From the IMG/VR virus record IMGVR_UViG_3300022934_000023, positions 1-56,796 of that record: 56,796 nucleotides of DNA; one strand, 5' to 3'. The DNA is from a virus. Positions 1 through 56,796 of this stretch are shown one piece after another. The notes beneath the pieces are model-generated. The model had not been told where the DNA came from, did not search any database, and saw nothing but the letters and a program-made list of their open reading frames with translations. The position numbers and the translations under genes were made by a program. Numbering within the stretch: the first letter of the stretch is position 1; each line of letters starts with the position of its first letter.

Positions 1-134
1 GAGTCAGCAACGACATGTATTTTCGCGACCTAAATGAATGCGTGTGGTACGCACAAAAACTCCACAAACAAGGAAACGAGGTTACGGCGTACTGCCTACC
101 CAAACTGGTCGATAAAGATACGAAGGTGTACTGA
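1..134 (+). CDS. 3' end of a small exported Cys protein (5' truncated by window edge)
   Basis: This is the last 44 codons of a short reading frame that ends at TGA 132-134, two bases before the next start codon. It is the same sequence, apart from one base, as the 3' part of the complete gene at 55956-56144, which starts with a signal-like hydrophobic segment. The visible part contains the NECVWYAQKLHKQG and AYCLPK motifs with two cysteines that could pair in the periplasm. Function is unknown. Its truncation is an effect of where the contig was opened. Confidence 0.7.
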   Translation, partial: VSNDMYFRDLNECVWYAQKLHKQGNEVTAYCLPKLVDKDTKVY

Positions 135-135
135 G

Positions 136-567
136 ATGCTTGCTGAACTCGCTGCTGCCAATGCTGCATTCGCCGTAATCAAGACCGCTGTTCAGAACGG
201 CAAGGATATTGCTGCTGCCGGTAGCGCGATTGCAAGCTTCGTCGGGGCCAAAGAAGACCTACAGAAAAAGGCACAAAAGAAGGGCAACGGCTCCGACCTC
301 GAAGAGTTTATGGCCCTCGAACAGATTCGAGAGCAAGAAGAGCAGCTAAAGACTATCATGATTTACGCGGGTCGTCCGGGTTTGTGGGGCGACTGGCAAA
401 AGTTTCAGGCCAAAGCACGGGTTGCACGACGGGAAGCCGAAGAAGAAGCGGCCCGCAAGCGTAAGCAGATGTTAGACATAGCTATCGTCACATTGTTTTT
501 TGTCGTAGGTTTGGCGGTTCTTGGCTGTGTCGTTGCTCTCGCTCTCCACGCACAGGGACGCCTCTAG
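136..567 (+). CDS. Coiled-coil protein with C-terminal membrane anchor (lysis-region protein, copy 1)
   Basis: This 143-residue protein starts at the ATG two bases after the upstream stop. It opens with an Ala-rich amphipathic segment (MLAELAAANAAFAVIK), continues with a charged helical region rich in Glu, Gln, Lys and Arg including the conserved-looking GRPGLWGDWQKFQ motif, and ends in one hydrophobic segment of about 23 residues near residues 113-138. I recall similar proteins in marine phages but know no established function. Its position just after the lysozyme group suggests a role at the inner membrane, such as lysis control or spanin-like work, but that is inference. A diverged copy lies at 56146-56577. 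Confidence 0.75.
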   Translation: MLAELAAANAAFAVIKTAVQNGKDIAAAGSAIASFVGAKEDLQKKAQKKGNGSDLEEFMALEQIREQEEQLKTIMIYAGRPGLWGDWQKFQAKARVARREAEEEAARKRKQMLDIAIVTLFFVVGLAVLGCVVALALHAQGRL

Positions 568-575
568 TTTTTTTC

Positions 576-604
576 TTGTAAACTCTAGGTAACTGTGCTA
601 TAAT
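576..604 (+). promoter_or_regulatory. Sigma70-type promoter
   Basis: TTGTAA at 576-581 and a perfect TATAAT at 599-604 are separated by 17 bases, placing the transcription start near 611, just ahead of the ATG at 627. A T-run (568-574) follows the preceding stop. The element is kept intact in the diverged copy at 56586-56614 while neighbouring codons changed, which supports function. It would boost the small basic proteins and fibre genes downstream. Confidence 0.75.
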
Positions 605-626
605 AGGGTTATTTACGGAGAGTCGC

Positions 627-848
627 ATGGACCGCATGATAATCGAAGCCCTCAAGCACAAGTACGAATCTCTCAAGGTGTCTGCACGGGAGACGTTCAA
701 AACCTCCGACATCATGGAAGATATCGATGATGCCCTGCACAAGTGGTCCGTAGCAGACCGCAAGTTACAAGAGATACAACTCATAGAGTGGGAACTCGAA
801 GATTATGGCGAAGAAGAAGAGCCAACGCTCTTTGACAGCGTGGACTAA
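627..848 (+). CDS. Small acidic helical protein
   Basis: This 73-residue protein lies directly downstream of the promoter at 576-604, with GGAG seven bases before its ATG. It is predicted largely alpha-helical with a very acidic C-terminus (EDYGEEEEPTLFDSVD). The family is not one I can name. The N-terminal half (MDRM, FKTSDIMEDIDDAL) is preserved in the truncated copy at 56637, while the C-terminal half differs strongly there. The last 44 bases overlap the next gene in another frame. Confidence 0.65.
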   Translation: MDRMIIEALKHKYESLKVSARETFKTSDIMEDIDDALHKWSVADRKLQEIQLIEWELEDYGEEEEPTLFDSVD

Positions 849-1065
849 GCAAAAGTGGCGCACACGCAGTGGCAAGCCGTCCACACAGGGTCCAAAAGCA
901 ACCGGGGAGCGATATCTACCGGAAAAGGCCATTAAGGCACTCTCCGCGAAAGAATACGCTGCTACGACTCGCGCAAAGCGTAAAGCCACGAAGGCCGGTA
1001 AACAGGTTTCGAAGCAGCCCAAGAAGATAGCGAAGAAGACTCGCTCGTACAGGAAGGTACGCTGA
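805..1065 (+). CDS. Small highly basic protein (DUF5872-like)
   Basis: An 86-residue Lys/Arg-rich protein with the motifs WTKQKWRTRSGKPS, GERYLPEKAIKAL and KQPKKIAKKT. Phage proteins of this kind, which I recall as DUF5872, are small, conserved and of unknown function; strong positive charge suggests nucleic acid binding or packing in the head. It starts inside the preceding gene and its TGA overlaps the next ATG (TGATG), showing tight translational coupling. Confidence 0.65.
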   Translation: MAKKKSQRSLTAWTKQKWRTRSGKPSTQGPKATGERYLPEKAIKALSAKEYAATTRAKRKATKAGKQVSKQPKKIAKKTRSYRKVR

Positions 1066-1427
1066 TGCCTATAGTTGATCGCGCTTCTAAATACTATACG
1101 GAATCTGTTTCGCTAACAACAACTGCGGATACGGATGTTTACACGGTACCCGCGAACTTTTCTTCTCACGTCGAACATTTCTTTATTAGCAACAACAACA
1201 GCAGTAACGTAAGCTATACACTGAAGTTTTATCACTCTGATGATGATACAACCCATACTATTCTCGATACCCACGCTGTTGCAGGAAAAGGTATGGAATC
1301 CGTATTTACTGTGGATAAGCCGTTGTATCTTCACACGGGCGACAAGCTAATTGTGGCAGCAGGAACTGCTAATGAATTAGTTGCTACGGTAAGCGTCGAA
1401 GAGTTTTTCGACCCAAACAAGACATAA
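1065..1427 (+). CDS. Putative small virion protein, beta-rich
   Basis: This 120-residue protein begins at the ATG of a TGATG overlap. The sequence alternates short beta-type stretches with Asn/Ser/Thr turns (FISNNNSSNVSYTLKFY, DKLIVAAGT) and ends with VEEFFDPNKT. It has no catalytic motif. The layout resembles small beta-sandwich structural or decoration proteins that precede fibre genes in marine phages. The assignment as a virion protein comes from context and composition only. Confidence 0.55.
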   Translation: MPIVDRASKYYTESVSLTTTADTDVYTVPANFSSHVEHFFISNNNSSNVSYTLKFYHSDDDTTHTILDTHAVAGKGMESVFTVDKPLYLHTGDKLIVAAGTANELVATVSVEEFFDPNKT

Positions 1428-1438
1428 GGGAGTAAACT

Positions 1439-1843
1439 ATGTCTGCAAAATCTAACTACTTGGAGAAGGCGGTCTTGGACCACGTGTTAGGTACGTCGGC
1501 AATGACTTCCCCGACTGTCTATCTTTCACTCTACACGACCAACCCTGCAGAAGACGACAGCGGCACGGAGCTTTCTGGCAACGGATACGCTCGTCAGGCT
1601 GTGTCGTTTAACGCTGCTTCTAGTGGCGCGGGTTCTGCGACAGGCCCGACAGTTGCAAAAGACTTTACAGCATCGGGGGGTAACTGGGGAACCGTAACCC
1701 ACTTCGGGTTGCACGATGGTTCAACTGCGGGCGGGTCTCCTGATAATCTACTTTATTACGGCGAACTATCAGAAGACAAGCTTATTGAGGACGGCGACAC
1801 CCTTCGTTTTGCCGCAGATAGCATCACTATTACTGAGGCTTAA
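1439..1843 (+). CDS. Small tail/virion protein with YLSLYTTNP motif
   Basis: This 134-residue protein has the pattern NYLEKAVLDHVLG followed by YLSLYTTNPAEDDSGTELSG, which I recognise as a recurring family of small phage structural proteins sometimes annotated as fibre-associated. The rest is beta-rich and Gly/Ser/Thr-rich, and the C-terminus (DGDTLRFAADSITIT) has the strand pattern typical of these proteins. AGGGAG lies at a good distance before the ATG. It sits immediately upstream of a large fibre gene and may be its partner or baseplate attachment piece; the exact role is unknown. Confidence 0.6.
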   Translation: MSAKSNYLEKAVLDHVLGTSAMTSPTVYLSLYTTNPAEDDSGTELSGNGYARQAVSFNAASSGAGSATGPTVAKDFTASGGNWGTVTHFGLHDGSTAGGSPDNLLYYGELSEDKLIEDGDTLRFAADSITITEA

Positions 1844-1846
1844 ACT

Positions 1847-3631
1847 GTGGCCCTCGTTGTTGCTGATCGCGTAAAAGAAACGACTACGACCACCGGAACT
1901 GGCACGTACACACTTGCTGGTGCCGAGACTGGGTTCGAGTCGTTTTCTGCTGTCGGGGATGGCAATACGACGTACTACTGTTGTACGGACGGCACGGACT
2001 TTGAGGTGGGCATCGGTACGTACACCGCTTCGGGTACGACCCTTGCGCGTACGACAATCTTACAGTCGAGCAACAGCGATGCGGCAGTCAATTGGTCGGC
2101 AGGTTCGCGGGACATTTTTGTCACGCAGCCAGCAGAGAAGGCGGTGTTCCTCGATGGGAGTGGGAACATCTCCATTCCCGGCACGATTGATGGCCGCGAC
2201 CTTGCTACAGATGGTACAAAACTCGACGGCATCGAGGCATCTGCTGATGTAACCGATACTGCCAACGTCACTGCTGCTGGCGCACTCATGGACAGTGAGG
2301 TTACTAACCTCGCACAGGTAAAGGCATTCGATTCATCTGACTACGCCACTGCGGCGCAGGGGTCTACCGCAGACTCCGCTATGCAGAATTTGTCTGACGA
2401 CACCACCCCGCAGCTTGGCGGAACTCTCGACGCACAGGGTAATAACATCACAGAAGTGGAACAAATCGGTGTGCGAGACCGTATTTTCCACGACGATGAT
2501 ACCAACACCTACTTGGAGTTTAACTCTACGGACCAGTTTCGGATCGTCACAGGCAACGTAAACAAGTTCCAATGTCTTCCTACAGAAGTCGTTTTCAACG
2601 AGAGTGGATATTCTTTTGTGAGCTTTCGCGTAGAAAGCGACAACAACACTCATATGATTTTTGTTGACGCGGGGAACAACCGTGTTGGCATTGCTAACAG
2701 CACCCCTGCCAGCGCACTTGATGTGACAGGAAGCATCACCGTATCTGGCACAGTTGATGGCCGTGATCTTGCTACTGACGGCACAAAACTCGACGGCATA
2801 GAGGCGTCCGCTGATGTAACCGACACCGCCAATGTCACCGCCGCTGGTGCGTTGATGGACAGTGAGGTGACAAACCTTGCTGACGTGAAGTCATTCGACC
2901 CCGCTGATTACGCTACTGCGGCGCAGGGAACTACTGCTGACTCTGCTATGCAGGATTTGGTTGACGACACCACCCCCCAGCTTGGAGGCGACCTCGACAC
3001 CAACGGAAACGACATTAACTTTCCAGATAGTGCAAACGCCACGTTTGGCGATGATGCCGACTTGGTTATGTTCCACTCTGGTACGGCGAGTGTAATCAGG
3101 GACACGGCGGCAACTGCTGCAAGACCTTTATACCTGCAAAGTAATGAAACTACGCACGGCGTAATTATCACTAAAGTAAACGCCACTGAAAAGATGGCGA
3201 GGTTCATTCCTGACGGCGCGTGTGAACTTTATCACAATGACAGTAAGAAGTTGGAGACAACCGCTACCGGCGTAACCGTCACCGGTCTTCTTTCCGCAAC
3301 CACCAAGTCCTTTGACATTCCCCACCCCACCCAAGACGGTATGCGTCTGCGCTACGGCTCTTTGGAGGGACCGGAGAACGGCGTCTATGTTCGTGGTAGA
3401 CTGACTGGCTCGTCCGTAATCGAACTACCAGAGTATTGGGCAGGGCTGGTTGATGAGGACAGCATCACCGTACAGCTTACCGCGATTGGCAAGTCGCAAG
3501 ACCTGTGGGTCGAAGAGGTGAGCTTGCAAGAAGTGAAGATTTGTTCACGAAACGTGGACTGTTTCTACATGGTCATGGCAGAGCGTATCGACGTTGCCAA
3601 GCTAGAGGTTGAATATGCGAATCAAGTTTGA
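1847..3631 (+). CDS. Tail fibre protein with duplicated internal module
   Basis: This 594-residue protein starts at GTG (MALVVADRVKET). The N-terminal 90 residues resemble the virion-attachment domain of marine podovirus fibres. The middle is Ser/Thr/Asp/Gly-rich with two copies of a module containing GRDLATDGTKLDGIEAS and DDTTPQLGG, 189 codons apart. The last 110 residues (FDIPHPTQDGMRLRYGSLEG, GVYVRGRL) match a C-terminal domain seen in fibre proteins of cyanophage-like viruses. No S74 protease motif is visible here. The gene is part of a run of receptor-binding genes. Confidence 0.75.
   Translation: MALVVADRVKETTTTTGTGTYTLAGAETGFESFSAVGDGNTTYYCCTDGTDFEVGIGTYTASGTTLARTTILQSSNSDAAVNWSAGSRDIFVTQPAEKAVFLDGSGNISIPGTIDGRDLATDGTKLDGIEASADVTDTANVTAAGALMDSEVTNLAQVKAFDSSDYATAAQGSTADSAMQNLSDDTTPQLGGTLDAQGNNITEVEQIGVRDRIFHDDDTNTYLEFNSTDQFRIVTGNVNKFQCLPTEVVFNESGYSFVSFRVESDNNTHMIFVDAGNNRVGIANSTPASALDVTGSITVSGTVDGRDLATDGTKLDGIEASADVTDTANVTAAGALMDSEVTNLADVKSFDPADYATAAQGTTADSAMQDLVDDTTPQLGGDLDTNGNDINFPDSANATFGDDADLVMFHSGTASVIRDTAATAARPLYLQSNETTHGVIITKVNATEKMARFIPDGACELYHNDSKKLETTATGVTVTGLLSATTKSFDIPHPTQDGMRLRYGSLEGPENGVYVRGRLTGSSVIELPEYWAGLVDEDSITVQLTAIGKSQDLWVEEVSLQEVKICSRNVDCFYMVMAERIDVAKLEVEYANQV
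2189..3013 (+). repeat. Duplicated fibre module (2189-2446 and 2756-3013)
   Basis: Two direct copies of about 86 codons lie 567 bases apart inside the fibre gene. Both encode GRDLATDGTKLDGIEAS, ADVTDTANVTAAGALMDSEVTN without a break, and DDTTPQLGG. The DNA copies differ at many synonymous positions, so the duplication is not recent or has been maintained under protein-level selection. Confidence 0.8.
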
Positions 3632-3776
3632 GATTGCGGCTGACGACACGCCTACCGTTCTGGACAGCGAGGCTGATGCAGAGACCGTTGAGGTTGAGCG
3701 TGACGGTGACAGGCTGATTGTTCATGTCGTAGCAGATATTCCACTGGAGCAAGACATTGGCGACGTACACGAGTAG
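3615..3776 (+). CDS. Small acidic protein between two fibre genes
   Basis: A 53-codon reading frame starts at ATG 3615 inside the end of the preceding fibre gene and ends at TAG 3774-3776 inside the start of the next one. The protein (MRIKFEIAADDTPT, then alternating charged strands) is acidic and predicted to be beta-rich. It fills what would otherwise be a gap between overlapping genes, which supports its reality. No function can be assigned; a fibre-assembly or adaptor role is only a guess. Confidence 0.5.
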   Translation: MRIKFEIAADDTPTVLDSEADAETVEVERDGDRLIVHVVADIPLEQDIGDVHE

Positions 3777-6228
3777 TCAAAGCGGCAACTTCAGCGCCTC
3801 TGCAACGTGGGGTGGCTCCGGTCCACCGGCTGACGGTGATGCGTTCAACGTATCGTCCGGCCATACAGTCACCATCGACAGCGGCATCACTCAGCCCACT
3901 AATGGCTACCATGACAGCTACGTCTATGGCGTCCTGAAAAACGATACATCTGCGAACACCGAGCTTCGCATGAACGGGCGGCTTTACATCAAGGGCGGTG
4001 GTCTGTTACACATCAATGACAATAATGGCGCATGTACCTTCGACATGAAGATTAAGGGTACTTCTGGTGAAGCCCACGGCCTCTGGCATGAGAATGAAGA
4101 TGAGGCCAGCCTTATCCTTGAGGGTGCGGACGGGATGCCATCTACAACACTGGCATCTGCCCCTACTGAAAATGCCACCAGCCTGTCGTTTACGGATGCG
4201 TCTGATTTCGCAGTCGGGGAATGGTTCGCGGTCTTTGACAACAGCACCGCGCAGACTAGCGGCACCAACAACGCAACGTCTATGCGGGATGAAGGCTTTG
4301 TCGTCCACGACATTTCCTCAAACACAGTCTACTTCCGTCATTTCGTGGGACCAGATGATGTTACGGTTTCGAGCTATTCTGGCTCAACCCTTACGGTGAG
4401 CAACGCCAAGAAGTTTCGTAAGGGTCAGTATGTCATTGTCGGCACGGGGTCTAACAGGACCACAGGTAAGATTACGGATATTAATTACGCCTTAAACGAA
4501 ATTACTTTGAGTGTTAGCATTACTGGTAACCCGACTGGCGCAACGGTCTACCTTACGGGTACGGAAAAGCCCCACGCATCCGGTGACAAGGTTCGCAAGG
4601 TTGCTACCGTGACCACCACAGCTAGTGGCACAGGCACGACAATTACTGTTGCTGACGCTACTCAGTTCTCGGCTGGCGACATCATTTGGATTGCATCACC
4701 GTGGGAAAGTGCAATTGCTTACTACAACGATTATTCATCTTACCTGCACACTGTATCGAGCGTAAGTGGCAATAGCATCACATTAAGTTCTGCCCCGCCT
4801 TACAGTGTTCTCAGTGGAGTTTACGTAACCCGCGTAAGCCGCAACATCACCATCGGCGGAGCGAGTACAGACGACCACGTCTTTTACTACTCTGAGAGCT
4901 ACACCTCGAACTACAACCGCATCAACATCCAGAAGGATGTCCACTTCAAAGACATCGGCAACACGTCGAACAATAACTATGGCGGCTGGACGTTGCGGGG
5001 GTACTTCAACTCTAAGGCGTCACTGAAAAGCGTGACGATGACCCAGACCGTCCCGGCCAACGACCAAGCGCCGTGGACAGAGGGTGTGACCGCTACCTTT
5101 CTACGGCAACGAGACCACAACGGACTGTGGCAGTGGTCAGTCCGGTATTCAAAGCTGCGCTGCTGTTTCGCACACAACGCCTATAATAACTATCACCCAT
5201 ACTGGCATGACGGAAACGGCGTCTATAACTGCATTTCATCTCGTAGCAGCAACCTCTGCTGCCGCGCTGAAGGACAGCGCAACAACAACGAGATTGCCTA
5301 CAACTACTTCAACAGGCAGTACTATGGACTGCGTGTCACTACTGGCGAGTATGAGGCTGGCTTCGGTATCCACCACAATATCCTCGATGCGTTCTCTCAC
5401 TATGCTTCTAATGTATCTTCAGGCGTAGGATATGGAATAGACGGCCTTTACTGTAACGACTTCAGAGGACCACGCTACGGTCACTACGCTGAAGGCGGCG
5501 CAACGCACCTCTATAGCCGCACACAGGAAGCCGTGTCAGGCGTTGTTGGTAACTCCGGTGTGGGCATCCACGGCGGTACTAACCAAGCCGGTTCTTCCTA
5601 CCAAGGCGCTAGGGAGCGTGGCACCAAAGGCTATCACAACGTCTCGACGCACTTAGAGTTCGACTTCGAGTTGGACCTAGTTGCTCAGTACGCATACGCC
5701 ACCCGCCGCGTTTGGGACGTAGACGAGCAAGCGTGGGCCGTCAGGAAACGTAACGTCAGTAATGGTCGCTTTGGCGCAACCGTCTACCTGCCGCCAAACT
5801 CCACACTGCGAGTAAGCCTAGACGTAAAGCTCGACGCGGCCCCTGCAAGCGAATACCCAAAGTTGCAGTTGCAGTCGAACTTAGGTCAGCAAAATGAGAA
5901 CCGTTTGCAGAACGCGACGATTGGCAACACGCGCTTTTCATCTGACCGCAACAACACAACCGCGACATCGGCATCGATCGGTGCTTATGAAACGCTGGAA
6001 GGAACTTATGCTGCACGTGATTACGGCTGCACAGTCAATATCTGCTGGGCGCAAAACACTTCAGCAGACGACTACGGTTTCTATCACAAAGACCCAATCA
6101 TTCGTATCGACACCCCATACGAGCAATACATGTGGGTCGCGAACTCTTCGCAAAACCTTAACTTTGTGCCGGATATTCGCAACTCGTTCACACAACAGAA
6201 GAAGCGTCTGGGAGGAAGGATTAAATAA
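3757..6228 (+). CDS. Tailspike-like receptor-binding protein with G8-like N-terminus
   Basis: This 823-residue protein starts at TTG 3757, with GGAG seven bases upstream, inside the preceding small gene. The N-terminus (SGNFSASATWGGSGPPADGD, then HTVTIDS) follows the G8-domain pattern found in carbohydrate-binding surface proteins. The long middle contains many short strands with Asn/Gly/Ser/Thr turns and repeated Tyr/Asn/His stretches, consistent with a parallel beta-helix or tailspike fold. A C-terminal beta-sandwich-like part follows from about residue 640. It probably binds or cleaves a host surface glycan; no catalytic pair can be named from sequence alone. Confidence 0.65.
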   Translation: MATYTSSQSGNFSASATWGGSGPPADGDAFNVSSGHTVTIDSGITQPTNGYHDSYVYGVLKNDTSANTELRMNGRLYIKGGGLLHINDNNGACTFDMKIKGTSGEAHGLWHENEDEASLILEGADGMPSTTLASAPTENATSLSFTDASDFAVGEWFAVFDNSTAQTSGTNNATSMRDEGFVVHDISSNTVYFRHFVGPDDVTVSSYSGSTLTVSNAKKFRKGQYVIVGTGSNRTTGKITDINYALNEITLSVSITGNPTGATVYLTGTEKPHASGDKVRKVATVTTTASGTGTTITVADATQFSAGDIIWIASPWESAIAYYNDYSSYLHTVSSVSGNSITLSSAPPYSVLSGVYVTRVSRNITIGGASTDDHVFYYSESYTSNYNRINIQKDVHFKDIGNTSNNNYGGWTLRGYFNSKASLKSVTMTQTVPANDQAPWTEGVTATFLRQRDHNGLWQWSVRYSKLRCCFAHNAYNNYHPYWHDGNGVYNCISSRSSNLCCRAEGQRNNNEIAYNYFNRQYYGLRVTTGEYEAGFGIHHNILDAFSHYASNVSSGVGYGIDGLYCNDFRGPRYGHYAEGGATHLYSRTQEAVSGVVGNSGVGIHGGTNQAGSSYQGARERGTKGYHNVSTHLEFDFELDLVAQYAYATRRVWDVDEQAWAVRKRNVSNGRFGATVYLPPNSTLRVSLDVKLDAAPASEYPKLQLQSNLGQQNENRLQNATIGNTRFSSDRNNTTATSASIGAYETLEGTYAARDYGCTVNICWAQNTSADDYGFYHKDPIIRIDTPYEQYMWVANSSQNLNFVPDIRNSFTQQKKRLGGRIK

Positions 6229-8543
6229 TGTCTGATGATGTACTGATTACCCCTGCCAGTCGCAAGATTGAGTTCAAGGACAATTCCGGTAATGTTGACG
6301 GTAAAATCGAGTTGGACGCCAATGGCAACTTGAACATCACTTCACCGGGCGGTGACATTGGTCTTGGTGACGCTACTGCTGACGTGTACATCGGTGACGG
6401 CACCAACAACGTAGACATCGTGTTCGAGCAGAACGGTGAGATTCGGGGGTTGACGGGCCGTACTCTGACGTTGGGTCAGTCAGACAGTAATGTGACCATT
6501 ACGGCCCAGAACTTCACAGCCAACGGCCTTTCCTATCCGACATCTGACGGTACTAACGGTCAAGTCCTCACAACAGACGGCTCTGGTGGTCTTTCGTTCT
6601 CCACGATTTCTAGCAGCGGCGCGTATGACTTGAACGGGGGTAGGCTGACCCTCGACGCGGACGGTGACACTTATCTAGAAGCGGCGAGTGACGACTACCT
6701 CACTTTCAGTTTCCTAAATAATCAGAAATACTTTATGAACCAATCGATGTTTGGTCCGGTAACAGGTGTAACCAATGCCCAGTTAGGTAGCTCTAGCCAG
6801 TCTTGGTCATTTGGTTGGCTTACTAACCTTTACAGCACGACCGTAAACGCTACGACGTACAATATTCAAACTGGTGGCAATCTTATATTCGAGGGTTCAA
6901 CCAGCGATAACTTTGAAACCACGCTAACAGTCGCCGACCCAACAGCCGACCGCACGATTACCCTGCCCAACGCAACCGGAACGGTCCTCCTGACTGACGG
7001 TGACGGAAGTAATCTTACAGGCATTGAAGGGTTCGCGGAAGATAGCACAACCAAAAACCTAAGTGCTGGTACAGGAGCAAACGATGGCTCTCTAGCCAGC
7101 GCGACCAGTGCGGTTTATAATATTGCGATTGGTCAGGACGCTAACGGCGGCGACACAAACTATTCCCAAAAAACTGTAGCAATCGGCTACGAGGCTCTGA
7201 AGGTAAACACAGATAACTATGAAACGGCAGTAGGTCACCAAGCCTTGCTGGCGCGTAGCAGCACCTACTTGTTTCCGTGTGCAGCTTTTGGAAATCGTGC
7301 GGGTAGCAGGGTAACCTCTGGTTCAGCGAATACCTACTTAGGTCCATACAACTACGGCTGTACAACCGGCGAATATAATACTGCCGTTGGCTCTTTCAAT
7401 CATCAGGTTATGACCTCTGGAGAAGGGAACGCAGCCGTTGGATATTTTGCCGGTGCAGACATAACTACAGGAGACAACAATGTCACAATAGGTTATTTGA
7501 CTGGTCAGAATCTTACTACCAGCGACGACAATATCCTAATAGGTCGTGAGGCAGGTGAGGCGCTTACTGGCTTTGGTCAAGACGACAATATTGCGATTGG
7601 TGCCCAAGCTCTGCATAGCTCCACAAGCTCACAAAACAGTGTTGCCGTCGGACGTTTGGCACTAGGCGGGCTTGCCCCCGGCGATCACAACACGGGCATA
7701 GGCGATGCGGCTGGAAGTAGTTTAAGTAGTAGTTCCTCTTACAATACGTTTGTAGGATCAAGTGCTGGAGCTGTAATCACTACAGGTGCAAAAAACACCA
7801 TACTCGGTGGCTACAACGGCAACGAGGGTGGCCTCGACATCCGCACATCCAGCAACCGCATTGTCCTCAGTGATGGTGATGGTAATCCTCGTTTGCAAAT
7901 CAACGGTCAGGGGGATATGAAGTACCCCGGAAGCAATGCTGAAAGCATATTCACCAGTGACCACAGTGGTTCAGCAAGTGCTACCAACCGTCGGGGCATG
8001 AACGCATCTGGCGACCAGCTTATTATTCACTCCGGCAGTGGCACTGCGGATATTGACGCCATTAAACTTTACACAAGTCACGGCGGCGCTGTTGGATCAT
8101 CTTTCGCAAAGCTGGCCTTCCTTGTGCAAAGCGACGGTGATGTACAAAACAAAAACAATTCTTACGGTCAAATTTCTGACCAGAGACTAAAGCAAGACAT
8201 CGTTGATGCCGCCTCTCAATGGGATGACATCAAGGCCCTACAGGTTAAAAAGTTCCGTTTCATAGATGCAGTAACTAATCTTGGTTCTGACAATGTGCCT
8301 TTGCAGATTGGCGTAATTGCACAAGACCTTGAAGCCGCTAACATGAGCGGCCTTGTTGTTGAAAAACAGGATGTGATTGATGGTGTAGATCAAGGCACTA
8401 CCACAAAATCAGTCAAATACAGCGTCCTCTACATGAAAGCAGTCAAAGCATTGCAAGAGGCAATGGAACGCATTGAAACACTGGAGGCACAGGTCACCGA
8501 CCTGACCGCTCGTGTCACCGCCCTTGAAGGCGCAACGGAGTGA
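6228..8543 (+). CDS. Tail fibre with YadA-head-like repeats and S74 self-cleaving chaperone
   Basis: This 771-residue protein has an N-terminal beta-repeat stalk. A central section of about residues 280-560 carries many NxAVGxxA-type repeats (NIAIGQDA, TVAIGYEA, NTAVGSF, NSVAVGRLA), the left-handed beta-roll pattern of YadA/Hia heads. The C-terminus carries the peptidase S74 intramolecular chaperone with the diagnostic SDQRLK at residues 650-655, where Ser650 and Lys655 are the expected autocleavage pair, and ends in a coiled coil (MERIETLEAQVTDLTARV). The mature fibre should be a trimer released from its chaperone by cleavage just before Ser650. It overlaps the previous gene by one base. Confidence 0.88.
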   Translation: MSDDVLITPASRKIEFKDNSGNVDGKIELDANGNLNITSPGGDIGLGDATADVYIGDGTNNVDIVFEQNGEIRGLTGRTLTLGQSDSNVTITAQNFTANGLSYPTSDGTNGQVLTTDGSGGLSFSTISSSGAYDLNGGRLTLDADGDTYLEAASDDYLTFSFLNNQKYFMNQSMFGPVTGVTNAQLGSSSQSWSFGWLTNLYSTTVNATTYNIQTGGNLIFEGSTSDNFETTLTVADPTADRTITLPNATGTVLLTDGDGSNLTGIEGFAEDSTTKNLSAGTGANDGSLASATSAVYNIAIGQDANGGDTNYSQKTVAIGYEALKVNTDNYETAVGHQALLARSSTYLFPCAAFGNRAGSRVTSGSANTYLGPYNYGCTTGEYNTAVGSFNHQVMTSGEGNAAVGYFAGADITTGDNNVTIGYLTGQNLTTSDDNILIGREAGEALTGFGQDDNIAIGAQALHSSTSSQNSVAVGRLALGGLAPGDHNTGIGDAAGSSLSSSSSYNTFVGSSAGAVITTGAKNTILGGYNGNEGGLDIRTSSNRIVLSDGDGNPRLQINGQGDMKYPGSNAESIFTSDHSGSASATNRRGMNASGDQLIIHSGSGTADIDAIKLYTSHGGAVGSSFAKLAFLVQSDGDVQNKNNSYGQISDQRLKQDIVDAASQWDDIKALQVKKFRFIDAVTNLGSDNVPLQIGVIAQDLEAANMSGLVVEKQDVIDGVDQGTTTKSVKYSVLYMKAVKALQEAMERIETLEAQVTDLTARVTALEGATE

Positions 8544-8550
8544 TTTATTA

Positions 8551-8799
8551 ATGTCTAGGACTGACGAAGAAAAAGCAAACGATTACGCTGCCATGGGTGA
8601 CAGTGTTATGATGATCAATGCGATCATCGACGGCACTATAAATGCAGATCGTTCTTTAGAGGATCGTAAAGAGAGAGTCCGACGTAACGTCGATCATCTC
8701 TCTGCAATGGTAGCACTTACAGACTGGGGAGACGAGGACATGACCGCCGTAAACGCAGCTATAACAGCCGGTCAAACGTACAGAGGAAGCAGCGAGTAA
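8551..8799 (+). CDS. Small helical protein after S74 fibre
   Basis: This 82-residue protein starts at ATG 8551, seven bases after the fibre stop. It is mostly helical and acidic (MSRTDEEKANDYAAMGDS, ALTDWGDEDMTAVNAAI). Small helical proteins in this position often act in fibre assembly or attachment, but I do not recognise this family. Close spacing on both sides places it in the tail operon. Confidence 0.6.
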   Translation: MSRTDEEKANDYAAMGDSVMMINAIIDGTINADRSLEDRKERVRRNVDHLSAMVALTDWGDEDMTAVNAAITAGQTYRGSSE

Positions 8800-8801
8800 T
8801 C

Positions 8802-9851
8802 ATGTTTTTTGGTGCAGGTCCATTTGCAACCGCAGCGTTCTCATCGCTGTTCGCCGCCATCCAACAGGCGACTGCATCTGTATCCGGTTCTGCGTCTGCG
8901 ACGGCTACTCCAAGCACTGTTAACCTTGCATCTGCATCCGTATCAGGTTCGGGTTCTGTAAGTGCAACAGCACAGACTATCGCAACTGCAGGTGCCTCTG
9001 TAACTGCAAGCGGAACTTCTACAGCAACAGGTCGCGGACTCCTAGACGGCGACGTTCTGATAGGCGGCTCGGCTACTGTATCGACTCCTGAAGCAAGGCT
9101 AATTGCAGCCGCATCTGCTAGTGTTGCAGGATCGGCATCTACAACTGGCGCAGTATCATCGAGGCACGTAGGTGCTGCGTCTGTCTCCGGATCGGCAACT
9201 GTCTCGGCTGATGCAGCCACAATCCTGAATGTTGCTGCAGTCAGCATCTCTGGAAGCGCCTCTGCATCTGCCAGCCCGAAGGCACGAACACTAGCAGTAG
9301 GCAGCGTAAGCGGCAGTGCGACCACTGCAGGAACTGCACAGGCTGTTCTAGTAGGCGTTGCATCAGTACAGGGTGCAGCCACAGTCTCTGGAACAGCAGG
9401 AGCCTTGCTCGACGGAGAAGCAACAGTAACTGGCTCTGCATCTGTAGCAGCATCGCCGACTGTGTTTGCTACTGTATCCGCCACTGTCTCCGCATCCGGA
9501 AGCGTGGCTGGTTCGCCGAAGGTAGTTGCACAAGGAGTTTTCTCTGTCTCCGGTACGGCAACTACAGCGGGTGCCGCACAGACTATTGGCAGGGGCGCGG
9601 CATCCGTAGCGGGCACCACAACTGTAATTGCAGTTGGCTTCCGGTCCTTCCGCTTTGACGCAACCCTCTACGAACGAGATCGGGTTGCCTTCGTCGCCCA
9701 AGAACCCGCGCGAGAGGTCGCAGTCGGCAAGCCGACACAGCACGTTCTCTATGTAGTGCAGGACACGCAGCGTGTCGTACTTATCCCTGAAGATAAACCA
9801 CGAACGGTATCCATACCACAAGCCGTTCAAAGACTAGCAAAGGTAGCGTAA
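8802..9851 (+). CDS. Ala/Ser/Gly repeat structural protein
   Basis: This 349-residue protein begins MFFGAGPFATAAFSSLF, a start seen in several phage structural proteins. Residues of about 25-280 consist of roughly a dozen imperfect repeats of about 20-22 residues around the core ASVSGSA(T/S), with very few charged residues. The last 65 residues are a different, charged domain (LYERDRVAFVAQEPARE). The repeats look like an extended beta-solenoid or a flexible spacer. The gene lies between the S74 fibre and the tail adaptor genes, so it is likely part of the tail or a tail appendage; function is unknown. Confidence 0.6.
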   Translation: MFFGAGPFATAAFSSLFAAIQQATASVSGSASATATPSTVNLASASVSGSGSVSATAQTIATAGASVTASGTSTATGRGLLDGDVLIGGSATVSTPEARLIAAASASVAGSASTTGAVSSRHVGAASVSGSATVSADAATILNVAAVSISGSASASASPKARTLAVGSVSGSATTAGTAQAVLVGVASVQGAATVSGTAGALLDGEATVTGSASVAASPTVFATVSATVSASGSVAGSPKVVAQGVFSVSGTATTAGAAQTIGRGAASVAGTTTVIAVGFRSFRFDATLYERDRVAFVAQEPAREVAVGKPTQHVLYVVQDTQRVVLIPEDKPRTVSIPQAVQRLAKVA

Positions 9852-9853
9852 CG

Positions 9854-10246
9854 ATGGCACTTCGTTGGCCCGACAAAGACCCAGATGAACAACTGGACTA
9901 CACTGTGGACTGGTCACGGTATCTCGACACGCTGACCATCTCGTCTGTTGAGTGGCGGTATGTTTTGACAAACGATCTAGGGGATAAAAGCAAGGGTGAA
10001 GAATCTGTTGCCCTGTCTACGTCCTCAAACTTGGACGCAACTGATGACGAGTCTAACCCGTCGGGGGGACTGATTGTTAACAGTCTTCCAAAAACAGATA
10101 CCACAGCTACCATTGTGTTGTCTGGGGGGGTTGCGAACAAAGACTATGTTCTTATCTGCGAAATAACAACCAGTACATCTTCAAAAACTAGCGCAGCAAT
10201 CGTTACAAAACGTACGGTTAACCTGCGGGTAAGGGAGCGTAACTGA
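9854..10246 (+). CDS. Putative tail structural protein, Ig-like beta-sandwich
   Basis: This 130-residue protein begins MALRWPDKDPDEQLDYTVDWSR and continues with alternating strands ending in NLRVRERN. The pattern (DWS..L..L.IsS.eW, a GG turn, then Y.LICEITTST) is typical of small Ig-like phage proteins encoded next to tail adaptor genes. It overlaps the next ATG (TGATG). The assignment as structural rests on fold-like pattern and position. Confidence 0.55.
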   Translation: MALRWPDKDPDEQLDYTVDWSRYLDTLTISSVEWRYVLTNDLGDKSKGEESVALSTSSNLDATDDESNPSGGLIVNSLPKTDTTATIVLSGGVANKDYVLICEITTSTSSKTSAAIVTKRTVNLRVRERN

Positions 10247-10926
10247 TGCCGTACAATTATCTCGACATCGTCAATGAGGTTGCTCGGCGTTTGAATGAGA
10301 CTGAGCTAACCAGTTCGAACTTTTCAACTGCGAGAGCCTTTCACGCAACCATCAAGGATGCTGTCAACTCCTCGATCCACGACATCAATCAGTATTACCT
10401 GTACTGGCCCTACAACCACAACTCGGATGAGATCACGCTGGTTGCCGGGGAGACACGCTACTCGTTTGCAGACGAGGCTAAGTACGTAGACTTCGACACG
10501 TTTCGAGTGAAGCGGGACACGAGCCTCAACGTGGGAAGAGCGCGTAAACTCCGGAAAATCACCTATGTAGAGTACGTGGATCGGTACGTCGATCAGGAAG
10601 ACGAGACGGACACCACGCGAGGCGGTGTTCCGGAGTACGTGTTCCGCTCCCAAGATGGGTATTTTGGCGTCGTGCCTATGCCTGACAAGGCGTACGCCGT
10701 CGAGTACGAATACTTTATGCACCCCGTGAACCTGTCGCTGTTCGACGACGTTCCCACGATCCCCGAGCCGTACAAGCACGTGATCGTAGACGGTGCCATG
10801 TACTACTGTTACATGTTCCGCGACAACATGGAGATGGCATCTATCTCAAAGAACAAGTTCGACGAGGGCATGAAGAACATGCGAAAGATACTTGTAAACG
10901 AAAACTATTACGTAAGGTCTGTGTAA
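10246..10926 (+). CDS. Head-tail adaptor / tail tubular A-like protein
   Basis: This 226-residue protein starts with a helical segment (YLDIVNEVARRLNETEL) and continues with helices and strands ending in a helical tail (NKFDEGMKNMRKIL). Proteins of this size, N-terminal pattern and position before a large nozzle protein serve as the adaptor ring under the portal in podoviruses (role of T7 gp11). The match is by role and layout; I cannot prove homology by eye. It should assemble as a dodecamer beneath the portal. Confidence 0.6.
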   Translation: MPYNYLDIVNEVARRLNETELTSSNFSTARAFHATIKDAVNSSIHDINQYYLYWPYNHNSDEITLVAGETRYSFADEAKYVDFDTFRVKRDTSLNVGRARKLRKITYVEYVDRYVDQEDETDTTRGGVPEYVFRSQDGYFGVVPMPDKAYAVEYEYFMHPVNLSLFDDVPTIPEPYKHVIVDGAMYYCYMFRDNMEMASISKNKFDEGMKNMRKILVNENYYVRSV

Positions 10927-10929
10927 GGG

Positions 10930-12795
10930 ATGCCGGATCGTTGGCAAACATACGGGGTGGAGTTTCGCGGCGGCTTGATCTCCAATCTTAGCCCCTTGCA
11001 GCACGGCACTGCCGCCCCCGGCTCGGCCCGTGTCATGAACAACTTCGAGCCGTCTACAGAGGGTGGCTACCGGCGTATCGAAGGATTTACAAAATATAAC
11101 ACGAACGAAATAACCGGACAGGGTAATGTTCTTGGGGTTGTACTCTATAAGGACACCGCCATCGTAGCCCGTGACCAGAGTGGGGGCAACCCGAAGCTGT
11201 TTAGCGGGGGTAGCGGATCGGGTTCGTGGACAGACCTCTCGACCAGCCACACTCTCGGCGCAAACGTGGCACGGGTACGTTTTGCTAAGTACAACTTCGA
11301 TGGCAACGACAAACTGTTTATCGTAGACGGGGTGGGCTACCCTCTCATCCTTACAAGTACGATTGCCAGCGGTTTGAGCAAGCTGACAACCCCTTCCGAC
11401 CTACAGGGGGCAAGCCACGCAGTTGCATTTAAGAACCACATCTTTGCTGCCAACGGAGAAAACGTCGTTTTTTCGGCTCCATTTGAAGATGATGACTTTA
11501 CAGCAGCTTCTGGTGGCGGTATAATCAACGTAGGTACAACTGTAACAGACTTGATTGTTTTTCGCGAACAACTAATTGTTTTCGGGGAAGACAAGATTCT
11601 GCGTATCGTAGGCAGTAGCGTTGCGGACTTTCAGATGCAACCGATTGCGGACGACGTGGGGTGCGTAGAGTCTGACACAGCACAGGAGATATCTGGAGAC
11701 GTTATATTCTTGGGTCCGGATGGACTGCGTACGGTTGCGGCAACAGAGCGCAATCAAGACTTCGAACTGGCGTCCGTATCCAAGCCCATCCAGAAACAGA
11801 TGGTGCAGCTAACATCTCAGAATAGCTCCTTTGCATCTGTGGTCATCCGAGAGAAGTCCCAGTATCGACTCTTCGGGTTCACGGGATCGGCCACACCGGG
11901 TACATCGAAAGGGATTATCGGAACGCAGATTCAAGGGCAGCAGGGCGTAGGCTTGAACTGGGCGGAGACTACCGGCATCAAGGCGTTCGTTGCAGATTCG
12001 ACGTACAGCGGAACTACGGAGACCATCCTTTTTGCACACAATGACGGCTACGTGTACAAGATGGAGTCGGGCAACAGCTTTGACGGGGGCAACATCGTCG
12101 CCAGCTTCTCTACTCCGTACTTCCCGATTAGTGACGCTCGTCTTCGCAAGACTATCTACAAGACCACAGTCTATACTGATCCACAGGGCACCATCGATCT
12201 TTCCTTGAACCTGAAGTATGACTTGAGTGAATCGGGAGTTATCGAGCCGAGTACTATCACTCTGGAAAATACATCAACTGCAGGGGGTGTGTTTATTTTT
12301 GGAGAGCCTAATGTTCAGTTTGCGGACGGTGCTAAGATAAATAACAGTGGAGGATACTCGTCGGGAGTGTCAAGTATGGTTGTGGACCTGATGTCTTTGG
12401 ATAGCTCGTCGTCACCTACCCTAGCTTCAGGGGACACATTTCAGATTCTTACAAGTAGCAGCAGTTCTGCCAACTTCAAAAAGACATACACGCTATCGAG
12501 TACGCCCTCTATAACAGGAGACGCATCCGCAGACCCGTCTACAGCAACAGCAACATTGACATTTACTCCTGCACTAGAAGCCGCTGTATCTGACAACGAC
12601 GATGTCATTTTTACTAGTGTGGGCGGAGTTAATAACACGGCGGTGTACAGCGGAGAAACTTTGAAGTCTATTTTTGACAATCAAGCACAGGGGTCAGGAT
12701 TTACTGTATCACTTCAGTTTTCTAGTGACGACACCAACCCCCCTTACTCGCTCGACGCAGCGGTTCTTGAATACGGCCAGTACGGCAGAAGGTAA
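10930..12795 (+). CDS. Tail nozzle-like beta-propeller protein
   Basis: This 621-residue protein starts with FRGGLISNLSPLQHGTAAPG and MNNFEPSTEGGYRRIEG, the pattern found at the start of podoviral nozzle proteins (T7 gp12 / P22 gp10 role): a conserved opening that names a list of fitted residues, then repeated strands (KLFIVDGVGYPLIL, HIFAANGENVVF, QLIVFGEDKILRIVG, VIFLGPDGLRTV) consistent with propeller blades. It would close the tail channel and carry fibres. It lies directly after the adaptor gene and before another fibre gene, the usual order. Confidence 0.7.
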   Translation: MPDRWQTYGVEFRGGLISNLSPLQHGTAAPGSARVMNNFEPSTEGGYRRIEGFTKYNTNEITGQGNVLGVVLYKDTAIVARDQSGGNPKLFSGGSGSGSWTDLSTSHTLGANVARVRFAKYNFDGNDKLFIVDGVGYPLILTSTIASGLSKLTTPSDLQGASHAVAFKNHIFAANGENVVFSAPFEDDDFTAASGGGIINVGTTVTDLIVFREQLIVFGEDKILRIVGSSVADFQMQPIADDVGCVESDTAQEISGDVIFLGPDGLRTVAATERNQDFELASVSKPIQKQMVQLTSQNSSFASVVIREKSQYRLFGFTGSATPGTSKGIIGTQIQGQQGVGLNWAETTGIKAFVADSTYSGTTETILFAHNDGYVYKMESGNSFDGGNIVASFSTPYFPISDARLRKTIYKTTVYTDPQGTIDLSLNLKYDLSESGVIEPSTITLENTSTAGGVFIFGEPNVQFADGAKINNSGGYSSGVSSMVVDLMSLDSSSSPTLASGDTFQILTSSSSSANFKKTYTLSSTPSITGDASADPSTATATLTFTPALEAAVSDNDDVIFTSVGGVNNTAVYSGETLKSIFDNQAQGSGFTVSLQFSSDDTNPPYSLDAAVLEYGQYGRR

Positions 12796-12800
12796 ACATC

Positions 12801-14528
12801 ATGGCAGGTTACACACGAAACGACACAGCCGGTAACATTGCAGACGGTAACGTCATTAGTGCTGCTCCCCTCGACGGGGAGTTCGACGCTATTCAAGATG
12901 CGTTTGCCCTCTCTACCGGTCACACACACGACGGCTCTACAACAGGTGACGGCGGACCCGTCAGCAAGCTCGGCCCGTCCCAGCAACTCGAACAAACTGC
13001 AAGCACTCTCGCAACTACCACTGACATTACTGTCGCAACGAACAAGTTTATCCAGTTCCGAGACAACGGTCTCAAGATTCTGTCCAGTGCAGACGGACAA
13101 CTCGACATTGATGCCGACACAGAGCTAGAGATAGTTGCGCCGACTGTTGACATCGACGCAGCGACAGCCGTGACTATCGACACGGCAACCATGACTGTGA
13201 CTGGTTCTGCTAACGTAACGGGTGATCTCGACGTTGACAACATCAACATCGATGGTAACACCATCACTTCGACAGATACCGACGGCGACATCACCATCTC
13301 CCCGAATGGCACGGGTACGGTTGTAATTGACACTGATCTCGACGTTGACAACATCAATATTAATGGCAACACAATCATCAGCACCGACACTGACGGTGAC
13401 ATCGTTATTACGCCCAACGGCACTGGCACCGTTGTAATCGATGCCGACGTTGATGTTGACAACTTGAACATCGACGGCAACACGATCAGCAGCACAGACA
13501 CCGATGGTGATATTAACATATCGCCCAACGGCACTGGCACTGTGGTGATCAATACTGACCTTGACGTTGACAACATCAACATCGACGGCAACGCCATCAC
13601 CAGTACGAACACTGACGGTGACATTACAATTACACCTGATGGCGACGGCAAGATTGTCCTTGACGGCTTGAACTTTCCGATTGCAGACGGGTCTGCGGAT
13701 CAGTTCCTCAAGACTGACGGCTCCGGCCAGCTAAGTTTTGCTACAGTAGACCTGTCCACCATCAACATTGTGGACGACACGACACCTCAACTCGGCGGTA
13801 TGCTCGACGTTAACGGCAACGCGATTGGTGACGGCACCCTCGAACTCATCAAGTTCTCTGAGACGGCTAGCGCAGTCAACGAAATCACCATCACCAACGC
13901 CGCAACAGGGGGCCATCCTCTTATTCAGGCATCTGGTGACGACACCGACATAAACCTTCAACTCGACGGCAAGGGGACTGGTGTAGTAGAGGTGGTCGAT
14001 GGCCTGACCGTGGGGGGTAATCTTACGGTCAACGGTACCACCACCACAATCTCCACGACTAACACGGTTGTTTCTGACACCCTGATAGAGCTTGGTAACG
14101 GAACTACCGGCTCCCCTGTAAATGACTCAGGTCTGGTTATCGAGCGGGGGGATTCGGACAACGCCTTTATCGGTTTCGATGAAAGTGCTGACAAGTTTAC
14201 GATGGGCACCGGCACGTTCACAGGTGCAAGCACCGGAGACTTGACTATCACTGCCGGTACCCTCGTTGCTGATCTAGAGGGCGACGTTACTGGTGACGTT
14301 ACTGCGGAAAAGGTAATCGCGTCGAACACTAATGCCAGCGACACTGGTACAGATGTGGCGATCCAGATTGGTGCAAGCACAGACTGGACCGTGCTGGTTA
14401 CGTCTTCGGATGAACTTGTGTTCCGTCACAACGGTGTTGCCAAGATGTTGCTGACGACAACAGGCCACCTGAAGGTCATCGACGACATCACGGCATTTGC
14501 CGATCTGTCCAGCTACGACGGAGCGTAA
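12801..14528 (+). CDS. Tail fibre with four 37-residue tandem repeats
   Basis: This 575-residue protein begins MAGYTRNDTAGNIADGN and contains GHTHDGSTTGDGGPV, an N-terminal region typical of fibres that dock to the tail nozzle. Residues of about 142-289 form four tandem 37-residue units around DLDVDNINIDGNTI and SPNGTGTVVI, predicted to build a regular beta shaft. The DDTTPQLGG module shared with the fibre at 1847 follows, then further beta-repeats and a compact C-terminal part. It probably forms the shaft of a trimeric fibre. The preceding gene is the nozzle, as in other podoviruses. Confidence 0.75.
   Translation: MAGYTRNDTAGNIADGNVISAAPLDGEFDAIQDAFALSTGHTHDGSTTGDGGPVSKLGPSQQLEQTASTLATTTDITVATNKFIQFRDNGLKILSSADGQLDIDADTELEIVAPTVDIDAATAVTIDTATMTVTGSANVTGDLDVDNINIDGNTITSTDTDGDITISPNGTGTVVIDTDLDVDNININGNTIISTDTDGDIVITPNGTGTVVIDADVDVDNLNIDGNTISSTDTDGDINISPNGTGTVVINTDLDVDNINIDGNAITSTNTDGDITITPDGDGKIVLDGLNFPIADGSADQFLKTDGSGQLSFATVDLSTINIVDDTTPQLGGMLDVNGNAIGDGTLELIKFSETASAVNEITITNAATGGHPLIQASGDDTDINLQLDGKGTGVVEVVDGLTVGGNLTVNGTTTTISTTNTVVSDTLIELGNGTTGSPVNDSGLVIERGDSDNAFIGFDESADKFTMGTGTFTGASTGDLTITAGTLVADLEGDVTGDVTAEKVIASNTNASDTGTDVAIQIGASTDWTVLVTSSDELVFRHNGVAKMLLTTTGHLKVIDDITAFADLSSYDGA
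13224..13667 (+). repeat. Four tandem 111-bp repeats in fibre shaft
   Basis: Four in-frame units begin at 13224, 13335, 13446 and 13557. Each encodes a 37-residue unit around (D/V)DVDN(I/L)NI(D/N)GN. The units differ at scattered synonymous positions and a few codons, so they are related but not recently copied. Unit number could change by recombination and alter fibre length. Confidence 0.9.
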
Positions 14529-14530
14529 AG

Positions 14531-15544
14531 ATGGCAGTCGATGGTGGCGTAGGAAACGCAATTTCGTTTTCGGAACTCCAGACCTACTACGGCGGGTCTA
14601 ACCCTATCAGCATGTCCGAATACTATCGTGGCGGCTCTGAGGTTCCTTCGACTCGAACCGACACCACAACGAACACGGGCGTAACTGCACTTGTAAACCA
14701 GTCGGCTTTATTTGGCACAGCAGGCTCGGGAGTTGACGGAAATCAATCTAGATTGACCATAGACGGGGCAAATAACACTGGCGTAAATTCTAGCCCCGCC
14801 ACCGGAACTATCGTATTCAGCGAATCGACCACCGTATCTGCGACGAAAGATTATAGCATGAATAGCCTTCTGGAGTACCACCTAAATTCATATAACAACA
14901 CCTTTTACACCAGCACGTCCGCGCATCTTAGGCTCGGCGGATACGACTTTTTCGACGCCTCAAACTGCGTTCGCAGCATCACCACCAGTAGCAGCTTCGT
15001 AACCGCACAGACCCTGACCTCGGCTCTAACCGCCGGCACTTGTGGGATTGAAATATATTACGTCGCCAACGACTCCGATGCGGAGGGTAGCATCCAACCT
15101 GTTGTTACTATTAAACGTGGTGGAACTACACTTTACTCGTTCAACGTATCTTTCAGCAACGGTTCCGCCATCACCTCATCAGCAAACCTAACCGGGTTGC
15201 AGAACGGGGACACCATTGAAGCTAGAACCGGGTCTTATGGCGGCCAGACAAGGGTTGTTTTTTTCCCTCGCGAGGCTGTGGGGGGCAACGCCAACAACAC
15301 TTTTGCGGCGGGTAGCTACGCCCTTTCATTTTACGGTTTAGGCGGCAACAACAACCTCCCCGGCCTCGATGCTACTTTGAACTTCTCCACTAGCGGCACA
15401 GTTCAATACAACAGCTTTGGCGGCACGTTTACCAGCATCAGCACGACCAACACAGATGTAACTGTTAACACAAATACAAATGTACCAACCTCTGGTCCAG
15501 TAAACATGAACGTATTCAACGCGCCGGGGACGCCATCACCATGA
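14531..15544 (+). CDS. Tail appendage protein with ISFSELQ-SEYYRGG N-terminus
   Basis: This 337-residue protein opens with GNAISFSELQTYYGG and ISMSEYYRGGSEVP. I recognise this short N-terminal pattern from many marine phage appendage proteins; it seems to be an attachment peptide before variable beta-rich domains. The remainder is Thr/Ser/Asn/Gly-rich beta sequence with no coiled coil. It probably supplies a further receptor-binding or decorating module. Function is inferred from composition and its place after the fibre gene. Confidence 0.6.
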   Translation: MAVDGGVGNAISFSELQTYYGGSNPISMSEYYRGGSEVPSTRTDTTTNTGVTALVNQSALFGTAGSGVDGNQSRLTIDGANNTGVNSSPATGTIVFSESTTVSATKDYSMNSLLEYHLNSYNNTFYTSTSAHLRLGGYDFFDASNCVRSITTSSSFVTAQTLTSALTAGTCGIEIYYVANDSDAEGSIQPVVTIKRGGTTLYSFNVSFSNGSAITSSANLTGLQNGDTIEARTGSYGGQTRVVFFPREAVGGNANNTFAAGSYALSFYGLGGNNNLPGLDATLNFSTSGTVQYNSFGGTFTSISTTNTDVTVNTNTNVPTSGPVNMNVFNAPGTPSP

Positions 15545-15750
15545 TGAAACTAGAACATACAATGGAGCCTTTGATGAAGACCCAGATGGAACTCGAAGCC
15601 CACGAAAAAGAGTGCGCCATCCGTTACGCTGCTGTACACGAAAAACTAGAAAGTCTAGACAAACGCATGTGGCGCTTAGAGGCAATGATCATGGGCAGCA
15701 CCATCCTTGTGGTTGCGATGGTAGTGTCCGTATTTATGGGACTTAAATAA
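15541..15750 (+). CDS. Small coiled-coil membrane protein
   Basis: This 69-residue protein overlaps the preceding stop (ATGATG). The first 45 residues are a charged helix (MEPLMKTQMELEAHEKEC, YAAVHEKLESLDKRMWRLE) and the last 20 are one membrane span (MGSTILVVAMVVSVFMGL). Such N-in coiled-coil plus C-terminal span proteins are common in phage tail and lysis regions, sometimes called holin-like or DUF1515/hemolysin XhlA-like. Which of these roles applies is not decidable from sequence. Confidence 0.6.
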   Translation: MMKLEHTMEPLMKTQMELEAHEKECAIRYAAVHEKLESLDKRMWRLEAMIMGSTILVVAMVVSVFMGLK

Positions 15751-15752
15751 TT

Positions 15753-17057
15753 ATGGCAGAGATTGATCCAAAGAAAAAGAAGCAAGATATTGCATCTGAT
15801 ACCGATCTTCCTGAAGGCACCAAGATCGAACCGACGGACATTGAGGTCAAGAGCGACGAGGTCATTGGCATCGAAGATAAGTTGCCTGACGCCCCCACTC
15901 CTATCGACGCCCCCACTCCTATCGAGACTGTAGATCAGAAGATGCCTGATCGGTTTGATGCTGCAACGGTAGAGGCTACCAAGACTGGCGATGTAGGCAA
16001 GGCAGAGGTAGCACGAGGAGAGGTATCCGAGGGAGCTATCGTCGAGGCTGCACAGGGCACTGTATCTCCTGAGAGCATGGCGGAGGCCGTGACAGAGGAG
16101 CTTGACCCTCGTGCAACAACCCAGTATCAGATCGCGGAACTGTTCAAAGGTCTAGAGGCAGGAAGTCCTCCTCCGGCGTGGGCCGCTCCGGGCGTACGAA
16201 AGGCTGCAGCACTGATGCAGTCCAGAGGTCTGGGGTCTTCAAGCATGGCGGCAGGCGCTGCGATTCAGGCCATGATGGAGTCGGGCATTCCGATTGCTGC
16301 ACAGGACGCCCAGAAGTACGCCAACATCCAGTTGCAAAACTTAACTAACAGTCAACAGGCCACGTTGCAAAACGCAGCCACCGTTGCAGCAATGGACCTA
16401 GCTAATCTGAACAACCGTCAGCAAGCAGCCGTAGCAAATGCCAAGGCGTTTCTGTCTATCGACTTGCAAAACTTGACAAACGAACAGCAGGCTAACACGG
16501 TCACGTTCCAGCAAAAGGTTGCGGCCATGTTGTCTGACACGGCGGCAGAGAACGCAGCAAAGCAGTTCAACGCCAAGACAGAGAACGACATACAGACATT
16601 CTTTACAGAACTGGGCGTCAGCATTGAGGCAACCAACATCTCTCGTGACCTGTCTGTCAAACAGTTCAATCAGAATCAGAGCCTTGCACTCAAGCAGTTC
16701 AATGAACAGATGAAGCAGATGGACGCACAGTTCAAGGCAAACATGCGTCTGGAGATTGACCAGAGCAACGCGGTATGGCGTCGTAACGTCAACACTCAGA
16801 ACACAGCCGCACAGAACGAAGCGAACCGCCAGAACGCTACGAATCTACTGGCCATCACGCAACAGGCTTTGAATGACCTGTGGCAAGAGTACCGCGACAA
16901 GGCGGCGTGGGTCATCAAGATTTCAGAGAGCGCAAAGGATCGCGCACACAACGCTGCAATGCAGTCAGCGTCAATCAAAGCAAACGCTGACCTGTACGAT
17001 GAACAGATGGAAGACTTTCTGTATCTCGAAGCGATTGATAATTTATGGCCTGCATAG
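15753..17057 (+). CDS. Internal virion protein, Gln/Ala-rich coiled coil
   Basis: This 434-residue protein has an acidic Pro-rich disordered N-terminus (PTPIDAPTPIET) followed from about residue 120 by long helices rich in Gln, Asn and Ala with repeated LQNLTN(S/E)QQA units. There are no membrane spans. Its position at the head of the internal protein block and its helical make-up resemble the smaller ejection proteins of T7-like phages (gp14/gp15 roles). It would be packed in the head and expelled at infection. Homology is inferred, not shown. Confidence 0.5.
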   Translation: MAEIDPKKKKQDIASDTDLPEGTKIEPTDIEVKSDEVIGIEDKLPDAPTPIDAPTPIETVDQKMPDRFDAATVEATKTGDVGKAEVARGEVSEGAIVEAAQGTVSPESMAEAVTEELDPRATTQYQIAELFKGLEAGSPPPAWAAPGVRKAAALMQSRGLGSSSMAAGAAIQAMMESGIPIAAQDAQKYANIQLQNLTNSQQATLQNAATVAAMDLANLNNRQQAAVANAKAFLSIDLQNLTNEQQANTVTFQQKVAAMLSDTAAENAAKQFNAKTENDIQTFFTELGVSIEATNISRDLSVKQFNQNQSLALKQFNEQMKQMDAQFKANMRLEIDQSNAVWRRNVNTQNTAAQNEANRQNATNLLAITQQALNDLWQEYRDKAAWVIKISESAKDRAHNAAMQSASIKANADLYDEQMEDFLYLEAIDNLWPA

Positions 17058-17069
17058 GGAACTAAGTAA

Positions 17070-17612
17070 ATGAGTTGGCTATCAAAAGCACTAAAGAACG
17101 ACGGACTGAAGATTGCTACAGCGGTGATCGGAGCAAGATTCGCAGGTGAGTACCTGTTCACAGAGGGAGAGTTTTCCGATGACAACTTCTTTGGATCGAC
17201 TCTGAAGAGTGCGGGTGTAACTCCGTTTCAACAGACTAAGATGGGTCAGGGCTTCTTGGGTACAGCTTTAGATACTCTTAAACCTATAGGGCAACTTGCA
17301 AGCAGTCTGGCACAGCGACAGAGAAAAATGCCTGTCCCTCAGATGGTAAGCTCGGGACCGCAGGGTACTCGCTTTGGCGCAAACATACTGCAGGGTGAAA
17401 GCCGTCAACCACAGCCGCTGTTTCCTCTGGGACGAGGCGGTCAGATTATGACAGCCATGAATAGCAGAGCAACGCAGCAGTACTTTGCAAAACAGGTACG
17501 CGCGATGGGGCTACCCAAGGCTGCACCACTCCCGTCTCCCAACATTAGCCTACCCGCCGTAAGCACAACCGCGTCACAACGTAGGTCGTACAAGAAGGTT
17601 GCAACAGCATGA
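17070..17612 (+). CDS. Putative internal virion protein
   Basis: This 180-residue protein begins MSWLSKALKNDGLKIATAVIGARFAG, an amphipathic/hydrophobic start that could insert in a membrane, and ends in a basic tail (SQRRSYKKVATA). The middle is Gly/Gln/Pro-rich and flexible. It is cotranscribed with the large ejection proteins and its stop overlaps the next start (ATGA). A role as a minor internal protein is inferred from position. Confidence 0.45.
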   Translation: MSWLSKALKNDGLKIATAVIGARFAGEYLFTEGEFSDDNFFGSTLKSAGVTPFQQTKMGQGFLGTALDTLKPIGQLASSLAQRQRKMPVPQMVSSGPQGTRFGANILQGESRQPQPLFPLGRGGQIMTAMNSRATQQYFAKQVRAMGLPKAAPLPSPNISLPAVSTTASQRRSYKKVATA

Positions 17613-18148
17613 TAGACAAGATTACAGCACTAGCAGCACCTCCGGGTAACTCTCTAACTGACGCTCCCGGCAAGTGGCCGTGGGAACAACCTCCGCAGTT
17701 TGTTGACCCCGATGAGGCAATCGATCACGTTATCGAAGGTATCTCTGTTGGTCCTGCGCGAGAAGACATGCTCAAGATGATGCTGGCTGGCATCACCGTA
17801 GAGGAGATAGTGCAACAGATCGCGTTCAAGGGATTCATGGCAGGTGCAGTTACACCTGACGTTGCCGAGCTAATGAAGCCTGCACTGGGTATCTTTCTGG
17901 TAAACATGGCGCTTGAAGAAGGCTTCGAGCCAAAGATGTTTGTCCAAGAAGAACAGGTAAAGGGTGAAGTATCTGACGAGGCGTTCTTCCGTATAATGAA
18001 GAAACGCAACCCAGCGATGTTTGCTGGCATGGTAGAAGAACTCAATAAGATGGAACGTGAACAGGTTGACAGGTTCGTTGCTGACGAAAGAGCGGAACAA
18101 CTAGAAGAACAGACACCTTCATTCTTGAAGGTGGATCAGGAGATATAA
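17609..18148 (+). CDS. Conserved helical protein in ejection block
   Basis: This 179-residue acidic protein is coupled to the previous gene by an ATGA overlap. It contains a Trp/Pro-rich start (GKWPWEQPPQFVDPDEAI), hydrophobic helices (MLKMMLAGITVEEIVQQIAF, GIFLVNMALEEGF) and a charged C-terminal helix. I recall such proteins in pelagiphage and HMO-2011-type genomes next to internal virion proteins, but no function is known. It may be a virion component or assembly factor. Confidence 0.5.
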   Translation: MIDKITALAAPPGNSLTDAPGKWPWEQPPQFVDPDEAIDHVIEGISVGPAREDMLKMMLAGITVEEIVQQIAFKGFMAGAVTPDVAELMKPALGIFLVNMALEEGFEPKMFVQEEQVKGEVSDEAFFRIMKKRNPAMFAGMVEELNKMEREQVDRFVADERAEQLEEQTPSFLKVDQEI

Positions 18149-18149
18149 G

Positions 18150-20738
18150 ATGAGTCTGCCCCTATTTGTATACGCGCTATCCCGTATGTCCAAGTCTGAT
18201 CGTGTTCGAAAAGAACAGGCAGCGCAACAGGAACGTGAAAACACACTATACTCCTTCGGACATCAGGTTGATGATACCGGCAACCCTGTAGGTTCGTTCA
18301 GGCAGATGGGAGCGGAAGATAACGCGAAAAACTTCAAGGTAACTCATCTCAGGATGGGTTCTGGGGATATTTTTGCTGCCCCTAAGCTGGAGAAAGATCA
18401 GACTTTTACGAAAATGTATTCGTCCCTAGACGGAAAAACTATCGTACCAGAACTTGAGTATACCGCGCTACCAGAAAATGATAAAAAGAATTACACTTTT
18501 ATGGGAGTCCGGAACGATCTTACACAGGCAATCAGTGAGTCACCGTCTTACGATTACGCAATGCAGACAACTAATGTTCAAGAAGTTTCAGAAGATGCTG
18601 TGAAACACGTAGCAGAGGACGGAGAAGAGTTTGATAGCTTCAAGGAAGCTGATGAGTATTCTGCAGATAATAATCTGGATAGAAACTTGATCACTCGTCA
18701 AATTGTAACCACAAAGAAAATGGGAGATAATGTTTTATCAACCTCTGTTAACGTATCCGATATTTCTCTTGCTGCAGAGAATGCGCGTAACGCTGCGATA
18801 GACGAAAACAGAACTGTCAGAAGTAAAGACGGTACAATTCTATTCGCCAGCAAGGCAACGACAGATTCTGGATACGACACTGACTTTATATCGTGGGCGT
18901 CTAAGAATAAAGGTAACAAGGATTTGTGGGAGTCGCTAGACGATGGCACTATGAATCAAGTAAGGTCCACAGCTTACAACTACATAGTAAGAAATGAAGG
19001 TATCATGGTGGACGGACGATATGTTACTGATCCTAATAAACTTATCTCCGTGTCGCACCTGAAGTACCCCAACTTATTTGCCATTCCCGGATTCCGTCGG
19101 GAGTTTGACTCGCGTGTCTTACAGATTCCTAGAGATCAGTTGCAGTATGGCGACGAGCAAAACGGCGTTAGCCCCGAAGAAAGCATGTCGTTTACCGCAA
19201 CCGCTCCCTTGGATGACACTAAAGTGGCAGTCAACCTTTTACCTCCCGGTAATCTTAATGTTAAACAAGCTCACACTGCTTTGTTAGAATGGGGTACGAA
19301 AAATAAATATGCTGACGACGTTATGGCGGCTCGTCTAGGAAACGTACTCGTTACAAGTCCTGTGCCGGGGAACCCTACTGCACCTCTTAGAGTAGAGGCT
19401 GAACAGCCCTATCTGATGCAGATGCTAGATTTGGCCCAAAGACCCAGTCTGTCAGGAACGGGAACCGTTCTAGACATGGCTCACAGGTACTACAATCCTG
19501 CTATTCGGAACAAAAAACCTAACAATGATGAGCTAAAACAAGTAGGCAACGTCTTAGTCGGAGAAAAAGATTACAACAAGAAACTGTCTATTGTGGGCGT
19601 ATTTTCCCCCGATCTAAACCGGATAGGCTCTAACTCTGTGTTTGCGGAGTATAACACCAGCAAGTTTGCACAAGAAAAATTCGAGGGAAAAGAATTTAGC
19701 GATATGCAAATCCAGTCCGCCGGAGAAGCAAAGGCGGGGATGGAGTCTGTTCGTCTGATTGAGCAGTCCATGAGTCTTCTGATAGGCAATGATGGAAACT
19801 TTGTTAGGTACGGACAGAGAGTGGGTGAAACACTTCTATCTGTTTCAGGATTTATTGCAACTAGTAAAAATCTTGTTGCAGACGGCCTGTCAGCGGTGGG
19901 AATATCCGCAGATTCTCCAGTAGTAGGAAAACTGTTTGGTGACTTAGAGGCGGTATCCAAGGCTCTTGAGACTGGAGATGCAACCGCCGCTCAACAAGCG
20001 TTTACAGAATTCAACGACTATGCAAAAGCAACCTCATCCGCCACGGCAGGCCCACAGGATGCCGAAGTATTTAAGAAGAAAGAAGCAGAAGCCCGAGAAA
20101 GTAACGTAGCCTATCTTCGCCAGACTATAACGGACATGGCAAGCGGAGATAACAAGCTGGCTAACGTAGCGCGGCGTAAGTATCTTAACTATATCATCGC
20201 TTACAGTGTTGCAGCGGCTCTACAGGGTGGTACGGGAGGTCGCACAATCTCCGACCAAGACGTGCAGAACGTGCTTAACTTCTTGCAGCCGAGTAACTTC
20301 GCCACTGCTCAACAAGAATACCACAACTTGTCTAGCCTTCGAGATGATCTTATGTATCGGTCTCAACGCGCTGCCGCTTTTGCAAGTCCGATTAAGCAGA
20401 CAGTGATGGACGCCATGATAGTGGAAGACCTATCACAGCGATCAAGTGTGCGTGACCTTGACACCATGCTGCAACAGAGATTTGGAGACGGCGTCAAATA
20501 CGATCAACCCGCAGGAAGGAATGGAGGAGGTCCGGGACCAAGTCCTACCGGAGCCGCGTTTGGCGAGACAACTATCCCAGACAATCTACAGGATCAGTTT
20601 CTAGCATACGTAAATACCCAGTTGACACTGGTAGCCGGAGAGGGCGAGACACCAGTTTCGTACTCTAGCTTTGAAGACCTTCAGAAGGATTCAGAAAAGC
20701 TAGAATCAGCAGCCGCTCTATTTATGCGACGGAGATAA
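18150..20738 (+). CDS. Large internal (ejection) protein
   Basis: This 862-residue protein starts two bases after the previous stop. It is mixed helix and coil without enzymatic motifs that I can identify, with a hydrophobic Gly/Ser/Val segment near residues 560-600 (VGETLLSVSGFIATSKNLVADG) and helical C-terminal stretches. The size, position between tail genes and the 1564-residue protein, and lack of export signals fit a T7 gp15-like internal core protein that enters the cell envelope during infection. That assignment is positional. Confidence 0.55.
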   Translation: MSLPLFVYALSRMSKSDRVRKEQAAQQERENTLYSFGHQVDDTGNPVGSFRQMGAEDNAKNFKVTHLRMGSGDIFAAPKLEKDQTFTKMYSSLDGKTIVPELEYTALPENDKKNYTFMGVRNDLTQAISESPSYDYAMQTTNVQEVSEDAVKHVAEDGEEFDSFKEADEYSADNNLDRNLITRQIVTTKKMGDNVLSTSVNVSDISLAAENARNAAIDENRTVRSKDGTILFASKATTDSGYDTDFISWASKNKGNKDLWESLDDGTMNQVRSTAYNYIVRNEGIMVDGRYVTDPNKLISVSHLKYPNLFAIPGFRREFDSRVLQIPRDQLQYGDEQNGVSPEESMSFTATAPLDDTKVAVNLLPPGNLNVKQAHTALLEWGTKNKYADDVMAARLGNVLVTSPVPGNPTAPLRVEAEQPYLMQMLDLAQRPSLSGTGTVLDMAHRYYNPAIRNKKPNNDELKQVGNVLVGEKDYNKKLSIVGVFSPDLNRIGSNSVFAEYNTSKFAQEKFEGKEFSDMQIQSAGEAKAGMESVRLIEQSMSLLIGNDGNFVRYGQRVGETLLSVSGFIATSKNLVADGLSAVGISADSPVVGKLFGDLEAVSKALETGDATAAQQAFTEFNDYAKATSSATAGPQDAEVFKKKEAEARESNVAYLRQTITDMASGDNKLANVARRKYLNYIIAYSVAAALQGGTGGRTISDQDVQNVLNFLQPSNFATAQQEYHNLSSLRDDLMYRSQRAAAFASPIKQTVMDAMIVEDLSQRSSVRDLDTMLQQRFGDGVKYDQPAGRNGGGPGPSPTGAAFGETTIPDNLQDQFLAYVNTQLTLVAGEGETPVSYSSFEDLQKDSEKLESAAALFMRRR

Positions 20739-20740
20739 TA

Positions 20741-23700
20741 GTGGTAGACATTGCACAGCAAATGCAGAATATGCAGCTTAATCTTGCAAAGCCGACAGAT
20801 CGTCCTGAAGATGACGCCGCCGAGATTGCACGTCAAACTCAGATTTCTAAGCTAGATAAAGAGCAACAGGCCGCTCGACAAAAGATCACAGGCGAGACCC
20901 CGGACACTACCCCTGCTGTGATTCCAGAACGAATCCGTACAGAAATGCAGCCGTTTTATATCCCGAAGACATCAATCGGAATACTAGGAATTGGGTCTCA
21001 AACAGAACGTGATCTGTATGGCGCTGTTGATCCCCGTAAAGTAACACCTAACGTGTCTGTTACGGAGGTGATCAATATGAAAAACCCTGAGAATGTTGCA
21101 ACATGGAACAACGTAACCGAGATCGTTGACTCAAAAGGCAACCCGTTTAACGTATCAGGCATGTCCCTCGAAGAGAAAATTTCTGCGGCGGACAGGTATG
21201 GTGCCACCCACTTTGTGTCAGGGGAGAACGAGTACGAGATACCGTGGTACAAGGCCATTGAAGACATGACAAGGATACCGAAAGGCATAAAGACTGGCTT
21301 CTTCGATAAGGGCATGGAGATCGACACAACGGATATGACTCCTTCAGATGTTGAGCGTGTTCGATTCGGCAACATGCTGTTCGCAGCAAGTATGAATGTA
21401 ACTAACCCTGAACTTGCACGCCCCTTGTATGCAGGATACTTAAACAACATCCTGATCAGGAATGGTGTAGATGCTAGAGGCAGAGCCGCTATTTTGCGAG
21501 AGCGGTTGGCCGATCCTACTATGGGCGACATCGAGAACGTGATAGTAGGTGCGCGTGACACAGTCGGCAGGAGCATAATCGAGACAGGATTGTGGCTCAC
21601 AGGAGAGGTTATCGACTGGTTTGATGGTGCCTTTGGAACAGAAGCAGCTATCTCTGACTTCCGAGGTCGTCAAGCTATTCTAGATGAAAAGTGGCCTACC
21701 ATGCCCCAGATGCTGCAAGACAGATACGCACAGAAGGGCGTCTACATCGATCTGTCTACTGCAGAAGACTTAGCCTACACATACTCTGGACTGTTGCCTC
21801 GTGCAACTCGTCTTGCTGCCGAGATGCTGTCTATCACAAAAGGCACCGGTGCAATCAAAGGAAAGATATCTTCAAAAGAACTTGCAAACTTTGAGAACTT
21901 CTTAGCAGGTGAACTTCGTAAGAATCCCGAATTGAAAGCAGACGATGTGTTTGAACTCTACGTTAAGCAGAGAGAAGTCGGATTTTATAGCCCTCTACGA
22001 CTTCGTTCTGAGAAAGGTCTAGAATCAGTAGTCAGGGATCGCATCGCTACCGCATATCAGATCGTAGACTCTAGGCTGGAAAAGAGCCAACGTGCCGAGG
22101 TACGCAACGTCGCTGAAAGGCAGGCGATAGCTATTCAACGTAGGGACTTGCTTGTTGACAAACAGCAGCGATCTTACGATCCTAATACGCAAATCCAGAT
22201 ACAGAATCTAAACGCTCAGATTTCAGAGAACAGAGTTCGACTGACACAAGCCGAACGCGCAAGCAGTGTCCCTAAGTTCATGCGTGATGCAAACGTACAG
22301 GACAAGTACATGATTGTAGGAGGCGCTGCGGTAGGTCACTTTTTTGGACAAGAGTTCGACATGGTCGATCCTGCCATTGGTGAGTTGGTAGGTATCGCCA
22401 CAGGTCTGGCAGTGTCTCTTGTGTCTGGTAGCACTCCTCGTGGACTACGTGATTTTAACAAAAGGATGGCGGGAAGAAAAGATATAACAGACCGCAAGAC
22501 AATGCAGATGGTTGTTACTGAACTGGCCTCTGCTTCACCCGATTTTGCTCGACAGATAGAGGCGAATGCACTGCGTATTCAGCAGGGCTTTGATGTGCTG
22601 GAAGCAAAGGGTGTTAATCCTAAGTTTTTGAATGTTAGTCTTCCTATCGTCATCGACTTGGTAACTTTGCGGCATTTCGCTGACGCAGCAAAAAAGAGTA
22701 TTTCTACTGGTGACACTCTTAATATGCAATTAGCTGAACAAGTTCAAATGGCCCATAAATCGTTGTCTGACTTGAACGGTGAGCTAAATCGTGTCGTAGG
22801 TGAGATGGGAACCTTAGAGGGTGCAGACAATGAGTTCTTTGAATTTATGCGGTCGATGTCTGAACAAGGATTTGCACTGCAGAAGAGCATAGAGAACGAT
22901 CTTACTATCATTAACGAGAAGGGTGTAGGTCGTTATTTGAACGCTCTGACTGCTAACTCGGGAATCCTAGATGGCATCGATACCCTTCCAGATGGCGTGA
23001 CTGCCAAGACTTTCCCTGAAGCTGTGGGTAGCCTGATGGCTAAGAACATCTTTAACGGAGAGGCTTTAGATCAAAAGGCTGTAGAGAAGCTTGCAGGAGT
23101 GGCTGTCAGGGAGGTAAACGATGGTCTCGTGACTGCCGCCGCTCAAATTCAGGAGCGTATAGGTGTACCTACAGACAAGCAGGCAGCACTAGCCGGAACT
23201 GTTTCTCCGCGTGTAGCAGACAACATTCATCAGAACACCTCTGGTTCTACTCTATTTGCATTTCAGTTAGAGTTTGCACATGAACACGCACACGGTATTG
23301 CTTCAGCACCCTACGCACATCTGCGAGATCCTAAGAAAGTAAAGCTGTACACTGCCAACGGTGATCCCCTGTCTAACGACATAACCGTGAACGTGTTTGA
23401 TGTCTTCCAAGAACTGACTGCAACAAGAAAGGGTGGACTTGTTCGCGAAGGACTGTCGGACGCCTCAATCGACAAGATCATTGAAGAGATATCTGACCCC
23501 ATCTTTGCAGAGCTTGCTAGGGTGCAGGGCGTGACCGTAGACGATCTGTTGAAAGACTTTAAAGCAGACCTCGAAGGTCCGGATTACAATTACCGTTTCA
23601 AGCCGAAGAGAAGTGTTCAGGCACAAGTTGCAGAGTTTTTACAAGAATCTGAGATGACCGAGGGATTCGATGCAAACATGTTCCGCATTGATCCGCTAGG

Positions 23701-25435
23701 CATCAAGAACCTCGACAGGTTTATTAGCCAAGAAGCATACAAGCTGAAGGATACCAACGCGGGTATATCACGGGCGCTCTATAATATCTCGGACAAAACA
23801 CTGGCTAACAAGATGAATGAATTTGTTGTGGACGGGGTTCCTGCAGGACAAATTATGATCGAGTTGCCCGAGGTAGGAAGAATCCCGCTTGCAACTCACT
23901 TTGAAGAAATCGGTAAAGGCTGGAGACAGTACAAGGAGGTATTCCACGATAAGACTGGGGGTGCTTTTATTCCGAGTCTGATGTTTAACAACCGTGTAAC
24001 TCTTATGAAACCTAGCGCAGAATTTCCTACGGGGATTTCTACACGCAAACTGCCCAGTCAGTGGCTACCCGCAAATCAACTGTTCCAGAAGGACAGCGCC
24101 GAGATATACATGAAAGCAGTGAACGGCGCTATGGGAAGAGAGATCGTTGATCCTGTGTCGGGTATGCTTACCCGTCGTCTCGTAGAGGGAGACTCGTTCA
24201 CGCAAGGTCAGCAGGCTATACTCAAAACCGTCGTAGGCGAGTGGGTAGATACGCAGATCGTGCAGGGCAACATGTCTATGGACGAGATTGCACAGACAGC
24301 GAAGGCAGCTTCTGAGAATATACGAATGGTCAGCGCAGACGGAACTAAGGATGTACCCCTCGTAGACTTTATGAGTATCGTCGATGATCACACTCGCTTC
24401 AGCAGGAAAAGTATCGGGGCGGCTAGATATGATCAAGAGATGGACAAGGTAGAGGCGGCGATTCAAACTCAGCTTGAAGTCGCTACAGAGCCAGCCAGAA
24501 AACTTTCAGACGGACTAAAGGATGCCGCTACAGTTATAGACAGGCTTACCTCCGACAATCTGCGGGGTGAAGATATCGCGACAACTCTCATAGGCGGGGG
24601 TATGGAGCGTTACAATCAGATTCGCAACAACATGCTCACCCTGACTAATGCAGCAGGAGCGAAAAAGTATACTGTAGAACAAGTCGATGACATACTTGCC
24701 AACGCTTACATCAACGGTATGCGTCGGAAGCTGTTCTCTAAGACCGGAAGAAAAGAAGCAAAGATCAAAGAAAGTCTGGACGGTAGAATCACCACCACTT
24801 TCAGCGACATGTTAGCAGAGAACCCTGCAGCTTTAATACGTTTTCTGGGAGAGACACCTGAAGAAAAGGCGGTAGCGATGCAGATTCTTGGTAAGGATCG
24901 CTACGAGACCGCAGAGGCAATAGCGTCTGTGCTGACAGAATTGACGGACAATCCTCTGGCAAGTTCCAACATAGCAGTTCGCGGAATACCCCGCGCACTA
25001 TCTGTAGAGAGCTACATCAGCCGTTTCTATGCGATCAACAGGGGAGTAGTTCGTCCTCAGTATGTAGGTACAGAGGCACTGTTGCAGACTCTTCGCTTTA
25101 AGAAAGCCGAGTTCCTTACTGCTATTCTGACTGATCCGCAGTTAGGCAGAGATTTCTTGGAGATGGTGCGAACTCAGAAGCCTTTGTCTCCTGAAAGAAA
25201 CAGACAGTTCTTCTCTGCGCTTGTCCAGCATCATGCGCTGTTCAGTCAGGCTATGGAGTCTGACAGGCAAGAGGTAATCGATCCCGCAGGAAGAAAGTTC
25301 TCTGTAGATGCTACACCAGACGACAAGTATCGTCTTGGATATCCCTCAGACTACGAGGGTTTACTGGACCTACCCAGCATGAGACCACGTGAAAATCTCT
25401 TTGGACCCGGTTCACTTTTAAACATACAAAGATAA
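20741..25435 (+). CDS. Giant internal (ejection) protein with HExxH motif
   Basis: At 1564 residues, starting from GTG, this is the largest protein in the window. It contains a hydrophobic region near residues 520-570 (IGELVGIATGLAVSLVSG) that could cross the envelope, many long helices, and a zincin-like motif HEHAHG with H847, E848 and H851. Its length and place at the end of the late operon match T7 gp16-type proteins, which form the channel through the envelope and often carry a wall-degrading domain. No GH or transglycosylase motif is obvious, so the HExxH site is a candidate enzyme centre, possibly by chance. Confidence 0.6.
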   Translation: MVDIAQQMQNMQLNLAKPTDRPEDDAAEIARQTQISKLDKEQQAARQKITGETPDTTPAVIPERIRTEMQPFYIPKTSIGILGIGSQTERDLYGAVDPRKVTPNVSVTEVINMKNPENVATWNNVTEIVDSKGNPFNVSGMSLEEKISAADRYGATHFVSGENEYEIPWYKAIEDMTRIPKGIKTGFFDKGMEIDTTDMTPSDVERVRFGNMLFAASMNVTNPELARPLYAGYLNNILIRNGVDARGRAAILRERLADPTMGDIENVIVGARDTVGRSIIETGLWLTGEVIDWFDGAFGTEAAISDFRGRQAILDEKWPTMPQMLQDRYAQKGVYIDLSTAEDLAYTYSGLLPRATRLAAEMLSITKGTGAIKGKISSKELANFENFLAGELRKNPELKADDVFELYVKQREVGFYSPLRLRSEKGLESVVRDRIATAYQIVDSRLEKSQRAEVRNVAERQAIAIQRRDLLVDKQQRSYDPNTQIQIQNLNAQISENRVRLTQAERASSVPKFMRDANVQDKYMIVGGAAVGHFFGQEFDMVDPAIGELVGIATGLAVSLVSGSTPRGLRDFNKRMAGRKDITDRKTMQMVVTELASASPDFARQIEANALRIQQGFDVLEAKGVNPKFLNVSLPIVIDLVTLRHFADAAKKSISTGDTLNMQLAEQVQMAHKSLSDLNGELNRVVGEMGTLEGADNEFFEFMRSMSEQGFALQKSIENDLTIINEKGVGRYLNALTANSGILDGIDTLPDGVTAKTFPEAVGSLMAKNIFNGEALDQKAVEKLAGVAVREVNDGLVTAAAQIQERIGVPTDKQAALAGTVSPRVADNIHQNTSGSTLFAFQLEFAHEHAHGIASAPYAHLRDPKKVKLYTANGDPLSNDITVNVFDVFQELTATRKGGLVREGLSDASIDKIIEEISDPIFAELARVQGVTVDDLLKDFKADLEGPDYNYRFKPKRSVQAQVAEFLQESEMTEGFDANMFRIDPLGIKNLDRFISQEAYKLKDTNAGISRALYNISDKTLANKMNEFVVDGVPAGQIMIELPEVGRIPLATHFEEIGKGWRQYKEVFHDKTGGAFIPSLMFNNRVTLMKPSAEFPTGISTRKLPSQWLPANQLFQKDSAEIYMKAVNGAMGREIVDPVSGMLTRRLVEGDSFTQGQQAILKTVVGEWVDTQIVQGNMSMDEIAQTAKAASENIRMVSADGTKDVPLVDFMSIVDDHTRFSRKSIGAARYDQEMDKVEAAIQTQLEVATEPARKLSDGLKDAATVIDRLTSDNLRGEDIATTLIGGGMERYNQIRNNMLTLTNAAGAKKYTVEQVDDILANAYINGMRRKLFSKTGRKEAKIKESLDGRITTTFSDMLAENPAALIRFLGETPEEKAVAMQILGKDRYETAEAIASVLTELTDNPLASSNIAVRGIPRALSVESYISRFYAINRGVVRPQYVGTEALLQTLRFKKAEFLTAILTDPQLGRDFLEMVRTQKPLSPERNRQFFSALVQHHALFSQAMESDRQEVIDPAGRKFSVDATPDDKYRLGYPSDYEGLLDLPSMRPRENLFGPGSLLNIQR

Positions 25436-25448
25436 GGGGAGTATCCCG

Positions 25449-25748
25449 ATGAAGATGTACAACAACGGCCCACGCAAGGCCATGATGTATGGTGGTGCCG
25501 CAAAGCGTAAGCCGATGATGTACGGCGGCATGGCTACCAAGAAAAAACCCCGCAAGAAGGCTCAAGCGGGGGGCATGATGACCACAACACAGGGTCAGCA
25601 GAATCAACAACGCCGCAATCAGATGCAGCCTATGGGTATGCCTATGATGGCAGGTGGCGGCAAGACGATGGTCAAGATGAACGGCAAAATGGTCCCTGAC
25701 TACGCTGTAGACGGCAAGGGTGCCAAAGACCTCAAGAATCGCGGCTAA
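25449..25748 (+). CDS. Small Met/Gly/Lys-rich protein, last late gene
   Basis: This 99-residue protein is dominated by Met, Gly, Gln and Lys (MKMYNNGPRKAMMYGGAAK, KKKPRKKAQAGGMM) and must be disordered and strongly basic. A good ribosome binding site (AGGGGAG) precedes it. Similar MYGG-rich small proteins occur at ends of structural operons in marine phages; they are sometimes found in virions, but function is unknown. Its TAA overlaps the stop codon of the convergent gene. Confidence 0.6.
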   Translation: MKMYNNGPRKAMMYGGAAKRKPMMYGGMATKKKPRKKAQAGGMMTTTQGQQNQQRRNQMQPMGMPMMAGGGKTMVKMNGKMVPDYAVDGKGAKDLKNRG

Positions 25749-25954
25749 ATATATCCGCCTGACTTATCCATCATTTCATCTGTTACTGAACTAAAGTAAC
25801 GCAACATGGACGCTATGGAGTGTGACCCGTCGAATTCGGGCACTCCGGCGTCCATTTCTTTTTGGAACTCCTCTGGCCTGACCATCTGTTTGTCCAGTTC
25901 AACTTTGCCGTCCTGTCGCAAATACACATTAAAAGAAAAGAGTGTGGCCTTCAT
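25745..25954 (-). CDS. Small protein, last gene of early operon
   Basis: This 69-residue protein begins at the ATG (25952-25954) that overlaps the preceding stop as ATGA, which I prefer to a longer upstream start. It begins KATLFSFNVYLRQDGKVELD and includes FDGSHSIASMLRYFSSVTDEM. It is mixed charged and hydrophobic with no known motif. It ends tail-to-tail with the late operon. Function unknown. Confidence 0.55.
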   Translation of the reverse strand: MKATLFSFNVYLRQDGKVELDKQMVRPEEFQKEMDAGVPEFDGSHSIASMLRYFSSVTDEMMDKSGGYI

Positions 25955-26157
25955 GTCTGCTCTCCCGGTAGGCACTGGTATGTTATCGTGTAGGGCGGCG
26001 GAAGCTGCATGGGTATAGACATTATACCTGTTGTCATCTCCTGTTGACGCTCTCTGCACTCTTTTATTGTAGGCTTCAATCCCGTAGTGTCCTCAAAGTT
26101 GTAGCACGGCCCATCAGGAAGATAGACTGAGCATACTATCACCATCGCTTTGAACAT
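25951..26157 (-). CDS. Small exported Cys protein
   Basis: This 68-residue protein has a short hydrophobic N-terminus (MFKAMVIVCSVYL) that could be a signal sequence, and four cysteines. The C-terminal layout, I-K-E-C-R followed some 30 residues later by ITYQCLPGE, parallels the late-gene protein at 55956 (L-N-E-C-V ... TAYCLPK). The two may be distant paralogues of one small periplasmic family. It overlaps the upstream nuclease gene by 44 bases. Function unknown. Confidence 0.55.
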   Translation of the reverse strand: MFKAMVIVCSVYLPDGPCYNFEDTTGLKPTIKECRERQQEMTTGIMSIPMQLPPPYTITYQCLPGEQT

Positions 26158-26623
26158 TGCGTAAGTCCTCTATGTAAAGGTTGTAGCAGTCTGCCCTCAC
26201 CTCGTATCCGTTGTCCGGATCGAAGTCACCCTTCTTCATGAATTTGGACTTGTCGAAATACTCCTGCTTTGGCATGAATCCTAGAAACCATCCCTTCGAG
26301 AAATCCTTTAGCACTCGTGTGAAAGCGTAGATGTCGCACTTCTGTCGGGTGTTGAAGTTGCTGATGCTACACGAGTAGTGAGGCAACGGGGTGGCAGAGG
26401 TTTGCTTTGTCTTTACCTCTACCCGCTGCCCATCGTCAAGAACGATGTCGTAGTCGTACGAGTTATCCCACTTGCCGCCCATGACAGAAAGTACGATCTG
26501 CTCCCCAAGGAACCCCGCTACGCTGCCACCGCCTCTCAGTATAGAGTTGTGCAGTAGACCCATCTCAGTGGCCTTCCTGCGGCCAGCAAGCAGCATGTCA
26601 TCACTTATCTTGACTTCGATCAA
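26114..26623 (-). CDS. PD-(D/E)XK-type nuclease
   Basis: This 169-residue protein starts at TTG (26621-26623), overlapping the preceding stop as TTGA with GGAGG six bases upstream. The core DYDIVLDDGQRVEVKTKQ gives the acidic residue and the E-V-K pair of a PD-(D/E)XK active site, preceded by a glycine-rich helix (GSVAGFLGEQIVLSV) whose Glu may complete it. This is the layout of small restriction-type or resolvase-type nucleases. It probably degrades host DNA or resolves replication intermediates; the substrate is not evident. Confidence 0.65.
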   Translation of the reverse strand: MIEVKISDDMLLAGRRKATEMGLLHNSILRGGGSVAGFLGEQIVLSVMGGKWDNSYDYDIVLDDGQRVEVKTKQTSATPLPHYSCSISNFNTRQKCDIYAFTRVLKDFSKGWFLGFMPKQEYFDKSKFMKKGDFDPDNGYEVRADCYNLYIEDLRNVQSDGDSMLSLSS

Positions 26624-26892
26624 CTGTCTTCCTCCACTCGGTTTGCGACGGATGGTTGCGGGGTGGATTCCACTGAATCCAATCCGTCCCTCGTTTCCAC
26701 GTTGGCGATGTAGTCTTCGATTTCGAGTTGCCTGTTTTCTTCTGAGACATTCGGCATCCTTTCCAAGCCTTCGACGAGTCTACGCTGTAGAGCCTCTGAA
26801 ATCAGACCGGCACGTGTATCCTCGTCCATCTCGAACGTGACGACTGCACCGCCGTTTTTGAGTTCGACGTACTCTATGACTTCAAGCCGCAT
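26620..26892 (-). CDS. Small acidic protein next to RNR
   Basis: This 90-residue protein has an N-terminal beta hairpin (LEVIEYVELKNGGAVVTFEMD) followed by helices (GLISEALQRRLVEGLERM) and an acidic disordered tail. It overlaps the RNR gene by 11 bases and the nuclease gene by 4. I do not recognise the family; small proteins of this kind commonly follow RNR genes in marine phages, but no link to RNR activity is shown. Confidence 0.6.
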   Translation of the reverse strand: MRLEVIEYVELKNGGAVVTFEMDEDTRAGLISEALQRRLVEGLERMPNVSEENRQLEIEDYIANVETRDGLDSVESTPQPSVANRVEEDS

Positions 26893-28822
26893 TGAGGTCT
26901 ACCACTTCACACACACCCGCCGTACACGCCAACTCACGTGAGCCAGAGGTGTTGTCCTCTCGCTCGTAGTCGGACAGAGCATTCCAGTCGATCTGCAACG
27001 TGCCGTACCTCTGTTGCCACTCAAGGTACTCTTCACGTTCGATGTCCTGATACGGAGCCTGCTGATACGTGTGGTCAGAGTGCGGCAGGAACGAGACACC
27101 GGATGCAACATCAAAGTTCTCATACACCCACGCGCCCACTTCCATCCACTCGTGTTCCTTGACAGAGATAGTTACCGACGGCTTGTGTTCACACCAATGC
27201 AACGCATAGGTTTTCCACAACTCTAGCTGTTCGATAGCTGTCATCTCGTTGCGAGTGACTGCACCCTCCGGCGACTCCATCGCAAACGAGAACACCGTAG
27301 TCGAGTCTGGCTTCATCACGTCAGGTTCGCTGTACACACCCTGTTCCTTGAGGAACTGCGTCAGCGGGTCTTTGTTGTCGCCGCGAACGGTACGAATGTA
27401 GTAGTCGTTGTGCCTAGCGTGAATGCCGCTTGCAGCGTCCACCAGTTGCGACACAGTACCCGACGGTTTTACACAGGTGATAGCAGCCGACTGAGGAATA
27501 CCAAGTCCGTTTACCGCCAAGTCCCAGTTCGTGTCTACGGCGACGAGTTTCATTTCTTCGAGCCAGCGACGGGAATCGACGTTCTTTGACAAGATCGGAT
27601 GATCCATGATACCAGTCAAGGATACGCCCAAGAGGCGTTCTTCTTCTGTGTTGGTTCGCCATATCTTCCTCAGATACTTGAAGTCAGTAAGTGTGGACTG
27701 CAACGTGCCGAGGATCGTCGCAAGATGGACTTTTTCTTTCAAGTCTTCCAGCGTGTCGTGTTCACGAACAACCACCTCTGACAGGTTGCAAAACTGATAG
27801 GGACGCAGGATGATCTCAGAACACGGGTTGGTGCCCCACATGTGCCCCTGCTCACGACGATCATTGCGACCTACCTGTACGTCTGCAGCCTCGCGGTTAA
27901 AGATGCCACGCTCACCCGACTTAGAGTCGTAGAGGGCAAGCCACTCACGCATGAAGGTGCCCATCTCCGGCTTACCCTTGTACGCAACAGAGTTGTTGGC
28001 AAGAGCGCGTTGTCCCTCGTTCTCCCACCACGCACCAGACTTGGCGTGTGCCATCTGATCGTCGTTCAAGTTTGACAGAGAGATCAGGGCAGAGCGACGA
28101 ACGCCGCCAACGACAACGATCTCACCGATCTTGCACATCAAGTCGTGACACTCAATCGGGAAGAGGCGACGACCCTGTGCCTTGCGGAACAGTTCGACAG
28201 TGAAGACGAACAGATCGTTGAGCGGCCCCGGACCGGACGCACGACCCCCCATAGTCTTGAGACGCTCACCAGATGCGCGTACGTCTGACAAGTCCCACGT
28301 CGGAATCTGTCCTGCGTACAGCAACGCAATCAACTCACGCAACGACTTGGCCCACCCCGGCTTAGAGTCACCGACCTTAATTACAGTATCTGTGTCGTGC
28401 ATGGCGTCACTGACGACAGGCAGCTTGTCCACGTTCTCACGCTCGACAGAGAAGCCCACACCTGTGCCACACATCAGGATGTACATGCACTCATCAAACG
28501 AACGAGGGCTGTCTACAGGGATGTAGCTGCAGTTATAGCCACAGATGTTGTCACGAGCGAGGGCCGGTCCCGCAGTCATCATTGCCCTCATTGATGGCAT
28601 GATGTCCTGACCAAGAATGGCCTGACGTAACTTTCCTACATCGCCGGGACACAGGTATTCTATGTCAAAGTCGTGCTTCTTTTTGACGTGATCGACCATG
28701 AACTGTAAATAGCGTTCTACAGTCTCACTCCAGTTCTCACGACGCTGTTCGTCATCAAGCCAACGCGCATAGCGAGACTTGTGAATAAATTGTTGGTAGG
28801 GGGTGGGTAGCATATTATCCAC
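26882..28822 (-). CDS. nrdJ: Class II (B12-dependent) ribonucleotide reductase
   Basis: This 646-residue protein reduces ribonucleotides to deoxyribonucleotides using adenosylcobalamin. The active site is complete: C334, E336 and C345 in NPCSEIILRPYQFC have exactly the spacing of C408, E410 and C419 of Lactobacillus leichmannii RTPR; C98 (NICGYNCSY) can pair as the other substrate-side thiol, and the C-terminal CTAGVC can serve as the shuttle. At 646 residues it is compact, close to monomeric RTPR. It starts at GTG with GGAGA upstream, overlapping the DUF3310 gene. It supplies dNTPs for phage replication and depends on host or environmental B12. Confidence 0.93.
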   Translation of the reverse strand: MDNMLPTPYQQFIHKSRYARWLDDEQRRENWSETVERYLQFMVDHVKKKHDFDIEYLCPGDVGKLRQAILGQDIMPSMRAMMTAGPALARDNICGYNCSYIPVDSPRSFDECMYILMCGTGVGFSVERENVDKLPVVSDAMHDTDTVIKVGDSKPGWAKSLRELIALLYAGQIPTWDLSDVRASGERLKTMGGRASGPGPLNDLFVFTVELFRKAQGRRLFPIECHDLMCKIGEIVVVGGVRRSALISLSNLNDDQMAHAKSGAWWENEGQRALANNSVAYKGKPEMGTFMREWLALYDSKSGERGIFNREAADVQVGRNDRREQGHMWGTNPCSEIILRPYQFCNLSEVVVREHDTLEDLKEKVHLATILGTLQSTLTDFKYLRKIWRTNTEEERLLGVSLTGIMDHPILSKNVDSRRWLEEMKLVAVDTNWDLAVNGLGIPQSAAITCVKPSGTVSQLVDAASGIHARHNDYYIRTVRGDNKDPLTQFLKEQGVYSEPDVMKPDSTTVFSFAMESPEGAVTRNEMTAIEQLELWKTYALHWCEHKPSVTISVKEHEWMEVGAWVYENFDVASGVSFLPHSDHTYQQAPYQDIEREEYLEWQQRYGTLQIDWNALSDYEREDNTSGSRELACTAGVCEVVDLNAA

Positions 28823-29108
28823 GATCTATCTCCTCAATTAGTTTGTCCAAGTACCACTGTGCCTTTTTCAAGTCCTCGACACCATTCTTGTAGCGATACC
28901 GCCACAGGTACTTGATTATGTTGCCTTGCAGGTAATACTCGTAGCCGTCACTCGTTGCGGCTTCGATAGCATCGATGCACTCAATACCTGCTTGATTGTA
29001 GTGCGGTGGCGAATTGACCATGTCAGATCGATCCGCATAAAACTCGTTCAACAGCTTCTCTTCGTCTGCTTCCGTTGCCTTCATCTTCATGTACGCCTCG
29101 TGTCTCAT
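28815..29108 (-). CDS. DUF3310 / SaV-like protein
   Basis: This 97-residue protein contains the DUF3310 signature: SPPHYNQAGIECIDAIE, then GNIIKYLWRYRYKNGVEDL followed by KAQWYLDKL. These small phage proteins are sometimes annotated as nucleotide kinase-like, but their activity is unproven. It is coupled to the MazG gene by an ATGA overlap and overlaps the RNR start, placing it in the nucleotide metabolism group. Confidence 0.85.
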   Translation of the reverse strand: MRHEAYMKMKATEADEEKLLNEFYADRSDMVNSPPHYNQAGIECIDAIEAATSDGYEYYLQGNIIKYLWRYRYKNGVEDLKKAQWYLDKLIEEIDRG

Positions 29109-29440
29109 CGATCATCCCCACTGCCACCAATCGTACCGGCAACCTTACGAGACTTCAACTTGTAAATGTTCATCTCGGCAACTTGCTGCAGGTCGAACCC
29201 CAAGTCGTTTGCGAGAGCAGCACAGTACCACATCACATCGCCAATCTCTTTGGCAATCTCCGCAAGAAACCGTGCATCAGTTCTGTCGTCACGGTAAATC
29301 TTCTTTACCTTGTCAGCAACCTCACCAGCTTCACCCGCGAGTCCGAGTGCAGGATACACGACCTTCATGTGTTCTGGGTAGATAGCAAACTTCTTGGCTT
29401 GCATCTGGTAGTTGTTTAGGTTCCAGTTTTCTTTGATCAT
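29105..29440 (-). CDS. mazG: MazG-like nucleotide pyrophosphohydrolase
   Basis: This 111-residue protein has the MazG fold signature: LGLAGEAGEVADKVKK on one helix (E-x-x-E metal ligands) and EIAKEIGDVMWYCAALA on the next (E and D ligands). MazG enzymes hydrolyse NTPs or dNTPs to the monophosphate; phage versions may clear non-canonical nucleotides or adjust nucleotide pools. It is coupled to both neighbours by ATGA overlaps. Confidence 0.88.
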   Translation of the reverse strand: MIKENWNLNNYQMQAKKFAIYPEHMKVVYPALGLAGEAGEVADKVKKIYRDDRTDARFLAEIAKEIGDVMWYCAALANDLGFDLQQVAEMNIYKLKSRKVAGTIGGSGDDR

Positions 29441-29784
29441 TGATTTTTACCGAAGTTAATCTTGACGATGTTTGTATCAGGATCGTGTTGGACATCAACG
29501 CCGCTGCCTGTCTCTTCAATCATGGCCTCTTTCGTTGCCTCGAAGGCAAGTCGAGCCAGACCCGCTTGCATGACTCGGTCAAAGTCGTTCTCCATCAACT
29601 CGACCAGACCTGACAGGATTACAGTACCAGCGGGGATGTACTCGTCATCCTCATCTTCTTCTGTGGTATCATAGGCTGTCATGGCCACATGATCATCGTC
29701 GTCTCCCTGCTTAAAGATGAGGTACCATCTGTCTTTCAACAGACTGGCGCGTTCCAACGACATCGTAATATCACTTTCGTCCAT
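29437..29784 (-). CDS. Acidic protein of unknown function
   Basis: I choose ATG 29784 (MDESDITMSLERASLLK) rather than the longer frame, giving 115 residues. It has an acidic loop (TTEEDEDDEY), a strand-rich start (RWYLIFKQGDDDD) and a helix (VMQAGLARLAFEATKEAMIEE). It lies between endonuclease I and MazG with short overlaps, so it belongs to the replication operon, but no known domain is visible. Confidence 0.6.
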   Translation of the reverse strand: MDESDITMSLERASLLKDRWYLIFKQGDDDDHVAMTAYDTTEEDEDDEYIPAGTVILSGLVELMENDFDRVMQAGLARLAFEATKEAMIEETGSGVDVQHDPDTNIVKINFGKNQ

Positions 29785-30151
29785 TCTTGTACCACTCCTC
29801 TGGTATGCTGCCCTCTGACCACTCGAAACCGTGACGGTCAGCCCAAGCACCATACGTGGTCTTTGACCCCTTGTAAATCTTGTTCCGTGCGTTCTGGAAG
29901 AGAATGCGAATGTCGAGGTCAGGATTCTGTTCCTTGACTAACAGCATCTTCACACGGTCGTTCTTGTCAAACTTGCCCTTGGCTTCGACGTACACGTCTG
30001 TGCTAGGGAAGTAGAAGTCCGGTGTGTAGGTCCGTGGCTTTGGCACGAAAGTTACCTTACGCTTTTCGTACTCAAAGGTTATGCCCTTCTGACGCAAAGA
30101 CCTAGCTATGTTCAACTCGAAGTGTGACCTGTATCCGCCCTTGCTTTTCAT
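29771..30151 (-). CDS. T7-type endonuclease I (Holliday junction resolvase)
   Basis: The 126-residue protein starts at ATG 30151 (MKSKGGYRSHFE), overlapping the previous stop. It contains the endonuclease I pattern: an N-terminal helix with Glu (YRSHFELNIARSLR), TYTPDFYFP, YVEAKGKF and a C-terminal KTTYGAWADRHGFEW. The E, D, E-x-K residues match the PD-(D/E)XK centre of T7 gp3. It cuts branched DNA to resolve replication intermediates and break host DNA. The longer upstream reading frame is not needed. Confidence 0.9.
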   Translation of the reverse strand: MKSKGGYRSHFELNIARSLRQKGITFEYEKRKVTFVPKPRTYTPDFYFPSTDVYVEAKGKFDKNDRVKMLLVKEQNPDLDIRILFQNARNKIYKGSKTTYGAWADRHGFEWSEGSIPEEWYKNGRK

Positions 30152-30531
30152 AGTGTCATCCCTATTGAGTCCATTCTTTTTTTCAGATACCCGCCCAGTT
30201 TTGGGGATAGTCTTTGTATACTGTCTAGTTCTCTTAATAGTGGCGATATCGGCACACAAACATTTGCTCCGTTGTAGGACAGTCGGCTAATGTTTTGCAA
30301 CTCAAGTTCTACCTGCCTGATGTCACGTGTCTCCGTGTCCGCAGACAGGAAGCCCATGTCAGGCGAGAAGTTCTCACGCAACGTAAGGGGCAACCCTCGC
30401 TCGTTCTGGCGAAGGTATGCCACCTTGCGTTCCCCACCGGCTTGCAAAACAGATTCGACAAAGACGTGACGGATGTCTTTGTTCATCTCCATCAGGTCGA
30501 TGTCGTAGTCGCGTACAAAGATGTAAGGCAT
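30148..30531 (-). CDS. Unknown protein between two nucleases
   Basis: This 127-residue protein begins MPYIFVRDYDIDLMEMNKDI and shows mixed helices and strands, with a helical C-terminal half (LELQNISRLSYNG, PLLRELDSIQRLSP). It is coupled to endonuclease I by an ATGA overlap and follows the RecB-like nuclease gene by four bases. No family is recognisable. Context suggests a DNA metabolism role. Confidence 0.6.
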   Translation of the reverse strand: MPYIFVRDYDIDLMEMNKDIRHVFVESVLQAGGERKVAYLRQNERGLPLTLRENFSPDMGFLSADTETRDIRQVELELQNISRLSYNGANVCVPISPLLRELDSIQRLSPKLGGYLKKRMDSIGMTL

Positions 30532-30535
30532 CGTC

Positions 30536-31429
30536 TTACAGTTCCTTTTTCTTGAGGCGACTGTACCAGACCTTTGGCTTACTCTTTGCGCGGGATGTTA
30601 CCTTGTCGTGGTAGACAGCGTTGGGCCAGCAATGACTCTTGTGGCCACACATACCGCATTGTTTTGCAAGTATTTTGTTGCCTGTGCGGACATCCTCACC
30701 ATCCTTGCGAAAGGTTTCGAATTCGTCCTTGAAGTCTACTGTCGGCTTTTTGGTAGGGTCTGTCAGTATTTTGACACGACGCGCTGCGTCCTTGAGGTAG
30801 TCAGCCTTGTCGTCCTGCGACCAGTCCGGCACCTCAACGATAGCTATCTCGCCGCTCGACTTGTTGACCACGATCCAGCCGCCGAAGGGTAGCCCTGTAG
30901 CCTCTGCGTACAGGAAGCCCTGCATAGCATAGCCAAAGGGATCGTCCCGCTTGATGGCCTCGTAGCCGCCAGTACCAGTGTACTTGTACTTGAATGCCCA
31001 CTCGCTTGCTGACTTGATATCCCAGACCTTCTCCTCGCCAAACTCGTCACGCAGGATTACGTCAAGTGTACCCTTGATCGTGTGCCCTGCAATCTCTAGT
31101 TCAACTTTTCGTTGGAAGTCCACGATCTCGACACCCGCCTCGCGTAGTGCCAACATCAGCACAGCCTCGCTCAGATCACCGAACAGGAAGCGGAACATAG
31201 AGTTGTACTCCATTGCTTCCCTGTGACCCTCTCGCTCCAGCAGTTGCTGACAGAGAGGCCGTCCGAGTCCAGACATACGAATACGATAGCCCTCTTCACC
31301 TCGCGTCATCTGCTTGGTGATGGCCTCGTTACAGTCTTGTGTGAATTGTGCGATGCTGTCCGGGGAGACATTGACCTCCCCCCGGACTGCGTTTTGTAAG
31401 AAGTCTTGGACTTTAAGCTGCGTCAACAT
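30536..31429 (-). CDS. RecB/Cas4-like PD-(D/E)XK exonuclease
   Basis: I start this protein at ATG 31429 (MLTQLKVQDFLQN), giving 297 residues with a 17-base overlap with the upstream gene. The centre has IKGTLDVIL, then WDIKSAS, the G-x-x-D and D-x-K of the PD-(D/E)XK exonuclease superfamily, followed by a helical QGFLYAEATG motif like the QxxxY of RecB nucleases. The C-terminus has CGMCGHKSHC, which could hold an Fe-S cluster or zinc with C and H ligands. It probably degrades DNA ends for recycling or recombination, as exonucleases do in T7-like phages. Confidence 0.82.
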   Translation of the reverse strand: MLTQLKVQDFLQNAVRGEVNVSPDSIAQFTQDCNEAITKQMTRGEEGYRIRMSGLGRPLCQQLLEREGHREAMEYNSMFRFLFGDLSEAVLMLALREAGVEIVDFQRKVELEIAGHTIKGTLDVILRDEFGEEKVWDIKSASEWAFKYKYTGTGGYEAIKRDDPFGYAMQGFLYAEATGLPFGGWIVVNKSSGEIAIVEVPDWSQDDKADYLKDAARRVKILTDPTKKPTVDFKDEFETFRKDGEDVRTGNKILAKQCGMCGHKSHCWPNAVYHDKVTSRAKSKPKVWYSRLKKKEL

Positions 31430-32270
31430 CGACGAAATCCGAAGCAAGATCGGATTCGTCATCGTTGGTTTGCAACTTGACTGACTCGCGATACTGGTTG
31501 GCGATGGTCTCATTGTGAGCCTTCACGGTTTCCCCAAACATCCTCATCAGTTCCTTGTCGGTATCCGTAATCGCCACCTCAGACGAATAAGTCATCAGCG
31601 GCGTCCAGAACGTAACGCTGCCCTTCTTATTCTTGTTGGTGTCCAGTCGTGCAACAACCTTCTGCATCACCTTCTTCTGGCGAGACAGACTGTCGATGAA
31701 GTCAGCAACAGGCTTGAAGCCTGAACGCTTGAAGTACGCGATCACAGGCTGATCCTCAACCACTACGGGATTACCGTCTGCGTCTGCGAACTCGCCACTG
31801 ACCTTGCCATACACGACTTGATTACAGACCACGGAACGAGAATGCAGGTAGCGGGGATCGTCCTTCGCCATGCTGTCTTCTTGATCGCGGGTCAGACGGC
31901 CACACTTGTTGCCGCCAGTGTTGTCAGGAAACTCTCCCGACAGTACAGTCTTCTGGACTGACTTCATTGCAAAGGAGTTGGTCTCCTGATCCCACACGCT
32001 GTACTCGTAGGTACGCAGCAGGACTTGCAGCATCACGGTATCGGCGTAGATGAACTTGCCGTCCATATACATCTTCCATGCGCCACGCTTCAACGACACA
32101 CCTTCGTCGTTCTCTGCATCGTAGTTGATGTTGAGTCGGGGAAGTCCAACCTGACGGTTGCCACCGGTTGACTGACCGGTTGCCTCCATCAGAGCCTGAT
32201 CATCTCCATCCTCAAATGCCTGTACGAGTTTATCCACATCGTCGAGTGCCATTACGTCTGTCCCAAGCAT
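31413..32270 (-). CDS. Candidate single-stranded DNA-binding protein
   Basis: This 285-residue protein has a mixed beta-rich core (YMDGKFIYADTVMLQVLLRT, VVCNQVVYGKVSGEF, VIAYFKRSGFKPV) and a strongly acidic C-terminus (DDESDLASDFVDVDAA) as in T7 gp2.5 and other SSBs. It lies between the polymerase and exonuclease genes, the usual place in HMO-2011-type and pelagiphage replication operons. No catalytic motif is seen. The SSB call rests on acidic tail, size and position. Confidence 0.5.
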   Translation of the reverse strand: MLGTDVMALDDVDKLVQAFEDGDDQALMEATGQSTGGNRQVGLPRLNINYDAENDEGVSLKRGAWKMYMDGKFIYADTVMLQVLLRTYEYSVWDQETNSFAMKSVQKTVLSGEFPDNTGGNKCGRLTRDQEDSMAKDDPRYLHSRSVVCNQVVYGKVSGEFADADGNPVVVEDQPVIAYFKRSGFKPVADFIDSLSRQKKVMQKVVARLDTNKNKKGSVTFWTPLMTYSSEVAITDTDKELMRMFGETVKAHNETIANQYRESVKLQTNDDESDLASDFVDVDAA

Positions 32271-32306
32271 ATTTTCACCTCTTTTGTTTGGGGTTGTAGA
32301 ACGATA

Positions 32307-33842
32307 TTACAGATCAACTTCTTCCAAGTCAAGCCAGTTTTTTCCGATTTTTATTTCGATGCCAACTGGCATGTTGTAAGCAATGCCGTATCTGCGAATG
32401 GTTTCAAAGGGTAACGAGAGCATGGCATGTTTCATCATGTCTATGCAAATATTTTTTTCGTCCGGATGCACGTCCATCACGATGGAGTCGTGAACCGTGT
32501 TGCAAATCACGCTCTGGATTCCGGCAGAGTCAATGACCCGCTGCAGCGACACCAGAGCCAGAGGCAACAGGTCAGCCGTAGCAAAGCCTTGGACCGGATA
32601 GTTACAGATGGCGGTGCGGTTAGTTGCTGTACCCCACTCTGTCCACTTGCATCCGGGGAACATGTACTCCCGGCCCGATGGTAGGGTAACTTTCTTGTAG
32701 CGTACCGCATCGCGTTGCAACTTGTCATGCCACTCGGTCACGCCCTCGTACTTTTCCTTGAAGGCACGGTAGTACCGCTTCTGATCCTCTGTGCCAGTGG
32801 TGCCACCGTACAGCGGCTTGAATGTGTGGGCCTTAGCCTGTTGCCGTGTGCAGCCAATGACGCTGGCTGTGTAGCTGTGTACATCTGTGCCAGCCTTCAC
32901 GTCGGCGTAGACCTGACCGTCTTTTGCAAGAAAGCCAGCTACACGAAACTCTAGCTGCGAGTAATCCCCCTCCATGATGAGGCCACCCTCGAAGCGGCTC
33001 TCGACCACCTTCCGTATAGCGAAGGTATTTCCACGTGGCATATTCTGAAAGTTAGGATTGCGGCTCGAAAGGCGACCCGTCGCCGTAACACACTGCATGA
33101 ATTCTGGATGGATGAAGCCGTGGTCATCCACGTTGTTTTCCATGCCTTCAACAAAAGTGTTGATGTACGTCTTGAGGGCGTTGTATCGCGTGTATGCCGA
33201 AACAAATTCACGTGCGTCTCCCTGTAGTTCGTCTAGTCTTTCTTCCAGTGTAACCTTGTCTGCGCGGAAGCCAGCGGCAGCAGTGTCCCACGTGTTGCGT
33301 GGCACCAGCTTGAATCCCGCCACTTGCCCAGTAGGCACGTAAAGGACGCCAGAGCCGCCGCAGGGCTTACATACACGTACTGCCTTACCCGGGGTGCCAT
33401 CTTTGCGTAAGGCGCGTGTACGGCCCTCTCCGGAGCATTTGGGGCATTGCTGACCTTTTGTCTTGTATACGACATCCGTCATGCGGCGTACGGTGCCACG
33501 GAATTCCTTCTCTGACATGCGTACCCGCTGCTTGGGTTTCATGGTTGATCCACGCATCTCGTGACCGAGGTTGAACGTACGCGCCCACTCCTTCTTGTCG
33601 TGGACTTTACGTGAGTAAAGCAACACGCTGCGGTCGTCGGGGCTGGACAGGTTGATGGGCGTGTCACCCATCGCATCTCGTGCGAGTTGCATGAGTCGAG
33701 TCTCTAACTCTTGCATCTCTTCCTCGTACTGCTTGCGAATGTCTGCAAGCGTGTCGAGGTTGATCCGGAGTCCGTTACGCTCAATCTGCGAGAGCGTGTT
33801 GGTCATCTCCAGTGACAGTTTCAGTGTCGGTACGAGGCTCAT
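32307..33842 (-). CDS. Family A DNA polymerase (polymerase domain only) with DnaJ-like zinc finger
   Basis: I start this at ATG 33842 (MSLVPTLKL), seven bases after GGAG, giving 511 residues. Motif A is DYSQLEFRV (D293), motif B is RQQAKAHTFKPLYGG (K337, F341) and motif C is VHDSIVMDV (H451, D452). F341 aligns with E. coli Pol I F762, the residue type linked to fast, faithful lytic phage polymerases. Before the palm, C133-C136 and C158-C161 sit in CPKCSGEG and CKPCGGSG, the DnaJ central-domain zinc-finger pattern, a hallmark I recall from phage HMO-2011. The 3'-5' exonuclease domain is not here but in the upstream gene. Confidence 0.93.
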   Translation of the reverse strand: MSLVPTLKLSLEMTNTLSQIERNGLRINLDTLADIRKQYEEEMQELETRLMQLARDAMGDTPINLSSPDDRSVLLYSRKVHDKKEWARTFNLGHEMRGSTMKPKQRVRMSEKEFRGTVRRMTDVVYKTKGQQCPKCSGEGRTRALRKDGTPGKAVRVCKPCGGSGVLYVPTGQVAGFKLVPRNTWDTAAAGFRADKVTLEERLDELQGDAREFVSAYTRYNALKTYINTFVEGMENNVDDHGFIHPEFMQCVTATGRLSSRNPNFQNMPRGNTFAIRKVVESRFEGGLIMEGDYSQLEFRVAGFLAKDGQVYADVKAGTDVHSYTASVIGCTRQQAKAHTFKPLYGGTTGTEDQKRYYRAFKEKYEGVTEWHDKLQRDAVRYKKVTLPSGREYMFPGCKWTEWGTATNRTAICNYPVQGFATADLLPLALVSLQRVIDSAGIQSVICNTVHDSIVMDVHPDEKNICIDMMKHAMLSLPFETIRRYGIAYNMPVGIEIKIGKNWLDLEEVDL

Positions 33843-34383
33843 TGAACATCTCCTCAAAGGTTACGCCATAGGCGTCTAGTTGTTTCAGTGCGATCTCTTC
33901 TGTGGCTAGTACGTCCGCACGACCGTACTCCTCAATTATCTCCCACGGTATATCGTAGAACGTCTTGCCGTCCTTGAGATACGGCTCCACAAGGTCTTTC
34001 TCCTTGCGGGTAACGTCATACTTTTCTGTAAGAGCAGCAAGTCCAAGAGGCCAACGCCTCGCTCGGGCCAGAATATATTCCGCAACCATCGTGTCATAGA
34101 TATGTCCCTCGTATGTAAAGCCGCACTCACGTATCCAAGTCAAGTCGAACTTGATGTTGTGGCCGACAAGTACGTCGGCGTAGTTCAGTGCGCGTTGGAA
34201 ATTGTCGAACGCATTTGGGCTAGGTGGCTCGGTTGAGTGATAGTAGCAGTCGTAGTCCACACCGCTGACTAGCCACTTGTAGCCGATAGAGACCAGCCGG
34301 TTGCCAAAGTATGGCAGGGGCGAGTAGCCGCCGCCACGCTTCTCCGTGTGGGTTGTCTCCACGTCAAACGTCAGTACGTTCAT
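33781..34383 (-). CDS. DnaQ-like 3'-5' exonuclease (separate proofreading domain)
   Basis: This 200-residue protein carries all three exonuclease motifs of family A polymerases: FDVETT (D7, E9), VGHNIKFDLTW (D80) and YGRAD (Y153, D157). It ends after a short linker, overlapping the polymerase gene by 62 bases in another frame. It should act with the polymerase as its proofreading subunit. Exo and pol are on one chain in T7 and E. coli; here they are split. I saw no slippery heptamer in the overlap that would suggest programmed frameshifting. Confidence 0.9.
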   Translation of the reverse strand: MNVLTFDVETTHTEKRGGGYSPLPYFGNRLVSIGYKWLVSGVDYDCYYHSTEPPSPNAFDNFQRALNYADVLVGHNIKFDLTWIRECGFTYEGHIYDTMVAEYILARARRWPLGLAALTEKYDVTRKEKDLVEPYLKDGKTFYDIPWEIIEEYGRADVLATEEIALKQLDAYGVTFEEMFNEPRTDTETVTGDDQHALAD

Positions 34384-34681
34384 CCGTCTCTTCCTTTGGG
34401 TTGTTGAAGAATCTGCTTACAAAGTCTTCTATGCCCATGCTGCTGTAGTGCTTGTGGGATATTGCTGGACCTTTACACCACCTGCCTGTAGTCCAGTAGT
34501 AGGTGTACATATCACCCTCGGAGTTATACAGGTACAGAAGGTGGGCACCTAAACGCTCTTCCCACGGTATGCCCCTCTCTTTTAGGAACTCTTGAACAAA
34601 AGCTAGGCTCTCTTTTGTGTCGCGTCGATAAATACGCTTGCCCTTGGAGTTTGTACGAACATATCGATATTCGCTACTCAT
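34364..34681 (-). CDS. Small replication-operon protein, unknown
   Basis: This 105-residue basic protein contains aromatic-rich strands (HLLYLYNSEGDMYTYYWTTGRW) flanked by charged helices. It is coupled to the helicase gene by ATGA and overlaps the exonuclease gene by 20 bases. I do not know the family. Its place between helicase and exonuclease suggests a replisome accessory protein. Confidence 0.6.
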   Translation of the reverse strand: MSSEYRYVRTNSKGKRIYRRDTKESLAFVQEFLKERGIPWEERLGAHLLYLYNSEGDMYTYYWTTGRWCKGPAISHKHYSSMGIEDFVSRFFNNPKEETDERTDV

Positions 34682-35901
34682 CAGTAATACACCCCCTTCT
34701 CTACGTCGATCTGTGCATTAATCATGCCGTGCCAACCATTCAGCTTATTCTTCGACACACAAACATGACGAACCGTGTTCTCTACCTCACTTGATCCAGT
34801 CTTGCCGATGCCGATGATGATGTCGGCCTCGCCAGCCTTACCAGTACGCGAGTTGTCCAGCATGGAGTAGTCAATAAATTGACGGTCGTGTGCGTCAAAG
34901 TTTGCCTGACTGACTGCCCAGACCAGCAGCTTGTTGCGCTTGGCAATCTCTCGTGCGTAGACGTAGGTCTCCTTGAGACGCTCGTCACCACGGTTGAACT
35001 CGCCCTTGATGCGGAACTTGTCTAGCTGATCCATGAACATGATGTCAGGCTTGTTCAGCTTGGCATACTCGTCAGCCTCTTCGACAGACGTACCCACCGA
35101 GTCCATGACTGTGAGGTAGGGTGCGATCTCGTCACGATACTTAGCCGCGAGGGTTGCACGACTCTCACGCATCTCCTGCTGGGTCAACTCAAAGTATGAC
35201 TGAATAATCCGCAGCTTGATGCGATCTGCTGGCTCCTCGTTGGCCCAGTACACAACCTTAAGTCCCTGCCGGATGTATGACGCAGCAAGGAAGCAGCAGA
35301 AAGTTGTCTTACCAACTTCCGGTCGAGCAAACAGAATGCCAAGATTACCCCGATCCAAGCCGGGAACTTCTTCCTGCAACAGACTGAATTCAAACGGAAA
35401 GTCAGGATCGCCGGTTACTTCGTCGAGCAGTTCTTCCAAGTCGGTGTCCACTTCTGTGTATGTAGTTTTGTCAGACATGCGTCCGTCATCGACGGCATCG
35501 ATCAGGCGTTGCAACTCCCCGAACTCTTCGCTTTCGCCTGTGAAGATTTCAATGGCCTTCTCACCGATCTGACGCGCACGGTCACGCAACCAAAAGTTAC
35601 GCACCATGTCGATGTGCATGTCCGTGTTGTCGGGGTTGCCAGCCTCAAGCGTGACGATGATGTCGTGTACCTTCTCACGCGCACTGTCGGGCATGGCAGG
35701 GTTGCGATCATCGAACAGCGCAGCCAACTCCGATGATGTCATCGTGTTGCCATACTTTGTGTGGCTGTAGATCAGGGTGTCAAAGATATCGCGCATCTCT
35801 CGCGTGAACATTTCACGGTCCAGCGTGTTCTTTACCTGAGAGAAAAACTCTGCATCCAAACAGAAGCCAAGTATCTTTGTGTCAAGCGATACGTTCGTCA
35901 A
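34681..35901 (-). CDS. DnaB-like replicative helicase (T7 gp4B-like)
   Basis: This 406-residue protein starts at TTG and has the RecA-like helicase core. The P-loop is FARPEVGKTT (K198, T199), with Ala at the first glycine position, followed by VVYWANEEPADRIKLRI (Walker A partner/motif 1a) and IMFMDQLDKFR (Walker B) and a later SQANF and SRTGKAGEADIIIG segment typical of DnaB H4. The N-terminal 170 residues are helical like a DnaB N-domain. It unwinds DNA with the primase, encoded by the neighbouring gene with a 20-base overlap. Confidence 0.9.
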   Translation of the reverse strand: MTNVSLDTKILGFCLDAEFFSQVKNTLDREMFTREMRDIFDTLIYSHTKYGNTMTSSELAALFDDRNPAMPDSAREKVHDIIVTLEAGNPDNTDMHIDMVRNFWLRDRARQIGEKAIEIFTGESEEFGELQRLIDAVDDGRMSDKTTYTEVDTDLEELLDEVTGDPDFPFEFSLLQEEVPGLDRGNLGILFARPEVGKTTFCCFLAASYIRQGLKVVYWANEEPADRIKLRIIQSYFELTQQEMRESRATLAAKYRDEIAPYLTVMDSVGTSVEEADEYAKLNKPDIMFMDQLDKFRIKGEFNRGDERLKETYVYAREIAKRNKLLVWAVSQANFDAHDRQFIDYSMLDNSRTGKAGEADIIIGIGKTGSSEVENTVRHVCVSKNKLNGWHGMINAQIDVEKGVYY

Positions 35902-36691
35902 TGAATTCGTCCCTTTCGTCGTCCATCATGTTCTTCAAGTCGGTAGGCAGTACAGCCAAACTAGTTGGCACAAGAAAATGCAAACGACGAACAATGTCAA
36001 GTGCTTTGTCAGTCGCATCCTTGTCCAGTGCAACGTACACCCTGCTGTATTTCGATAGCCTATTAGCGTGTTCGTTGAGCAGGTTCGTACCCAGCAGAGC
36101 CATGCCTGTAACTTTATTGCTTACAGAACATGCACTCGCGCAATCTTCTACCACAAACGCAATGTCAGAGGTTCCGCAGACGAATGGCACTTGGGACTTA
36201 CCGTATCGATACCACTTAGGCTTAGTATCACGCAAGGCTCGTCCGACTGCATCAACTGTCTTTCGTCCATCTCGCACCATGTACACGACACGGTGCCGCT
36301 TGAAGTCGTACCGAATGTCAGCACGACCAGACAGATAAGAGTCATAGGCATTGACCTTTCTCACATACAGTTCTGCATCCGTGTTGCGTGACAGACTGAC
36401 GAACGTGGACGGCTCCTCAAAGCCAACACTCACAGCCGGTGCCGGTACAGATTTTGTCAGCTTATCTTTTGTCAACGCTTGACTGGCGAACTCTTTTGTC
36501 AGCTTGATACCGGTACGCCCACGCACGTTGCAGTCAGCATGAAAGCAGTACCAGAGGCGTTGCATACCATCGTCCGTTACGCTAAACGTGTTTGACTTAG
36601 CGCAGACAGGACAGTCTGCTCGGTAACTTGTCAGTGGTTGTATGTCAAGTGACTCAACGTACCCTGTCAGCCACGGCGGTGATTTTGTCAT
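35882..36691 (-). CDS. T7-type DNA primase with zinc finger and TOPRIM
   Basis: This 269-residue protein has an N-terminal zinc-binding domain (C27, C30, C49, C54 in CPVC ... CFHADC) and a TOPRIM core with E182 (VVEDCASAC) and D223/D225 (ALDKDATDKA). It corresponds to the primase half of T7 gp4, but the helicase half is a separate gene. T7-type primases recognise GTC-centred sites; the repeat described below contains TTGTC. It is the first gene of the leftward operon, starting at ATG 36691 with AAGGA upstream. Confidence 0.9.
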   Translation of the reverse strand: MTKSPPWLTGYVESLDIQPLTSYRADCPVCAKSNTFSVTDDGMQRLWYCFHADCNVRGRTGIKLTKEFASQALTKDKLTKSVPAPAVSVGFEEPSTFVSLSRNTDAELYVRKVNAYDSYLSGRADIRYDFKRHRVVYMVRDGRKTVDAVGRALRDTKPKWYRYGKSQVPFVCGTSDIAFVVEDCASACSVSNKVTGMALLGTNLLNEHANRLSKYSRVYVALDKDATDKALDIVRRLHFLVPTSLAVLPTDLKNMMDDERDEFIDERIA

Positions 36692-36798
36692 CGCTTGTCC
36701 TTTTCGTGATTTTTGTCACCATAACCCATATCGATATCGCTTGACAAGCAGAATTTTGTCAGCCACTATCTATATACCCCCCCTTTAGGGAGACCCCC
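36692..36798. promoter_or_regulatory. Divergent early intergenic region with palindromes
   Basis: These 107 bases separate the leftward replication operon from the rightward accessory operon. They contain a perfect palindrome ATATCGATAT (36728-36737), a near-perfect inverted repeat GCTTG-A-CAAGC (36739-36749) and a copy of the repeated motif, AATTTTGTCAGCC (36752-36764). For leftward transcription CTGACA on the other strand followed 17-18 bases later by CGATAT/GATATC could be -35/-10; a rightward promoter would use TTGACA 36741-36746 with a weak -10 near 36764. The palindromes look like operators for a dimeric regulator. Confidence 0.6.
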
Positions 36799-36951
36799 AT
36801 GAGGAAGAAGATAGATAAAATTAATCCGATAGCCAAAACCCTACGGGATAGTCTGTACAGAAAGAGAATTGTACAGGATAAACGAAAGGGTGAACAGGAT
36901 AAACGCGCGAAGAAGGAAATCAGGGATGCCAAGACCACCCAAGATTCGTGA
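36799..36951 (+). CDS. Small basic protein, first rightward gene
   Basis: A 50-residue protein starts at ATG 36799 after AGGGAG and ends at TGA 36949-36951, too short for most gene finders. It is Lys/Arg/Asp-rich and helical (MRKKIDKINPIAKTLRDSLY, KRIVQDKRKGEQDKRAKK). Similar INPIAK-L-RD small proteins are found in other podoviruses as early genes of unknown function. It is the first gene after the divergent promoter region. Confidence 0.6.
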   Translation: MRKKIDKINPIAKTLRDSLYRKRIVQDKRKGEQDKRAKKEIRDAKTTQDS

Positions 36952-37141
36952 AGACACGAAGACGTACAACCTGTTGATGCCGACAAGACAGTATGATATT
37001 TTGTCAGCCCATTCATCACGAATGACTGAGGCGGGTCTGGAACAGGTTGCTGTAGCTGACCTGATCCGCGAAGCAATCGACGTGTACATCGAAGCATTAG
37101 AGGATGAGGAGTACGAAGGTAATGTCAGCAAGGAAGATTAA
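36926..37141 (+). CDS. Ribbon-helix-helix DNA-binding protein
   Basis: I start this at ATG 36926 (MPRPPKIREDTKTY), with AAGGA nine bases before, giving 71 residues. The pattern strand (TYNLLMPTRQYDIL), helix (SAHSSRMTEAG) and helix (VAVADLIREAIDVYIEAL) matches the ribbon-helix-helix fold of CopG/MetJ/Arc-type repressors. Such proteins bind short repeated DNA sites as dimers, so it is a candidate binder of the motif repeated around it; that link is inference. It overlaps both neighbours. Confidence 0.75.
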   Translation: MPRPPKIREDTKTYNLLMPTRQYDILSAHSSRMTEAGLEQVAVADLIREAIDVYIEALEDEEYEGNVSKED

Positions 37142-37397
37142 GGTATTCAAAGATCGCAAGGGCAACGACTTGATGCCCTACGTTTTGTCAAAGGATGGTA
37201 GGCACGAGGTTGTCGCCCCAGTGTCATCCGTGCGGATTGGAGAGACACGCAAAGATTTTGTCAAGTCAAAGGCTTGCGTGGACTACGCACGATGGGTTGC
37301 ACTCTTTGTCGGACGAAGTGAAGCCGAATGCAAAAAGTGGCTTGACAAGTATCAGCGGGTGGTGCTAAGACTGTGTACACCGTACGAAGTCAGGTAG
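37122..37397 (+). CDS. Small basic protein, unknown
   Basis: The likely start is ATG 37122 (MSARKIKVFKDRKGND), giving 91 residues, with GAAGG upstream inside the preceding gene. The start codon is itself part of a TGTCAGC motif. The protein is basic and mostly strand and helix (VVAPVSSVRIGETRKDF, CKKWLDKYQRVVLRLC). No family is recognised. It is followed by a good terminator, so it closes the first small early operon. Confidence 0.55.
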   Translation: MSARKIKVFKDRKGNDLMPYVLSKDGRHEVVAPVSSVRIGETRKDFVKSKACVDYARWVALFVGRSEAECKKWLDKYQRVVLRLCTPYEVR

Positions 37398-37456
37398 TCC
37401 TTTCCCGGCTCCGTACGGTGCCTCCTTTAGAATAGTGTGTTGTTCGAAAACTTGAG

Positions 37457-37491
37457 CAGGGCTGGTAGAGATACTGGCCCTGTTCTTTTTT
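37457..37491 (+). terminator. Rho-independent terminator
   Basis: An 11-base-pair stem (37457-37467 with 37472-37482, two G-T wobble pairs) closed by a GAGA tetraloop is followed by TTCTTTTTT. This is a textbook intrinsic terminator and ends the first rightward early operon (36799-37397). Confidence 0.9.
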
Positions 37492-37493
37492 GT

Positions 37494-37522
37494 TTGACAG
37501 GGTTGATCGTTATCTGTATGGG
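37494..37522 (+). promoter_or_regulatory. Possible promoter for second early operon
   Basis: A perfect TTGACA at 37494-37499 starts immediately after the terminator T-run, with TATGGG 17 bases on as a weak -10. The nearby string TTATCTGTATGG (37510-37521) is repeated exactly at 42913-42924 in the non-coding region, which hints at a regulated site. The -10 is poor, so an activator may be needed. Confidence 0.45.
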
Positions 37523-37560
37523 TAATGTATTGCAACGCCAACACAGAGGAGATTGGCACA

Positions 37561-37808
37561 TGGAAATCACACTGACTGACAATCAACGCCGGGACTTTCT
37601 CCGGGCACACAACGAACTCCGCAATATCATTTCTACGATACAGGAGTGCAACGATCTTTGGGTATCCGACTTGGCAAAGCTGGAGCGGCTGCAACATCTG
37701 CTGCACTACACGCTCAAGTTTACACCGCCGGTTGACGACGAGGGCAACAGGATGTGGTATCGTGACTTTGTGTTTGAGGAAGAGGTGCCGAGCGATGCGG
37801 ACGATTGA
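37561..37808 (+). CDS. Small acidic helical protein
   Basis: ATG 37561 follows GAGGAG at a good distance, giving 82 residues (MEITLTDNQRRDFLRAHNEL). The protein is helical (IISTIQECNDLWVSDLAKL) with an acidic C-terminus (EEEVPSDADD). It overlaps the next gene by 14 bases. No known domain is visible. Longer upstream frames would run through the terminator and are unlikely. Confidence 0.6.
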
Positions 37809-38139
37809 GAACCACGTCGAGTGGTGCCACTGCTGGCAATGCGGTGGCTACGGCAAAGTCGAGGGCGAGGAGGCAGTGCCGGACCCTATCCGGGGCGGTG
37901 ATCTTGTCAGCAAGGTGTATTACTGTACCAAGTGTCACGGTGGCGGTGAAGTGTATCGCGCCAAGCTAACACAGACAACAGTGATCCGTGCCTTCTTGAC
38001 ACAGGCAAAGAACGCTCTGGAAGACATCGACCTCATTGACAGCGACCTCGACTTGGCATATGGCAGGATTGATGACGTGATCGGTGACATTGAAAACTAC
38101 GAAAGAAAGGTAGGGACACGCGATGGGCAAAGTAAGTGA
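37795..38139 (+). CDS. Small protein with DnaJ-like zinc finger
   Basis: ATG 37795 gives 114 residues. The N-terminal part contains CHCWQCGGYGKV and YYCTKCHGGGEV, two CxxCxGxG-type knuckles that together form the zinc finger of the DnaJ central domain, as in the polymerase of this phage. The C-terminal part is a helix of acidic character (LEDIDLIDSDLDLAYGR). It could bind nucleic acid or unfolded proteins or act on the host chaperone system; nothing further is certain. It contains one TTGTCAGC motif at 37901. Confidence 0.65.
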   Translation: MRTIENHVEWCHCWQCGGYGKVEGEEAVPDPIRGGDLVSKVYYCTKCHGGGEVYRAKLTQTTVIRAFLTQAKNALEDIDLIDSDLDLAYGRIDDVIGDIENYERKVGTRDGQSK

Positions 38140-38293
38140 CTGGCTAATCGAAATGGAAGAGGACGCCTCGTACATGACGCGCCAACAATTCATGGACAAG
38201 CACGGCGAGACGGTGGCCGAGGTTTACGACGAACTGCAACTCAAGTGGCAGTACGATCACGCCGAACCGGGAGAGCCTGACGATGTGGGTTGA
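38123..38293 (+). CDS. Small acidic protein
   Basis: A 56-residue protein from ATG 38123 to TGA 38293, missed by a 60-residue cut-off. It reads MGKVSDWLIEMEEDASYMTR, then helical and acidic sequence. Overlaps of 17 bases upstream and 11 bases downstream match the packing of its neighbours. No function known. Confidence 0.55.
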   Translation: MGKVSDWLIEMEEDASYMTRQQFMDKHGETVAEVYDELQLKWQYDHAEPGEPDDVG

Positions 38294-38465
38294 CCCGGAA
38301 GACGATCCGCGTCTGGAAAATGTCAGTGAAATATTGTCAGCCCTAATCACTGAACGCGACCGGCTGGAGTGGGAGGGGGATATTGTCAGTCCAAATATTG
38401 TCAGCCGGATACGCCGTCTACGAAATCTTGTCAGCGAGGGAATACTGTGGGAACCAAAATTCTGA
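38283..38465 (+). CDS. Small protein encoded across repeat cluster
   Basis: This 60-residue protein starts at ATG 38283. Five copies of the TTGTCAG motif lie inside it and give repeated ILS/IVS/LVS tripeptides (EILSALI, GDIVSPNIVSRI, RNLVSEGI). The overlap with both neighbours and the small size leave some doubt, but the reading frame is intact. It may be a short helical protein whose sequence is shaped by the DNA motif. No function known. Confidence 0.45.
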   Translation: MWVDPEDDPRLENVSEILSALITERDRLEWEGDIVSPNIVSRIRRLRNLVSEGILWEPKF

Positions 38466-38498
38466 GACGAAAAATTGTCAGCCCAAATATTGTCAGCC
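38317..38498 (+). repeat. Dense cluster of seven TTGTCAG motifs
   Basis: The TGTCAG cores start at 38321, 38335, 38384, 38399, 38429, 38476 and 38491. Intervals are 14, 49, 15, 30, 47 and 15 bases, i.e. three close pairs 14-15 bases apart plus a single copy. Close paired spacing of about 1.4 helical turns suggests cooperative binding of a protein pair or an iteron-type array. Confidence 0.8.
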
Positions 38499-38653
38499 AA
38501 AAGCACACAACATTATCGGCGAACAATCCCTGTGGGACATGCGGACAGCCAGCCATGACGAGAGAGGGCGACCGGCTGCGCTGTCCGTCCTGCTGGCTAA
38601 AAGAACAGGCAAAAAAAATAACGCCTATTGACCGGGGCGGTTATTATCCGTAA
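38447..38653 (+). CDS. Small zinc-ribbon protein
   Basis: A GTG start at 38447 with GAGGG seven bases upstream gives 68 residues. The protein has CGTCGQPAMTREGDRLRCPSC as a four-cysteine zinc ribbon between residues of about 30 and 52 (two CxxC pairs), and basic flanks. Its N-terminus is encoded by two TTGTCAGCC motifs (IVSPNIVSQ). Zinc ribbons of this size often bind nucleic acid or host polymerase subunits. The overlap with the previous gene is 19 bases. Confidence 0.6.
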   Translation: MGTKILRRKIVSPNIVSQKHTTLSANNPCGTCGQPAMTREGDRLRCPSCWLKEQAKKITPIDRGGYYP

Positions 38654-38694
38654 TCTTGCCGGACGTTTAGGACATACGAGAAGGACACAACGAC

Positions 38695-38949
38695 ATGAAA
38701 AAGCGAATACACATAAATCAGCACGTCATCCGGGCGAATGCCAAGAACGGCACAAACGACCCGGCAATCACTGTCAAAACATACCGTAACAATTATTACG
38801 CGCACCGGGTGGAAATCGACGGCGCGTCGTCTGTTGTTTACTCACCGGACAAACCGTTAAATTGTGGTGCGCGGGTATGGGTGGAAACTGACGAACCGGT
38901 AACGCTGCACGGCTTGGATAATGATAATTTTACACTGGTGATAGCATGA
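38695..38949 (+). CDS. Conserved small phage/plasmid protein
   Basis: This 84-residue protein begins MKKRIHINQHVIRANAKNG and contains TVKTYRNNYYAHRVEI and SPDKPLNCGARVW. I recall near-identical proteins in many phages and prophages of proteobacteria, where it is always unnamed. It is beta-rich and basic. It overlaps the next gene at ATGA and follows an AAGGAC ribosome-binding leader like those of the next genes. Confidence 0.7.
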   Translation: MKKRIHINQHVIRANAKNGTNDPAITVKTYRNNYYAHRVEIDGASSVVYSPDKPLNCGARVWVETDEPVTLHGLDNDNFTLVIA

Positions 38950-39560
38950 AACAGGCTACGCTGATCGATCACGAAAAGATGATCTATAATATTTGCAGCG
39001 TCTATCGTGACGCCGACGAAACGCAACACGCGGAGGGCTTGTTGTGGTACGATAACGCACAAAAGGCGGCGCACGATATCGCGGTAAAATATGGCATCGC
39101 TGTTTACATTGTGGTGGCGGTGATCGCCGCGCTATCCCCAAATAACAAATGGTCTCGAAACGTGACAAACGCGGCGACGCTAATTGATGCTTTCCTGCGC
39201 GGCGACGGCATCGACTCGGTGAAAGTCTCGACCTACAACAAGATGAAGGCGAAGGCTTGGGACATCTTGGCGGCGCGTCCGGACTATGACGGCGCAAAAA
39301 AGATGCTCAAGGGCCAGAAGATCACGTCCTTTTTTATGGACATCATGGGCGAATTCAACGTCACCATTGATGGCCACGCGCGAAACATTGCCTACAATGA
39401 GCGGGTTGGATTGACCGACGACCGGACAAACATCGGCGTCCGTGAATACCGCGCTTTGCAAGCCGCTTACGAAGAGGCGGCGCGACGTGTTGGCCTCATG
39501 CCGTACCAGCTACAGGCGATCACTTGGCGCGTTTGGCGCGACCGGCACGGGATTACATGA
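38946..39560 (+). CDS. Conserved phage protein with AALSPNNKW and DGHA motifs
   Basis: This 204-residue protein carries VIAALSPNNKWSRNV, LKGQKITSFFMDI, VTIDGHARNIAY and YQLQAITWRVWRD. The order of motifs is that of a widespread phage/plasmid family (I recall DUF7178) that resembles helix-hairpin-helix DNA glycosylases, with an Asp close to a GHA motif. A role in DNA base processing or defence evasion is a suggestion only. It is coupled to both neighbours by ATGA. Confidence 0.6.
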   Translation: MKQATLIDHEKMIYNICSVYRDADETQHAEGLLWYDNAQKAAHDIAVKYGIAVYIVVAVIAALSPNNKWSRNVTNAATLIDAFLRGDGIDSVKVSTYNKMKAKAWDILAARPDYDGAKKMLKGQKITSFFMDIMGEFNVTIDGHARNIAYNERVGLTDDRTNIGVREYRALQAAYEEAARRVGLMPYQLQAITWRVWRDRHGIT

Positions 39561-39793
39561 GCGAAATTTTGTCAGCGCCATGCTTCACAAATATTGTCAG
39601 TGCCATGCTTCACTGTTTGGGGATCGGTTGGGGGTTTCCTGCGCCATTGTTCGGGGGCGGGACTGTCGGGCCGGTCGGATCGGCGGCGAGACGACGGGGC
39701 CAGCCGATCACCGACGCCAGCCAACTTTTTTTGGCTCAACTCTTCACAGGCTGCAAATCCTGTGCCATGATTCACCCACCGGTCACGAGATGA
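39557..39793 (+). CDS. Small hypothetical protein over 25-bp repeat
   Basis: The frame starts at the ATGA overlap (39557) and gives 78 residues (MSEILSAPCFTNIVSAMLHCLG). Its first 20 codons consist of two 25-base repeats carrying the TTGTCAG motif. The rest is Gly/Ala/Pro-rich. Coupling to the previous gene supports translation, but composition is unusual and no domain is seen, so it may be a regulatory leader rather than a gene. Confidence 0.35.
   Translation: MSEILSAPCFTNIVSAMLHCLGIGWGFPAPLFGGGTVGPVGSAARRRGQPITDASQLFLAQLFTGCKSCAMIHPPVTR
39564..39613 (+). repeat. Two direct 25-bp repeats with TTGTCAG motif
   Basis: TTGTCAG(C/T)GCCATGCTTCAC occurs at 39569-39588 and 39594-39613, with AAATTTTG/AAATATTG upstream of each. 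The two copies are 25 bases apart and differ by the C/T position and the AT flank. This extends the short motif to a longer unit here and sits just after a gene end, a plausible binding array or recombination site. Confidence 0.85.
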
Positions 39794-39822
39794 CCGGCAA
39801 CCAGCAACGAAAGGACATTATC

Positions 39823-40866
39823 ATGCTGGACATAATCGAACCTACCGCACGTTTTATCAGCCGGGGCGGCGGCACCTATGACCACACGCACACTGATCTG
39901 GCCGACGTGTCGATCTATTCGGACCTTGCCAAGATTCGGCGGGTGCCGATCGATGCTTTGACTAGCTGGGCCGACCGGACGCCTGACGGTGACGTGATCC
40001 GGGAGATTGTCGAGCCAACCCGGCTGGACGGTTTCTCGGCACTTGTTAACAAAGCGACCGGCGACCTGTTGCAGACCCGGCCTGTTGCCGACACCTACAA
40101 GCTAGTCAGCCATGACGAATTGTTCAGCCTACAGGCTAAAATGGTGGCGGAATCCGGCTTGCCGATCTCGAACCTTGAGATCATTGATCGGCTCTACGAT
40201 GGCGGACTCCGGGCGCACCGGACCATCATGTTCCATGACCTCGATGCTGTTGTTGGCAATTCTGACGACCGGGTTGTTTGCCGCATGGATGTTTTCAACT
40301 CTGTCGACATGTCTTGGTCATTCCAGATTTTTTCTGGTGCCTACCGTGACCTGTGCCGGAATACTTTGGTGTTCGGCGGCGAGAAGGCCTATCACCAGAA
40401 GCGCAAGCACACTAAGAACCTTAGCCCTGCCGCGCTTATCGGCAAGGCAACGATGGGGCTGGACTTCTGGCAGAACAACCGGGACGAAATGGACCGGATG
40501 CGCCAGACGCCACTGACCCGCGATCAATTCGGGTTGATCCTTGCGAATACGATCTGCGCCAAGCCGGGAGCGCCTAAGATTGAGGGCGTGTCGATCCCGG
40601 TCAACGAGCGGTTGCTTGGCTATCTGTTGCACCGGTACGACGAAGAGGTGGCAGAACTGGGCCGGACTCAATGGGCGGCCTATAACGCACTGACCCACTG
40701 GTCAACGCACACTGACACCGAATGGACCACCGACGAGGGGAAGACGTACAAGACCGGCAAGAAGGACGCCCGGACGCACCTTGTGCAACGCAAGCGATCC
40801 GACGATGTCCGGACCGTGCTGGATTCCCTTGTCTGGCAAGCTATGGGAGAGCCAGCTTTTGCATGA
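39823..40866 (+). CDS. DUF932-like phage/plasmid protein
   Basis: This 347-residue protein starts at ATG 39823 after CGAAAGGAC. The sequence has VDMSWSFQIFSGAYRDLCRN, GGEKAYHQKRKHTKN and a C-terminal TYKTGKKDARTHLVQRK, fitting the DUF932 family (TIGR03299-type) common on plasmids and phages of proteobacteria. Function is unknown; these genes travel with mobile DNA. GC-rich codon usage with many CCGG sites differs from the late genes, suggesting a separate origin of this segment. Confidence 0.75.
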   Translation: MLDIIEPTARFISRGGGTYDHTHTDLADVSIYSDLAKIRRVPIDALTSWADRTPDGDVIREIVEPTRLDGFSALVNKATGDLLQTRPVADTYKLVSHDELFSLQAKMVAESGLPISNLEIIDRLYDGGLRAHRTIMFHDLDAVVGNSDDRVVCRMDVFNSVDMSWSFQIFSGAYRDLCRNTLVFGGEKAYHQKRKHTKNLSPAALIGKATMGLDFWQNNRDEMDRMRQTPLTRDQFGLILANTICAKPGAPKIEGVSIPVNERLLGYLLHRYDEEVAELGRTQWAAYNALTHWSTHTDTEWTTDEGKTYKTGKKDARTHLVQRKRSDDVRTVLDSLVWQAMGEPAFA

Positions 40867-40952
40867 CTTGATTGCATCACTATTCCGGCTTTGCTGGATA
40901 ATCCTGCTGGTGATTATCATTGCCAGCGTCATCTAAACGAAAGGACAAAACG

Positions 40953-41432
40953 ATGACAACGAACAACACAACGACCACAACATTCCCGCCTCACCTGATC
41001 GAAGGCTTTAAGAAGCTGGCCGACGATTTCGAGGCACACATCCGGGCCGACGAGCGGTCACGCATTGCCGCCAAGTTTCGGGCTGAATTCCCCGAGAGGC
41101 CAGTTGCCAAGCCGGGGTTGTTCCCGATCACCGGCTTGCATGGTGAGCCGCTTAACGAAGTCGGCCAGCAGTCGAAGACCTACGACCCGGCGGCACCGTT
41201 TGATTATGCCGGACAGCGTCTGAATGAGAGCCACAGGCGCATGATTGCTTGGCTTTCATCCGGTACGTTTTTTGCGGTTCCGACACTGGCGGGGCATCTC
41301 AACGTCAAGAAGCAGACCGTCTATCAGTATCTGGACGCGATCAAGAGGGCTGGTTACAAGTTGGAAATCCGTAGCACCGGGAACAACAAGGGCGGCTATC
41401 GCAACATTTACCGGCTTGCCAAGACCGGCTAG
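40953..41432 (+). CDS. Winged-helix DNA-binding protein
   Basis: This 159-residue protein starts at ATG 40953 after the same CGAAAGGAC leader. The N-terminal half is charged and flexible. The C-terminal part RRMIAWLSSGTFFAVPTLAG, then VKKQTVYQYLDAIKRAGYK and a wing (RSTGNNKGGYRNIYRL), follows the winged helix-turn-helix pattern, like bacterial HTH_11 domains. It is a candidate regulator of early or late genes, with sites yet unknown. Confidence 0.7.
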   Translation: MTTNNTTTTTFPPHLIEGFKKLADDFEAHIRADERSRIAAKFRAEFPERPVAKPGLFPITGLHGEPLNEVGQQSKTYDPAAPFDYAGQRLNESHRRMIAWLSSGTFFAVPTLAGHLNVKKQTVYQYLDAIKRAGYKLEIRSTGNNKGGYRNIYRLAKTG

Positions 41433-41495
41433 TTTTGCAACAACATGGGGGCGGGGCGCGGTTGCCCCGTCTCAACCACACGAAAGGACGAAACG

Positions 41496-41717
41496 ATGAA
41501 AACATCTATCAAAAGCGAACTGACCACCTCTGAAGCTAAAGAGGTTTTTGCGATCACCGAGCGGGAAATCCGCACGATCCGCATAATGATCACCGGCATT
41601 GAAAATCAGATATCGGCCCTCGATGAATTCATGGATGCGATCGGGTTGCAAAAATGGATGGGCAGCAGCCCGCGTTCCGTTGCCGCGTGTGACTTCAAGA
41701 TCACGAAAGACGATTGA
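41496..41717 (+). CDS. Small helical protein
   Basis: The start ATG 41496 follows the repeated CGAAAGGAC leader, giving 73 residues (MKTSIKSELTTSEAKEVFAI). The protein is a helix with mixed charges (EREIRTIRIMITGIENQIS) and a short basic tail. It ends just before an intrinsic terminator. I do not recognise it. Confidence 0.55.
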   Translation: MKTSIKSELTTSEAKEVFAITEREIRTIRIMITGIENQISALDEFMDAIGLQKWMGSSPRSVAACDFKITKDD

Positions 41718-41730
41718 AACAGGAACAACG

Positions 41731-41755
41731 CCCCGGCCTTTGTGCCGGGGTTTTT
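41731..41755 (+). terminator. Rho-independent terminator
   Basis: A seven-pair CCCCGGC/GCCGGGG stem (41731-41737 and 41744-41750) with loop CTTTGT is followed by five T. It ends the operon that carries the DUF932-like, winged-helix and small helical genes and separates it from the HNH gene. Confidence 0.9.
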
Positions 41756-41778
41756 GCTTAGGGAAGGGAAAAGGAACG

Positions 41779-42513
41779 ATGGAAATCATCACCAGAAAAG
41801 AAGCGAAGGCGGTGGGGTTGCAAAGGTACTTCACCGGGAAGCCGTGCAAACACGGCCATGTTTCCGAGCGTTTGACGGCTGGTGGCACGTGTCAGGAATG
41901 TTTAGATCGCAGATATTGGGGCGATAGAGAGCGCCCACAAAAGCATTCTGTCCCGGCGCATCTGCGGCAGTATTTGATGACTAGGAAAGAGGCACGGGCG
42001 TCAGGGCTTACAACCTATTTTACGGGACAGCCATGTAAAGAGGGGCATATTGCAGCCCGTTGGACTAGCAGCGCGCATTGTGTAATTTGCGCGAGAGCAA
42101 GGTGGGATCTTGCGTTTTGCTGTAACAAAAAGGCCCCCGTTCGCAGGACTGAAGAATATCGGTCAGAACATCAGAGGAAATATCGCGCGGTTAATGCCGA
42201 AAAAATACGTGCGCGCGTCAGGGAATATCAGATCGAAAATAAAGAAAGGTACATGGAGTATCAGACGGCATATCAGGCGGCGAGGCGTGTGTTGCAACGA
42301 AAGGCTCAACCACCGTGGGTAGATGTTGCAGAATTGAGAGCGATCTATAGAGCTATGAGGCGCAAGAACAGAAAAGCCGGAAAGATCGCATATCACGTCG
42401 ATCACATTGTGCCGCTGCAGGGCCAGAATGTTTGCGGCTTGCACGTGCCGTGGAATTTGCAAGTTATCTCAGCGCGTGAAAATCAACAAAAGGGCAACCG
42501 CATCGAAGCGTAA
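41779..42513 (+). CDS. HNH homing endonuclease with duplicated zinc module
   Basis: This 244-residue protein starts at ATG 41779 (AAGGAAC ribosome site). Two N-terminal modules (TRKEAKAVGLQRYFTG and TRKEARASGLTTYFTG, each followed by PC.HGH/PC.EGH and a CxxC) are tandem zinc-binding or DNA-binding units. A charged Tyr-rich helical linker follows, and the C-terminus carries the HNH core HVDHIVPLQG, GLHVPWNLQVISARENQQKG (H, D/H, N, H). It is likely a free-standing homing endonuclease or nicking enzyme. It sits alone between two terminators, as an inserted mobile gene would. Confidence 0.85.
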   Translation: MEIITRKEAKAVGLQRYFTGKPCKHGHVSERLTAGGTCQECLDRRYWGDRERPQKHSVPAHLRQYLMTRKEARASGLTTYFTGQPCKEGHIAARWTSSAHCVICARARWDLAFCCNKKAPVRRTEEYRSEHQRKYRAVNAEKIRARVREYQIENKERYMEYQTAYQAARRVLQRKAQPPWVDVAELRAIYRAMRRKNRKAGKIAYHVDHIVPLQGQNVCGLHVPWNLQVISARENQQKGNRIEA

Positions 42514-42561
42514 CGAAATACCCTCCCGGCGGGGTGAATAGCCGGGTTCCTCCCTAACTTG

Positions 42562-42589
42562 CCCCCGGCCCTAGTGCTGGGGGTTTTTT
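42562..42589 (+). terminator. Rho-independent terminator
   Basis: CCCCCGGC (42562-42569) pairs with GCTGGGGG (42576-42583), one G-T wobble, with loop CCTAGT and six T. It ends HNH transcription and marks the start of the long non-coding region. Confidence 0.9.
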
Positions 42590-43119
42590 ATGGGCGGGTG
42601 CTGCATTAATAGCTTGCGGCTTGAACTGGCGGGATAAATCGGCGGGCTGGGGTTTCGGGATATGCTGCGCTTTATGACCTCGAAAGACAGCCCGGCAGGT
42701 AACCCATATCGGAAATAATGTCAGCCCAACGTAAAAACCGCGCACGATGGCGCGGCATATAAGGGCGGTGGGTTCCCGGCTTGTTGCAAAACATCATGGC
42801 GCTTGTAGTCGGCCCATCATCGATGGTCTGACCCCGGTGTGGGGGTCGCTAGGGCCACCGGGGGGGTACCAGTACTTGTATGCAATCTCGACCTTGATTT
42901 GTGGATTTGGGGTTATCTGTATGGATATGTTTGCATGTCCCACTATATAACCCCTACGGGTAGACCCGTCTTCCCCTGCGGGAAAGTTTTGCAACTCCCT
43001 AACGGACTCTATCGGGTACTGTGGGGGTATATCCCGGCGGGTCTTAGACCCATTGTACATACGAGAGTTTATTCTGTCAAGTAAATTCGTCAGAACACCC
43101 CTCTGAAATAATTTTTTTG
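42590..43119. other. Hairpin-rich non-coding region before late promoter
   Basis: I see no convincing gene here and no tRNA. It holds hairpins such as CCGCGC/GCGCGG (42738-42755) and ACGGGT-AG-ACCCGT near 42955-42970, a copy of the repeated motif (AAATAATGTCAGCCC at 42713), a possible 14-codon frame whose ATG (42719) lies in that motif, a TTATCTGTATGG string shared with 37510, and TTTTGCAAC/GTTGCAAAA copies (42783, 42987). The region separates early and late arms, so an origin, packaging site or regulatory leader is plausible. Confidence 0.6.
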
Positions 43120-43148
43120 TTGACAATCAGCCTTATCGACCCTAATAT
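43120..43148 (+). promoter_or_regulatory. Strong sigma70-type late promoter
   Basis: Perfect TTGACA (43120-43125), a 17-base spacer and TAATAT (43143-43148) face the terminase genes. Transcription would start near 43155, leaving a leader of about 110 bases that contains an inverted repeat TTTCAC/GTGAAA (43163-43168 and 43192-43197). TGTCAAG and CGTCAGAAC variants of the repeated motif lie 40-50 bases upstream (43074, 43088), suggesting control. It probably drives the whole late arm. Confidence 0.85.
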
Positions 43149-43266
43149 GGTACCGTGGGCTGTTTCACGTACGGTATATTCCCACACATCTGTGAAATAT
43201 TCTCTTGAATCACGGCGAATATGGCTAAGTGAGACGCCCACGCCTCCAACCCCGTTGCAAAAAACA

Positions 43267-43674
43267 ATGAATTTGCTCCCACAACAAAAAAAAGAGCGGG
43301 TACTTACCCCTCAACAGACCCAGTTTCTTGAACTTTTGTTCGAAAACGGTGGTAATGCCACGGCTGCAGCCATAGATGCAGGATATTCACGTGGTTCTGT
43401 CCAGTGGTTGAAGTCCACGTTGGCAGAAGAGATCATTGAACGCACAAAAAACATACTTTCGGTCAATGCTCTGAAGGCAGCAAACCGTATTGTCTCCACA
43501 ATTGACAATCCCGCCCCCGAACGAGGCGACGAACTAAGGCTACGAGCCGCAGAATCGTTGCTTAACCGCGTAGGAGTTGCAAAACAGGAGACCCACAACC
43601 ACAACGTACAAGCAATACACGGTGTGGTGTTGCTTCCCCCCAAGAATGAAGTAGTAATTGATGCGGAGACGTAA
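43267..43674 (+). CDS. terS: Terminase small subunit
   Basis: ATG 43267 gives 135 residues (MNLLPQQKKERVLTP); the longer upstream frame would start in the promoter. The core GGNATAAAIDAGYSRGSVQW is the helix-turn-helix of small terminases, followed by a helical oligomerisation part (AANRIVSTIDNPAPERGDEL). It recognises the packaging site and starts DNA loading with the large subunit. No clear ribosome binding site precedes it, only AT-rich sequence. The large subunit gene follows after one small gene. Confidence 0.8.
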   Translation: MNLLPQQKKERVLTPQQTQFLELLFENGGNATAAAIDAGYSRGSVQWLKSTLAEEIIERTKNILSVNALKAANRIVSTIDNPAPERGDELRLRAAESLLNRVGVAKQETHNHNVQAIHGVVLLPPKNEVVIDAET

Positions 43675-43679
43675 CGAAT

Positions 43680-43868
43680 ATGTACAAGTATGACAATCAA
43701 AGCACCAGTCTTACCCGAGCAACTGGCCCATACCGACCAAACACGTTGCATCCAAAGCCTAGACATATTGGAAAATATGATCCTACTACTGATGCAGATA
43801 CTGATAGATTTCCTATGAGGGGGCCACGTGGACGACCAGCAGCAATCAGCGCCGAAAAAGCGCGGTAG
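43680..43868 (+). CDS. Small protein between terminase subunits
   Basis: This 62-residue protein begins MYKYDNQSTSLTRATGPYRP and ends RGRPAAISAEKAR. It is polar, Pro/Arg-rich and disordered. It fits between the subunit genes, overlapping the large subunit start by 41 bases. No function is known; it could assist terminase assembly. Confidence 0.55.
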   Translation: MYKYDNQSTSLTRATGPYRPNTLHPKPRHIGKYDPTTDADTDRFPMRGPRGRPAAISAEKAR

Positions 43869-45528
43869 ACCTAAAAAAGACCCCAATGCGCCAAAGGCCA
43901 CATATAACCTCTCTACGAGGGAACGTGCGCGACGTGCGGCGACGAAACGTGTTAATGCCGCGAAACGTCGTGCAGTCAAGTCAAGCAAAGCCGCAGAGGA
44001 CAAACGACGCTATGCCCGAAAGCTGGAACAAACTACAACAAAGGTTGAAAAGGCTCTGGTTGGCAACGAGTCTGCCACAATCGATCTTGGGGATTTGGAT
44101 GTACTGCCAGATGCAGTCAGTGACCTTGTTAGCGAAAGCGAGATTGTCTTTCAGCCGAATGATGGCCCTCAGACAGACTTTCTCAGTGCGGGTGAGCGAG
44201 ACGTACTTTACGGCGGTGCTGCCGGTGGTGGAAAGAGCTTTGCACTTCTTGCTGATCCGCTACGTTACTGCCACAATCCTAATCATCGTGGTCTTCTTCT
44301 CCGTCGTACACTGGATGAACTCACCGAACTAATCGACAAGTCACGTCAACTGTACCCCAAAGCCTTTCCGGGTGCAAAGTTCCGGGAGTCAAAAACCACG
44401 TGGGTGTTTCCATCCGGAGCAACAATATGGTTTACGTACCTTGACAGAGATAAGGACGTAACCCGCTTTCAGGGTCAGGCGTTCAACTGGATAGGTATCG
44501 ATGAGATAACGCAATACCCCACACCGTACGTTTGGGATTACCTTCGTTCTCGTCTTCGCTCAACAGACCCTGAACTCCAACAACACCTCTATATGCGTTG
44601 CACAGCGAACCCCGGAGGCATTGGGGGCTGGTGGGTCAAAAAAACGTACATTGACGGCCTAGAACCCAACAAAGCCTTTCCCGCATTTGACATCGAGACA
44701 CAAAAGCCCTTTGTGTGGCCAGCAGGTCACGAGAAGGCAGGTCAACCGCTGTTCCTTCGCAAGTTTGTACCGGCGCGGCTGACCGACAATCCCTACCTGA
44801 TGGCAGACGGTCAGTACGAGGCGATGCTCAGGTCGCTCCCAGAAGTCGAGCGAAAGCGGCTTCTCGAAGGGGATTGGGATGTGGCGGAGGGAGCAGCCTT
44901 CCCAGAATTTTCAAGGAGTCGGCACGTTGTCGAACATTTCGAGTTACCTACCAATTGGCCCCGTATACGAGCGGCAGACTACGGCTATGCGAGTCCGTCG
45001 TGCGTTCTGTGGGGGGCTATTGACTGGGATAACAATATCTGGGTTTATCGCGAACTATATGCTAAACACTTGACAGCGGAAGAGTTAGCTGATAAAATAA
45101 TGGAAGCAGAACAACTCGACCCAACACCGCACTACACCGTGTTGGATTCGTCGTGTTGGAACAAGACAGGATTCGGTCCGTCGATTGCCGAAACAATGAT
45201 GAGAGCCGGAGTCCGCTGGACACCTTCTGATCGTAATCGCATACAGGGCAAGATGGAAGTTCATCGCCGTCTTGCTAATGATCCCTACACAGAAGAACCT
45301 CGATTACGTATCTTCTCCAGTTGCCAAAACATAATTAAGCAACTGGCTGGCATTCCGCTTTCTAAGTCCAACAGTGAAGATGTAGATACTAAGGCAGAGG
45401 ATCACGCATACGACGCTCTGCGATACATGGTAATGACACGCATGAGCGGATACACATCAATACACAAACAACTTGGTGCAATTAAGAGTCAGGTGTACCA
45501 AGTCCAAGATGAGACGTTCGGATACTGA
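43828..45528 (+). CDS. terL: Terminase large subunit
   Basis: This 566-residue protein starts at GTG after AGGGGG. The basic N-terminus (KKRGRPKKDPNAPK) precedes the ATPase, with Walker A GGAAGGGKS at 129-137 and Walker B WIGIDE at 221-226. The nuclease begins near RAADYGYASPS and contains later conserved Asp (TKAEDHAYDALRY). It powers DNA packaging into the procapsid and cuts concatemers. The Ala/Lys-rich N-terminal extension of about 100 residues is longer than usual and may bind DNA. Confidence 0.95.
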   Translation: MDDQQQSAPKKRGRPKKDPNAPKATYNLSTRERARRAATKRVNAAKRRAVKSSKAAEDKRRYARKLEQTTTKVEKALVGNESATIDLGDLDVLPDAVSDLVSESEIVFQPNDGPQTDFLSAGERDVLYGGAAGGGKSFALLADPLRYCHNPNHRGLLLRRTLDELTELIDKSRQLYPKAFPGAKFRESKTTWVFPSGATIWFTYLDRDKDVTRFQGQAFNWIGIDEITQYPTPYVWDYLRSRLRSTDPELQQHLYMRCTANPGGIGGWWVKKTYIDGLEPNKAFPAFDIETQKPFVWPAGHEKAGQPLFLRKFVPARLTDNPYLMADGQYEAMLRSLPEVERKRLLEGDWDVAEGAAFPEFSRSRHVVEHFELPTNWPRIRAADYGYASPSCVLWGAIDWDNNIWVYRELYAKHLTAEELADKIMEAEQLDPTPHYTVLDSSCWNKTGFGPSIAETMMRAGVRWTPSDRNRIQGKMEVHRRLANDPYTEEPRLRIFSSCQNIIKQLAGIPLSKSNSEDVDTKAEDHAYDALRYMVMTRMSGYTSIHKQLGAIKSQVYQVQDETFGY

Positions 45529-47462
45529 TGGCAAAAAAGACCGTAAAAGATTTATCTATTGAGATAGTAAAAAAGGCAGAGGCGGGTACTCTGACTATCG
45601 GTGAAGCACTGGATTACGTATCTAATCCTAGTGTCCCTATGCCTGAGTCGTACAAGTCAATTAACAAAGAAGGCGTCCACGTTGCCCGTGCCCAGATGAA
45701 TACGGTACGCAACAACATGAAGACGCTTAAAAAGCTGGCTCCTGATGACTTTCCTCTCGGACTAGACACGCCTCTCAAAGATATGCGGAATGCAGAAATC
45801 GTGTTTCTGTTCCGTCGTGATGGTTCTCCTGATCTTTCGAACCGAGCCTATAACTATCAAATCTTCGAAAACATTCTGTTTCACAACCTCGACAAGTATG
45901 GTCTTTCAGCCATCACTGAGGATGTGGGCGACGGCATTAAAGAGTCCATGTATCCGCGCCTTGCGGGTGCAGGTAATCCAATGGGTACGCAGCGTACAGG
46001 TCTTGCTGGCGAACGTCCTATGGAGGGACTGCTTGAGAAGGAAAAGCTGGATGCAATATACGCGGATGCTCTTCCTGAAGTCGAAGCAAAGTACAACGCT
46101 AATACACGCCGACTCGTAGAATACCATCGCAACACCTTCCAGCGTCCAGAACAACTAGTAGGTTTGAAGGTTACAGATGTCATCGTCGATGGCGACAACA
46201 TAACCGTCAAGGGCAAGAAGACAACCAAGACAGATCACAAGGGTCGTCCAGAGTTGACCTTTAAGGCAAGTAGCCCTATGGGCCGCTTGCTGACAGAAGC
46301 AAAGAATTCCAGCACCTCTGATCTTCTCTTTGATACTGACATCGACACGTTCAATGATGCGTTTAATGATACGGTCGGAAAACGACTTGCCGAATACAAA
46401 GATGTGCTTCCACAGGCGGACGTTAAAGTCACTCTGCCCAATGGTAAAGTAGAAATTCAGCAACGCGCAGTTACAACTCCGTCTGCTATTCGTTCGATTG
46501 TCCCACACTACCTGCATAAGCAACTCAAAGTCAACAAAGACGTTGTTCAGGGCTTGATGGGACACATCAATGCCGATACGATTGACCGTAACTATATTGG
46601 CATCTCAGCAAATAAAGACCTCCCTCTGGTTCTGGAAAATCCTGAAAACTTTGCCCAGAGTGGATTCGGTGGCGGAACTAACGCCCAGCATTTTGATCGC
46701 AGTCTTCTCAGTGAAGAACAGCTTGAGTTAATTGCAGGCGAACTTACTGAAGCCGAGACACAAGAGGCAAAGGCACGTACTGCTGTTGCTGTTCGTGTAC
46801 AGGCAACAGAAGCTCTTCAAACACAAAAAGCGGTTATAGAACGTGCTGCACAGATGCCAGAAGAAATTGCTGCTGCAACCACTGTCGCAGAAGGCGAAGC
46901 GCAAATAGCGCAAGTGCAGTCTGAGGCTCGTTCTAGCGCACGAAAAGAGTCTGCTGCAAACAGAGGTAAAGCTCACCGCAACGCATTGCGCGAAATGCTA
47001 GACCCACGTAATCTCAAGTCTTCGGCGCTGGCTGGGCTGGCTACTGCAGGTACTCTGCTGTCAAAGGCACCCAATCCCGTGTTTGATTTAGTAGGCGGTC
47101 TTGTAGATAAAGAGAGCTACGACATCGCAGAACAAAAGGGTCGTACCTTTGTGTCCGAGTTGACAGGTCAGCCGGAAGATAGCTTTCTGTCACGAATAGG
47201 CGGGGGAGCAGGCGTAGTAGGTGAGATGCTTACCGGTGCTGTTGCTGACCCCGAGGGTGCAGCCCGTACAAGCGCCCAGATGATGTCGCTGCTGGGCAAG
47301 ACCCCGATTCTTAATTTGACGAGGGGCATTCCTGATGCGGCCCCGCCACAGACAGGTACACTTGAGGCAGAAGACGCTGCGTCTAATGTCCAAGACGTAG
47401 AAAACCGCGCACGTAGCGGTCAAACCACGTCCCTGCTGGACGTACAACCACAAACTTTATAG
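45528..47462 (+). CDS. Tyrosine-recombinase-like virion/packaging protein
   Basis: This 644-residue protein starts at a TGATG overlap after terL. Residues of about 195-358 follow the tyrosine recombinase catalytic layout: TFQRPEQLVGLKVTDV (R206, Arg I), a beta hairpin with Lys (ITVKGKKTTKTD), TTPSAIRSIVPHYLH (R322, Arg II; the usual His is S319), LMGH (H346) and NYIG (Y356, nucleophile position). So five of six signature residues remain. An N-terminal SAM-like helical part precedes it. The last 270 residues are Ala/Glu-rich coiled coil then Gly-rich membrane-type segments, unlike integrases. Its place between terL and portal suggests a virion or packaging role. Confidence 0.7.
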   Translation: MAKKTVKDLSIEIVKKAEAGTLTIGEALDYVSNPSVPMPESYKSINKEGVHVARAQMNTVRNNMKTLKKLAPDDFPLGLDTPLKDMRNAEIVFLFRRDGSPDLSNRAYNYQIFENILFHNLDKYGLSAITEDVGDGIKESMYPRLAGAGNPMGTQRTGLAGERPMEGLLEKEKLDAIYADALPEVEAKYNANTRRLVEYHRNTFQRPEQLVGLKVTDVIVDGDNITVKGKKTTKTDHKGRPELTFKASSPMGRLLTEAKNSSTSDLLFDTDIDTFNDAFNDTVGKRLAEYKDVLPQADVKVTLPNGKVEIQQRAVTTPSAIRSIVPHYLHKQLKVNKDVVQGLMGHINADTIDRNYIGISANKDLPLVLENPENFAQSGFGGGTNAQHFDRSLLSEEQLELIAGELTEAETQEAKARTAVAVRVQATEALQTQKAVIERAAQMPEEIAAATTVAEGEAQIAQVQSEARSSARKESAANRGKAHRNALREMLDPRNLKSSALAGLATAGTLLSKAPNPVFDLVGGLVDKESYDIAEQKGRTFVSELTGQPEDSFLSRIGGGAGVVGEMLTGAVADPEGAARTSAQMMSLLGKTPILNLTRGIPDAAPPQTGTLEAEDAASNVQDVENRARSGQTTSLLDVQPQTL

Positions 47463-47472
47463 GGAGGCATTA

Positions 47473-47691
47473 ATGCCGAACAACAACTACAACTACGGCG
47501 AAGCATACATTAACGCCGCTTGCACTACGTCTGTTGATGATCAGATGGGTGCCAATCAGCTTTACCGTGAAGGTCTCGAATTCGACACCAAGACCGCACA
47601 GGGCGTGCTGACTGAGGACATGCCTAAGAAGATGTCCAAGACTGCAGTTGATCCTTCGCTGATGAAGATGGCTGAACAACGCGACTACTAA
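47473..47691 (+). CDS. Small conserved protein before portal
   Basis: This 72-residue protein has a good ribosome site (GGAGG) and reads MPNNNYNYGEAYINAACTTS, then DQMGANQLYREGLEF. It is mostly helical and acidic-neutral. It sits just upstream of the portal gene. I recall such small genes at this place in marine podoviruses but not a function. Confidence 0.6.
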   Translation: MPNNNYNYGEAYINAACTTSVDDQMGANQLYREGLEFDTKTAQGVLTEDMPKKMSKTAVDPSLMKMAEQRDY

Positions 47692-47704
47692 GAGGTAGGT
47701 CGAT

Positions 47705-49819
47705 ATGGCTGACAACTTTCTGGAACCGGCTGACGATACAGCAGTTCCGCTAGAAAACCCGGAAGAACAGTTTCCGGGCCTAGCGGCGTACGTCAGGGGT
47801 AAATTTGAAGACGCAGAGAACGGACGTTTCTCGTACGAACAGCGATGGTTGCAAGCGTACAAGAACTTCCGTGGCATCTACGATACAACTACACAGTACC
47901 GTGATTCTGAGCGGTCAAAGGTGTTCATCAAGATCACCAAAACCAAGGTGCTGGCAGCATACGGTCAGATCGTAGACATTCTGTTTGCTAACAAGAAGTT
48001 TCCGATGGTTGTTGAGCCGACTCCCGTACCGGAAGGTATCGCGGAGTTTGCACACCTTGAGACTCCGCTGGATCAGATGGTAGAAGACCCGTACGGCTAC
48101 GCAGGCGACGGGCGAGAAATGCCGTTTGGTGCAACAGAGGCAACTCCGTCTATGGACTTTCTTGGTGGGTTGCAGCAGCGATACGCTAATGCACCTATCC
48201 AACCCGGTCCTGCCCTCATGGGCGAACCCCAGATCAGTCCGGCTCAAAAGGCTGCACTGAACATGGAGAAGCAAATCCATGACCAACTCCTTGACACAAG
48301 TGCTGTTAATGTTCTTCGATCTTCTATCTTTGAGTCCGCACTTCTGGGAACTGGTATTGTAAAGGGTCCGTTCAATCACTACAAGCGAATCCACAAGTGG
48401 CAGTCGGGTCCGGAGGGTCGGCAGTACGTTCCCTACGAAAAGGTAGTTCCACGTATTGAACACGTATCTCCGTGGGACTTTCATCCCGATCCGTCTGCAA
48501 CAAACGTAGACGACTGTGAGTACGTTATTCAACGTCACCGCATGAATCGACAGCAGCTTCGTGGGCTGATTGCACAACCGTATTTCTACAAAGATGCAAT
48601 CGAAGAATGCCTTGCAAAAGGCCCGAACTACGAAGACAAGTACTACGAAGATACCATCCGTGAGGATGAGACTGAGCCGTACTATCAGGGCAATCGCTAC
48701 GAAGTACTAGAATACTGGGGTGTTATTGACTCCAAGATGGCCGATGAGGCAGGTCTAGACGTAGCTGACAGCATGGATGAGTTCGATCAGGTTCAGGTCA
48801 ACATCTGGATTTGTGGCACAATGGTGCTGCGCTGCGTTCTCAACCCGTTTACACCTGCACGCATTCCCTACCAAGTGTTCCCGTACGAGATCAACCCCTA
48901 TCAAATCTGGGGCGTTGGTATTGCTGAGAACATGGAAGACGCGCAGATGTTGATGAACGGCCACGTTCGTATGGCTATCGACAACCTTGCTCTTGCTGGC
49001 AACCTCGTATTCGACGTGGACGAAGCATCTCTTGTGCCGGGACAGAACATGGATATCTTCCCCGGTAAGATATTCCGTCGTCAGTCGGGCGTCACTGGTA
49101 CAGCAATCAACGGTCTCAAGTTTCCTAACACGGCACCTGAGAACATCCAGATGTACCAGATCAGCCGTCAGCTTGCAGACGAAGAGACAGGTCTGCCATC
49201 CATCATGCACGGACAGACGGGCGTAGCAGGCACAGGACGCACAGCATCCGGCCTCTCTATGCTGCTTGGCGGTGCAAGCCTGTCACTCAAGACGGTAATC
49301 AAGAACATTGACGACAGCCTTCTCAAGCCGCTTGGTGAGGCGTATTTCCAGTGGAACATGCAGTTCAACGATGACTCTCCTGACATCGAAGGCGACCTAG
49401 AGATCAAGCCACGCGGTGTAGCAGCCGTTATGCAAAAAGAAGTACGAAGTCAGCGTTTGACTACGCTGCTGCAAACGGTATCGAATCCGATGCTGGCACC
49501 GTTCATCAAGATTCCGAATCTGATGCGCGAACTCGCTATCGCACAGGACATTGATCCAGACAGTCTCGTCAACGATGTTAACGAGGCACAGATTTTCGCA
49601 GAGATGTTGAAGGGATTAGCCAATGCTCAACAAGAAGCAAGCCAGCAAGGTCAGCCAACTGGTGACCAACAAGGAAGCGTGGGACAGTCTGGAGGAGTAC
49701 CTCCGGGAGCAAATCCAGATGACGCTTCGGGCGTTGGTGGCGGCACAATCGGAACTGGAAGTGTTCCGGCTGCAGGGGAAAATAACTTCACTGGAACAGA
49801 TCAAGGGGCTGAAGGCTGA
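47705..49819 (+). CDS. Portal protein
   Basis: This 704-residue protein is encoded after terminase and before scaffold, the usual portal place, and its size and helix-strand pattern fit podoviral portals (e.g. VFIKITKTKVLAAYGQIVDI, ERSKVFIK, HVRMAIDNLALAGNL, PGKIFRRQSG, GRTASGLSMLLGGAS). It forms the dodecameric ring at one head vertex for DNA entry and exit and tail attachment. The last 66 codons are Gln/Gly/Ser/Pro-rich and disordered and overlap another gene in a different frame. Confidence 0.85.
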   Translation: MADNFLEPADDTAVPLENPEEQFPGLAAYVRGKFEDAENGRFSYEQRWLQAYKNFRGIYDTTTQYRDSERSKVFIKITKTKVLAAYGQIVDILFANKKFPMVVEPTPVPEGIAEFAHLETPLDQMVEDPYGYAGDGREMPFGATEATPSMDFLGGLQQRYANAPIQPGPALMGEPQISPAQKAALNMEKQIHDQLLDTSAVNVLRSSIFESALLGTGIVKGPFNHYKRIHKWQSGPEGRQYVPYEKVVPRIEHVSPWDFHPDPSATNVDDCEYVIQRHRMNRQQLRGLIAQPYFYKDAIEECLAKGPNYEDKYYEDTIREDETEPYYQGNRYEVLEYWGVIDSKMADEAGLDVADSMDEFDQVQVNIWICGTMVLRCVLNPFTPARIPYQVFPYEINPYQIWGVGIAENMEDAQMLMNGHVRMAIDNLALAGNLVFDVDEASLVPGQNMDIFPGKIFRRQSGVTGTAINGLKFPNTAPENIQMYQISRQLADEETGLPSIMHGQTGVAGTGRTASGLSMLLGGASLSLKTVIKNIDDSLLKPLGEAYFQWNMQFNDDSPDIEGDLEIKPRGVAAVMQKEVRSQRLTTLLQTVSNPMLAPFIKIPNLMRELAIAQDIDPDSLVNDVNEAQIFAEMLKGLANAQQEASQQGQPTGDQQGSVGQSGGVPPGANPDDASGVGGGTIGTGSVPAAGENNFTGTDQGAEG

Positions 49820-49853
49820 CTACGAAGCAGCGGTGAGTATGCGAGATGAATGA
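49623..49853 (+). CDS. Overprinted small coiled-coil protein
   Basis: This 76-residue protein (MLNKKQASKVSQLVTNKEAW) lies almost wholly within the portal 3' end, in another frame, with the last ten codons outside. Unlike its host frame it has a normal helical sequence with heptad-like Leu spacing (LEEYLREQIQMTLRALVAAQ, LQGKITSLEQIKGLKADYE). It is likely the real structured product, while the portal tail is low complexity. It would be a small virion or assembly factor; similar proteins follow portals in marine phages. Confidence 0.65.
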   Translation: MLNKKQASKVSQLVTNKEAWDSLEEYLREQIQMTLRALVAAQSELEVFRLQGKITSLEQIKGLKADYEAAVSMRDE

Positions 49854-51756
49854 AATAGTTCAAGGCTACATATCGACAGTCCTGACAGAGAGAGCGACAG
49901 GGGCACCTAGTCCGTACGACCAAGACACGGGCATGAGTCGTAGCTTTCTTCCCTATCGGGGTACAGCACCGGCAAGTAGTCCTGCTGCCGCTGCAATCGC
50001 AGCAGCCTTTTCAGAACGAGACGACGCTGTCTACAGGGGAGACCTTGTTGTTACAGGAATAGGCACAGACGTTAGGGATCGCTTTGGAGGTATGCCTCGT
50101 AGTGTTACCGGAGCGATTTCTGGAACAGGTTTGGGTCCGTTTGCTGCACTGGGGGCAGCAATGTCGTCAAATAATCTCACTAGAATTCAAGAAAAACAGA
50201 GAGCCGGTGAAGAAGGCTATGCTGTCGGTATGCTTAACGGGCGTATTGTAGGCGTCTCCCCCGGAATAGGCGGTCCCGTGCTGTCAGGTATGTTGCCTGA
50301 AGGGATAAGCGTAAAGCAACGACAGAGCATTGCACAACAGCTTCTTGAGATGTCCGGATCAAGATTCCAGCCTGATGAAGGCATAGGAGGATCAGCAGCG
50401 GACAACCCTAACCTGAAGACCGGACGTACCTACTCTGAGACAAGATTCGGCGCAGGAACTTACGAAGGCGGGACAATCCCCCCTGACAGTATCAACCCCT
50501 CTGCGTTTGTCATGGGTATCCCCCCTGCAGGTGATCGAGGGGATGATCCATCAAGTATTAGGTTCATAAATATTGGGGCAGATCGTCCCGATCCTAACTA
50601 CCGTCCGTCTTTGAATACCTTTGACTATTATGGTGATCCCGGTGGCGACACGGGTCCGGCACCTACAGGCGGGGCAACGACTCCACGTGATGATTCTGAC
50701 AGAGATCAGCCTAGAAACGAGTATTCAATAGGGGGCGGTGGCAGCAACAATCCTGCGGACAGAGGCTACTCCATGATGGCTGATGGCGGTACTGTTCAAG
50801 GAACAGGCTTCGTTTCCGGCTCTCCTGACAACTATACCAAAGCACAGACAGTAGCCGATGACGAGAATCGTCAAGTGCGCGAAGGAGCATTTGTTCTTAA
50901 CGCGCCTACTACCGAAAAGCTTCAAAAAGCCGGACTGTTGCCTACCGGGGTTGACAATTCAGGTAAAAACACTACAATAAAAGCAAGCAAAGGTGGTTTG
51001 ATGGACGTAGCCCTGTCCAAGGGTGAGTACGTTATCGAACCCGAAGAAGCCCAGCGCATTGGGTACTCATTTCTCGAACAACTTAATAATGGTGGCAAGG
51101 CCGAAGTAGATCGTCGGCAAGCTGCTGCTGATGGCGGGTTCATCAAGGGTTACGCAGAAGGCGGAGAACTACCTCTTGCTAAGATTGAACTTAGCGACGC
51201 CACTAAAAACAAATTCAATACTTTTTTGAAGAGTCGTCGTCAACGTGCTGATGTTGAAAGGCTCATTGATAACATGGACGACAGAGAGCGTCTTGCTGTA
51301 CTGGCCTTGGCTGAAACAACTGCAGCTACTGACTCCGTCGAATCTATGATGGGCGTAGGTCAAACTGCTATTAACCGTGCGCGTACAAACCGTCCAAGCT
51401 TTTCTAAAGTAAACGATCTTGCATCTGTCATGAAGCAGCGATCATCTCGCGGCTCTGGAAGCAAGATGTTTCAGTACGACGGACTTGAACCCGGCATTCT
51501 TAGTAAGAGACTGAAAGAGGTAATGGAGGGACGTGTTCCGGGCGCGGTAACAAAGACGTTTTCTGCGGCAGATAATCTGTTAAATCCTGAAACAGAGTCT
51601 GACCCCGTATTACCATTTGATGTAATGTTTTACACAAAACCTAACGCACCACTAGCAAAGGATTTTGAAAAAAATCCTAAAATGCGTTTTGTTAAAAGTT
51701 ATGGAGGGCATGATTACTACGCTCTCGACGCGGCCCCAGAAGGGACTCGCAAGTAA
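49846..51756 (+). CDS. Virion protein with SleB-like (cell wall hydrolase) domain
   Basis: This 636-residue protein has a long Gly/Pro/Asp-rich low-complexity region (residues ~200-310), then MADGGTVQGTGFVSGSPD and SKGEYVIEPEEAQRIG, a module typical of phage structural proteins. Residues of about 480-600 (LAVLALAETTAATDSVESMM, GVGQTAINRART, KVNDLASVMKQ) follow the SleB/Hydrolase_2 layout, with the Glu in LALAETT as the candidate catalytic acid. It should cut peptidoglycan during entry or assembly. The gene lies between portal and scaffold, overlapping the overprinted gene by eight bases. Confidence 0.65.
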   Translation: MNEIVQGYISTVLTERATGAPSPYDQDTGMSRSFLPYRGTAPASSPAAAAIAAAFSERDDAVYRGDLVVTGIGTDVRDRFGGMPRSVTGAISGTGLGPFAALGAAMSSNNLTRIQEKQRAGEEGYAVGMLNGRIVGVSPGIGGPVLSGMLPEGISVKQRQSIAQQLLEMSGSRFQPDEGIGGSAADNPNLKTGRTYSETRFGAGTYEGGTIPPDSINPSAFVMGIPPAGDRGDDPSSIRFINIGADRPDPNYRPSLNTFDYYGDPGGDTGPAPTGGATTPRDDSDRDQPRNEYSIGGGGSNNPADRGYSMMADGGTVQGTGFVSGSPDNYTKAQTVADDENRQVREGAFVLNAPTTEKLQKAGLLPTGVDNSGKNTTIKASKGGLMDVALSKGEYVIEPEEAQRIGYSFLEQLNNGGKAEVDRRQAAADGGFIKGYAEGGELPLAKIELSDATKNKFNTFLKSRRQRADVERLIDNMDDRERLAVLALAETTAATDSVESMMGVGQTAINRARTNRPSFSKVNDLASVMKQRSSRGSGSKMFQYDGLEPGILSKRLKEVMEGRVPGAVTKTFSAADNLLNPETESDPVLPFDVMFYTKPNAPLAKDFEKNPKMRFVKSYGGHDYYALDAAPEGTRK

Positions 51757-51802
51757 TTAGTCAGCTACCCGCTACGTTCATTCGCGGCCCTGACACAACC
51801 GG

Positions 51803-51834
51803 AGCGGCTACCTACACGCCAAAGTAGCCCCGCT
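51803..51834 (+). other. RNA hairpin before scaffold gene
   Basis: AGCGG-CTAC (51803-51811) can pair with GTAG-CC-CCGCT (51824-51834) with a two-base bulge. No T-run follows, so it is not an intrinsic terminator. It may stabilise or process the mRNA for the highly expressed scaffold and capsid genes. Confidence 0.45.
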
Positions 51835-51849
51835 AATGAGGTAAATAAA

Positions 51850-52728
51850 ATGGCAAAAAAAGTTCGCGGCCATCGTGCCAACAAACCCAACGATTCCTTT
51901 GGAACCATCGACAGTGACTCGCTCTACAAAGGTGCATACCGTAAAGAGGTATACCAAGACGACGACGAGGAAGCTGTAGAACAACAAGCGGAGCAATCCG
52001 AATCGGACGAGCAGTCCGAACCTAACTTTGCACAAGGGCAAGAGAAAGCGGAACACGATTACAAGAAGCGTTACGACGATCTCAAGAAGCACTACGATGC
52101 AAAGATTAGCGAGTTCAAGGCAAAAGAAGAAGAAATGACGGCGACCCTTACCCAAGCTACTCGCCAACAAAATATCTCGTTGCCCAAGTCACCTGAAGAA
52201 CTCGAAGCATTCAAGGAGCAGTACCCCGACGTATACGATGTCGTCGAGACTATTGCAACCATGAAAGCGGGAGAACGTGCAGGGGAACTGGAAAAGGAAC
52301 TCGAAACAATCCGCGAAAAGGAACAGAATACACGGGTTCAAGCGGCATACCAAGAACTTACAAACAAACATCCGGACTTTAATGAACTACGTACGGATGA
52401 GCGTTTTCTCCAGTGGCTCGAAGAACAGCCCGAGAACATCTCAGACGGCATCCTGAAGAACAACACTGACGCCCGTTGGGCATCTCGCGTTCTTGACCTT
52501 TACAAGGTCGATGCTGGCATCACTACTAAGAAACGTACCAAGAAGAGTGAGTCTGCTGCAGCGGCTGTAAACTCTCCCAAGGCACGTGACATTACGGGTG
52601 AAGCAAGGGGTGGTGATCGGATTTGGAAAGCCTCTGAAATCGGCAAGATGAAACCTTGGCAGTTCGAAGAAATGGAAGCAGAACTGGACAAGGCTCGTGC
52701 CGAAGGTCGTATTGACTACAACAACTAA
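51850..52728 (+). CDS. Scaffolding protein
   Basis: This 292-residue protein is very rich in Glu, Lys, Asp and Gln, with long charged helices (EHDYKKRYDDLKKHYDAK, AKEEEMTATLTQATRQQ, ELEKELETIREKEQN) and a disordered acidic N-terminus. It directly precedes the major capsid gene. Such proteins guide capsid assembly and are then removed. The C-terminal EIGKMKPWQFEEMEAELDKA helix probably binds capsid protein. Confidence 0.85.
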   Translation: MAKKVRGHRANKPNDSFGTIDSDSLYKGAYRKEVYQDDDEEAVEQQAEQSESDEQSEPNFAQGQEKAEHDYKKRYDDLKKHYDAKISEFKAKEEEMTATLTQATRQQNISLPKSPEELEAFKEQYPDVYDVVETIATMKAGERAGELEKELETIREKEQNTRVQAAYQELTNKHPDFNELRTDERFLQWLEEQPENISDGILKNNTDARWASRVLDLYKVDAGITTKKRTKKSESAAAAVNSPKARDITGEARGGDRIWKASEIGKMKPWQFEEMEAELDKARAEGRIDYNN

Positions 52729-52758
52729 ACTAAACCTCAACAAAGGAAGGAAAGACCC

Positions 52759-53709
52759 ATGGCTTTTGATAGTGCATCAGGTTACAACAACCTGCCTTCC
52801 GGTAACTTTACTCCGGAAATCTTTAGTCAAAAGGTTCTCAAGTTCTTCCGTCGCGCTTCGGTTGCTGAAGACATCACGAATACCGACTACGCTGGCGAAA
52901 TCGAGAACTACGGTGATACCGTCCGTATCATCAAAGAACCTACAATCACCGTTTCTAGCTACTCCCGTGGCTCGGTGGTAAACCCGCAAGACCTCGCTGA
53001 CGATCAGACCACTATGGTTGTAGATCAGGCGAATGCTTTTGCGTTCAAGATTGACGACATTGAAGAGCGTCAGTCCCACGTCAACTTCGAGGCTCTGGCC
53101 ACTTCTTCGGGTGCATACTCGCTGAAGCGTAAGTACGACGGTAACATCCTGACCGCCATGTTCGATGGCGCAGGTCTCTCGTCTGAGTCGGGTGCAGCCA
53201 CCGAGACCATCACTGGTCTGGGTACGCTTGCTTCCCCGCTGACTTCGCAGACTGGCGACAACCTCGTCAACCTGATGCTCAAGATGGCACGTGCCCTCGA
53301 CGATCAGTCGGTTCCGGAAGAGAACCGTTGGTTTGTTGCAGCACCGGCCTTCTACGAGAAGCTGTTTGGCGCAGGTGCCAAGTTTGCAGAGGTACAGGTC
53401 ACTGGTGACGGCACTTCGCCGCTGCGTAACGGCCTCGTTATGCAGGGCAACATTGCTGGCTTCAATTGCTACAAGTCCACTGCAATGAATGCTGCTGGTA
53501 CTGACACCGTTGACGTAACTGGTCTGGGTGCGGGTGAATTCCCGATCCTTGCTGGTCACATGTCCTCGACTGCAACTGCTTCGCACATCGCGAAGACTGA
53601 AGTTGTACGTTCCACCGAAACCTTTAGCGACATCGTTCGTGGTCTCCATGTGTTTGGACGTAAAGTCCTTCGCCCGGAAGCCCTCGTTCGTGGCGTTATC
53701 TCACTGTAG
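52759..53709 (+). CDS. Major capsid protein
   Basis: This 316-residue protein follows a very strong ribosome site (AAGGAAGGAA). The sequence has the HK97-fold order: N-terminal PEIFSQKVLKFFRRASVAED, E-loop strands (GDTVRIIKEPTITVSSYSRG), spine helix and the P-domain (WFVAAPAFYEKLFGAGAKFAEV, NGLVMQGNIAGFNCY). It ends IVRGLHVFGRKVLRPEALVR, the typical last strand. It forms the head lattice. Codons are strongly biased, as expected for the most expressed gene. Confidence 0.93.
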   Translation: MAFDSASGYNNLPSGNFTPEIFSQKVLKFFRRASVAEDITNTDYAGEIENYGDTVRIIKEPTITVSSYSRGSVVNPQDLADDQTTMVVDQANAFAFKIDDIEERQSHVNFEALATSSGAYSLKRKYDGNILTAMFDGAGLSSESGAATETITGLGTLASPLTSQTGDNLVNLMLKMARALDDQSVPEENRWFVAAPAFYEKLFGAGAKFAEVQVTGDGTSPLRNGLVMQGNIAGFNCYKSTAMNAAGTDTVDVTGLGAGEFPILAGHMSSTATASHIAKTEVVRSTETFSDIVRGLHVFGRKVLRPEALVRGVISL

Positions 53710-53721
53710 AGGGAGGCTTAA

Positions 53722-54150
53722 ATGGCTACTTACCAATCTTCTGCCGTTACTGCACAGAGTGCTGGCATCCCTGCTGGTGGCGGCGCACACGTCGCTGTCG
53801 TTAAGCTGGACTTCTCGTCTACCAATCTTGGTACGTCCGAGTCCATCGACGTGATGCACGTCCCTGCAGACACCATCGTTCTGAACGCCTACTTGGAAGT
53901 TCTGACTGCTGGTGCCGGTGATCTCGACTTGGGTGACGATACCGACCCGAACCGCTACGTAGCTGCCTACGACGGTTCTGGTGCAGGCGTTGCTCCGGCT
54001 GCAGGCACCGCAGGTGGATTCCTGTATAACGCTGCTGATCATATCGTTATGACTAACGGTTCGACTGATGCGTTCACAGGTGTTGTTAAAGTTGTCGCAG
54101 TTATGACTCCGGTCCCTGCTGATCCGGCAACTGCCGCAACCTTCGCCTAA
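53722..54150 (+). CDS. Putative head decoration or minor capsid protein
   Basis: This 142-residue protein, twelve bases after the capsid stop, reads MATYQSSAVTAQSAGIPAGG and then a beta-rich, Gly/Ala/Asp-rich core (IDVMHVPADTIVLNAYLEVL, DLDLGDDTDPNRYVAAY). It is predicted to be a compact beta-sandwich. Position right after the major capsid gene and similar bias suggest a decoration or cement protein. Known homologues in cyanophages are also structural, as far as I remember. Confidence 0.65.
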   Translation: MATYQSSAVTAQSAGIPAGGGAHVAVVKLDFSSTNLGTSESIDVMHVPADTIVLNAYLEVLTAGAGDLDLGDDTDPNRYVAAYDGSGAGVAPAAGTAGGFLYNAADHIVMTNGSTDAFTGVVKVVAVMTPVPADPATAATFA

Positions 54151-54162
54151 CCAACCTGTCGG

Positions 54163-54179
54163 GGGGGCCACGTGCCCCC
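54163..54179 (+). terminator. G/C hairpin after capsid genes, weak terminator
   Basis: GGGGG (54163-54167), a bulged C and C pair with GCCCCC (54174-54179) around ACGT. It is a strong hairpin but lacks a T-run, so it would slow or partly terminate transcription or protect the 3' end of the capsid mRNA. Confidence 0.55.
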
Positions 54180-54208
54180 TTGACACCCTTTTAATTATGT
54201 GATAAAAG
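54180..54208 (+). promoter_or_regulatory. Sigma70-type internal promoter before lysis genes
   Basis: Perfect TTGACA (54180-54185), 17 bases, then TAAAAG (54203-54208) with an extended -10 TG at 54200-54201. Immediately after is a small hairpin GCAGG/CCTGC (54208-54222). It would give the lysis group and the downstream tail genes their own transcript after the capsid hairpin. Confidence 0.65.
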
Positions 54209-54235
54209 CAGGAACCTCCTGCGGGGATAAACCAT

Positions 54236-54520
54236 ATGGCCCGTAAAGCCGACAAGATGCCAGCCCGTAACAAGAAGAACTTTCGCCCCACCAAGAAGGG
54301 TGCGGGTATGACCGAAGCTGGGGTCAAGGCTTACCGCAAAAAGAATCCCGGTTCCAAACTCAAGACTGCAGTCACCGGCAAAGTGAAGCCCGGAAGCAAA
54401 GACGCAAAGCGACGTAAGTCGTTCTGTGCCCGTTCTGCAGGACAGATGAAGAAGTTTCCCAAAGCAGCAAAGAATCCGAATAGCCGCCTTAGACAGGCTC
54501 GGAAGAGGTGGAAATGCTAA
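54236..54520 (+). CDS. Small basic protein (DUF6321-like)
   Basis: This 94-residue protein is Lys/Arg-rich and contains PTKKGAGMTEAGVKAYRKKN, PGSKLKTAVTG, RRKSFCARSAGQMKK and NSRLRQARKRWKC. This ordered set of motifs I recall as DUF6321, a common small phage/marine protein of unknown function. Cys pairs (C62, C94) could bind metal. It may bind nucleic acid. It is first in the internal promoter transcript and its stop overlaps the holin gene. Confidence 0.8.
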   Translation: MARKADKMPARNKKNFRPTKKGAGMTEAGVKAYRKKNPGSKLKTAVTGKVKPGSKDAKRRKSFCARSAGQMKKFPKAAKNPNSRLRQARKRWKC

Positions 54521-54897
54521 CTGCATTGATTGGCCCTATCTCGCAACTTGCGGGTACGTGGCTCGAAGGAAAGGTTGAAAAGACCAAAGCCGAAACCGGT
54601 GCGAAGGTTGCCAAAGCAAAAGCCGAAGCAACCATCATGGAAAAGAAAGCTACCGGTGAAATCGACTGGGACTTGGAAGCTATCAAGGGAAGCCAATCCT
54701 CGTGGAAAGACGAGTGGTTGGTTATTTTGTTTTCGGTACCCTTGATTCTTGCGTTCATCCCCGGAATGGAAGGTGTCGTAGCTAACGGCTTTGCACAGCT
54801 AGATGCGATGCCCGAATGGTATCAGTATTCGCTCGGTGTAATCGTTGCCGCATCCTTTGGCGTTCGTAGCGCAACTAAGTTCTTTGGAAAGAAATAA
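54514..54897 (+). CDS. 3TM holin of gene transfer agent type
   Basis: I choose ATG 54514, five bases after AGAGG, over the GTG two codons upstream. The 127-residue protein has a helical charged N-terminal part (EGKVEKTKAETGAKVAKAKA), the segment WKDEWLVILFSVPLILAFIPG, the motif PEWYQYSLGVIVAASFGVRS and a basic C-terminus. These match the GTA_holin_3TM family known from alphaproteobacterial gene transfer agents. It should make holes in the inner membrane to release the lysozyme. Confidence 0.85.
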   Translation: MLTALIGPISQLAGTWLEGKVEKTKAETGAKVAKAKAEATIMEKKATGEIDWDLEAIKGSQSSWKDEWLVILFSVPLILAFIPGMEGVVANGFAQLDAMPEWYQYSLGVIVAASFGVRSATKFFGKK

Positions 54898-54899
54898 CT

Positions 54900-55109
54900 A
54901 TGGCAGAGATGACCTTCGAACGCATTGCGCAGTGGAAGCTTCTTCCCCGCTTTATGATGTTGATAATGACTCTGATGTCGTGGCGTTGTGCAGAGTGGTT
55001 TATGAACTTGGACGCCCCAACAGCTTCACAGTCCGCCTTTGTGAGCGTTGTGATGGGTGCTATGACCGGTGCGTTTGGCATCTGGATGGGCGGAGAGAAT
55101 AAAAAATGA
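54900..55109 (+). CDS. Small two-span membrane protein (lysis)
   Basis: This 69-residue protein starts two bases after the holin stop. It has two hydrophobic stretches (LPRFMMLIMTLMSWRCAEWFM, SAFVSVVMGAMTGAFGIWMG) and a short basic C-terminus. Similar proteins sit between holin and lysozyme in marine phages and may be a second holin or antiholin. It overlaps the lysozyme gene by 4 bases. Confidence 0.7.
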   Translation: MAEMTFERIAQWKLLPRFMMLIMTLMSWRCAEWFMNLDAPTASQSAFVSVVMGAMTGAFGIWMGGENKK

Positions 55110-55591
55110 AATATAACACATCGCATTTTCTCGACAAGCTGATTGCACACGAGGGCATGGTCCTCACTGTGTATCAGGACACTCTCGGCATCGACACTAT
55201 TGGTATCGGGCGCAATTTAAAAGACCGAGGGATCAGTAAAGAAGAACTCGATTACATGGACATTCCGTCGATGGCTATTGTGTACGAACACGGTATCACG
55301 GAAGCGGATGCACGTTATCTTGCCATGAACGACATCAAGATCGTAGAGGACGAACTGTGCCGCGTACATCCGTGCGTCAACGACCTCGACGCGGTACGTC
55401 AGCTAATCTTGATGGACATGGCCTTCAATATGGGTGTGCCACGCCTCTGTAAATTCAAAAACATGTGGAGTGCGATACACGAACAGAAGTTCGACATCGC
55501 AGCCGCAGAGATGCTCGACTCCCGTTGGGCGACACAGGTAGGTTCGCGGGCTGTTAAGCTTTCGGACGCAATGAAGAAGGGAGAGTTTTGA
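55106..55591 (+). CDS. T4-type lysozyme (GH24 endolysin)
   Basis: This 161-residue protein has the T4 lysozyme catalytic triad E16, D25, T31 with the exact spacing 9 and 6 of T4 E11, D20, T26, in HEGMVLTVYQDTLGIDTIGIG. Its length matches T4 lysozyme (164). The C-terminal DMAFNMGVPRLCKFKNMW and SRWATQVGSRA helices fit GH24. No signal peptide is visible, so release depends on the holin. It cuts the peptidoglycan glycan chains. It is coupled by ATGA. Confidence 0.93.
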   Translation: MKYNTSHFLDKLIAHEGMVLTVYQDTLGIDTIGIGRNLKDRGISKEELDYMDIPSMAIVYEHGITEADARYLAMNDIKIVEDELCRVHPCVNDLDAVRQLILMDMAFNMGVPRLCKFKNMWSAIHEQKFDIAAAEMLDSRWATQVGSRAVKLSDAMKKGEF

Positions 55592-55953
55592 TGCCTTTAA
55601 CGGATAAAGGCAAAAAGATCATGTCTTCAATGAAACGTACCTACGGGGGCCGTAAGGGTGAGCAAGTCTTCTACGCAACACGCAACGCCGGAAAGATTGA
55701 AGGCGTGGAGAAAGAACAAGAACTCAAGAAGGGTGGCCGGGTTAGAAAAGCTAGCAAATCGTCGAAGCCTAAAGCGAAGAGCAAGAGTCGAGTTAATGAA
55801 GCTGGCAACTACACTAAGCCCGGAATGAGAAAGCGTCTGTTCGAACGTATCAAGGCGGGTTCGAAGGGCGGCAAGCCGGGGCAGTGGTCAGCACGTAAAG
55901 CCCAGATGCTAGCACAACAGTATAAAAAAGCAGGAGGCGGTTACCGCGACTAG
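55591..55953 (+). CDS. Small basic protein after lysozyme
   Basis: The ATG at 55591 overlaps the lysozyme TGA (TGATG), preceded by GGGAG, giving 120 residues. The protein is Lys/Gly/Arg-rich: PLTDKGKKIMSSMKRTYG, FYATRNAGKIEGVE, a disordered Lys/Ser stretch, then NYTKPGMRKRLFERIKAGSK and GGKPGQWSARKAQMLAQQY. These belong to small phage proteins often labelled as unknown (DUF5872 relatives). The pattern suggests DNA binding inside the head. No lysis role is apparent. Confidence 0.7.
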   Translation: MPLTDKGKKIMSSMKRTYGGRKGEQVFYATRNAGKIEGVEKEQELKKGGRVRKASKSSKPKAKSKSRVNEAGNYTKPGMRKRLFERIKAGSKGGKPGQWSARKAQMLAQQYKKAGGGYRD

Positions 55954-55955
55954 CA

Positions 55956-56144
55956 ATGATGCACGTCTTTCTCCTGTTTGTTTTCTTGGGAACGGGAGAA
56001 GACAAGCGAAGAGTCAGCAACGACATGTATTTTCGCGACCTAAATGAATGCGTGTGGTACGCACAAAAACTCCACAAACAAGGAAACGAGGTTACGGCGT
56101 ACTGCCTACCCAAACTGGTCGATAAAGATACGAAGGTATACTGA
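55956..56144 (+). CDS. Small exported Cys protein (complete copy)
   Basis: This 62-residue protein starts two bases after the previous stop. The N-terminus MMHVFLLFVFLGTGED is a possible signal or signal-anchor, and the C-terminal part has NECVWYAQKLHKQGNEV and TAYCLPKLVDK with two cysteines for one disulfide. It likely sits in the periplasm or envelope. The 3' part recurs at 1-134. It resembles the early protein at 25951. A spanin-type or envelope role is possible from location. Confidence 0.65.
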   Translation: MMHVFLLFVFLGTGEDKRRVSNDMYFRDLNECVWYAQKLHKQGNEVTAYCLPKLVDKDTKVY

Positions 56145-56145
56145 G

Positions 56146-56577
56146 ATGCTTGCTGAACTCGCTGCTGCCAACGCCGCCTTTGCTGTAATCAAAACTGCTG
56201 TTCAGAATGGAAAAGACATTGCTTCCGCAGGTCATGCTATTGCAGAGTTCGTTGGCGCGAAGGAAGCCTTACAGAAGAAATCCCAAAAAAAGGGCAATAG
56301 TTCGGACCTTGAAGAGTTTATGGCCCTCGAACAGATTCGAGAACAAGAAGAGCAACTCAAGACCATAATGATTTATGCGGGTCGTCCGGGTTTGTGGGGT
56401 GACTGGCAAAAGTTTCAAGCCAAAGCGCGGGTCGCCCGGAGAGAAGCGGAAGAGGCGGCAATTCGTAAGCGCAAGCAGATGCTCGACATCGCCATTGTTA
56501 CCTTCTTCTTTGTCTTGGGTTTGGTTATTTTGGGCTGTATCGTTGCCCTCGCTCTCCACTCACAGGGACGCCTCTAG
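56146..56577 (+). CDS. Coiled-coil membrane protein, copy 2
   Basis: The 143-residue product is the same length as that of the gene at 136-567 and keeps all main features, including GRPGLWGDWQKFQAK and the C-terminal span (LDIAIVTFFFVLGLVILGC). Amino acid changes are conservative (AAAGSAIASF to ASAGHAIAEF), and silent changes dominate. Purifying selection has therefore acted on both alleles. Function as for copy 1. Confidence 0.75.
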   Translation: MLAELAAANAAFAVIKTAVQNGKDIASAGHAIAEFVGAKEALQKKSQKKGNSSDLEEFMALEQIREQEEQLKTIMIYAGRPGLWGDWQKFQAKARVARREAEEAAIRKRKQMLDIAIVTFFFVLGLVILGCIVALALHSQGRL

Positions 56578-56585
56578 TTTTTTTC

Positions 56586-56614
56586 TTGTAAACTCTGGGT
56601 AACTGTGCTATAAT
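56586..56614 (+). promoter_or_regulatory. Sigma70-type promoter, copy 2
   Basis: TTGTAA (56586-56591) and TATAAT (56609-56614) 17 bases apart match the promoter at 576-604, with one change in the spacer. Conservation beside a diverged coding sequence supports a real promoter. Confidence 0.75.
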
Positions 56615-56636
56615 AGGGTTATTTACGGAGAGTTGC

Positions 56637-56796
56637 ATGGACCGCATGGTAATCGAAGCCCTAAAACACAAGTACGAAGCCCAAAAGGCAAGTGTGCTAG
56701 AAACATTCAAAACCTCCGACATTATGGAGGACATCGACGACGCACTGAACACGTGGCACAAAGCAGACCGTCAGTTGATGACCATAAACCATATAG
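56637..56796 (+). CDS. Small acidic helical protein, copy 2 (3' truncated by window edge)
   Basis: The frame starts at ATG 56637 (MDRMVIEALKHKYEAQKAS) and runs off the end. The first 38 residues are close to the protein at 627-848 (FKTSDIMEDIDDAL is kept), but beyond that the sequence differs (NTWHKADRQLMTINHI). The truncation is a contig edge, not a biological stop. Confidence 0.65.
   Translation, partial: MDRMVIEALKHKYEAQKASVLETFKTSDIMEDIDDALNTWHKADRQLMTINHI

Follow-up and report, generated by a model that had tools for sequence, protein, structure and literature searches.

A one-directional repeat field in the early genes of a marine podovirus whose sequence type tracks the portal and ejection genes

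Described phage systems with oriented or entry-related DNA sites

The injection stop signal of phage T5 is a repeat-bearing DNA region where entry pauses, and we know of no covariation of this signal with virion proteins; the locus described here is likewise a repeat-bearing region, at which, by analogy, entry may also pause. The stoperators of the L5-type (cluster A) mycobacteriophages resemble it in that many short, asymmetric and oriented sites are present per genome, and their sequence varies between phage groups along with the trans-acting protein (PMC9283540, PMC6550527). In stoperators, however, the orientation follows transcription and the specificity follows the repressor, whereas the sites reported here stay on the same strand even where the genes are transcribed in opposite directions, and their type follows the portal and ejection genes. 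For ejected proteins that act on the incoming DNA there is a precedent in gp14, gp15 and gp16 of T7, internal virion proteins that leave the particle before the genome, bind DNA and determine how much of it enters first (PMC8954989). Unlike the reading proposed here, that source describes the DNA binding of gp16 as sequence-independent, and its passages on the ejectosome mention no matching DNA repeats. In N4, a virion-injected RNA polymerase acts on particular sites within the early region (PMC4496689); here, in contrast, no polymerase was recognised, and the sites are arranged in tandem, fall within genes and are antisense in part. Five cultured phages belong to the same group by their DNA polymerase, primase and portal, but no comparable oriented array was found upstream of the primase in their genomes.

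The repeat field and its two types

The window analysed, the whole stretch of 56,796 nucleotides, is the near-complete genome of an HMO-2011-type marine podovirus, and about 20 copies of a short DNA signal are carried in a single direction in its early genes. The initial annotation had described an oriented field of TTGTCAG repeats at 36451-39602, and counting on each strand against a dinucleotide-shuffled background confirmed it: the plus strand carries 14 copies against a mean of 0.16 (maximum 2 in 500 shuffles), and the minus strand only the single copy at 37576 that had been pointed out as the lone exception. In the same interval TGTCAG occurs 17 times against 0.70 after the same shuffling, and [AT][AT]TTGTCA is found 16 times on the plus strand against 0.17 and is absent from the minus strand, so that the plus-strand excess is far above chance and none comparable exists on the other strand. 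Over the whole window, TTGTCAG is present in 18 plus-strand and 9 dispersed minus-strand copies, TTTTGTCA in 12 and none, and WWTTGTCA in 18 and 2, with 17 of the 18 plus-strand copies of the last within 35466-39599. While the field itself stands, its start and its core had to be corrected: sites at 35468 and 36006 set the left edge slightly further out, and the core is WWTTGTCAG, several TTTTGTCA copies lacking the following G.

The signal is strong and is conserved among relatives, in which two alternative and nearly mutually exclusive repeats occupy the same places, each confined to one strand. Type A, AAAT[A/T]TTGTCAGC, is the type of this window, and type B reads TGACAAAC-n5-GACRCTAA on the plus strand. 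A third repeat type is represented by L150. At 80 DUF7178 loci A or B was present and both almost never, with one strand for each type, and on long contigs the A or B arrays were located solely near the zone from primase to DUF932. These relatives are metagenomic contigs, among which chimeras are possible; on comparison of contig ends, two contigs were found to close exactly on themselves. Between G006 (A) and G012 (B) the repeats are replaced while the flanking genes remain mostly 87-100% identical, and since the swap is seen between such flanks, the type is not dictated by the adjoining genes. Nor do the repeats move along with the genes next to them.

In the window the sites sit in two or three places, spaced 0-4 kb. 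The leftward DNA primase gene (35882-36691, minus strand) contains three sites of type A (36452-36503), with TTTTGTCA cores at 36452, 36467 and 36494, and those at 36628, 36665, 36683, 36711 and 36754 (36628-36764) lie around the primase start and in the divergent intergenic region. One A-type site, TTTTGTCAGCC (36999-37009), lies within the RHH-like gene (36926-37141, plus strand), two TTTTGTCA sites (37183-37263) in the rightward gene after it, and a lone TTGTCAGC site (37904-37911) in a small Cys-rich gene. The best-conserved part consists of two extended sub-clusters. Cluster 1 (38318-38498) contains seven A-type sites at the boundary of the plus-strand genes C12 and C5, including AAATATTGTCAGCC at 38329, 38393 and 38485. 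A 15-bp spacing recurs in the cluster, and its sites fall in the coding sequence of C12, a small protein gene (38283-38465), and in the first codons of C5, a small zinc-ribbon gene (38447-38653). Cluster 2 (39564-39613) is formed by two 25-bp tandem copies of AAATNTTGTCAGYGCCATGCTTCAC directly 3' of the stop codon of the DUF7178 gene (38946-39560, plus strand), an interchangeable cargo between the two clusters for which no relatives were found in bacterial genomes; in other genomes the position of cluster 2 is occupied by B-type copies. The plus-strand sites thus occur within the primase gene, which is read leftward, in the intergenic region from which the genes diverge, and in rightward genes, where they fall in more than one reading phase; this supports the earlier proposal that the constraint is on the DNA.

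Directly after cluster 2 we identified a conserved structured RNA element (39612-39740, plus strand) with two helices, in which 11 of 16 pairs show compensatory changes, a level reached in none of 500 shuffles. Rfam gave no gathering-level match anywhere in the window and none overlapping this element at E<=1; the covarying RNA adjoining the last repeats is a new element outside the Rfam families.

Genes that track the repeat type

Changes of repeat type were counted on the trees of about 78 gene families of 65 aa or more from 26 contigs. A single change was found for the portal, 74-aa, 297-aa, 447-aa and 183-aa families, and three pairs of families were divided into A-only and B-only members (862/754, 1564/1569 and 202/150 aa). 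The remaining families required 2-8 changes, mostly 3-8, including primase (5), RHH (4), TerS (4), TerL (5) and capsid (4); primase, helicase, PolA, RHH and DUF932 gave 4-6 changes each and wHTH 6, and a separate primase tree gave 7, at least 6 of them forced. Across types the identity reaches 98% for RHH and 88% for primase, and is about 96% for the terminases (TerS and TerL).

The genes that follow the type belong to the virion, all on the plus strand in this window. In the ejection block these are a 434-aa gene (15753-17057; 1 change), a 180-aa gene (17070-17612) of a family present in A genomes only, at whose place the B genomes carry an unrelated 150-aa gene, a 179-aa gene (17609-18148), an 862-aa gene (18150-20738) of another family in A genomes only, and the 1564-aa gene of the A family (20741-25435). 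The product of this last gene is remotely homologous to the protein of type B (hhalign 99.7%, 14% identity), and a search with it gave four loci only. The second group comprises the portal gene (47705-49819), on whose tree one branch separates A and B and A forms one clade (support 100/100, 100% of bootstraps), the 74-aa gene between portal and the next gene (49623-49853), a 636-aa virion gene (49846-51756), of which the nearest neighbour is always of the same type with 2 changes on the tree, and a 292-aa scaffold-like gene (51850-52728; 1 change). Site type therefore tracks the ejection-protein lineage, as is expected of entry-control sites, and the candidate readers listed in the initial annotation had omitted this portal, scaffold and ejection-protein set. 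AlphaFold models of the RHH and the 179-aa ejection-block protein were of low quality and too weak for use.

Held-out contigs agree with the virion coupling. In G013 (primase 84% identical, type-B ejection genes) one TTGTCA was found near the primase and the primase-zone sites are largely absent, while G014 (primase 77%, A ejection genes) has 8 TTGTCA in a shorter stretch than that of G013, and the far relative G032 (primase 52%, A-related virion) carries A-type repeats there as well, with AAATAATGTCAGCCC arranged in tandem. Not every lineage has the array: it is absent from G009, a contig of an intermediate virion lineage.

Candidate readers of the repeats

Sequence comparison shows that the sites share a single orientation and a single zone, that they come in two types which nearly exclude each other, that the type switches independently of the surrounding genes and that it is tightly coupled to the virion set. 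The reading that we favour, while holding it to be somewhat short of an even chance, is that the repeats are short, asymmetric and direction-dependent DNA recognition sites whose sequence must match the phage's own portal, scaffold and ejection set and which are read during genome entry. The reader would belong to the portal/internal-core complex, the large ejection-block proteins (862 or 1564 aa) being the most probable candidates. It would meet the DNA in one polarity during the passage of the DNA through the portal and may grip or pause it at the arrays during entry of the early genes into the cell; such a protein would be the sequence-specific equivalent of the DNA clamp that has been suggested for gp16 of T7. 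Against this reading, searches revealed no DNA-binding domain in the ejection-block proteins, the binding by gp16 is described as sequence-independent, and the sites are spread over two or three places.

As the virions divide into A and B only once, the coupling could stem from another factor shared within each virion lineage, such as the host. It is possible, though rather unlikely, that the repeats bind a host protein (an initiator, regulator, nucleoid or recombination protein), in which case A and B virions would infect different hosts, the host would set both the ejection lineage and the repeat sequence, and the early genes would cross between the pools. The virion lineage may indeed follow the host clade because ejection proteins contact the host envelope, and no phage regulator tracks the type; the G+C contents, however, overlap (A genomes 0.446-0.511, B genomes 0.441-0.530), and the capsid and terminase genes do not follow the type.

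We regard it as improbable that the arrays mark where or how the DNA is threaded into the procapsid, with the portal/core complex reading them as the DNA is packaged and not as it enters the cell. Tracking by the portal and scaffold-like proteins would fit, and a single orientation is compatible with polar packaging, but the usual pac/cos readers TerS and TerL do not track the type, as noted above, and are about 96% identical across types, which also disfavours pac sites read by TerS, and the arrays are about 4 kb away from the terminase genes. Control of early transcription through these sites by a protein that the virion injects, comparable to the N4-injected RNA polymerase reading early promoters, seems no more probable than packaging. 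The sites do lie in the early region, and cluster 2 immediately precedes the structured RNA element; against this, a recognisable polymerase domain is absent from the large ejection-block proteins, and many sites are intragenic in 15-bp tandem, some being antisense within the primase gene. Searches for a polymerase gave no Pfam or PHROG match, no PDB sequence match for the 1564-aa protein and no convincing set of simple RNAP motifs; these motif and family searches lent no support to an N4-like vRNAP.

The remaining readers, including all those proposed at the outset among phage proteins, are disfavoured. Iterons of a replication origin to which an initiator of the phage binds are very unlikely: direct repeats are found at the divergent region and the cumulative GC-skew minimum falls at the primase/RHH divergence, but this turn coincides with the gene-strand switch, and no initiator-like gene or other phage replication or DNA-binding protein tracks the type. 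Slightly less probable still are operators or stoperators for a repressor or the RHH protein, suggested by asymmetric oriented sites near 13 bp of L5-type appearance and by the adjoining RHH gene, as one strand is kept across oppositely transcribed genes, neither RHH nor the wHTH gene tracks the type and the surroundings of the arrays contain no recognisable repressor gene. RHH was rejected as the reader on its identity of up to 98% across types, and the wHTH gene C28 was rejected on finding the same recognition-helix sequence in L200 (B) and L026 (A), the C5 zinc ribbon on a nearly identical Zn part in L065 (A) and L083 (B), and the 644-aa tyrosine-recombinase-like gene (45528-47462) on the presence of several families at that place, two of them with both A and B genomes. 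T7-type primase recognition sites are the least credible, for although TTGTC is contained in the core and the sites are close to the primase gene, the type changes 5-7 times on the primase trees, the type-B core sits on the opposite strand and the conservation reaches past the pentamer.

The boldest reading is that of a polar, sequence-specific address in the early region that may be read by the portal and ejection machinery, with genome and virion types having to match, a proposal which we put forward a little more tentatively than that of recognition sites read during entry. If true, it would represent sequence-specific control of genome entry tied to ejection proteins, for which no precedent was found, in contrast to T7, the model podovirus, whose entry-controlling ejection protein is described as binding DNA independently of sequence (PMC8954989). 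If fixed by the virion, the signal would be a testable entry (or packaging) signal. The requirement for matching genome and virion types would restrict the modules that are able to recombine. A virion-fixed signal in the early genes would mean mutual recognition of virion and genome, and would give an abundant group of marine phages a rule of compatibility when modules are exchanged.

The repeat field and its surroundings

DNA polymerase, primase and portal group the 56,796-base virus record among the HMO-2011-type marine podoviruses; of the cultured genomes, Pelagibacter phage HTVC033P is the closest (amino acid identity 48% for DNA polymerase, 39% for primase and 55% for portal). Because the first 127 bases (1-127) recur exactly at 56011-56137, the window is probably a near-complete circle; the next 659 bases there differ from the record start, and the two ends of the record probably join through a variant overlap. 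DNA polymerase A is encoded by two overlapping ORFs within 32307-34383 (exonuclease, 33781-34383; polymerase, 32307-33857), and likewise forms two separate families in relatives. A 644-aa protein between TerL and portal (45528-47462) gave a weak tyrosine-recombinase match, and its exact place is occupied by several sequence families among relatives. Rfam gave a weak hit at 42517-42589 to the sRNA SorX (28.4 bits, under a gathering score of 46.6; E 0.0012).

The initial annotation described an oriented field of TGTCAG repeats at 36451-39602, and the strand-specific count bears this out: TTGTCAG occurs there 14 times on the plus strand against 0.16 expected from 500 dinucleotide shuffles (highest single shuffle, 2), and once on the minus strand. 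Over the whole window, WWTTGTCA was found 18 times on the plus strand (17 within 35466-39599) and twice on the minus strand, and TTTTGTCA 12 times and 0 times, respectively. As had been noticed, the repeats are spread over the leftward primase gene, the divergent intergenic region and rightward genes, where they fall in different phases. None of the five cultured relatives examined carries a comparable array upstream of primase.

Directly after repeat cluster 2 (39564-39613) and before DUF932, a conserved element at 39612-39740 is a candidate new structured RNA. In an alignment of 20 sequences two helices are supported, with 94.8% of cells paired, compensatory changes on both sides in 11 of 16 pairs, and a covariation score of 0.477 (shuffles, 0.276; none of 500 as high). 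Slid structures score far lower, a control biased in favour of the structure, which was derived from the same alignment. The element matched no Rfam family; on its 3' side come a conserved stretch resembling a promoter and the start of DUF932.

Two repeat types in relatives

Among relatives retrieved with primase (n=80) and DUF7178 (n=80), type A, the window's own form, reads AAAT[A/T]TTGTCAGC on the plus strand. Type B reads TGACAAAC, about 5 bases and GACRCTAA on that strand, which puts its TTGTCA core on the opposite one. Both types, each confined to one strand and nearly mutually exclusive within a genome, share two places, one at the C12/C5 gene boundary (cluster 1, 38318-38498) and one directly after the cargo-gene stop codon, before DUF932. 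In long contigs the arrays lie in the primase-to-DUF932 zone; outside it there are just scattered matches. The 5.9-kb contig L150 (593-1400) has a third version in tandem at the second place, GATGGCAAGCG-GCGACACTA / GATGGCAAGCG..GCGACACTATATTTTT.

Sequence comparison shows that the neighbouring genes do not set the repeat type. Contigs G006 (type A) and G012 (type B) share flanking and replication genes at mostly 87-100% identity, along with a nearly identical zinc-ribbon part of C5; even so, one repeat type stands in place of the other. Which cargo gene lies between the clusters, DUF7178 or one for either of two CxxC proteins, is independent of type; the window carries DUF7178 (38946-39560), and G006 and G012 carry CxxC proteins at the same place. 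On the primase tree the A/B label requires 7 changes, at least 6 of them forced by supported branches. The RHH protein, proposed earlier as reader of the sites, can be nearly the same across both types and needs 4 changes on its gene tree, and the wHTH protein C28 is also nearly the same across types; both were rejected as type-setters.

Genes that track the repeat type

When all ORFs of 27 long contigs were compared, the families whose nearest neighbour was always of the same repeat type were virion genes, apart from short or antisense ORFs and C12, which itself carries the sites. Gene trees of about 78 families from 26 contigs were scored by the number of type changes needed. A single change sufficed for portal, the adjoining 74-aa gene, the 297-aa scaffold-like gene and the 447-aa and 183-aa ejection-block genes ("ejection-block", 15753-25435 in the window, and "scaffold-like" are names inferred from gene order and size, with no family match naming them). 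The other large ejection-block families were exclusive to A or to B; for the 767-aa virion gene, 2 changes were needed. The remaining genes needed 2-8, nearly all 3-8 (TerS and major capsid 4; primase, DUF7178, TerL and PolA 5; DUF932 6; RNR 8); a few antisense ORFs scoring 1-2 are shadows of the tracking genes they overlap. On a wider portal tree, in which some B labels are based on just one or two sites, type A formed a single clade (100/100 support), and every bootstrap replicate needed 1 change. The 1564-aa A protein is distantly homologous to its B counterpart in the equivalent position (hhalign 99.7%, 14% identity); hhalign gave no clear match for the 862/754-aa A/B pair.

Held-out contigs were also inspected. 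G013 (primase 84% identical to the window, B-lineage ejection genes) has 1 TTGTCA near the primase start against 11 in the window over the same span, and G014 (77%, A-lineage ejection genes) has 8 in a shorter span. G032, with a primase 52% identical and an A-related virion, carries tandem AAATAATGTCAGCCC copies in the same zone; C5 and DUF7178 were not detected in it. One exception, G009, has ejection genes intermediate between the two lineages and lacks both cassette and array.

Candidate reader of the sites

The coupling to the portal/ejection set, together with the strict polarity and early-gene location, suggests that the portal/core machinery reads the sites while DNA moves through in a single direction. 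This reading is weakest in that only one A/B split exists on the virion side, which makes it a serious, though less probable, rival that the host sets both virion lineage and repeat type. Sites for packaging or for an injected regulator are weaker readings. Iterons and primase sites, both raised in the initial annotation, and stoperators are disfavoured since no corresponding phage gene tracks the type. A reader could also be hidden among genes below 65 aa or in incompletely covered regions. For the portal/core machinery, T7 gp16, a proposed clamp on the entering genome, offers a precedent for a grip on entering DNA, although its binding is described there as sequence-independent (PMC8954989). 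Most likely, the portal/core machinery would grip or pause the DNA at these sites during entry.
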